Assembly: GCA_963930775.1 (NCBI GenBank)
Contig: OZ005696.1
Location: 124,001 to 188,000 of the forward strand
Reading direction: 5' to 3'
Length of the DNA stretch: 64,000 bases
DNA from: Cliona cf. orientalis
Taxonomy: Eukaryota > Porifera > Demospongiae > Clionaida > Clionaidae
Shown one piece after another: positions 1-64,000 of this stretch; the stretch's first letter is position 1; the number at the start of each line of letters is the position of its first letter. The translations under genes and the position numbers were made by a program. Under the pieces are notes generated by a model. It ran no database searches, was not told where the DNA came from, and saw only the letters and a program-made list of their open reading frames with translations.

Positions 1-285
1 CAGACATTGCCGTGCATGTGGCAAATCAATTGACCGTGTGCCGTGAGGGGATATCATCTAGCTAGCTAATTAAGGGGGCAGTTTAGATTTTCTCTCTCTT
101 TCTTCTCCTGTGCATTGTATAGTGATTCTAATGCAATATCTGACGATAGTGCCATTTTTGTGCTTGCATGAAGGAGGGAACACTGCACGATCTTAAGGTC
201 ATTCGTTATCTTTTAGGCTACCTATAATATTATTAATTTTCATCTCTTTCTTTGTCCCCCCCCCCCCACCCCACCCCACCCCCAG

Positions 286-571
286 CCCGGCAGAGTACAC
301 TATCACTCTAAAGCGAGACAACAGTGAGAGCCTCGGATTCAGCATAGTGGGCGGAGTCAACTCGTCACGTGGGAACAGTCCCATCTACATCCGGAGCATT
401 GCCCCTCAGAGCATAGCGGCGACAGACGGACGGCTACAATCAGGAGACGAACTCATTTCTATAAATGGAATATCAACGATAAGCATGTCCCAGAAAGAAG
501 CTGTTCAGATCATTAAAAAGTCGACTGGTAATATTACATTGACTATCCTACCGCGAGATGCACAGTTATAG
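286..571 (+). CDS. 3' terminal exon of a PDZ-domain protein (partial gene)
   Basis: The exon follows a pyrimidine-rich acceptor ending in AG at 284-285 and reads in frame from 287 to the stop at 569-571. It encodes one PDZ domain: a carboxylate-binding loop SLGFSIVGG (the GLGF-type loop), a middle strand IYIRSI, the helix-2 segment SQKEAVQIIKKS and the last strand ITLTILPR. PDZ domains bind the C-terminal tails of membrane or junction proteins and organise scaffolds. The protein ends only a few residues after the domain, so this is the last PDZ of a larger scaffold whose 5' exons lie outside the window. The family (for example MAGI, GRIP or MUPP1 type) cannot be settled from one domain. An alternative acceptor at 292-293 would shift the frame and is less likely. 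Confidence 0.85.
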
Positions 572-2326
572 CACAGCCTTCCTCCATCTTAGAAATTTTT
601 TTTCAAATGATTTTTATTGTGAAATGTATCAGTGTTATTATACCATCTCTTTGTCATACTTTAGACAGAACTGTCAAAAATCACATCTTTTTTTATTCTT
701 TTTGATCAGATCATCCGTGCCAGCTCGACTTAGTAGCTAGCTGCAGTCTCGAGCGAGCAGTCAGTGTATCATGGTTCTAATGGCATTCTCTCTCTCTCTC
801 TCTGTACCGACACAGCATAACTCAATGTGTATATGTATCCATCAGTTGAAACTGGTTTTGAAATGAAAGGTCCTTCACATGTCACATGAATCATAAAAAT
901 AATAAAAAAAGTACATACACCAGCATGACATTGTGCACCCAGAGAACCACTATAGAACATTACAATATGTCGACCCTGTACCATTTCCACAGAATCACAG
1001 ATGCCATCAAAATGCATGACATGTATAATAATTGAGTTGGGGTGATTTGTATAATACACAGAATATAACTTCCTATAGCTTGATATTCTTAAGACTATAC
1101 AAATGGCTAGCTTGTCCAGAACACTAGGTACAGTGCCATTGCTATACAACAGATTGACACATACGGACTCAGTCTCTCGCCAATTCTAGCACACTTCCAA
1201 AAGAATCCAAGAAAACTGCAAGAAAAAAAAAAAAAATACGTACAATGTCATGGAGGCTTCAGTACAGATTGATAGTAATAAATTTGGTACTTAACTACTG
1301 GCATAAGCATGGATACAGCATTGATTGGAAGTTTAAGGAGCATCTCCGAACCAAATTTACTATATATACAAGTCATAGTGACATACTTGTATTCTGAAAA
1401 ATATTTCAAGAAATTGCATAATTATTATGGCAGGCTACAATGAGGGATTGATTGGTGAAATAAAAAAAAAAAAAAATTATAACCCCATCCTCCCGTCGAC
1501 CTTCCGAGCTCTAGGCTGGAACGTTGGTCAGGGTACACTGCAGATTACTGCAGCCAGTTAGGCTTCTGTGTCACAGCCACAGGGGACCGAAGTCAGCCTA
1601 TGGTGGATTACCAGGCTTTGTCCAGGATGGGGGGTATTCGAGGGAGGAACCTGGGCGACCCCTAAGCCATATATGCCCAGGACCATGTGCAGTTTTCAGC
1701 TGCAGATGCCAGAGGTGATACCGCTGACATCGTCTGATTTTGTTGGATATTGTCCGACAAAATTTGATTTTGCCAAATATTGTCTGACAAAAGTTGATTT
1801 TGCTGGAAATTATCCAATGAAAGTTGATTTTGCCGGATATTGTCAGGCAAAATTTTTGATTTTTGTTGGACAAAAGTTGATTTTGCCAGAAATTATCCAA
1901 TGATTTTGATCAAGTTGATTTTATTAGTTCTAATATAATCGGTTGCATTTGCCCCCCCCCCCCTTGATGAAAATCCTAAATGAAACCCTGACAGTACAGA
2001 TCTGTGTGGTGTGTGAGCCTCACCCTGTTCTATGAGTATCCAATACTCTTGGAAAGAGAGAGTGGACGTACGCACATGTACAGATCAGTAGCAGAATAAC
2101 TACCAACAAACTCTGAAAGTTGAAGATCGCAGACTGCGGAGAGAGAGAGAGAAACAAGTTTGGAGGCTTATTACCAACAATTGCTCAACCATCAGAAAAA
2201 AACTCACCATCTGGGCGACCTGTAACTTGATAGACTACAACGTCAATAGCTAGAAATACCGTGATAAAGGAGTTAAATTTCGTACAGTGCGAGCTCCACC
2301 CATAACTCCACCTACTCGCTGATGGC
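572..2326. other. Intergenic stretch between PDZ gene and DNAAF1 copy 1
   Basis: I see no convincing gene. It holds the 3' untranslated region of the PDZ gene, a short CT microsatellite near 790-804, A-rich tracts near 1205-1220 and 1460-1475, a 30 bp minisatellite at 1735-1915 and a poly-C run near 1952-1963. Open frames between 1524 and 1903 exist on both strands because the minisatellite unit is a multiple of three. Confidence 0.6.
1735..1915. repeat. Imperfect ~30 bp minisatellite
   Basis: About six diverged units of roughly 30 bp follow each other, with cores of the form GATTTTGCCGGATATTGTC followed by a GACAAAA-type end. Unit length is kept near 30, so both strands stay open and give repeated ten-residue peptides. 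The A/T-rich, imperfectly palindromic unit suggests non-coding satellite rather than protein. Confidence 0.7.
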
Positions 2327-2339
2327 GTTGCTAAGCAAC
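2327..2339. promoter_or_regulatory. X-box-like (RFX) site upstream of DNAAF1 copy 1
   Basis: The 13 bp GTTGCTAAGCAAC is an inverted repeat of GTTGCT and AGCAAC with a one-base spacer, close to the RFX X-box consensus that controls ciliary genes. It lies 86 bp upstream of the start codon at 2425. The same 13 bp occur at 15441-15453, 97 bp before copy 2, inside otherwise diverged flanks. RFX control is inference. Confidence 0.65.
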
Positions 2340-2424
2340 CGGGGTGAAATTCCTAAATATAGCGCACCTTGAAATCTGGCGCCAACTCTTCTGAGTCTAC
2401 CGTCCTATAGGTGTCAAGCGAAGT

Positions 2425-5400
2425 ATGCCGGAGCCAAAAGAACTAGAAATTCCTCAAAATGGGTAAGTATTAGTTTGTTAATTGAGTCGAGTGAGCTGGT
2501 GCACTTATGACTCAGGCTCATAGCCTCAGCGGTGGTAAACCCGAAGAGGCAAGCTAAAAATAGTGAAAATTTCGCACTCTTAAGGTAGCATTAAATTGCG
2601 TGGGCGTGAGGTGGGGGATATGACACCTAAACCACATCAAAGTCATTAGTGAGGTGCATGTTGTGTAACCACGCCCTTTTAATTGCACAGGTCTCAGGGG
2701 TGTGGCTGCTAGAGCCGGAAGTGTTCATTTAATATCCTCCATGGACCGGAAGCCGAGCCGGAAGGGAGGGGCCAGGCCACGCCCAAAACAGCCCCACCCT
2801 GTTCCCCAAGGACCACCATTCTCAATCAAGTGCCTACTAACCACCGGATGTCCACCGGAAGCCCACAATCAATCCCAATTAAAACACACAGCTTCCTCAA
2901 GGCCAAAACACACACAAACACTTGGAGGCCGTTCTGCCACACCGCCCACACAAGAGCTCACCTCATTTCCTGTGTGGGCGGAGTAACAACACGTCATCGC
3001 AACCACATGCGCTTCAAACCATCGTCAGCTTCCGTCCAGCCGTACGGTCCCCTCCATCGCACCGGCGTACAGTGCCTCATTAACAGACATGGCCTCACCT
3101 TTGACCTCCTGCCACGCCCCCAAAGCCTCCTCGCGGGGTTCAAAGGTCACCACCGCTTCCGGGACACGCCCACCTATCGCCGAGGCCAAGTCCCAGGCGC
3201 CGATATCCAAGCACTGGCCCGTGAAGCCACGCCCAATCGGAAGCAATAAAACCTGCATTAACGCACTCGCACACACTCCACACAGTGCCAGGAACACGCC
3301 CACATGCTTAATTAGGCCTAATAAGGCTTTTTTTTTTTTTTTTCAAGGCGACCTGAACACTAAGCAGAAAAAAAATTGTCCAAAAACGGCCACATAGTTG
3401 AGCTGGATGCATAGTAGAGCCATACAATGCAAGCAAGCAGCCTATACATCAATTTTGATCAAAGTGGGTAATGGTCGTCACGTTAATGTGCGCGCGTGGC
3501 CCCGCCCCTCACGTAGCGCGTGGGCAGAAAACATTGCAAACGCATGGCTTCCTATACAAACATATGGGAAAACTTCAAAGGGCCATAACTTTAATTGTAA
3601 GGTGTGAATCAAAAATCTGTCTGGTCAAATCTCTAGTTTTGACCCATTCTGCGTGCTCATGTAAAAATTATCCCCCCAAGTGCTCCCAATCCCCCCATGA
3701 ATTAGATTATTTAATTATTTAAATATTATGCTTTTTTTTTCTACTTAGTGTTTAACAAGGAGACCACACACTAAGCAGAAAAAAAGAATTGTCCAAAAAC
3801 AGCCACCAAGTCGAGGTAGATGCATAGTAGAGCCATACAATGCAAACAGACAGCCTGTACTCCAACTTTGATCAAATTGGGTAAAGGTCGTCACGTTTAT
3901 GTGCTCGCGTAGCCCCGCCCCTCACGTAGCGCGTGGCCAGAAAACATTGCAAACGCGTGGCTTCCCTGTACAAACATATGGGAAAACTTTAAAGGGCCGT
4001 AACTTTAATTCTAAGGTGTGAATCAAAATTCCCCCTGATCAAGTCTCTAGTTTCAACCCATTCTGCGTGCCCATGTAAAAATTATGTCCCCTAATACTCC
4101 CAAACCCCCCATGAATTAGATTATTTAATTATTTAAATACTTTCTTTTTTTCTACAAGCTAAACCACACCATAAGATAAAAGAATTACAACAACCTGTAA
4201 ATAAGAAATACCATCACATTTGGGGGACCATAGAACATAACCACACATTATTATTCAAAAGCCTCGGCAAATCCTACTATTGTGTGGCACACACAACAAA
4301 TTATTCATGTGGGCTATGTATCACTTGTCAGCTTCCCTACAAAGTCTATTTGCCAAGTTTAACAACAAATTATATATTATGTGCACACAAGTTGCAATTA
4401 TATTTTACACAGACCTGTACTATCATGTTCAAAGCCTTGACGAATCATAATTGTACACCATTTCCCGCTGATGAGTATGTATGACATTGCGTGTACATAC
4501 ATAATTATGCCAAATCTCAAGTTGTTTGCACATAATTTTAATTATAAGGCCGCTGAGAGTATTACTAAGCTACATGCTGCAGCTGTTGATGGCCACCTGA
4601 AATTCCAACAGCATAATAATAATAATATTATACTATCCAGCTGAAGCTACTGTAGCACCTTCCGGATGAGCACCTGATACTCCTTTATCACTTGCAGTCA
4701 CAGTTGTCATACCACCCCCAATGAGTACACCATATCCACAGTTGCAGTGGCACCTACCTATAATAATTATTATATTGAGCAATGGTTAAGTTAATGTCCA
4801 GGACCCACCGTATTATCCACTGTGGAAACTAGATTGATATCCTTGATCCCTGTCAGCTGATGAAGTTGGAAGTTGTCTCTACGTTTTTAATATAAAATAT
4901 TATCATTATAATATTATTACAGTATAATATTATAGCTATACCTATCAGAATGAACAACTCTTATAGACTTACCAATGAAATGTTGGCTTCGTAATAATCT
5001 GATGTCAACATTAATGCTGATGCTGAAGATACATTTTAGGTATAGCTAACTTGCAGCCGCTGAGTATAAATTGTTTATAGTACTAGCTATACCTATAATA
5101 CAAAGTACATGAACCTTAGTGGTTTGAACTTACCACAATTCGGAGTTTAATTAGCTATTACACCAAATCCAGTTGTATGTTGATATGACTGGTTGAGACT
5201 ACACTCCTTGCTGATAATATTGTGTTAGTGAAAAAAAAAGTAAAATTAATCCAAGTTTATAATATCAGATTCTGCCAATTTTATAATAATGTGAGACAGA
5301 GCCCCTTTGCACAATCATTAACATAATATTATTAATAATTATGCTACAATATTATAAATACATTAGCTATATAATATTATCAGAAACGTATGCAAATTAA

Positions 5401-8400
5401 TGAACTGCTATAAAACAAGCTTTAGCTATAGAGCTACCTAGCTAGATGGGACACCTCAATATACAGCTTCAGAGTCGTCACAATCTCTCAATCTCTGTAG
5501 AGTGTTACCGTGTGTGCGGATTAGGTGAGTATAGTGTAGAACAGTATAAAATAATAATAGACGGGTATACAAAAATAATACATTAGCATGGCAGAGACTG
5601 TGGGCCCAGGCTATTTAATAGCTATATAGAGTAAGGTATGGATTTTCGGACGTAGGAATTATCGGACGTCCTCTCGTTGCGAGTATTATGCCAGAAACAT
5701 TAATGTAGTCATGAAGTGGTAGGGTGGCCTGATAGTAGTAGCCATCTGGAACGAGTGATGATGGCGTCTAAGAACGTGGGCGCTGTAGAGCACCGAAGTT
5801 GACGAACGAAATATCGATATATGGACGGGAGTATGAATTTTCGTCCACGTAGTGTAACTTGCTATATTCTAGAGGACTATCGTTCATAATCATAATATCC
5901 TTAGCCTACCCCTTCACCTTCCTTGTGTAGTGATTGCAGCTCCCCTAGCCCCGCCCATCTTGTGCGCGCGGCGCCAATATGAACATTATTTCCGGTATGA
6001 AATATCGCACAACCTTTAAATCAATTTACAAGGAGTTTCTCCACAAAATTCAACACATAAAGTTACTCTTTGCAATCATAGCAGATGTAGACGTCATCAT
6101 TGGTAATTTCTATGTTACTGAGCCCAACACAGACTTGGTGATGCCATGCTTTGCAGTCTTGACAGCATACCCACTGCAGCTTTGAATCATTGCAGAACTC
6201 TGCTATGCAGAATGTAGCATCGCATGGATGGTCTGCAAAAAAAAAAGAAAATAAAAGGATAGTGACAGTGTGTATTTATGCAGAAATAGTGTTAGATACT
6301 ACCAGCATCCACTATAATAGTTTTACCAGTATAATACAACTCATTGGAAACTCACCCTCTTCGTAGTCGGAGCCAATAGCCGAACTCTCTGACATGTCTG
6401 ATTCAGGGACTGGGCTGGGAGATTGTTTGCATCCTTTCTTAGACCGTGTCACTATTGTACACGCTTTAGCTGCTGTACTAGCTACAGATTTTTTCCTGGA
6501 AGTGCTACTGTCACACAATTTAGCATTCCTACTGTTTTGAGTCTGTGAACGTGTAACTCTTAAGCTTCCAGATTTAGTAGATGCTTTCATGAGCCTAGAT
6601 TCTCCAGCTGGTTCTCCGCTTTTCTGAGTACTCCGCTGCTTTGATGTGGCACTTTTTGTGGTGCACAAAGAGGCACTTCCAGATTTAGAACCACCTCCTT
6701 TCTTGAGCCTTGATCCACTAGCTTGCTCTCCTTTTTTCTGAGTACTTCGCTGCTTTGATGTGGCACCTTTTGTGGTGCACAAAGAAGTATTTCTACCCTT
6801 CTTGGCTGTATTACATGTGGAGGCACGTGCACTCACAGGATCTTTTGGATTTTTACTTTTAGTCAAAAGTGTATCATGCTGATCATCATCAGAGAGCTCT
6901 TCACAACTGGTGGATCCATCTTTCGTTCCTCCAACTTCATTACTTGTCACTGTTCTCTCCATTGTCTTCTTTGAACGAAGCCTCTTAGCTTCATCTGGGT
7001 ATGTAGAATTCAGCCAAAGCATGTACCTTGAATCAATAGTCAAATTATAGCCATTCTCGTGTCGTCTTGCGAAGAGTTTTACTTCTTGAGGTGTAAACTT
7101 TATGGAGGTGTCAGCGTTTTGCTTCTTTTTTTCCTTTTCTTGTATCTTCTCCTCCCTTTTAGCCTCACGCTCTCGCCGCTTCGCTTCTTTCAATTCTATC
7201 TTTTCTCTTTTTTCTCTCTCTTTCTGTTCAATTCGCTTCAGATTCTCCGTGCTTGTAAGCACTTTGGCACAGGATTTCTTGGCTGGTGGGACACACTTAG
7301 CAGGGAGTTTTGGAAGCTGTAGAAGTTTAGATAGACCACTTTTACGGATGACACCCTCAACATCTGATGCCGTTTGCTGACTCTGAGATTCTTCAGTAGG
7401 ATCAATAATCAGTTCACAAAGACGCTTAGCTTCATCAGGATGATGAATGTGGAGCCATGAAATATATTTGGGATCATTGGAAAGATCATATCCCTCTTCA
7501 AACCTTTGTTGAAAATGTTTTTCCTCCTCCTGAGTGAGCGACTGAGTACGTCTACTTTTGGGAGCAATTGGGCTATACATCGGCACAAACTTTAGTGAAG
7601 AGGAATGTGCCGGACTGTCGGTAACATCACTGGAAGCTGTACGAGCAATAAATGCTGCTGAATCAAGAGGGTACACCCCTGCAGCCTTGAAGCCTGCATA
7701 AATGTTTCGTGGAATCATTGCTTCAGCCCAAGCACGCGAAAATAAATCTGAAAATTGGAATCGAGTGACAACCTTCCCTGGATTATTTGCCATATACTGG
7801 TGACATTGTTCATCCCAACACTGCTTCAAAACTCCAAAAGCAGCTACATCAAGAGGTTGAGCGATGTGAGTTGTATGAGGTGGGAGACAAAAAAGAATGA
7901 TTTGCTGAGCTGCAGCTGTCTTGATGGTGGATGGATTGTAATGAGATGAGTGCCCATCCATCAGTAGAAGCAGCGGCCGCGCTGTGGGAGCATATGCCAG
8001 AAAATGATTGTGAAACCATATGTCAAACACCTCACTATTCGACCATCCGTTATCGGTCAGAGCATAAATGGTTTCTGGGACTTCATTCAATGTCAAATCT
8101 GCTTTAAGAACTTTACGGTCGAATATTACCATTGGTGGTAGTTTTGCTCCACTTGCATTAACACAGGCGATGACAGTAATTTGTGCCTTGTCTCCAGTAG
8201 TTACTGTGGTAGGGTGTTTGCATCCTTTTTCAGCTACGACACAAGATTTGTGTGCCTGCAGTGGGAATCCTGATTCATCGACATTGAAGATACGGCTAGG
8301 AAAGCTAATTATCTCATTTTCCAACATTGTCTGTTCCAGTAGGTCAAAGTAATGGTCAAGCACTGATTGATCCTGAGCGATAGCCCTTGCATAGGCTAGT

Positions 8401-11400
8401 TTCTCAGCTGTACGAATTGTTAACTCTGGGTGTCGATCTTTGAAGGAGTACCACCAACCAGGTGTGATGGAGGCATCAGGACCACGTTTTGTTTTCAAAG
8501 CTAACTCGACTATAGTGATAATTTGCTTCCTAGTTTTGGCATATCCAACCCTTGCACATTCTTTGATAAAGTGGACCAGTTCATGCTCTTCAGTGTCCGT
8601 TAAGTACCGCTCTGGACCACTAGTAGCACCAGGTAAGGTTTTCCCGCTGATTCTGTCTCGGATAGTAGACTTAGGGACACCAAATTCAAGTTCAGCTCTG
8701 CTGTATGTGTATTCATCACATTTTACAGCCTCACAAGCAAGTCTGATCTTTTCCTCAGTCCACAATTTGTATGCAGCAGGGCGATTGGACTGTTTACGAT
8801 CGGTGATAGGTATAGAAGGCTTGGAGGAAGGTCTTGTTGCATAAACTCTCCTTGCTAAGGGTACATACTCCTTGGAATTCTTTCTCCTCAGCATGTTTAC
8901 TGTGAACACCTGCTAAGAGTAAAAAAAAAAAAAACCAGTACATAGTATGTTCTTATACAAACTATAGGAGGGTCTGGACTGTGGTAGGCTTCCTCAGAGT
9001 ACAGCTTGTAGGTACCCATGTTCAATGTAATTAGATTACTAACAGACAGTTCTTGTTTATGGTGCTAGCTAACCAATTGGACATGCATGCATGCATGCAC
9101 ATGTATACATGTAGGCCATATTATTAAAAGAGTAACTACTATTAATTCAAAACTAGAAATAAAACTGGAAAGAACTAGGGCTTGATAATACTAAGTGCTA
9201 TTATAGTAGTAACTTATTAACACAAGGCTTGAATTAAGGGGATGACCGCACACCTGCAAATCTGCAGCTATCCATAGCCACTTTAATATAAAAAATGATG
9301 TTAATAAAGATCTTCTAAATATTATTATTCATCTGAAACCACTATACAAAACAGTTTGGCTTGGATTTCAAACTTATGGCTAACTATAGCTAGATTTATT
9401 AATGATATTAAATTTTAATATTAAATTTCACCCTGCCATGGATCCTTAATAACGATTGTCAAATATTCTTGACGATATAGAAGTGTCCTGTGTATCACTG
9501 TTAACTCACCTACACTCACTGCCGTTTGAATTGACTAGGGAAAACTGTAACGCTGGAACAGCTACCGTAGATTGGGTGTTTTTACGGGGTGAAATGACGT
9601 TGTAGGATTGATCCGTACCGCTACAGGCGACTTGGTAAGCTCTGATAGCGACCACAACAACGTAAAGACCTTCTTCTCCAAAAGAGCGGACTTTCTGTGC
9701 GGACGAATATTAATACCCGGAACCGGCCTAGCACAACCACTGCGCATGCGCAGTGGGCGGGGCTTCGATGGCTACAATTACCGGTCATGAACGGCAAGGT
9801 AGTACCGGTGCTGCACTGGAGTTGGAGACAGTTGATCACTTTTAGTTTGTATTTTACGAAGCTAAGTCGAAAATTCATACTCCTGGGCAAATATCAATAT
9901 TTCGCATAACTCCTTTGATGAAGCACGACACCCATGTCACTAACTTCCAGCGTCACTAATTGTAGACATTAATTACTGTTGGGTGGGGCTCTCAGTTGAT
10001 GTTCAGGACAGAGCATCAGGTTGAACGAAGTTGGCTTGGTGATGTCCGAAAACGCGTACGTTCGAAAATCCATACCTTACTCTAGCTAGCACGATTTCAA
10101 AAGGCTAGCTAGAAGTTCATACACTTGACTAGACTGGCTTTCAGGTTTAGGGCTGGTTTATTCACCATCCCACAGTGCATGATGGCTTGGTCATTGCCAA
10201 ACGCATGTAGCTCATGCAACAAACAGGCATACACATACACATACACAAGTTTATTTACCTCGTTTCGATCAGGACGGTGAGTGCGGCTTCGCTGGACTCC
10301 ACCTAGTGAAGACAGGCTGTCCTAGCGAACTCTAAACGTAGTGCCAACTCTATCCTGTAGCTAGTAGCTAGTGCCGCTCTTGGACCGATCGCTTGGATGT
10401 CCTCAGTAGCTCACGTTCTGACGTGCATTAGCCAAGGCTAAGGTGACCTTCGCGCGACCCCGAACAAACCCGCAGGTATGCTCGTTTGTCTTTATTAATT
10501 AGTACGCGGTATCCGCGATTGGGCGAATGCGTCATAGCCTGCGATCGAGTTTGTACAGACTATATGGACGTACGTGGAATACGGGACTTCCCCCGCGCGT
10601 TAAAACCACTAAATCTAGCATTTACTCGGATATGAAAGTAAAACTAAAAATTCTGCCCACAACATTTTTGAAGATTTTTCATTCTGTCCATGTATATATA
10701 AATTTTATCTCATAAAACCCTTCCCACGGCTAGATAAGTTAATTATTTACATTACATTACATTACATTACATTACTCATACGGAAATTCTTTTATCTTAT
10801 GGTGTAATAACAAGCTAAACCACACCATAAGATAAAAGAATTACAACAACCTGTGAATAAGAAATACCATCACATTTGCACATTTGTATGGGGGACCATA
10901 GAACATAACCACACATTATTATTCAAAAGCCTCAGCAAATCCTACTATTGTGTGGCACACACAACAAATTATTCATGTGGGCTATGTATCACTTGTCAGC
11001 TTCCCTATATACAAAGTCTATTTGCCAAGTTTAACAACAAATTATATATTATGTGCACACAAGTTGCAATTACATTTTACACAGACCTGTACTATCATGT
11101 TCAAAGCCTTGACGAATCATAATTGTACACCATTTCCCGCTGATGAGTATGTATGATATGACATTGTGTGTACATACTGTGCTTTGCAGGTCAGTTGTCT
11201 AGGAAAGTTAGGGAATGGCACCTGTCTCTGTAACTAGATAAACTGAAAGCCTTTATGACTTGTAGTATAACTGAATTAAGCACTTGAGAGCCACTGCCTA
11301 TTTACCCTTTCCACTGGACAACTGACTTGCAAAGCACAGTACATAATATGCCAAATCTCAAGTTGTTTGCACATAATTTTAATTATAAGGCCGCTGAGAG

Positions 11401-14400
11401 TATTACTAAGCTACATGCTGCAGTTGTTGATGGCCACCTGAAATTCCAACAGCATAATAATAATATTATACTATCCAGCTGAAGCTACTGTAGCACCTTC
11501 CGGATGAGCACCTGATACTCCTTTATCACTTGCAGTCACAGTTGTCATACCACCCCCAATGAGTATGGCACCTACCTATAATAATTATTATACTGAGCAA
11601 TGGTTAAGTTAATGTGCAGGACCCACCGTATTATCCACTGTGGAAACTAGATTGATATCCTTGATCCCTGTCAGCTGATGAAGTTGGAAGTTGTCTCTAC
11701 GTTTTTAATATCAAATATTATCATTATAATATTATTACAGTATAATATTATAGCTATACCTATCAGAATGAACAACTGTTATAGACTTACCAATGAAATG
11801 TTGGCTTCGTAATAATCTGATGTCAACATTAATGCTGATGCTGAAGATACATTTTATATAGGTATAGCTAACTTGCAGCTGCTGAGTATAAATTGTTTAG
11901 TACTAGCTATACCTATAATACAAAGTACATGAACCTTTAAGTTAGTGGTTTGAACCTACCACAATTCAGGGTTTAATTAACTATTACACCAAATCCAGTT
12001 TTATGTTGATATGACTGCATGGTTGAGACTACACTCCTTGCTGATAATATTGTGTTAGTGAGAAAAGGTAAAATTAATCCAAGTTTATATCAGATTCTGC
12101 TAATTTTATAATCATGTGAGACAGAGCCTCTTTGCACAATCAATAATATAATACATTCAGAAATGTACGCAAAGTTAATGAACTGCTATAAAACAAGCTT
12201 TAGCTATAGAGCTACCTAGCTAGATGATACACCTCAATATACAGCTTCAGAGTCGTCACAATCTCTCAATCTCTGTAGAGTGTTACCGTGTGTGTGCGGA
12301 TTAGGTGAGTATAGTGTAGGTAGAACAGTATAAATAATAGACGGGTATACAAAATTTAATACATTAGCATGGCAGAGACTGTGGGCCTAGGCTATTAGCT
12401 ATATATAGCTAGCACGATTTCAAACACTAGACTGGCTTTCAGGTTTAGGGCTGGCCCTTCATTCACCATCCCACAGCATGCATAGTGATGGCTTGGTCAT
12501 TGCCAAACGCATGTAGCTCATGCAACAAACTGGCACACACAAGTTTATTTACCTCGTTTCGATCAGGGTGAGTGCAGCTTCGCTGGACTCCACCTAGTGA
12601 AGACAGGCTGTCCTAGCGAACTTTAAACGTAGTGATAACTCTGTCCTGTAGCTAGTAGCTAGTGCCGCTCTTGGACAGATCGCTTGGATGTCCTCAGTAG
12701 CTCACGTTCTGACATGCATTAGCCAAGGCTAAGGTGACCTTCGCGCGATCCCGAACAAACCCGCAGGTATGCTCGTTTGTCCTTGTTAATTAGTTCGCGG
12801 TATCCGCGATTGGGCGAATGCGTCATAGCCTGCGATATGGACGTACGTGAAAAACGGGACTTCCCCCGCGCGTTCCAACCACTAAAACTAGCATATACTC
12901 GGATATGAAAGTAAAACTAAAAATTCTGCCCACAACATTTTTGAAGATTTTTCATTCTGTCCATGTATATATAAATTTTATCTCATAAAACCCTTCCCAC
13001 GGCTAGATAAGTTAATTATTTACATTACATTACATTACATTACATTACTCATACGGAAATTCTTTTATCTTATGGTGTAACTTAGTGTATAATTAAGTCG
13101 TTGCGGTTAATAGTTAAGAAAGAATGCTTTGATCTTGCTTTGAAGTGGGCAATTACCGGTGTTTTCTTCAGGGGCGACTTCCGGTCGCTAATTACACGCG
13201 CATAATCATCCCTGGCCGATTCTAGACACGCCCACCTTCGACCAAAAGCACTCGTATGGCCTCTTCGGCCACGCCCCTTCACGATTCGCTAATTGAATTA
13301 GCCAATCCTGACGCTCACGCCCACGCACTTTAATGCTACCTTAAATAGTTGAGGTACTGGGATTATGGGAATTTATTGCGTATTTCCTGTGTGCAGGGAA
13401 GATGAGTTTGAGGAGGTTGGGAGCAGTGGTGAAGAGGTGGAGGATGAGGACAGAGTCAGTAGCAAGGAAAGTGTGAAAAAAGGTGATGGATTGGTTGGTG
13501 GCAGCAGTGCTAAGGGGAGGGAAACATGCGCAGATGAGAAAGCTGAAGAAATGGGTAAAAATGGTTCTTTTAAGGAAGAGAAGAATGATGATGGACCTAG
13601 GTAAGCTATTCTATCTCACGTACACACACCTAGTACCTTGAATATGCTGCTAATTGATAATGCCCCCCCCCCCCCCCCCCATGTTCACCTGTGCTAATGT
13701 GTGTAGGATGACTAAACAATTATTAAGAAAAATATGTAAGGATAAGAAATTATATCAAACACCTCACCTGAATGATGTGCTTTATCTACACTTCAAAGGT
13801 ACAATAATTTGTAATAATAATCATGGATTTGTGATATTGCTGAGTCTGCATTAACTTTGTAGGTTTTTCTCGCATTGAGAATCTTGAGGAGTACACTGGA
13901 CTGAAGTGCATTTGGCTGGAGAGCAATGGAATACTTAAGATTGACGGACTAGACCACCTAACAGAGCTAAGATGCCTGTAAGTAATCCTACTTGGTAATG
14001 GTTGCCATTACAATAATAATAATTATTATGTCATATTTATGCAGATTCCTTCACCAGAACCTGATCACTAAGATAGAGAACCTTGATTCTCTGCAGAACC
14101 TGGGCACACTCAACCTCTCCAATAACATGATCACAAGATTGGAAAATCTACGTATGTCACTCATCACTAATCACTGCTTTTTTAGGGAGGGCAACTCCTT
14201 ATCAGTAGTGTTCATGTATTATTTGTAGATTCTTTATCTGTAGTGTTCATGTTGGTTTTGGGCAACTCCTTGTTAGTAGTGTTCAAGAATTTAGTTCTGG
14301 GGAACTCCTTACCAGTAGTGTTCGTGTATGTGATAATTTAGTTTTGGGCAACTCCTTGTGAGTAGTGTTTCCCCTGGCCCCCCAGGTTGCCTCCCATTAC

Positions 14401-15235
14401 TAAACACACTGCAGATTGCTCACAACAAGCTGAAGACAGCCCAAGACATTGAAGAGCTAGCTCACTGTCCTAGTCTCAGGTATGTTGTTACTTACCATAC
14501 TGTGCATTACTGTGGTGATGTCATCATTACATCATCGTCATGCAGTGTGGTTGATGTGTCTCATAATCGTCTAGAGGAGGTGGAGGTGATCAGTGTCATC
14601 ACTAGAATTCCAGAATTGGTAAAATAGAAAATTAATAATTATTGTCATAGTAATAATTATTATAGGTGCTGGGGTGCAGTGCAGGCTATAAATAAATTTT
14701 TCTGTAAGCACAATTTTTGTTTATTACTTCAGAGTGTATTGAACATGATGGCCAATAAGGTGATAAGGCGCACACAGAACTACAGGAAGACACTCATCTG
14801 TGATGTTGTAAGCATGTGTTCCAAAGATAAAACTTAGTGTAATAGTATAATGAAATGTGATTTATTTATTTATTGTACTAATACCTATCGTACAGCCGAC
14901 TCTGAACTACCTCGATGACAGACCAGTGTTCCCCAAGGACAGGGCCTGTGCTGAAGCATGGTGCGTCAGTCTACAAGTATTACAAACTGTACTGATTTAT
15001 GTCCCTTGTTTGCACCCTGGCTGGTGTGTCATTCACTGTAGGCGTCGTGGTGGAGTGGAGGAGGAGAGGGCAGAAAGACAGAGGTATAACCAAAGAGAAG
15101 ATATGAGAATCATGAGCAGTGTCAACGGTAAACATTTGAAAAGTGCCTGTAACTGCTCCAAGGTATACCATTTTCTCTCTCTCACTCCCTCCCCCAGGTC
15201 TTGCTCATATCAGGCAGCAGGCCATCGCCAGCTAG
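2425..15235 (+). CDS. DNAAF1: DNAAF1/LRRC50-like dynein assembly factor, copy 1, C-terminally truncated
   Basis: Leucine-rich-repeat protein of the DNAAF1 family, which acts in the cytoplasm to preassemble axonemal dynein arms. Exons: 2425-2462, 13397-13600, 13707-13798, 13863-13977, 14045-14151, 14386-14479, 14546-14618, 14733-14807, 14896-14960, 15042-15127 and 15198-15235. They join in phase to 328 codons. Family hallmarks are the segment [18 protein letters not shown], an SDS22-type LRR array (about residues 110-230) and [20 protein letters not shown] just after it. Relative to copy 2 the reading frame meets TAG at 15233-15235, where copy 2 continues with Arg-Gln, so the acidic and disordered C-terminal half is missing. 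Intron 1 is about 10.9 kb and filled with nested transposons. The LRR exons are nearly identical to copy 2. It may be a shortened paralog or an early pseudogene. Confidence 0.88.
3025..3303 (-). other. GC-rich open frame inside the outer transposon, not recognised
   Basis: A 92-codon open frame starts with a hydrophobic stretch ([20 protein letters not shown]) that could be a signal or membrane segment, followed by mixed sequence with no motif I recognise. The surrounding 2.7-3.3 kb is richer in G and C than its neighbours and holds many CCACGCCC-type words. It could be a captured host exon or a chance frame. Confidence 0.2.
3330..4140. repeat. Tandem duplication of a ~400 bp unit
   Basis: The block from about 3350 to 3745 recurs with point changes at about 3755-4140. 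Shared landmarks in the same order are CACTAAGCAGAAAAAAA, GATGCATAGTAGAGCCATAC, GTAGCGCGTGG and CCCCCATGAATTAGATTATT. It is non-coding and belongs to the body of the outer TTAA element. Confidence 0.8.
6063..8894 (-). CDS. pogo/Tigger-like DDE transposase with C-terminal PHD-type finger
   Basis: Two exons, 8894-6356 and 6232-6063, join in phase to 902 codons. Near residues 45-85 there is a helix-turn-helix of the pipsqueak/CENP-B kind ([17 protein letters not shown]). The DDE nuclease core follows: first Asp in FNVDESGFP, second in [13 protein letters not shown], third in the [14 protein letters not shown] block. The middle is charged, with a Lys/Glu/Arg-rich coiled stretch, and contains an internal duplication around [15 protein letters not shown] and [15 protein letters not shown]. 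The second exon encodes a Cys/His finger, with [12 protein letters not shown] and YICYDCKE as in PHD fingers, which usually read histone tails. The long first-exon frame would also end without splicing after about 16 more residues, but the GTGAGT donor and strong acceptor favour the finger. The start at 8894 is the first ATG of the frame. Confidence 0.85.
9741..9752. promoter_or_regulatory. NRF1-like palindrome in pogo element
   Basis: TGCGCATGCGCA is a perfect palindrome matching the NRF1 consensus. It lies about 850 bp upstream of the transposase ATG, inside the transposon, and may mark its promoter. An AG acceptor just before the ATG (near 8912) would allow a spliced 5' leader. Confidence 0.35.
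10809..13080. mobile_element. Element X copy 2 (intact, carries a MITE)
   Basis: This copy repeats the sequence of copy 1 from end to end (4150-5628 joined to 10083-10808) with small indels, and has the same CACCATAAGATAAAAG inverted ends. It lacks the pogo-like insertion but has a 163 bp MITE at 11177-11339 that copy 1 lacks. The two copies lie head to tail with almost no spacer. Confidence 0.8.
11177..11339. mobile_element. 163 bp MITE with TA target duplication
   Basis: The ends are inverted repeats starting CTGTGCTTTGCAGGTCAGTT and closing AACTGACTTGCAAAGCACAG. TA flanks both sides (11175-11176, 11340-11341). The corresponding position in X copy 1 (about 4494-4505) is empty, which confirms insertion after duplication. 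Confidence 0.85.
14172..14372. repeat. Minisatellite in DNAAF1 copy 1 intron 5
   Basis: Diverged units built on GGGCAACTCCTTATCAGTAG followed by a TGTTCATG-type end are repeated about five times between exons 5 and 6. The same intron of copy 2 has the same repeat in more copies. Confidence 0.75.
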
Positions 15236-15367
15236 GCAGGCTGGTGGAGGTGATGGTGTAGAATGTTTTTGTTGATTATTAATTTTGTCATTCATTATTT
15301 AATCATTATTTGTCATTCATCATTTAATTAATTTTTGTCGGTGACATTGGTGCTTACTTTACTCCTT

Positions 15368-15377
15368 GCGCATGCGC
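15368..15377. promoter_or_regulatory. NRF1-like palindrome upstream of DNAAF1 copy 2
   Basis: GCGCATGCGC lies about 180 bp before the copy 2 ATG. Copy 1 lacks it at the matching place, so this may be a promoter difference between the copies. Confidence 0.35.
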
Positions 15378-15440
15378 GCGGGGTAATAGTAACGAAGTTG
15401 AAAACGGGTAAGGGGACGCCACAGGCAAAAAGAGAACGGC

Positions 15441-15453
15441 GTTGCTAAGCAAC
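15441..15453. promoter_or_regulatory. X-box-like (RFX) site upstream of DNAAF1 copy 2
   Basis: GTTGCTAAGCAAC, identical to the site of copy 1, 97 bp before the ATG at 15550. It is followed in both copies by a shared block (AAATATAGCGCACCTTGAAA), so the duplication included the promoter. Confidence 0.65.
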
Positions 15454-15549
15454 TAAGGTAAAATTCTAAATATAGCGCACCTTGAAATCTGGTACCACTT
15501 CTTTTTTCTCGAGTCTCCTCTCTTTAAGTCTTATAAGATCAAGCACAGT

Positions 15550-21094
<5,545 letters not shown>

Positions 21095-21347
21095 ACAGGT
21101 ATAACACAATGTCATAAAGTTCATAATATTATTATAATAGCGGTGTCTATCACTTGTGATTAACTTAATTAAGATTAGTCTTTATAAGAACTAGTAACTG
21201 TTAATAAGATCATTGAGCAAAATTTCCATAAATTTTACAATCATAAGACTTTAAAAATTTCTGTAAATATTAAGTTATCTGAATAATAATTAGTATACTA
21301 TCACACAGTTTTCGGAGTGCAAAGGCTGAAAATGGTGCAAATAATTT
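21095..21347. other. Short spacer between convergent genes
   Basis: AT-rich 253 bp between the stop codons of DNAAF1 copy 2 (plus) and the ZCCHC7-like gene (minus). It must hold both 3' untranslated regions. I see no other feature. Confidence 0.6.
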
Positions 21348-35851
<14,504 letters not shown>

Positions 35852-35925
35852 GGTGGGATCTTCACGTACTATACTGTACTTAGGCGCAGTTGGCCGATGA
35901 CGTAATTGCGACCTCCAATGTCTAA

Positions 35926-35936
35926 TGCGCATGCGT
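35926..35936. promoter_or_regulatory. NRF1-like site upstream of the ZCCHC7-like gene
   Basis: TGCGCATGCGT lies about 75 bp upstream of the minus-strand ATG at 35851 and is likely part of its promoter. Confidence 0.4.
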
Positions 35937-36176
35937 AGTACGTATCCGCTGACATCAAATCGAAACAAAATATTATCACATAAGATACGCACGGAAATTG
36001 AATGCTTTGTTTACAACTATCAACTACTTCAGCCTTGTGACAAGAGGTGACATGGTAAGCTTACTAATTTGTATTCTTTCCATTTACATTCCACTAATTC
36101 TTTGAAACGCTTACGTACACTCTCAGCTATTCACATCCGCAGGAAGGTAAAGTACTCATTTTCATGGGTTTTCGAC

Positions 36177-36183
36177 TATAAAG
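36177..36183 (+). promoter_or_regulatory. TATA box candidate for secreted protein gene 1
   Basis: TATAAAG 110 bp before the ATG at 36293. The second secreted-protein gene has a TATA box at nearly the same distance. Confidence 0.45.
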
Positions 36184-36292
36184 CCACGAGTGAGCGAGCA
36201 GACTGTGTACATGCATCGATTAACCACTCAATGTGAACTGAAGGAAGTGCTTTAAATAAAGTTTATCACCAGTCTATCAGTAGCTACTAACA

Positions 36293-37096
36293 ATGAAAAT
36301 GAACCTCGTATTGTCGAAATCAAGTCACGTCCTCTTCACCTGTCTAGCATTTATCTGTCATCTCCATTCACTGCCCCTCAGTAATGCTGCTCCAGTAGCA
36401 GAACTCGACCGAACATCATCCTACGCCACGAGCCAGAACAACGCTATATCTTCAACAAAACTCAGCACGGTTGTACGAGAAGCAGTAAGCAGTTCAGTAG
36501 AAACTCTCGGAGCAAACACCACACTAAACAACAGCACAACTTGTCAGCTAGTAAACAACATTGTCACCAAGCTGTTGGAGGCTGGTGTTCAAGCAAAATG
36601 CAAGCCAAGACCTCTCCAAGAACTAAAGCAAATGTTCCTGAACAGCACCCTGAACAGTGGATTTAGTACACAAAATCATGATAGCTGCTTGGGTCTCGAG
36701 AAACTGCCAGGCGTCAAAGATAACATCTATTACGTCACTACCAGCAGCTCTTGTTCAACATCAAGGAGCATACAGATCGATTCAGTCTGCCATGGGAACG
36801 GCAACTGCTCAATGAACACTGAGCTGCAACCAATCATCAATGATACAGACGAACTTGAAAACTATTTTCCACAATACGTGCTGCAGATTATGTGCAGCGG
36901 CTGCAGTAGAGATGATGGCAATTGTCTAGTGGAGCACAATCAATGCTATGTCAGCGAGAAGAAGAGTTCACCCTTTTATCCGTTAAAACGCGACACTCGT
37001 AACTGCGATGAGAATGGATACGAGAACTGGACATTAGACCGAGACCAGCCGAAAGAACCTGTAGTGGCATGCAGCTGCAGACGACTGTCTCAGTAA
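36293..37096 (+). CDS. Secreted Cys-rich protein 1, cystine-knot cytokine candidate (IL-17-like pattern)
   Basis: Intronless 267-residue protein. Residues 1-33 form a signal peptide with the hydrophobic core LFTCLAFICHL and a likely cut near SNA-AP. It has several N-glycosylation sequons (NNST, NCSM, NWTL). The C-terminal third is Cys-rich: NYFPQYVLQIMCSGC, then further Cys residues, ending VVACSCRR. The order aromatic-Pro, hydrophobic strand, Cys-x2-Cys, and a closing Val-Val-x-Cys-x-Cys is like the core of IL-17 family cytokines (their Tyr-Pro-Ser-Val and Val-Gly-Cys-Thr-Cys segments). It lies 5' of a second secreted gene that shares the start and end of this pattern, which suggests an old tandem pair. 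IL-17 membership is inference; another cystine-knot family such as Spaetzle/Trunk is possible. Confidence 0.72.
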   Translation: MKMNLVLSKSSHVLFTCLAFICHLHSLPLSNAAPVAELDRTSSYATSQNNAISSTKLSTVVREAVSSSVETLGANTTLNNSTTCQLVNNIVTKLLEAGVQAKCKPRPLQELKQMFLNSTLNSGFSTQNHDSCLGLEKLPGVKDNIYYVTTSSSCSTSRSIQIDSVCHGNGNCSMNTELQPIINDTDELENYFPQYVLQIMCSGCSRDDGNCLVEHNQCYVSEKKSSPFYPLKRDTRNCDENGYENWTLDRDQPKEPVVACSCRRLSQ

Positions 37097-38010
37097 ATTA
37101 GTATTATTATTACCGAAGATCACCACATACATACATACATGCATGACGGAACCGTCAATTCACTTAGCTATAGAGCTGTTTCCAGTCTATTTTTCAGTGT
37201 AATTAATTATTATTATTATTATATATTATCAGATTCTATCCGGTGTGCCTTGACCACCATAAACAATCATATCAATTTTAATATTATCAAATTTCATCTA
37301 CTATCATAAGAAAATTAATATTTCACACCAAAGTAAATGATTGCATAATTATAAATTATGTGCAAAAGCGCTACAGTAACAGTAACAGCATGGCAATCCA
37401 TGCCACAGTAGCTGTTCAAGTAGTTAGTTACTATATGAAGGAGTTACACTATAGTCATTATTAAATGACACAAATATACAATACATTAAAGTAGATGATC
37501 ACCTCTCGAAGATAGTATTTTCCAGAAGCTCCTTTTAGTATATGGCAGAACCCATACTATACCAGAATTTTGAATGAAAATACTCTGAGACTCGTGATCC
37601 CCAGAGCTAACTCTACCTCATATATTATTTCCCGAAAACACTGTGCCAGGCTTTGTGGAATAGCTCTACCCTTCCATAGCTGCTATATACTATAACTGGA
37701 ATACTGCACTATCCCTATTAAAATTTTTAATATTATTCCTAGTTAAAGTAATTAATTATGTGCACTTGAATTTATATCATTTTTAGGCATAGATCTACAC
37801 TTAGAACTAGCATAATAAATAATTGTATGTCTACTGTATGCATGTTTCAGCAACAGAAATAAAAAAGAAAGCATACAGCACCACCAAGCAAGCATGCACA
37901 CATGCTATTGCTGTACTCTCGCATGCAATACTAACAAAATGCACTTAGCTATAATAATATTATATTGGCCTAATTTACAAATCTCACAGTCCAATTATCT
38001 TAACTGGCTT
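37097..38010. other. Intergenic, no gene seen
   Basis: AT-rich DNA between the two secreted-protein genes, with ATT/TTA runs near 37201-37225. I see no open frame, transposon end or RNA gene here. Confidence 0.6.
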
Positions 38011-38428
38011 GAACATACAGAAAAAAAGGATGTTGCTAAACCTGCAATAGACATCAAAAGTAATGCTTGCTAGCTCTGGTATTGGAATGATTGAGAGTTA
38101 GTGATGCAGATTCCAGTAGGCTAAAATAAACAGACTATAAGCTAAGCGGTATAATAAACGTTGACAGCACACTATGTAGCGTGTACTATAGAGATAGGAA
38201 ATTAAGCGATTATCTTTACTTGAACATACAGAAAAAAAGGATGTTGCTAAACCTGCAATAGACGGGCCGTGGCATCAAAAGTAATGCTTGCTAGCTCTGG
38301 TATTGGAATGATTGAGAGTTAGTGATGCAGTTTCCAGTAGGCTAAAATAAACAGACTATAAGCTAAGCGGTATAATAAACGTCGACAGCACACTATGTAG
38401 CGTGTACTATAGCGATAGGAAATTAAAC
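38011..38428. repeat. ~209 bp tandem duplication upstream of secreted protein gene 2
   Basis: Two copies, about 38011-38212 and 38221-38428, begin TGAACATACAGAAAAAAAGG and are almost identical, with a small insertion (GGGCCGTGG) in the second. They end about 150 bp before the TATA box of the gene at 38682, so they may be part of its upstream control region. Confidence 0.9.
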
Positions 38429-38576
38429 GGAACTGAATCAGTGGGGATATTAATTACTTAGAAATTCGGTACATTACACGATCTCATTTATCATAACGCG
38501 CGCGCACGCAGTCCATATCAAAAATAGCAGAGCAGGGGTATATCTCACCACATGCGATTGCCTAAGCATCTAGTTG

Positions 38577-38584
38577 TATAAAAG
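38577..38584 (+). promoter_or_regulatory. TATA box of secreted protein gene 2
   Basis: TATAAAAG lies 98 bp upstream of the ATG at 38682, a good match to the consensus. Confidence 0.6.
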
Positions 38585-38681
38585 CTCGTCGACTTTTGCA
38601 AGAGAATCATGTCGACTAGAAACTACTTATTACTTACTCAGATAGCCAGTTCAAACTATCTATCAACACCACAAAATTACA

Positions 38682-39527
38682 ATGAACTATTCAGCAACTC
38701 TACTAAGACTTACCAAGGCAGTGCTCCTCGTAGCAACACTGCTCGGCTATTGCGCCAGTCTCCCAGCAGTTAGCCGGCCGCAGAGACCAGACGCCATCAT
38801 GGACGGCGCTGTGGATACATCAAGGGCACCGAAACTAAAACAATTGCAAGAAGCCTCTCATGGAACACGCACGCACCAGTTCCCAGCCAACTCGATTGAT
38901 TCACTGGAGCGCGACATGCGCGAGGCGACCACAGCCGAGGCGATGGCAGAAACTACCCCGAGCGTGGTGACAACCAGTGGCGATGAATCATCCCAGAGCA
39001 GCACAGAAAGTACAACAACCACGGCTCAGCCAGAAAGCGACGAATCATCAGCCACACTGACAGCGAAAAGAGCAGCAGCACGAGAACACTTCATACAGAT
39101 TATGAGGCAGTATTACACACACCCTCATACTGGTGGTCTCGAGGAATTGTCTGCTTTCATCAGTCTATCGGAGATGTACACATTAGGTCCACTTGCTACA
39201 GACCCTCGTGTCGATAATCCACCCTCTGATAGCATTATCGAGAACAATATAGAGCGATGCCAGGAAATGGTGGACAAACTCAATACAAATCGACAAAGTG
39301 GCGATTACTGCCACTGGACGTACACATGCAATTACAACGCCAATCGATTCCCCTCCATGATCATTAACGCAACAGAGTGTACGACAGAACATGGTGCACT
39401 GTGCATTCAGAGAATCAACGAGATGCAGACGTTCAGTAGAACTTTTGTTGGAATTGTCCCAACGTGGAGGAAGGACGATATTCCGGCCAGTGTAGTGTAT
39501 GGATACACATGCAGAAGAGCAACATAG
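38682..39527 (+). CDS. Secreted protein 2, IL-17-like cystine-knot candidate
   Basis: Intronless 281-residue protein. A signal peptide (core AVLLVATLLGYCASLPA) is followed by a low-complexity Ser/Thr/Glu-rich propeptide-like stretch to about residue 130 and a basic site (AKRAAAREH). The C-terminal domain contains DYCHWTYTCNYNANRFPSMI, then NATEC, a further Cys, and ends YGYTCRR. The Cys-x-Trp, Asn-Arg-Phe-Pro-Ser-hydrophobic and final Tyr-x-Cys motifs match the order of IL-17 family landmarks (Pro-Trp, Arg-Tyr-Pro-Ser, Gly-Cys-x-Cys). Both this protein and its upstream neighbour share signal peptide, intronless structure, TATA at about 100 bp and a Cys-Arg-Arg end. The family assignment is a hypothesis; the secreted nature is well supported. 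Confidence 0.75.
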   Translation: MNYSATLLRLTKAVLLVATLLGYCASLPAVSRPQRPDAIMDGAVDTSRAPKLKQLQEASHGTRTHQFPANSIDSLERDMREATTAEAMAETTPSVVTTSGDESSQSSTESTTTTAQPESDESSATLTAKRAAAREHFIQIMRQYYTHPHTGGLEELSAFISLSEMYTLGPLATDPRVDNPPSDSIIENNIERCQEMVDKLNTNRQSGDYCHWTYTCNYNANRFPSMIINATECTTEHGALCIQRINEMQTFSRTFVGIVPTWRKDDIPASVVYGYTCRRAT

Positions 39528-40395
39528 AAAGCGATACCCATGTGTTGATCACAGGTAATGATAATTAATGTATTTAAGTATAATATTAATTAGAACCAAT
39601 CTTATTTATTTTACCATTAAGGTTATTTATTGAACGCCCACTCTCCTAATACCTCATTTACCCCTTCCCCTCCCCCTCCCCCCAAGTATTCCTTCATCTA
39701 AATTAAATGAAACCCATCACTTCACTTATCATTATCATAATATCATGACATGTTTATAAATTATTTATATTATATATCACTATAGTATACTTTATTATGT
39801 TTGGCAGTCATAGTATATTTTTCGTAGAATGTGATATTGTACCGTTATTATGTAGCAATTATTGTCATAATATATCATCATCGCCACCTCAGCATAACAT
39901 TATACATGATAGTTAATTTTAGCAATTCATCTCTATATATGCAAGAACAGGTTATTTTTATGGGATTTCACGAAGTGTTTATATTTCTCAATCTGCCGTT
40001 TCTGTTATGGATGTTACAAACTGTCATGTCACTTTGTATTGTATACTTTTCAATCTAGTGTATTCACTGTATGTATAAATGTGCAAGCATAGCCAATTCC
40101 AAACTTAATAACTTTCAATAACCCAGTCTTTGTGAATTGAGTAACGCTGATGCAACTGAAAAAGGGAGCGAACACACGGAAATTTCACACACTGTTTTGC
40201 GTCCCCTCCTTTCCCCACCTGCCAGCGTTGCGTGTCTATAATTTATTCCCACATCTATCTCTCTCTCTCTCTCTCGGTTGCTTATCTTGTGTATACATCT
40301 GGAACCAGACTGCAAACATAAAAGACGAATGATTTTCACTTACGCAAGAGGGAAACACTTCAATGAAACATACACACTCGAGATATTCTCTCACG
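39528..40395. other. Intergenic, no gene seen
   Basis: AT-rich sequence with a CT microsatellite near 40257-40274. No feature beyond presumed 3' ends of the flanking genes. Confidence 0.6.
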
Positions 40396-42800
40396 CTAAA
40401 ACGTCTTACGTATGTTACTGCGGTTTGCTGACAGTGCACTTTTGAGAGCGATCGCCATATCGCTCTGCTCGGCGTCGAGCAACAGGTGATAAAATCCCCG
40501 CCAGTTGACGGGATATCGCCCAGCCTCGGGTAACATACTCCCGTTGGAGAGCCACTTGACGACGACCTCTCGTATGCGACCTGATTGGTCGCCCGTATTG
40601 TTCTTTTCGATGATCCTGATCTCGGCCACGGAGAGGTGAAGCGTCTCGGCTGTTTTGTCCCAAATCGGGGCAAGATCACGGAGGAGACGCAAATCCTGAC
40701 GCTTGTTCTGACTGTCGTACCACTTGAGCAGCTGGAGGTAGCCGAGAGTGGGAACGTCATCTAGATACAGGGAAAGGGGGAACTGTTTCACACCAGTGAT
40801 AAATCTATCATCCTGATAAATAATAATATTGCAAGGTGGAGTCTGATGCCTGCATGCTATATCCTTATTTACTTGCACCAGAACAGTGCATGCAACAGAT
40901 AGATACAACTGTATCACCAGCAAAACTAAAAGAACAATCATAGTACAGGAGTAGACTATTTGATTAACAGGGACTCACCCCATATAGGATCATTAGGCAG
41001 TCTCTCTGGATCATCCCTGCCACCACTGTTGCCATAGGAACCGCCCACATCACCACCCTATTGGTTGGGAGCAAAATAACATACTACTAATAATGCATGT
41101 TACTACAGTCGAACCTCTAATAAAGGACCCTCTGAGAAAGGGACATTGTATGTTAAACAGGGAGTCCCAAAAACTACCATCCCCTATAGTTTCTATTCAT
41201 TGAGAACCTCCAAGAAGAGGATAACCTCTCTATAAGGGATAAAACAGCTGAATTTATATTGTTCCCAAAGTGTCCTTTGTTTGGAGGTTCGACTGTATAC
41301 ATCTACAAAACATTAGAATCAGATGGTTAACATGCAGAGATGTGTAGCAGTGTTTCATTTGATGTTTTTTTGTACTCCATACTACAATGTCATGCACTGA
41401 ACTCACGATGTCTTCCAAGAGTGTTTCAATGATGATACGAGAGCCAAATGACACGCCCATCTGCTCAATGTGCACCAGCTTCATCTTAGAAAATGACCTC
41501 CCATTCACCTTATTCGCTGAGGTGTACAAAAAAACGGGTTATAGAATAAGACGGCCTAATGGCCTTTGGCCTTGTGGCTTTATGACCAAATGGCTAAGCA
41601 AGCAATTAATCTCCATTTGAGGTGGAATAGCATGTCCCCAGGTACATATGCACTCATTTAATCACGCTGGTGCAATTAGATTCTTCCGAGATAAATAGTC
41701 CCCATAACAACAGTATCCTGTCCAGGTGTATATACTCTGGGGTACCAGCCCCTTCGCAGGCAGGTTGGTATACATACCCCAGACTAGTTCAGGTGCACGA
41801 CAGGCGAGTTAACGCTGGTAACATACTTGTATCGTTTTGAATACAATGTCATGACACAAATAGTATGACACTGAACTCAAAGTGACACAAAATTGATAAT
41901 AAGATGTCACTTACTCGTAACACATGATAGCTAATATTAATTATTATTGTAGATAATCGTAACTATGTAGCTAAATTAATAATAGAGTTACCCTGTCATG
42001 TAGACACAAACATGTTACTGACGTTAAGTTGGACTTGACTGTCGTGTACTGTTATGGGGACTACTTATCTCGGAAGAATTGTAATTGCACCAGCATGATC
42101 AAACGAGTGTATGTGTGTCTATGCTACAATTTCTTTTCATTGATCAGATAGTAATTAACATTCATTCAGTGTCAGATCATTCCCAGCAAGAGACCTGGGG
42201 ACATGTTATCCTGGATATATTATATGTAAATTGCTTGCTTAGCCATTTGGCCATAAAGCCACAAGACCAAAGGCCATTAGGCCATCTTATTCGGTTAAAA
42301 CCGACGACCCTGTACCCAACGGTAACCTTACTTCTAAATAAAGCACAGTCATCTTCATCCACTCCCTTTTGTTTGAGCAGTTGACAGAGTTCCTCTACGC
42401 TCATATTTACATCAAACTGAATCTCTGTTTCACCTGGATAAAATAATTAAAATTTTACCACACCCTCCCCTCCTACGCGCAGAAAAGTACCTTCTAAATT
42501 GTTTGCGAATGCTTCCACACTCTGCGCTAGCACAAATTCCTTTAAAACGGGGCTCTTCAGTGCCTCTATGATAGCGCCGTAAGTTGAATTATCGCTTCTG
42601 GAGACGGTCCACTGGTGCAGCGCGGTTCGTAGACATTCCAGACTACGTCGGTCGCCTTGGGGCACGTCTCGCTCTATCTCGGCGATCCTCGCCTGCGGAA
42701 ACTCCAGCTGACCCATAAAGATAGTCCAGTTAGCAGCCAAGTCGGCCAACACTACGAGAAGACGGTCGACATGTTTGGACATCACACGCACGGCAGCCAT
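40396..42800 (-). CDS. Gene A: Death-SAM-Death adaptor-like protein
   Basis: Exons 42800-42491, 42433-42332, 41516-41407, 41057-40979 and 40760-40396 join in phase to 321 codons. Residues 1-103 form a Death domain-like helical bundle (WTIFMGQLEFPQARIAEIER, ALHQW). A SAM domain is split over the next two exons (SVEELCQLLKQKGVD, then NGRSFSKMKLVHIEQMGV). A Gly-rich linker follows, and a second Death domain closes the protein (LGYLQLLKWYD, WLSNG, PVNWRGFYHLLLD). Both domain types mediate homotypic protein contacts. There is no catalytic domain, signal peptide or membrane segment, so a cytosolic adaptor is likely. It shares a 132 bp divergent promoter region with gene B. Its introns contain a TA-flanked MITE and a foldback element. 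Confidence 0.85.
41106..41295. mobile_element. 190 bp MITE with CAGTCGAACCTC ends
   Basis: Inverted repeats CAGTCGAACCTCTAATAAAG at left and its mirror at right, flanked by TA on both sides (41104-41105, 41296-41297). Such ends are typical of pogo/Tigger-derived MITEs. It lies in the third intron of gene A. Confidence 0.85.
41535..42303. mobile_element. ~770 bp foldback element in the SAM intron of gene A
   Basis: Very long inverted repeats: AATAAGACGGCCTAATGGCC near 41545 is mirrored near 42280, and complementarity continues inward past GTCCCCATAACA (41699) against TGTTATGGGGAC (42050). The two arms are roughly 200 bp each. No coding frame. Confidence 0.8.
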
Positions 42801-42932
42801 TATCACCCAAATAGGTATAGGTCGTCGATCAAGCGCGCTAGTTCTAGTTCACGCCGCATTGAAGGCTTACATACGTACGCACGCAAGCACAAAATTGGTA
42901 ATGGTCGTCGATGTTTTTGGTCTGGAGGTCTG
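42801..42932. promoter_or_regulatory. Divergent promoter region of genes A and B
   Basis: 132 bp separate the two start codons, which point away from each other. The interval must hold both transcription starts. No TATA box is seen; it contains CG-bearing words such as AAGCGCGCTAG. Confidence 0.55.
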
Positions 42933-44688
42933 ATGGCTCGGATTCCTTCTCTCGACGTTGTGTATAGCTGGATCCCGGAGGAGAATCGTCAAAAACTAAA
43001 CCATGCCTTTCAGTCGGACTACAGATCCCTGGCACAGATCGCTGACAATATCCTGGAGTGGGACGGACCAGTGGGGGATGAGCTGACGCTGACTCACATA
43101 GAGAGACATGACATCAAGGCCGAGGATCCCTTCGACACCAGGCAACAGAGGTACACACGATATCGTCAGATAACTTGCACTATTTTTCTCAGTAGTTTAT
43201 TGTGCTTTTGTGTATGGGGGCGGCACTTTAATTCCCACCTATTAAACACCATTCTTGCCTGGACCCCTGGAATGATCGCAATCCTGTGCTTAGGGTCGTC
43301 ATTTATATTTTAGCAGAGCTCTCTCTTTCTCTGATGCTATTAATTAGCTCCTCTTGTGCAGACGAAAAGCTTTGCATCGCTGGCAGGAGAAGTTTGGATC
43401 AAACGCAACTTATCGCAACCTGATCATTGCCTTCCATAAAGCCGAGAAGATGGACTATGTGGAGGTCGTGTGTCGGCAGCTGGGAGGTGGGTCAACCCCT
43501 GTATTAAAGTGATAATAATAATTATTACTGAATTTTGTTGGGCTCTGCAGCTACAGGTAACTGTCCTGCCATACAAAGAAAAGGTGAGTAAAATTAAAGA
43601 AATGGTTGCATTGGTGGCTACTACTTTGGCGACCTTTACCATGCTTCCTTCTATCACATAATACCATAATATCCTAGACTCTGATCCGAGTCCAGGGAGT
43701 GTTGCATCACCACAACCCAGGCTTCCTCTCTCCTTCTCTGACTCACTCTCACCGATAGAGCTAGCTGACTGGCTCTCACAAGAACTGGTGGCAAAAGGGT
43801 TAAAATTAGAGGCATCCCATAGACAATCGCTACTAGGTGAACCGAATGATTCTGTTTAACTCATCATTGATTACTTTCTCTGTGAATTTTTTTTTTCTTT
43901 CGTACTATAGATGAAGATATCAATGGAAAGGCATTCCGAGAGCTAACAGATGATAACCTGAAGGAGCTTGGATTCAAGAAGATGGGAGCACGTATTAACA
44001 TCAGAGGAATCATCTCATCCATAGAAGTGCGTTGTAATGACAATAATATTATACTTTCCATAAGGTAGTGTTTGTTATGTGAATGCTCTGTTTTGTTTTA
44101 ATATTATGTAGACACCAATGGAAATACCACTGACTCCTTCCACACAGCAGCCGCCTGGTACAACAACAGACACCTTTGTTAGAGGTAGATGATTTAGTAA
44201 ATATTACCTCTCTCTGTGTGTCCCCCTTCCTCAATCCCTGTCTCTCTCCTTCCTTCTCTTCTCCATGTGCTACAGACCCCAGCCTCACTACCCAGGCGCT
44301 GGACGAAGCGTTGGAAAGCGTTGTCTACTGGTACACATTTGGAGTCAAATTGGGACTACCAAGCCACAAGCTCGACATGATACAGAAGGACCATCACGGT
44401 AATCTAATTAGTCCCACTAATAACAGGGGAACCCATCTTGATAATTTTAATCACAAGTGCTCGCCCCATGAAGGTGTTAAGAATCAGAAGGTGGCCTTGT
44501 ACAACATGTGGCTGGAGAGTGACATCCAAGCTTCCTGGAGTAAGCTCTGTGATGCTCTCTGGCTTGAAGACAAGAAGGTGCTAGCAACGCAACTCAGAGC
44601 GAAGTATGTCACTGGAAAGACCACCAGTCAAGGTCCGTAGTAGTCTTGGGAAAATTATTCTCCTCCTTTAGTAACATTATTATTTCCT

Positions 44689-44721
<33 letters not shown>

Positions 44722-45245
44722 AGCTAAGCAAAAATTAAATAAGGTGCATACCATACCGCACTAAAATTATAATATTACTTTTCCTTTAGAAGCTGGGGGG
44801 ACTAAAAATAGTTCAGAGGGAGCCTCACAGATGGCACAAGGTAAGGATGAAGATGAAGGAGGTGGCAATATTGTTGCGCATTTCTGCAGGCTCAGAGGTC
44901 ATGGACTCTGTACTCGCACACTGTTTGCATGGTTTGAGTGACGCTGAGGTCAGGAAAGTGGGCGTGGCTCTAGGTATCAGCAGTGACAGGATGGAAGGGA
45001 TGGGAGAGGGTCAAAGGTTAGCAGAGGCAGTTTCCCGGGAAGCTGGCGGCAATTGGAGCTGGAATGAGCTGATTCAATCGCTGGAGGGGGCGGGGCAGAG
45101 TGAACTAACAAAGAGAATCACAATTAATAAAAGTGAGTTATTAATTATTATTATTTTGTACTGTTGTTAACTATTTTTAACATTAAATTTTCTGGTAGAT
45201 AACATGGAGCAGCCACATGGACATACAAACACTGCTCAAACTTAA
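42933..45245 (+). CDS. Gene B: Death-SAM-Death-Death adaptor-like protein
   Basis: Eleven exons: 42933-43150, 43362-43486, 43551-43583, 43678-43836, 43911-44026, 44112-44184, 44276-44398, 44474-44632, 44790-44840, 44890-45132 and 45199-45245. They join in phase to 448 codons. The first two exons make a Death domain (LAQIADNILEWDGPVGDEL, then ALHRWQEKFGSNATYRNLI). Exons 4-5 make a SAM domain (LADWLSQELVAKGL, NGKAFRELTDDNLKELGF). Exons 7-8 make a second Death domain (FGVKLGLPSHKLDMIQKDH, ALYNMWLES, SWSKLCDALW). Exon 10 encodes a third helical Death-fold-like domain (VGVALGISSDRMEGM, SWNELIQSLEGAGQSEL). The start is the ATG whose product aligns with the N-termini of genes C, G, H and I. No enzyme domain is seen. 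Confidence 0.85.
44691..44720. repeat. Poly-C run of about 30
   Basis: Uninterrupted C run in intron 8 of gene B, just before the acceptor of the next exon. Similar shorter C runs occur near 13663-13680 and 17347-17361 before exons of DNAAF1. Confidence 0.9.
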
Positions 45246-45709
45246 CCTAATAATAGTGATAGTTGTGTACAGTCTGTTTTGTCCAATCATACAATAATTA
45301 TTATTATTATGGAGTGTTGTAATTTGCTAGTACAATTTCTTAATCGATTGCCCTACTTATTGGACACTTGATACTTGTATACATGACATTGTATATGTGT
45401 GGATATATAGAGGAGTAATTACATAATATTATATTATTGTCATGTACTTTTGAATTCAATAGCATCCAGCATGCAGCTTGGGGTTTGGTGTGTGTGTGTG
45501 TGTACTGTGTACTGTGTACATGCAGTGCATATGTGCATGGGTCCCAAAGCTGCATGGCTGCCGTTTGGAGGAAGTGTAAGGAATGATGTTATCAAAAACC
45601 ACAACTACATGATACAGAGATTATCCTACCAATGCAGCAGAGAAAAAGAAAAAGAAAACATGGTAGTACACAAAATACAGTCCATAATTTTGTTCTACAG
45701 ACAGGCACG
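45246..45709. other. Spacer between convergent genes B and C
   Basis: Contains a short GT repeat near 45488-45502 and AT-rich sequence. No gene is seen. Confidence 0.55.
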
Positions 45710-47490
45710 CTACTGTACAGGAAGGTTACCTCGGACATTGCTAGTTGTTGCTAAGAGAGCTGTTTTGACCTCCTCTGATAGCTGCCCCAGCTCGGAGTCA
45801 CTGAGCAGCCTGATCAATCCACTCCATTTCTTTGGGTACTTATTCTTGTTTGGTAGGTTATTGGCATTTTCCAACCAGCGACCAAACACATCAGTCACTC
45901 TCTCATCATCAGAGAAGTGATTTCGTCGAATGCTCTCAACTTCTCCTGGTTCAAATCCGAGGCTTTCAGCCACATCTCTCCACTTCGAAGCAGCTCTTTT
46001 GTACACTCTGATATTCTTTCTCTCACCAGTACCCGAGTCTGTCCACTCCAGCCTGCTCACAAAATGGTGCCTTACTTCAAATCTATCGAAATCAGCTGCA
46101 AAATAAGAGACTGTTATAATACTCATTTAACTGTGAAATTATTAGGCCACACAAACTTGAATGTTAGTTTCTCGTCACCTTCCGCGTCAGTTTCTACCTA
46201 CCGCATCTGCCTTCATTATTGCCTTGAAACACCAGCCACACCTCTTTTTTGCTAATTATTTGGGCGGTTCCAGGAAACCACACCCTCAAAATGCCATAAT
46301 AATGAATAATGAATAATGACCGCCCGCCCGCATAGAAATATAAAAACAGGTGGACGAGAAACTAATAATGTAGTTTGATTGGCCTTACATACCATTGTGT
46401 AGTGTTTGAGTGGAGGAAGATGGTGTGTGAGTGGGAGGCTGACTAGCTGCACCGTTGCCGCCAGTTACAGGTGTCACTCCAGCAGTGGCAGATCCCTTCA
46501 ACTATGAGAAAATGTTGTAAATCAAGTGGGTTTTTATCCAGAGAGCTATATACTACATAAAATACCTGCTCAACTCTTTCTTCGATTGCCATCTGGAATC
46601 CAAATGAGAAGTCAAACTTCTTAGTTAATGTTGAAATGTTGTTCAGCAGCTGTTTCCCATTTATCTTTGCTTCTACAGTTGCATATAAAAATAGCGATGG
46701 TAACTCGGTTTTCAACCAATAAGTAAAACTCACTGCAAAGTTTTTCAACATCATCACCATAGTCAGCTCCATACTCCTGCCTTAGCCATCGAGCTAGATC
46801 ACTAAGGCCCAGCGATTCTGAGAAATCTACCCAATTCAGTTAGAGCATAGACATCTATGATTAGAGTACATGTACACGTGTACACTGAGGGACACACCAA
46901 TATGGGCTGTGGTGGTAGTGGTGGCACTGGCTGAATGAGCATGTGACGCGATGGTCGGTGTAGTGGAACCCGGCACTCCCTGGCCATGGTCACCTGACAA
47001 GGCACGTGAATGTGCATTTTTATATTAAACACATAATACTTACCAGTATCATCCTTTAAGAGGTCACAGACAAACTCAGCATAGTCCACTTTACCGGCTT
47101 GGAGGAAGATTTGGATCAGAGCCCTGTACGTGGCTGCTTTTCCAAGACCTGATTTCCACTTATTCAATGCCTCTCTCCTTAATTCATGATTAGCAACACG
47201 TTGGTCCAAAAGATTATTATTGCTATATCATAATCATTATTATCTTCAGTGTACCTCTGAAGCGAAGGTTTTTTTTCCATAATGTCAGCTCTGTCTGCGT
47301 GAGTCAGTCCTAGGTAGTCAGCTATTTCGCTCTCCCAGTCGATCATCTGTGCCGCGATCTTCCCAAGGTGCTGCGGTATCGTGCGACCTTGAATATCTTT
47401 GTTTTCAAAATCGATATCTCTCTCCACCTTCCATCGACTGCTCGCTGGTATCGAGACGATTAGCTCTTCCATCTTTCTTTGAACGGCCAT
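45710..47490 (-). CDS. Gene C: Death-SAM-Death protein
   Basis: Exons 47490-47255, 47177-47044, 46993-46898, 46826-46734, 46672-46566, 46501-46393 and 46095-45710 join in phase to 386 codons. Order: N-terminal Death domain over exons 1-2 (IPQHLGKIAAQMIDWESEIA, EALNKWKSGLGKAATYRAL), Ser/Thr/Ala-rich linker, SAM over two exons (LSDLARWLRQEYGADYGDD, KINGKQLLNNI), second linker, C-terminal Death domain (WRDVAESLGFEPGEVESI, VFGRWLE, KWSGLIRLLSDSELGQL). Most junctions are phase 1, which lets exons be exchanged or lost without frame damage. The C-terminal exon is a close relative of the last exon of gene D. Confidence 0.88.
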
Positions 47491-47812
47491 TGCCGCGTTT
47501 ATAAATATCGCTCCGAGTCCTATATACTGTGACGATAGTGCGCGACGGTGGGTGTGGCAAACAGTGAGGTCGATCGAGGGTAGCTCCCCACTTAAAAACC
47601 ACAAGCTGCGATAAGCATGTTAATTAACAATTATTCGCTGCCATCATTTCACATAGTATGTATGATTATTAAATATTTCATTTGGAAGGAATTTTGAAGA
47701 GGTTATCAAAGAAATTATGCTACCAATATGTACTAAATACAGCAGAGAAGATGATATCACATAAGTACATGTTCACTATACACCACGTACTGACATGCTA
47801 CCATTATTAAAG
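47491..47812. other. Spacer between genes C and D
   Basis: About 320 bp with no feature seen apart from the presumed promoter of C and the 3' end of D. Confidence 0.5.
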
Positions 47813-49297
47813 TTAACTCAATACAGCTCCTGAGGAGAGAGCTGTTTTGACCTCCTCTGACAGCTGCCCCAACTCGGAGTCATTGAGCAGCCTGATCAAA
47901 CCACTCCATTTCTTTGGGTATTTTTTGCTGTTTGGTAAGTTCTTTGCATCGTCGAACCAGCGACCAAACACATCAGTCACCCTCTCATCATCAGAGAAGT
48001 GATTCCGTCGAATACTTTCTATTTCTCCTGGTTCTAATCCGAGGTTTGTAGCCACATTACTCCATCTCCAAGCCACCTTTTTGTACACACTGACGTTCTT
48101 TCTCTCACCAGTACCCAAGTCTGTCCACTCCAGCCTGCTCATTAAATGGGACTTCACTTCAAATCTATCGAACTCAGCTACATAATAAAGTAAATCACTA
48201 GATCATGCTGACTATGCAAAAGTAATAGTATTGTAATAGTATGCTCATTTTGATGCATTGGTACATACATAGGCATAGAACAGAATTACGCATGATTCTA
48301 TGGCTCACCATAATCAGAAGGTGCTACGCCAGCTGGTGCACGTGGTGCTGCTATCAAAAAAAAATAAGGAACAATATTTATAATTGAGCTCTAGCTAATC
48401 ACAAAGATGAACTCACATCTTGGAGGAGCAGTGAATTTCTCAGCAAGAATACCATCACTCATATATGCGAAACCCGCTTGTGGTGAGCTGACAGCTTTAG
48501 CGAGCTTCTCCTGTGTTAATAACCCTTGCCTCAAGCACTCTTTGATCATCTCCGTGAAGATTGGGCTCGGCTTATAGCTATTAGATTTCTCTATCGCATC
48601 AATGGTACCTGCTGGCAGATCTAGTCCTAGGCCAATGTTGTAGTACCCAGAGCGTGCATCCCATACAAGGTCTAAAACTTGCTGGAGGTGATTCGGAGAA
48701 AGCTTATCTGTGTAATATTAAAAATATGGGATAGATCACAGTACTCCGCCGATGGACTAGTAGTACATGTACCTGTGATCCCAAGTGTTTTGGAAGTAGG
48801 AGTCGGTTCTGCCTGAGCTTTTGGTTCTGCTGTGACGTCACCAGTAGTGTTGCTTGATGGTGTTCGCTGAGAGGCACGACCATCACCCATAGCTCCATTA
48901 CTCTGCTTCAGCTATATATAAATTACAATGGGAGGGGGAGATTTAGTAGACGGCCTATAGATCAGAGACATGGCATGTCTCTGATCATGGGCCTGGATTC
49001 AGCAAACTTGTCCTTATTATGCACCTCTTTGGCCTTCTTCTTTACGAGTCTTTTAAAAGCAAATGACAAATTCAATTCTTTCGCAAGCTCTTCATCTTCT
49101 GCGAACTCAAGGAAGAGTTCTCCATTTATCTTAGCGCCTGTAGGGTATATAATAAATAGTTACGTAAAATTTGTGGTTCTAGCGCATTGAATCATCACCG
49201 ACTCACTTTCAAGTTTGTTGATATCGTCACGGTACGACTCGCCGTATACCTCGAGAAGCCATTTGGCAAGTTCAGGTGGTTCGAGCGAGGACGCCAT
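47813..49297 (-). CDS. Gene D: SAM-Death-like-Death protein
   Basis: Exons 49297-49207, 49137-49025, 48911-48773, 48707-48417, 48350-48309 and 48177-47813 join in phase to 346 codons. The SAM domain comes first (MASSLEPPELAKWLLEVYGE, then INGELFLEFAEDEELAKEL). After a polar linker comes a Death-fold domain in one exon (VLDLVWDARSGYYNIGLGLD, MIKECLRQGLLTQEKLAKAV), then a typical Death domain (WSNVATNLGLEPGEIESI, KWSGLIRLLNDSELGQL). Its 5' half is duplicated as the 5' half of gene F, where the internal Death-fold exon has shrunk to 39 bp. Confidence 0.85.
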
Positions 49298-49375
49298 CTT
49301 CAGTTCGATCTCTTGGTCAAGCTTGCTTTCCCAGAACAGGGATAGTATGTTGATGTGGCCCCACCCTCACATAGT

Positions 49376-49389
49376 ATGCGCATGCGCAT
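49376..49389. promoter_or_regulatory. NRF1-like palindrome upstream of gene D
   Basis: ATGCGCATGCGCAT lies about 80 bp before the gene D ATG and is kept in the duplicate promoter of gene F at 56022-56035. Confidence 0.45.
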
Positions 49390-50007
49390 AGCACCAGCAT
49401 CAACATAATGACTTCATAATGTTTATAAAACAAAAATTAATTTAATCTAATTGTAGGGAATTGCCTCATTTACTTGTTCAGCTAGCACTATCAAATTACA
49501 TTCCTCAAGTATGTCCACCAGTAGCTTCAGAGTGGCTGGTTGTCTTCCCATCCCTCTCAGCCACGTCTGCATCATATCTCTGCAACAGGCATTTGGATCG
49601 CCACGATGCCTTTGGTCGATAGTCTGCATTGTATTGCCACTGGGGTCAAAGTCCAAGTTGGTGGCAAAGTCTCGCCAGTGGGGAGCTACTTGGTCGATGA
49701 TGTTGACCCTTCCACCAGCCCGAAGCTTCAGACTGCCAAGGAGACGCAACGTCAACTTTCCTTCTAGATAAAAATTTAATAAGATACATAGCTACTAAGT
49801 AGCAGCTAGCTAGCCAGAGGATGGAAGCCTAGCTACATACCTTTCGAAGGTCGTTGCATAGGTGGAGAGATATCACCATCATCACTCACAACTCGGTTCA
49901 CTTTCCTCGGACTTTGAAGCATCTTAGGTGGAGAGGGTGGTCCTAGGATCGTGCAGCTTGTGTTTCCTGCAGTGCATGCCATGGTAGAATATTATCAATC
50001 AAACAGT

Positions 50008-50077
50008 TGTCCCCAGGCTCCTCATTGTTGCATGCCTCTAGCCTTTCAGCTTGCAATGAGGAGCCTGGGGACAAGGC
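50008..50077. repeat. Intronic inverted repeat (hairpin), copy in gene E
   Basis: TTGTCCCCAGGCTCCTCATTG and its mirror CAATGAGGAGCCTGGGGACAA enclose a short loop. Equivalent hairpins sit in the same intron of genes F and G. Confidence 0.85.
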
Positions 50078-52209
50078 TAGCTAGTTATTGGTTTAAAGGC
50101 TGGTTACCATAGAGATCCTTGAGCAGCTGTATGTCCATGTCGGATGGTTTATCTGCCAGTGGAATCAAGCTGCGCGAGTGAACACCAAAAAGAGCTTCTG
50201 CCACGTTTGTTGGTAGAACTCCTGAGTCACGGTCTTTTTCCACTTTGCTCTGATCACTGTATCCGTTCTTCAGCCACTGCTTCTTGAACCTATTGTATTT
50301 GATGGTCACATTCCAGGCTAGCACTATCACGCACCCATGCTGGGAATATCTTACCAATAGTGCATGATGCTATCGGGGTCATAGGCAGTGCATTTGCCTG
50401 TCTTGAACTGCGAGTCACTGTCCCAGTTTTTTCTGAAGGCTTCCGGATAGTTAGTCAACCCCAGGTCTTTCTTCATCTCTGCAATGTCAATATAAGGCCT
50501 GATGTGCTTCCAGAAGTCAGAGCGCTGGTGTTCGTGCCCTAGACCGAGGGCATGGCCAAACTCATGGATTACTAAATGCTTCTTGTAGTTGTCACCAGAT
50601 ACATTAAGATCCAGCCACATTGTTGGTTGGTCGTACTTTGCTTTGGTTGCCTTCTTACCAATCATCGTTTCCGTCCTCCTATTACCTATAATAATAATAT
50701 TCAGATTTGACTCAAATTAGCTAGCTCATGTTACTTACTGTTGAATTTGATGCGAATATCAGAGGGAGCACTTGGCTGATCCACCCGAGTGAATTTCGGA
50801 ATAGTGTTACCTCCTCGAAGACTCCATTCATTGGCCCAGCTCATGATGTTCCCCACATTCATTCCACTCCCACCGTAGGTCCACTGAGCTGGGATGTCAT
50901 TCAGGAACTTCACTGCAAGCTCCTTCTTACCCCAAAGAGCATTCTTTGGCACCCACGCTGATAAGACATCACCATGGGCATGGCCCTCATCAGTCTCCAT
51001 GGCTTCATCAGGCTCAACAGTGCCTGAGCGCATGTCTTCTTCATCCAAATCAGCAGTGGTACAAAGAGGAATATGCTGTACAATATTATGTGCAGAATTA
51101 ATGCAATAATACAGTTTTTTCCTAAAACTACTCACCATTGTAGCTTCTGTTTGGGGGAGGCTGGGATTATCATTGTTAGCAGGTGTGGGGACAGGGGCAG
51201 GTGCACTGGAGCTCTCCTTTAACTACGTAAAATTAAAATTAATATGAGTGTCAGTGTAATGAAGAAAAAGCTCCAGTGTGGAGCTCTCTTTTATCAATGC
51301 AAAATTAAATATGAGTGTCACTGTCTGTAGTGCTATCAACCTGTTGAACTTTGTTGGTGATCAGCAAAAGAAAGTCCCAACTCTTTCAACCACTCTTTTT
51401 CATCTGGCAATCCAAGAAACAGCTCTCCATTGATCAAAGCTCCTGTGATATTGTAAAAGGTCTATACATTCATGCCAGCAGGAATAGCTCTAGTCATGTA
51501 TAATAATATTGTATGCTTGTACCCAGGCTCCCCAGTCTGCAAATCAGGGAGCCCCATTTTCTGACATTGGAAATCAGGCTGGGAACGAGGCTGTTGTGTC
51601 ACCTACCTTTCACTTTGCTGATGTCATTCTCATAAGAACGCCCATATTCATGGAGCAACCATTGTTCCAATTGGTCGGGTGTCATGCTGGGTGAAAACCC
51701 CGGTGGAGTCCCTCCATCCCCTATAAGTGAATCACAAAAATAATGACGTGTGCAATCACATTATCTCCATTGTAAACCACAAAATCTAGGAAACATGCAG
51801 GCACATGTAGCTATAACATGTGTGCATGCATGTATAATGTACCATACAATTTTATATTATTATGTCCATACATAACTGCAGTGCATTTTTGCATACACAG
51901 AACAGAACAGATATATAGGAAGTATTGTGTGCTAGTAGTATACACACATAAGTGTTGTAAACTGCCGCATGTGCCATGTACTAAACACTGCACGCAAACA
52001 AAATCTCAGCATGGTATCAATTTCTGAGTGATAACATGAATTCACTATCTCACCAGCATTAGTGCTTGAGTTGCCAGCTGCTTGAGCTTGTTGTCCTACT
52101 GACCGCGGAGCAGAGGTGGCTGTACTCTCAGGCAGACAGCCACTACCACCAGTAGTCACTGCCCCACTACCTCCGGATACAAGTGGTACAGGAACAGCTA
52201 GATCAGGTA

Positions 52210-53140
52210 TTAAAGAAGATGTGCAACAAAATTCTAATAAAAGATGAATGGTATACCAGTGGTGCATGCGTAGAAAGTTGTTCTAATAACTCAGCTATCT
52301 TACTACGTCTCATCTGCTTTAGCAACAATACTCCGTATGACGTAGCTATAGTATGATTGTGCTTCCAACGTCACTGATATTAAATTTTATACACTATTTA
52401 TATTAGAAACTAGCGGTACACTTCGTGCATAAACATCCTCGCTCAGCTCAAATAAGCGGAAATTATCTAAATAAGTGAAAATGGCCCAGCATTATACATG
52501 CATGTACGTACTCCTGACCACGTGCATGTAGAGGGGGTGTGTTTTGCGCTAACTTAGTTAGATACTCCATAGTCAGGTATTACGATTATAAAAGTTTCAA
52601 CTGAAAGACACTGGTGACAGCACTGAAGCTAAGAGTTAGCGAATAGGTAGCCCACAAGGTCTAATATCGCTGATGTAAGCAAACGATCCAGAGATCTCAA
52701 ACCAACAGAAGACGATCATTTTGAATGTCGCGAAAAAGACTTTTGGGGGTGATTCAGTTCAGCGGTGCTGTAGCCATGTACATTCTGTGAGAGTTTCACA
52801 AGATAGAAATATATGCCAGTTTGACGTTTACTGCTACTGAAAAGAAATCAGTATCGAATTGTTCGAAGAAAGGCGAGGTTTTAAAGTCAACGTACCATTT
52901 TATGGTCCGTTGAACGAAATCAGCAAAACTATGGATCTGTGACTACCAAGGTTCTTCGTGAATGTAGCTGACCATGTTTGAAATCCTTAGAGCTGGCGAT
53001 GGAGCTTGATTCACCGTGGCGAGCAAGAACGAAATTTTAGAGGGCACGCGAAAAGTAGCCATTGAAGCCATACGATCTCGGCCAAGTCCGAGTAGAGGAC
53101 CTCGCTTCGCTCGGAATAATAGTTGGTATATTATAGGTCT
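52210..53140. other. Unrelated DNA inside decayed gene E
   Basis: This stretch has no counterpart between the same exons of gene G. No inverted ends or open frame could be recognised, so its origin is unclear. Confidence 0.5.
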
Positions 53141-53633
53141 AACCTTGACTTTCAGGCTGAGGAGGTGACTCAGTTATCTCAGCTCCTTCCTTCAAGATCT
53201 ACAACGCTAGCTCTTAGCACATACAGTTCAGTCTTCTCGCTTGGACAAAGACCGCCGTCAGAGCTCTTTAGGTGGCCGCACTGCCCAGATTCGACCTCCA
53301 TCTGCTCAAAGCTTTCCTCCTGCATGGCGCATGGCATCAACTTTATTCCATAGTAAGTTTGAGAGCTGGTTTATGTAATTTTACAGATAGTCGTACCTCT
53401 GAAGTGAAGGTTTCCGGGGATTTGTCGACTTTCCATCGATTACTCTCTGGTATCGAGGCAATCAAATCTGCCAGCCTTCTTTGAACCATTGCTGTTTGTT
53501 TTCACTCTTGCTACATACGGTGGTATAATGCGAGAGAGAGGGTGTGGCAATTGCGTAAAACAATGAATAATACATAAAACTTCTATATTGCACTCTTGCT
53601 ACAAACAGTATAATTATAAAGGAGAAAAAAATT

Positions 53634-55927
53634 TTAGTAGTGAAGTTCTGCTGCCGTTCTTCCCAGTCCAGCCTTGTCCACTGCTGTCTTCAAACTCTCG
53701 AGTGAGGCACGCTCTTTGCTTCCCCTCTTGTCCCCAGGCTCCCACTGCAACCACGCCACCAGCATGGCACTGAACCAAGTGCCCGGAGCTCCCATAAAGT
53801 GAACAGGGCTCTCTTGAATGAGCCTCAGTTCTGGCTGATGAAAGCCCAAGTACGTACCAATCTCCTTCCACTTTGGTGCGTGAATCCCCAGCTGCTCAAT
53901 CAAACTTTGGTGAGAGAGAACACCAGCTACATAATATTATTATTAAAGATTAATTAGTTATGACGATCTCTCATAGAAATTACATTATTGGAGTGACATT
54001 ACCATCATCACTCTCGACTCGGTTCGAATTTTGAAGTGTTTCAGGCGGAGAGGGTGGTCCAAGGATCGTGCAGCTTGTGTTTCCTACACATACCATCGTA
54101 GAACATTATTATCAATCAAACAGTATAGCTAAACATTAGTTAGCCAGGCTCCTCATTGTTGCATGCCTCTAGCCTTTCAGCTTGCAGTGAGGAACCTGGG
54201 GAAAAGGATAGCTAGATACTGGTTTAATGGCTGGTTACCATAGAGATCCTTGAGCAGCTGTATGTCCATATCGGATGGTTTGTCTGCCAATGGAATTGAG
54301 TTGTGCAAGTGAACACCAAGAAGAGCTTCTGCCACGTTCTTTGATAGCTCTCCTGATTTACGGTCTCTCTCCACTTTGCTCTGATCACTGTATCCATTCT
54401 TCAACCATTCCTTTTTGAACCTAAAGCATTTGACGGTCATATTAATTCCAGGCTATCACACACCAATGCTGGGAATATCTTACCAATAGTGCATGACGCT
54501 ATAGGGGTCATAGGCAGTGCATTTGCCTGCCTTGAACTGCGAGTCACTGTCCCAGTTTTTTCTGAAGGCATCCGGATTGTTAGTCAACCCCAGATCCCTC
54601 CTCATCTGTGCAATGTCAACATAAGGCCTGATGTGCTTCCAGAAGTCAGAGCGCTGGTGTTCGTGCCCTAGACCGAGGGCGTGGCCAAATTCGTGGATTA
54701 CTAAATGCTTCTTGTATTTATCACCCGATACATTAAGATCCAGCCACATTGTTGGTTGGTTGTACTTTTCTTTGGTTGCCTTCATCCCAATAATTGATCT
54801 CGGCTTCCCATCATCTACAATAGCATTAAATATTCATATTAATTTTGATACTAGCTCGTGTTACTTACTTGTGAATTTGATGCGAATATCAGAGAGAGCA
54901 CTTGGCTCTTCCACCCGAGTAAATTTCGGAATAGTGCCACCTCCTCGAAGACTCCATTCATTGGCCCAGCTCATGATGTTCCCCACATTCATTCCACTCC
55001 CACCGTAGGTCCACTGAGCTGGGATGTTATTCAGAAACTTCACTGCAAGCTCTTTCTTATGATTACCCCAAAGAGCATTCTTTGGCACCCACGCTGATAA
55101 GACATCGCCATAGGCATGGCCTTCATCGGTCTCCATGGCTTCATCAGGTTCAACAGTGCCTGAGCGTATGTCTTCTTCATCCAAATCAGCAGTGGAACAC
55201 AGAGGTGTAATTTCTGTTTGGGGGAGGCTGGTGTTACCACTTGGTGCTGCTGCTGCTAATGATGAAATTTGTAAGTATATTAAATAGACCAATTATATTA
55301 AAATATGAAGTTACATCTTGGAACTTCCTGGAGGTGATTCGGAGAAAGCTTATCTTTATAATACAACATTATTATAATATGGGATAGGTCACAGTACTCT
55401 GTCGATGGACTAGTAGTACATGTACCTGTGGTCCCAAGTGATTTGGAAGTAGGAGTCGGTTCTGCTTGAGGTTTTGGTTCTGCTGTGACGTCACCAGTAG
55501 TGTTGCTTGATGGTGTTCGCTGAGAGGCACGACCATCACCCATAGCTCCATTACTCTGCTTCAGCTATACGAATACAGGGGGGGGGGGGTGGATTTAATA
55601 GACAGCCTATATGGCATATCTCTGATCATGCCTAGATTCAGCAAACTTATGCACCTCTTTGGCCTTCTTCTTTACGAGTCTTTTAAAAGCAAAAGACAAA
55701 TTCAATTCTTTCGCAAGATCTTCATCTTCTGCGAACTCAAGAAAGAGTTCTCCATTTATCTTAGCGCCTGTAGGGCATAATAATTTGTTACATAAAATTT
55801 GTGGTTCTAACATAGGCGCAATCATCATCGATTCACTTTCAATTTTGTTGATATCGTCACGGTACGACTCGCCGTATACCTTGAGAAGCCATTTGGCAAG
55901 CTCAGGTGGTTCGAGCGAGAACGCCAT
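53634..55927 (-). CDS. Gene F: SAM-astacin-like metalloprotease-Death protein
   Basis: Exons 55927-55837, 55767-55655, 55564-55426, 55353-55315, 55255-54869, 54814-54484, 54420-54239, 54083-54003 and 53926-53634 join in phase to 551 codons. The N-terminal SAM (MAFSLEPPELAKWLLKVYGE) and linker match gene D. A 39 bp exon follows that keeps only the two ends of gene D's Death-fold exon. The metzincin domain has IPAQWTYGGSGMNVGNIM, a zinc site HEFGHALGLGHEHQRSD (three His ligands, catalytic Glu) and Met-turn SVMHYW. The last exon is a Death domain (IGTYLGFHQPELRLIQ, AWLQWEPGDK). No signal peptide or prodomain is seen, which is unusual for astacins. The frame is open upstream to about 56035, so a longer N-terminus is possible. 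Confidence 0.85.
54144..54204. repeat. Intronic inverted repeat (hairpin), copy in gene F
   Basis: CCAGGCTCCTCATTG at left faces CAGTGAGGAACCTGGGG at right, a slightly decayed version of the gene E hairpin in the matching intron. Confidence 0.75.
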
Positions 55928-56021
55928 CTTCAGTTCGATCTCTTGGTCAAGCTTGCTCTCCCAGAACAGTGGTATATATGTTGATGTGGGAGGCCGAGGG
56001 TGCGCCCCCTCACATATTATT

Positions 56022-56035
56022 ATGCGCATGCGCAT
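56022..56035. promoter_or_regulatory. NRF1-like palindrome upstream of gene F
   Basis: ATGCGCATGCGCAT, 95 bp upstream of the gene F ATG, identical to the gene D promoter site. Confidence 0.45.
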
Positions 56036-56071
56036 AGCACCAGCGTCAACATAATGACTTCATAATCAAAA

Positions 56072-59000
56072 CTAATTGTAGGGAATTGCCTCATTTACTT
56101 GTTCAGCTAGAACTATCAAATTACATTCCTCAAGTATGTCCACCAGTAGCTTCAGAGTGGCTGGTTGCCTTCCCCTCCCTTGCAGCCACATCTGCATCAT
56201 CTCTCTGCAGCATGCATTTGGATCACCACGATTCCTTTGGTCAATAATTTGCATTGTATTGCCACTGGGGTCAAAGTCCAAGTTGGTGGCAAAGTCTCGC
56301 CAGTGGGGAGCTACTTGGTCGATGATGTTGACCCTTCCACCAGCCCGAAGCTTCAGACTGCCAAGGAGACGCAACGTCAACTTTCCTTCTAGATAAAAAT
56401 TTAATAATTATTATACAAAGATAGCTATATTCTAAGTAGCAGCTAGCTAGCTAGAGGATGGAAGCCTAGCTACATACCTTTCGAAGGTCGTTGCATAGGT
56501 GGAGGGTCACCACCATCATCACTCACAACTCGGTTCACTTTCCTCGGATTTTGAAGCATCTTAGGTGGAGGGGGCGGTCCTAGGATCGTGCAACTTGTGT
56601 TTCCTGCGGTGGCATGCCATGGTAGAATACTATCAATCAAACAGTATAACTAAAAGTTAGTAGCCTTGTCCCCAGGCTCCTCATTGTTAGTCTTTCAGCT
56701 TGCAATGAGCCTGGAGACAAGGCTAGCTAGCTATTAGTTTAAAGGCTGGTTACCATAGAGATCCTTGAGCAGCTGTATGTCCATATCGGATGGTTTGTCT
56801 GCCAGTGGAATCAAGCTGCGCGAGTGAACGCCGAGAAGAGCTTCTGCCACGTTCATTGGTAGAACTCCCGAGTCACGGTCTCTCTCCACTTTGCTCTGAT
56901 CACTGTATCCGTTCTTTAGCCACTGCTTCTTGAACCTATTGCATTTGACGGTCATATTAATTCCAGGCTATCACACACCAATGCTGGGAATATCTTACCA
57001 ATAGTGCATGATGCTATAGGGGTCATAGGCAGTGCATTTGCCTGTCTTGAACTGCGAGTCACTGTCCCAGTTTTTTCTGAAGGCCTCCGGATAGTTAGTC
57101 AATCCCAGGTCTTTCTTCATCTCTGCAATGTCAATATAAGGCCTGATGTGCTTCCAGAAGTCAGAGCGCTGGTGTTCGTGCCCTAGACCGAGGGCGTGGC
57201 CAAACTCATGGATTACTAAATGTTTCTTGTAATTGTCACCAGATACATTCAGATCCAGCCACATTGTTGGTTGGTCATACTTTGCTTTGGTTGCCTTCTT
57301 ACCAATCATCGTTTCCGTCCTCCTATTACCTATAATGGTTGATAATTAAAATATTCACATTTGACTCAAATTAGCTAGCTCGTGTTACTTACTGTTGAAC
57401 TCGATGCGAATATCAGAGGGAGAACTTGGCCCTTCCACCCGAGTGAACTTAGGAATAGTGCCACCTCCTCGAAGACTCCATTCATTGGCCCAGCTCATGA
57501 TGTTCCCCACATTCATTCCACTCCCACCATAGGTCCACTGAGCTGGAATGTTATTCAGAAACTTCACTGCAAGCTCCTTCTTACCCCAAAGAGCATTCTT
57601 TGGCACCCATGCTGATAAGACATCACCATAGGCATGATCCTCATCAGTCTCCATGGCTTCATCATCAGGCTCAACAGTGCCCGAGCGCATGTCTCCTTCA
57701 TCCCAATTAGCAGTGGTACAAAGAGGAATAATCTGCTGTATTATAATATTATGTGCTGAATTAATGCAATAACACAGTTTTTTCCCCTAAAACTACTCAC
57801 CATTGTAGCTTCTGTTTGGGGGAGGCTGGGAGTATCATTGTTAGCTGGTGTGGGGACAGGGGCAGGTGCACTGGAGTTCTCCTTTAACTAATATTATGCA
57901 AAATGTGAGTGTCAATGTAACTAATGAAAGAAACAGCATTGGAGTGGTACCAACTTGTTTAACTTTTCTGGTGATCAATCTCCTGAAAGCGCCAGAAAGT
58001 TTTAACTCTTCCAGCCACTCCTTGTCATCTGGCAACCCAAGAAAGAGCTCTCCATTGATCAAGTCACCTGTGATATCATGAGAGATCTCTATTCACACTA
58101 GCAGAGCCCATTTTTCAGAAGCATGTCACCCATGGTGGTCTGGGAACAAGGCTGTATTGCATTATAGCTAGTCACCTACCTCTCACTTTGCTGATGTCAT
58201 TCTCATAGGAACGCCCATATTCATGGAGCAACCATTGTTCCAATTGGTGGGGTTCCATGCTGGGTGAAAACCGTGGTGGAGTCCCTCCATTCCCTAAGAA
58301 GTGAAATCATAAAATGACGTGTGCAATCACATTATCTCCACCATAAACCACAGAAACAGGCACATGTATGGCTATAATATGTGTACATGCATGTATAATG
58401 TACTGTACAATTTTATATTTATTATTATACAGTACTACTGTCCATACATAACTGCATGCAGTACATTTTTGCGTACACAGAACAGAACAGATGTGTAGGA
58501 AGTACATTGTGTGCTAGTAGTATACACACATAAGTGTTGTAAACTGCTGCAGGTGTCATACACTAATATAAACAGTGCACACAAACAAGTCTCAGCATGG
58601 TTTCAATTTCTATAATATTATATAATAAGTGATAACATGAATTCATTATCTCACCAACATTAGTGCTTGAGTTGCCAGCTGCTTGAGCTTGCTGTCCTAC
58701 TGACCGTGGAGCAGAGGTGGCTGTATTCTCAGGCAGACGGCCACCACCACCAGTAGTCGCTGCCCCACTACCTCCGGATACAAGGAGTACAGGAGCAGCT
58801 ACATCAGGTAAAGATGTACATACTACATGTACAACAAATCTAATAACCAGAAGGTGTAGTAGTTACTCTGATCACTAATTCGGATGTCTACTCTACTATA
58901 AATATAGTCTCAGCTGCTTTTATATTAATGTACTGTAACGCAGGTCAAACTATTTTATATCAAAGGTTGATTCTAACCTGGAGTTGCCGCAGTAGTTCCC

Positions 59001-59476
59001 GGCTGAGTGGGTACAGCTCCTTCCCTCAAGATCTCTACAACACTCTCAGCACAACGCATTCTGCCAGCTCTGACGAATACCTCCATCAGAGCTCTGTAGG
59101 TGGCCGCACTTCCCAGGCCCGACTTCCAGATGCTCAGCGCTTCTCTCCTACACGGATTAATTTAAAATTACAATTTAGGCTACATAGTACTAAATTTTAT
59201 TTGATAGCTTTGATATTCGATTTTATGGTCGTACCTCTGAAGCGAAGGTTTCCGGGGATATCTTTCAATGATATCAGCTCTGTCTGCGCGAGTCAGTCCT
59301 AGATTATCGGCTATTTCGCCTTCCCAGTCGGTCATATCTGACGCGATCCTGCCGAGGTGCTGTGGTATTATGCGGCCTCGAACATCTGTGTTTTCAAAAT
59401 CGATCTCTCTGTCGACCTTCCATCGATTGCTCTCTGGTATCGAGGCAATCAAATCTGGCAGCCTTCTTTGAGCCAT
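56072..59476 (-). CDS. Gene G: Death-SAM-astacin-like metalloprotease-Death protein (complete)
   Basis: Exons 59476-59235, 59147-58978, 58798-58655, 58293-58180, 58067-57955, 57887-57801, 57735-57393, 57329-56999, 56935-56754, 56603-56478 and 56388-56072 join in phase to 722 codons. Order: Death domain (residues 1-137), Ser/Gly-rich linker, SAM (about 190-260), acidic linker, metzincin domain (about 315-515) with HEFGHALGLGHEHQRSD near residue 445 and SIMHYW at its end, a basic extension (WFKKQWLKNGYSDQSKVERD), linker and C-terminal Death domain (WRDFATNLDFD, LKLLVDILEECNLIVLAEQV). Zinc ligands, catalytic Glu and Met-turn Tyr are all present. The start is a Death-domain Met with no signal peptide. 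I infer an intracellular protease controlled by Death-fold assembly; the substrate is unknown. Confidence 0.88.
56664..56722. repeat. Intronic inverted repeat (hairpin), copy in gene G
   Basis: CTTGTCCCCAGGCTCCTCAT at left faces ATGAGCCTGGAGACAAGG at right, in the same intron as in genes E and F, with a shorter loop. Confidence 0.8.
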
Positions 59477-59643
59477 TGCGGTCTATATTCTGTTGATCAT
59501 CACTCTTGCTATGATGGTATGTTTATATTGCGAGAGCGAGAGGGTGTGGCAATAATTGCGCAAAAATAATGAATAATGCATGAAGAAGGTGTAGGAATGC
59601 ACAAAATACGTATCTATTGTACTCAAGAAAAGAGAAAGAAAAT

Positions 59644-61531
59644 TCAGTAGTGAAGTTCTGCTGCTGTTCTTCCCAGTCCAGCCCTGTCCACTGCTGTCTT
59701 TAAACTCTCGAGTGAGGCACGTTCTTTGCTTCCTCTCTTATCCCCAGGCTCCCACTGCAGCCACGCCTCCAGCATTGCACTGAACCAAGTTCCCGGAGCT
59801 CCCATCAATAGAGCAGGGCTAGTCTCAATGAGTCTCAGTTCTGGCTGATGAAAGCCCAAGTACGTACCAATCTCCTTCCACTTTGGTGCGTGAATCCCCA
59901 GCTGCTCAATCAAACTTTGGTGAGAGAGTGTGGCAGCTATGTTATAAGATGACTTAATATGCTCATTCAACTGCAGTTTTTAACAATTATTATTAAAATT
60001 TCATACCATTATGTTGTGTTTGAGTGGAGGAAGATGGTGTGTGCTGAGAGGGAGGCAGACTAGCTGCACCGTTGCCGCCAGGTGGAGGTGTCACTCCGGC
60101 AGTGGCAGGTCCCTTCAACTTTCAAATTATTTGAGAAGAGTGATCTTTTGTATACATACTACGGCTAGCTACTGCATACATACCTGCCCGGCTCTTTCTT
60201 CGATCTCCTCCAGGAATCCAGGTGAGATATCCAACTTATATTTATTATTTAATGTTGAAATGTTGTTCAAGAGCCGTTTCCCGTTAAACTTCGCTTCTAC
60301 AAAAAGTTATAGTATAGCTACTAGTAAATGGTAATTCGGTAATTCGGTGAGAGCAGTTGGTTTGAGACCAATAACTTAGTAGAACTTACTGCAAAGCTTT
60401 TCAACATCATCAGCATAATCAGCTCCATACTCCTGCCTTAGCCACCGAGCTAGATCATTAGGACCCAGCGATTCTGAGAAATCTATATATACCCAGTTCA
60501 ATTAGAGCATAGACATCTATGGTTAGAGTACATGTACACATGCACACTGGGGACACACCAATTTGGGCAGCTGTGGTGGTAGTGGTGGCACTGGCTGACT
60601 GAGCATGTGACACGGTGGTCGGTGTAGTGGAACCCGGCACTCCATGGTCACCTGACACGGCACGTGAATGTGCATTAATTTTTTATATTAAACACATAAT
60701 ACCTACCAGTATCGTCCTTTAAGAGATCACAGACAAACTCAGCATAGTCCACTTTACCAGCAGAGGCGGCTGCACTTTCAGGCAGATGGCCACTACCACC
60801 AGTAGTCACTGCCCCACTACCTCCGGATCCAAGTGGTACAGGAGCAGCTACGTCAGGTAAAGATGTACATGTACAACAAATCTAATATTAATAAGCAGAA
60901 GGTGTAGTAGTTACTCTGATCACTAATTCGGATGTCTACTCTACTATAAATATAGTCTCAGCTGCTTTTATATTAATGTACTGTAACGCAGGTCAAACTA
61001 TTTTATATTAAAGGTTGGTTCTAACCTGGAGTTGCCGCAGTAGTTCCTGGCTGAGTGGGTACAGCTCCTTCCCTCAAGATCTCTGCAACGCTCTCAGCAC
61101 AACGCATTCTGCCAGCTCTGATGAATACCTCCATCAGAGCTCTGTAGGTGGCCGCACTTCCCAGGCCCGACTTCCATATGCTCAACGCTTCTCTCCTACA
61201 AGGATTAATTATTTAAGATTACAGTTTTAGGCTACATAGTACTCATTTGATAGCTTGTTTAATAAATTCGATTTTTATGGTCGTACCTCTGAAGCGAAGG
61301 TTTCCGGGGATATCTTTCAATGATATCAGCTCTGTCTGCGCGAGTCAGTCCTAGATTGTCGGCTATCGTGCCTTCCCAGTCGGTCATATCTGACGCGATC
61401 CTGCCGAGGTGCTGTGGTATTATGCGGCCTCGAACATCTGTGTTTTCAAAATCGATCTCTTTGTCGACCTTCCATCGATTGCTCTCTGGTATCGAGGCAA
61501 TCAGATTTGCCATCTTTCTTTGAACAGCCAT
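59644..61531 (-). CDS. Gene H: Death-SAM-Death protein with a chimeric exon
   Basis: Exons 61531-61287, 61195-61026, 60847-60707, 60651-60559, 60482-60390, 60296-60184, 60118-60007 and 59936-59644 join in phase to 419 codons. The first two exons and the start of the third are of the gene G type (Death domain, then Ser/Gly linker SGGSGAVTTGGSG). At about 60759-60761 the third exon switches in frame to the end of the second Death exon of the C/I type (GKVDYAEFVCDLLKDDT). All later exons follow the C/I plan: Ser/Thr/Ala linker, SAM, linker, Death domain. The result is an intact recombinant gene without a protease. Confidence 0.87.
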
Positions 61532-61693
61532 CGCAGTCTTCTGTTTATCATCAGCTTTTCGAGCTTTTCTATGGTGGTATAATTTTATATTGCGAGAAAG
61601 AGGGTGTGGCAATAATTGCGCAACAAAAAAATGAATGAATATGCATGAAGGTGGGTGTAGAGTGCTATTGCTACAAACAATGAGAAAGAAATT

Positions 61694-63199
61694 TTAGTAG
61701 TGAAGTTCTGCTGCTGTTCTTCCCAGTCCAACCTTGTCCACTGCTGTCTTTAAACTCTCAAGTGAGGCACGCTCTTTGCTTCCTCTCTTGTCCCCAGGCT
61801 CCCACTGCAGCCACGCCTCCAGCATGGCACTGAACCAAGTGCCTGGAGCTCCCATCAATAGAACAGGGCTAGTCTCAATGAGTCTCAGTTCTGGTTGATG
61901 AAAGCCCAAGTACGTACCAATCTCCTTCCACTTCGGTGCGTGAATCCCCAGCTGCTCAATCAAACTTTGGTGAGAGAGTGCAGTAGCTATATTATAAGAT
62001 GACTTACGCTCATTCAACTGTAGTTTTAACAATTATTACATACCATTATGTTGTGTTTGAGTGGAGGAAGGTGGTGTGTGTTGAGTGGGAGGCCGACTAG
62101 CTGCACTGTTGCCGCCAGTTGGAGGTGTCACTCCGGCAGTGGCAGGTCCCTTCAACTTTCAAATTATTTGAGAAGAGTGATCTTTTTTGTATACTACGGC
62201 TAGCTACTGCATACGTACTTGCCCAGCTCTTTCTTCAATCTCCTCCAGGAATCCAACTGAAAGCTCCAACTTATATTTACTATTTAATGCTGAAATATTG
62301 TTCAAGAGCCGTTTCCCGTTTATCTTCGCTTCTACAAAAATAAACGGTAATTCGGTAATTTGGTGAGAGCAGTTAGTTGGTGACCAACAAGATTTAGTAG
62401 AACTTACTGCAAAGCTTTTCAACATCATCACCATAATCAGCTCCATACTCCTGCCTTAGCCAGTGAGCTAGATCACTAGGGCCCAGCGATTCTGAGAAAT
62501 CTACACAGTTCAGTTAGATCATAGACATCTATGGTTAGAGTACATGTACATGCACACCAGGGAACATACCAATGGCAGCTGTGGTGGTAGTGGTGGCGCT
62601 GGCTGACTGAGCATGTGACACGGTGGTCGGTGTAGTGGAATCCACTCCCAGATCACCTGACACGGCACGTGTGCACAACATGAATGTACAGTATTAATCA
62701 CATTTAATATGATAATGCCTTTAATACTTACATTACGATAATTTATTATGGTGCTTACCACTGTTGTCCTTGAACAGATCACAGACAAACTCAGCACAGT
62801 CCACTTTACCAGCTTGGAAGAAGATTTGGATCAGAGCCCTGTACGTGGCTGCTTTTCCAAGACCTGATTTCCACCTGCTCAATGCCTCTCTCCTTCGCAC
62901 ATATTATGCTACAAACTATCTCATCATAATAATAGGTTTATAGCAAAAAAATACCTTTGTAATTTTGGTTTATCTCGATATCTCTCGACAATATCGTTCC
63001 TGTCAGTGTCAGTCAGGCCAAGATGGTCCGCCACGACATCTTGCCGATCCAATATTACGTCAGCGATCCTACCTAGGTGTTTAGGTATTATTAGACCTCT
63101 GCCATCCCTGTGCTCGAAGTCGATCTCTTCATCCAGCTTCCATCGAACGGCTGCAGGGACGGTGGCTATGATATCCGATAAAGTGCGAGCGCGAGACAT
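61694..63199 (-). CDS. Gene I: Death-SAM-Death protein
   Basis: Exons 63199-62955, 62892-62759, 62656-62570, 62500-62408, 62331-62219, 62155-62044 and 61986-61694 join in phase to 358 codons. The N-terminal Death domain (IPKHLGRIADVILDRQD, ALSRWKSGLGKAATYRAL) is followed by a Thr/Ala-rich linker, SAM (LSGL-type first half, KINGKRLLNNIS second half), Pro/Ser linker and a C-terminal Death domain nearly identical to those of F and H (IGTYLGFHQPELRLIETS). Another in-frame ATG at 63211 would add four residues. The start codon lies only 68 bp from that of the oppositely oriented TIR gene. Confidence 0.87.
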
Positions 63200-63267
63200 C
63201 TTCGCTGCCACATATGTGTGGGCGTGGTTCAGCCAGTACGTTGATTATGTAGGCGGGATTGGAAAAC
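63200..63267. promoter_or_regulatory. Divergent promoter of gene I and the TIR gene
   Basis: 68 bp separate the two start codons. The interval contains GTGGGCGTGG and GTAGGCGGGA words and must include or overlap both promoters. Confidence 0.5.
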
Positions 63268-63822
63268 ATGGCTGAAACGAACAAGGAACTTTTTATCAGC
63301 TATGGCCGCGAGCCGGAAACGGTCAATTTCGTGAGGTTACTCAAACGTGACCTGGAAAAGAATGGGTAAGTTTCCGGCCTAGATTGTATTACAAGTAATA
63401 GTACAAGCACTTGAATGCTTGCTTGTACAAAAACCACAACACAATTGATTAGAATTTGCGCACATTCCCATCATAATCGTACGTATGTAGGCTGACAATA
63501 TGGCTGGATGCGGAGGACATCAGCGCTGGGTGTGACTGGTACAGCGCTATTGGTCAAGGCCTGGAGAACTGTAAGGGCATCATAGCTGTCATTACCAACA
63601 AGTACATCAACTCCCACTACTGCAAGAGCGAACTCTACACAGCAAACAACGACAAGAAGCACATCTTTCCGATTATCTTTGAGGACGTCGACTTCACCTC
63701 GAGTGCGGCAGCCAAGGGAGTGAAGTACATCATTTCTGGTATCAACTGGACAATGTTTCGGCCCGCCATTGATGATTATCACACCTCCCTTATCAGGCTC
63801 TGCCAGGGAATGAAGGAACAAG
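63268..63822 (+). CDS. TIR-domain protein, 5' part (continues past the window)
   Basis: Two exons, 63268-63365 and 63491-63822, join in phase to about 143 codons. The product is a TIR domain from its first residues: ELFISYGREPETVNFVRLL (box 1 type, Phe-Ile-Ser-Tyr), TIWLDAEDISAGCDWYSAI, GIIAVITNKYINSHYCKSEL and HIFPIIFEDVDF. The Ser-x-Tyr-Cys-Lys-Ser-Glu segment places a Glu where TIR NADases such as SARM1 have their catalytic Glu, so enzymatic activity is possible but not shown. No signal peptide or membrane segment precedes it. A further exon may begin near 63897 (AYVDKNDASHPCP), but I cannot confirm it. The gene has a divergent promoter shared with gene I. Confidence 0.85.
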
Positions 63823-64000
63823 GTAAGCATAACTAAATCAATGATTTTTTTAAGCATGATTGACTGACTTGTCCCTCATATCCTTATCTGGATGAAGCTT
63901 ATGTTGACAAAAACGATGCCAGTCATCCATGCCCTATTTGGCCCATTGGTGGTAATAAGTATAACACACTGCATGCTTGTGGTTTTATTGGGTGTTGAGC

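Follow-up and report, generated by a model that had tools for sequence, protein, structure and literature searches.

Death and SAM domains joined to a metzincin-type zinc protease in predicted proteins of the sponge Cliona cf. orientalis

Death-fold scaffolds in animals drive cysteine peptidases and kinases, and in initiator caspases and the paracaspase MALT1 a Death-fold assembly module and a protease of the cysteine peptidase fold C14 lie on one cytosolic chain. Animal astacins are described in the main text of a review as extracellular enzymes with a signal peptide, a prodomain and two or three disulfides, and bacterial myroilysin as an enzyme activated by a cysteine switch (PMC9848320); the word "death" does not occur in that main text. 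For the sponge Amphimedon, the main text of an eLife article of 2021 reports a lineage-specific expansion of Death-like/TRADD-N N-termini joined to varied C-terminal domains, caspase included (PMC8195603); there, "astacin" and "metzincin" appear once each, in the reference list only, and the sole passage with "metalloprotease" concerns bacterial inactive zincin-like domains. Rare metallopeptidase domains are given among bacterial effector domains in PMC7159879. A literature search, with preprints and most subscription papers outside its reach, returned no paper whose title or abstract deals with a fusion of Death and astacin domains, and the nearest precedent in the literature, as set out in the main text of PMC8195603, is the sponge Death/TRADD-N expansion with its varied C-terminal domains.

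Here we analyzed a window of 64,000 nucleotides from Cliona cf. orientalis (contig OZ005696.1, positions 124,001 to 188,000), located on chromosome 8 of a 216.8 Mb assembly. An earlier note on this DNA had proposed that two of its genes, F and G, fuse Death and SAM domains to an astacin-like metalloprotease. The features concerned, all on the minus strand and numbered by position in the window, are these:

56072 to 59476, minus: gene G, 11 exons, ATG at 59476, stop at 56072, predicted protein of 722 aa, order Death-SAM-metzincin-Death
59476-59235, 59147-58978, 58798-58655, 58293-58180, 58067-57955 and 57887-57801, minus: gene G exons 1-6
57735-57393, 57329-56999, 56935-56754, 56603-56478 and 56388-56072, minus: gene G exons 7-11
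58978 to 59476, minus: gene G N-terminal Death domain, exons 1-2, from the start Met (Pfam 1.6e-5; 25.3 bits against a cut-off of 22.6)
57955 to 58293, minus: gene G SAM-like domain, exons 4-5 (assigned by family profile A2 and paralogue L048)
56754 to 57735, minus: gene G metzincin catalytic domain with acidic linker, exons 7-9
57160 to 57210, minus: gene G zinc site HEFGHALGLGHEHQRSD, read from the sequence
57001 to 57015, minus: gene G Met-turn SIMHY(W), read from the sequence, the W codon split by an intron
56072 to 56388, minus: gene G C-terminal Death domain, exon 11 (Pfam Death 8.9e-8)
53634 to 55927, minus: gene F, 8 exons, ATG at 55927, stop at 53634, predicted protein of 538 aa, order SAM-metzincin-Death
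55927-55837, 55767-55655, 55564-55426 and 55255-54869, minus: gene F exons 1-4
54814-54484, 54420-54239, 54083-54003 and 53926-53634, minus: gene F exons 5-8
54869 to 55255, minus: gene F exon 4, linker and protease N-lobe on a single exon (the linker is exon 6 in G)
54645 to 54695, minus: gene F zinc site HEFGHALGLGHEHQRSD, read from the sequence
54486 to 54500, minus: gene F Met-turn SVMHY(W), read from the sequence, the W codon split by an intron
53634 to 53926, minus: gene F C-terminal Death domain, exon 8 (Pfam 0.0089, below cut-off)
49447 to 53489, minus: gene E, a third copy, partly decayed (judged by eye)

Splicing at GT-AG borders yielded the same 11 exons and 722 aa that the earlier note had given for gene G, and re-reading of the sequence bore out its coordinates and metzincin motifs for both genes. 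By minus-strand translation and splicing, the introns of predicted G and F are GT-AG, the spliced frames are open throughout and the phases are consistent; 144 bp lie between the gene G stop and the gene F ATG. The earlier statement that protease landmarks and Death and SAM domains share one frame is valid for the predicted spliced chain but not for the unspliced DNA. At the level of the gene models, the Death/SAM-metzincin fusion in F and G is confirmed. The weakest spot of the gene G model is the donor of exon 5 (gttggtac), a weak donor that recurs in the paralogue L039; use of the alternative neighbouring donor gtacca would throw the exons that follow out of frame, so that the protein would stop behind the SAM domain, and a short Death-SAM isoform of gene G is thus possible. 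Since linker and protease N-lobe share an exon in gene F, the linker is tied to the protease. Public RNA-seq for Cliona orientalis includes run ERR13669944, as listed in PMC12639293.

Pfam Astacin (PF01400) matched both proteins above its curated cut-off (4.5e-8 in G, 2.9e-8 in F). HEFGHxLGLxHEHQR is kept in all 18 aligned paralogues of the genome and fits the zinc motif HExxHxxGxxHE of astacin family M12A, whose metzincin/astacin fold was likewise found; MHYW is kept in 17 of the 18, the exception being the C4 copy, which has MHNW and a stop. A viral structure library returned distant metalloproteases (best E 2.0e-5), and NCBIfam returned only matches far below cut-off, among them LegP and a glucuronidase-named model. 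Membership of gene G in a known defence family was considered and rejected, PADLOC giving no match at E<=0.1.

The description "astacin-like" calls for revision: by sequence and fold the catalytic domain is closest to bacterial myroilysin (PDB 5GWD/5ZJK/5CZW), ahead of animal astacins. The Death-type proteases form one clade (FastTree 0.994, 17 rows; SH-aLRT 96), which FastTree joins to 73 prokaryote rows, drawn by motif patterns, among the matches listed (0.932). A single clade of all sponge rows was not rejected in an AU test (p 0.389), and the tree is compatible both with horizontal transfer of a bacterial myroilysin-like gene and with shared descent with classical sponge astacins. The trees leave out the decayed C4 copy and the classical locus L001, the latter because its stretch lacked the motif; exon B of row C5_9.844M has a wrong first letter in both trees and is trimmed by three residues in A4. 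Myroilysin is bacterial, lacks Death and SAM domains and has a cysteine switch, whereas the sponge family has no conserved switch Cys. By eye, a Cys upstream of the catalytic domain is present in the copies of the chromosome 8 cluster, L042 and L050 and absent in L043, L047, L048 and L052; since it is missing in these divergent paralogues, this Cys, which stands in a PLCTTAD-like context, was rejected as a conserved cysteine switch.

Death domains were found at both ends of gene G. Pfam Death (PF00531) matched the whole protein at 4.6e-13 over two stretches, and the match at the start Met agrees with the earlier observation that gene G opens directly with a Death domain. The Death domain of gene F falls below the Pfam cut-off; profile A3, which includes it, matched the Death domain of RIPK1 at 4e-4, and its AlphaFold model is a five-helix bundle (mean pLDDT 77.6, 10-row alignment), for which Foldseek ranked Death domains first (TM up to 0.72 and probability 1.00) but gave no match at E<=0.001. 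The HMM search proposed for the 722 aa protein recovered Death and Astacin but not SAM: Pfam SAM (PF00536/PF07647) gave no match at E<=1 in the window proteins. Family profile A2 matched SAM structures (best 1.4e-4), and the paralogue L048 lies above the Pfam cut-off (SAM_1 4.5e-7, SAM_2 5e-7). Death exons are very common in the genome, with at least 150 above cut-off (150 scored of 1292 first-look candidates), so a single neighbouring Death exon means little. Within the window, further Death-like exons, identified by likeness, cluster densely on the minus strand at 40238-49000 and 59640-63250 (for example 45710-46126 and 47813-48202), and the first Death exon of gene G recurs at ~47.3, ~61.3 and ~63.0 kb. 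Elsewhere on chromosome 8, two Death exons (G000:C8:443557-443871 and C8:639904-640218) are 93-94% identical to the last exon of gene G, and an own-genome protein search placed no protease match near either, which suggests that the C-terminal Death module has also been copied alone.

The predicted N-termini of both proteins are not hydrophobic. Over the first 35 residues the maximum 11-residue hydropathy is 0.6 in G and 0.45 in F, and no signal-like segment was seen, as judged by hydropathy only and not by a dedicated predictor; to this extent the earlier claim of a missing signal peptide is upheld. The catalytic domains of G, F, E and two near copies have one Cys each, and no Cys column is common to all 18 aligned paralogues, some divergent copies having up to 6 Cys, whereas 4-5 Cys were counted in each of the 7 classical astacins of Cliona cf. 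orientalis that were read. Unlike animal astacins (astacin, meprin, BMP1/tolloid), F and G thus combine Death and SAM domains with an N-terminus that is not signal-like and with a protease lacking conserved disulfides, of which animal astacins have two to three. Missing disulfides are no proof of a cytosolic location, because the domain is also free of Cys in many prokaryote relatives whose N-termini look signal-like (e.g. L053-L056); the case for the cytosol is made more strongly by the Death and SAM modules. With Death/SAM domains and an intact metzincin site on a predicted chain whose N-terminus is not hydrophobic, the F and G proteins are most likely intracellular. The "intracellular protease" of the earlier note therefore holds as the most likely assignment, and the predicted Death/SAM-metzincin chain stands as described.

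An own-genome protein search with the protease gave 43 exon matches, and the 18 aligned loci are those at which three pieces of the catalytic exons could be chosen (the first piece being short or doubtful at C8:9.231M and C8:9.234M); matches at C2:9.93M, C3:2.0M, C5:9.806M and C5:9.821M lie outside the count that follows. Death and/or SAM exons were present on the protease strand at 12 of the 18 loci: Death at ten (G, damaged E, F, L039, the decayed C4:6.70M, L042, L043 with a weak match, L047, L048 and L052) and SAM at nine (G, damaged E, F, L039, L042, L047, L048, L049 and L050). Neither was found in the 5-7.5 kb read at each of the other six, namely C8:247k, C8:921k, C8:937k and three copies at C8:9.23M (stretches L040, which is partly masked, L044, L045, L046 and L051). 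Death models seeded from window sequences only, which were chosen after likeness to some loci had been noticed, matched six of the 14 stretches fetched (L039, L042, L043, L047, L048 and L052), in each case on the sense strand, and none of 1158 antisense, 655 classical-astacin-locus or 15091 prokaryote-locus ORFs. The predicted association of protease copies with Death domains is more than chance. SAM-model matches to L039, L042, L047, L048, L049 and L050 hold by construction or nearly so; they are near-circular because the sequences of these loci, or a close copy, sat in the model. The order SAM-protease-Death is repeated at L042 and L047 on chromosome 1 and at L048 on chromosome 5. On the sense strand of L048, the protease is preceded by a further SAM pair and a further Death-like exon (39-480 and 2242-2520), so the L048 protein may exceed F and G in length, or a neighbour ends there.

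Several copies are damaged. In gene E the N-terminal Death exon has an internal deletion, with a stop in the second exon, and the SAM exon is frame-shifted, while the protease and C-terminal Death exons are open; the C4 copy is decayed, with an in-frame stop besides its MHNW, L040 is truncated and C8:247k looks truncated. By eye, inverted repeats resembling a small MITE (GCCTTGTCCCCAGGCTCCTCATT and, slightly altered, its complement) lie at ~56640-56730 and ~49990-50080 of the window and occupy the same intron in genes G and E. Also by eye, TIR-like open frames stand beside protease copies (window 63477-63836, plus; L040 890-1370, plus), and an 866-codon open frame at window positions 6314-8912, minus, resembles a transposase of the pogo/CENP-B type.

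The closest comparison for gene G is L039 (C8:315600-320700), ~133 kb away, which has 11 exons, phases identical to those of G, 714 aa and no stop; 665 of 712 aligned residues are identical. Exon lengths in L039 differ from those in G by -3, -3, -21 and +3, the -21 being due to the acceptor chosen in L039, whose sequence differs there, whereas one of the eight non-zero differences in intron length is divisible by three. Overall dN/dS between the two is 0.26 (bootstrap 0.18-0.39), with 0.08 in the protease, 0.19 in the N-terminal Death domain, 0.31 in SAM, 0.27 in the C-terminal Death domain and, from few sites, 4.4, 0.59 and 0.82 in the linkers. Other copy pairs vary more, and some single exons, with few changes, are weakly constrained: dN/dS is 0.67 between the N-terminal Death exons of G and of the copy at 61.5 kb, and 1.12 between the first SAM exons of L039 and E. 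The comparison of G with L039 indicates purifying selection on protease, Death and SAM, and on the whole, the pattern of constraint is that expected of a translated modular protein.

These data bear on whether the fusion might be an artefact of the gene models, in which case the protease exons would make up a gene of their own for a secreted protease and the Death/SAM exons would come from neighbouring genes in a dense Death-gene cluster. The models of F and G are predicted from DNA in a genome where Death exons abound, and 204 bp upstream of gene G exon 7 there is a candidate for a short hydrophobic exon with an ATG. However, in a search limited to phase-0 splices to exon 7 over at most 1200 bp, G and L040 each gave one hydrophobic ATG exon that could be spliced directly to the protease exon, and E and L039 gave none; two candidates among four copies agree with the 0.36-0.48 expected per copy, and a hidden signal-peptide exon was rejected as a conserved feature. 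The linker and protease on one exon of F, the phases, in-frame indels and constraint common to G and L039, and the recurrence of the SAM-protease-Death order on other chromosomes also argue against an artefact, which we consider very improbable. Decay of the family, with most copies being relics and F and G little expressed or functionless, would account for the damage to E and C4 and the apparent truncation of C8:247k, but G and L039 are intact and constrained, most of all in the protease, and the zinc site is kept at every aligned locus; we judge this, too, to be improbable.

A further alternative accepts the fusion and gives Death and SAM domains a targeting role only: the protease would be constitutive, or switched by another event, for example cleavage or a redox or metal signal, and these domains would simply place it near its substrates. 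From domains and linkers by themselves, activation and targeting cannot be told apart; the active site is intact, and some prokaryote relatives of similar size have no obvious signal peptide (e.g. L062, L065). Nothing speaks directly against targeting without activation by clustering, the point on the other side being the absence of a conserved cysteine switch, and we regard it as rather unlikely.

On balance, we favor the reading that F and G belong to a sponge family in which a cytosolic metzincin-type zinc endopeptidase, positioned by clustering, is the effector of an assembly protein built on Death and SAM domains. Beyond one predicted cytosolic chain with an intact metzincin we infer every step, activation by Death/SAM clustering included. 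The Death domains (at both ends in G) and SAM would polymerise, or dock to a Death-domain protein that acts upstream as sensor or adaptor, for which the at least 150 Death exons above cut-off offer many possible partners. Such docking or polymerisation would concentrate and position the protease, which might then cut a substrate or its own linkers; clustering or positioning on or within a signalling complex would most likely license cleavage, and the fast-evolving linkers could be tethers or cleavage sites. By analogy, the mode of action may be that of MALT1 or an initiator caspase, zinc taking the place of the catalytic cysteine: the predicted chain resembles theirs in joining a Death-fold module to a protease, and differs from theirs in being a zinc metzincin and not C14. 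It likewise resembles the Death/TRADD-N expansion of Amphimedon in its Death-like fusions, although that expansion, as the main text of PMC8195603 presents it, is centred on TRADD-N. Ordinary C14 peptidase exons are present in the same genome (47 matches), and the metzincin family is therefore no replacement for caspases. More tentatively, F and G could be zinc counterparts of initiator caspases, a myroilysin-like metzincin having been internalised and placed under the control of Death/SAM signalosomes as multi-copy immune or cell-death proteases, activated by clustering and with a chemistry independent of caspases.

The favored reading can be tested at once with the public RNA-seq for Cliona cf. 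orientalis described in PMC12639293. If it is true, astacins could no longer be described as purely extracellular enzymes, and proximity-activated proteolysis would not be bound to the caspase fold. The family, found in an animal whose lineage branched early and whose Death repertoire is very large, suggests a second chemistry for a caspase-type switch.
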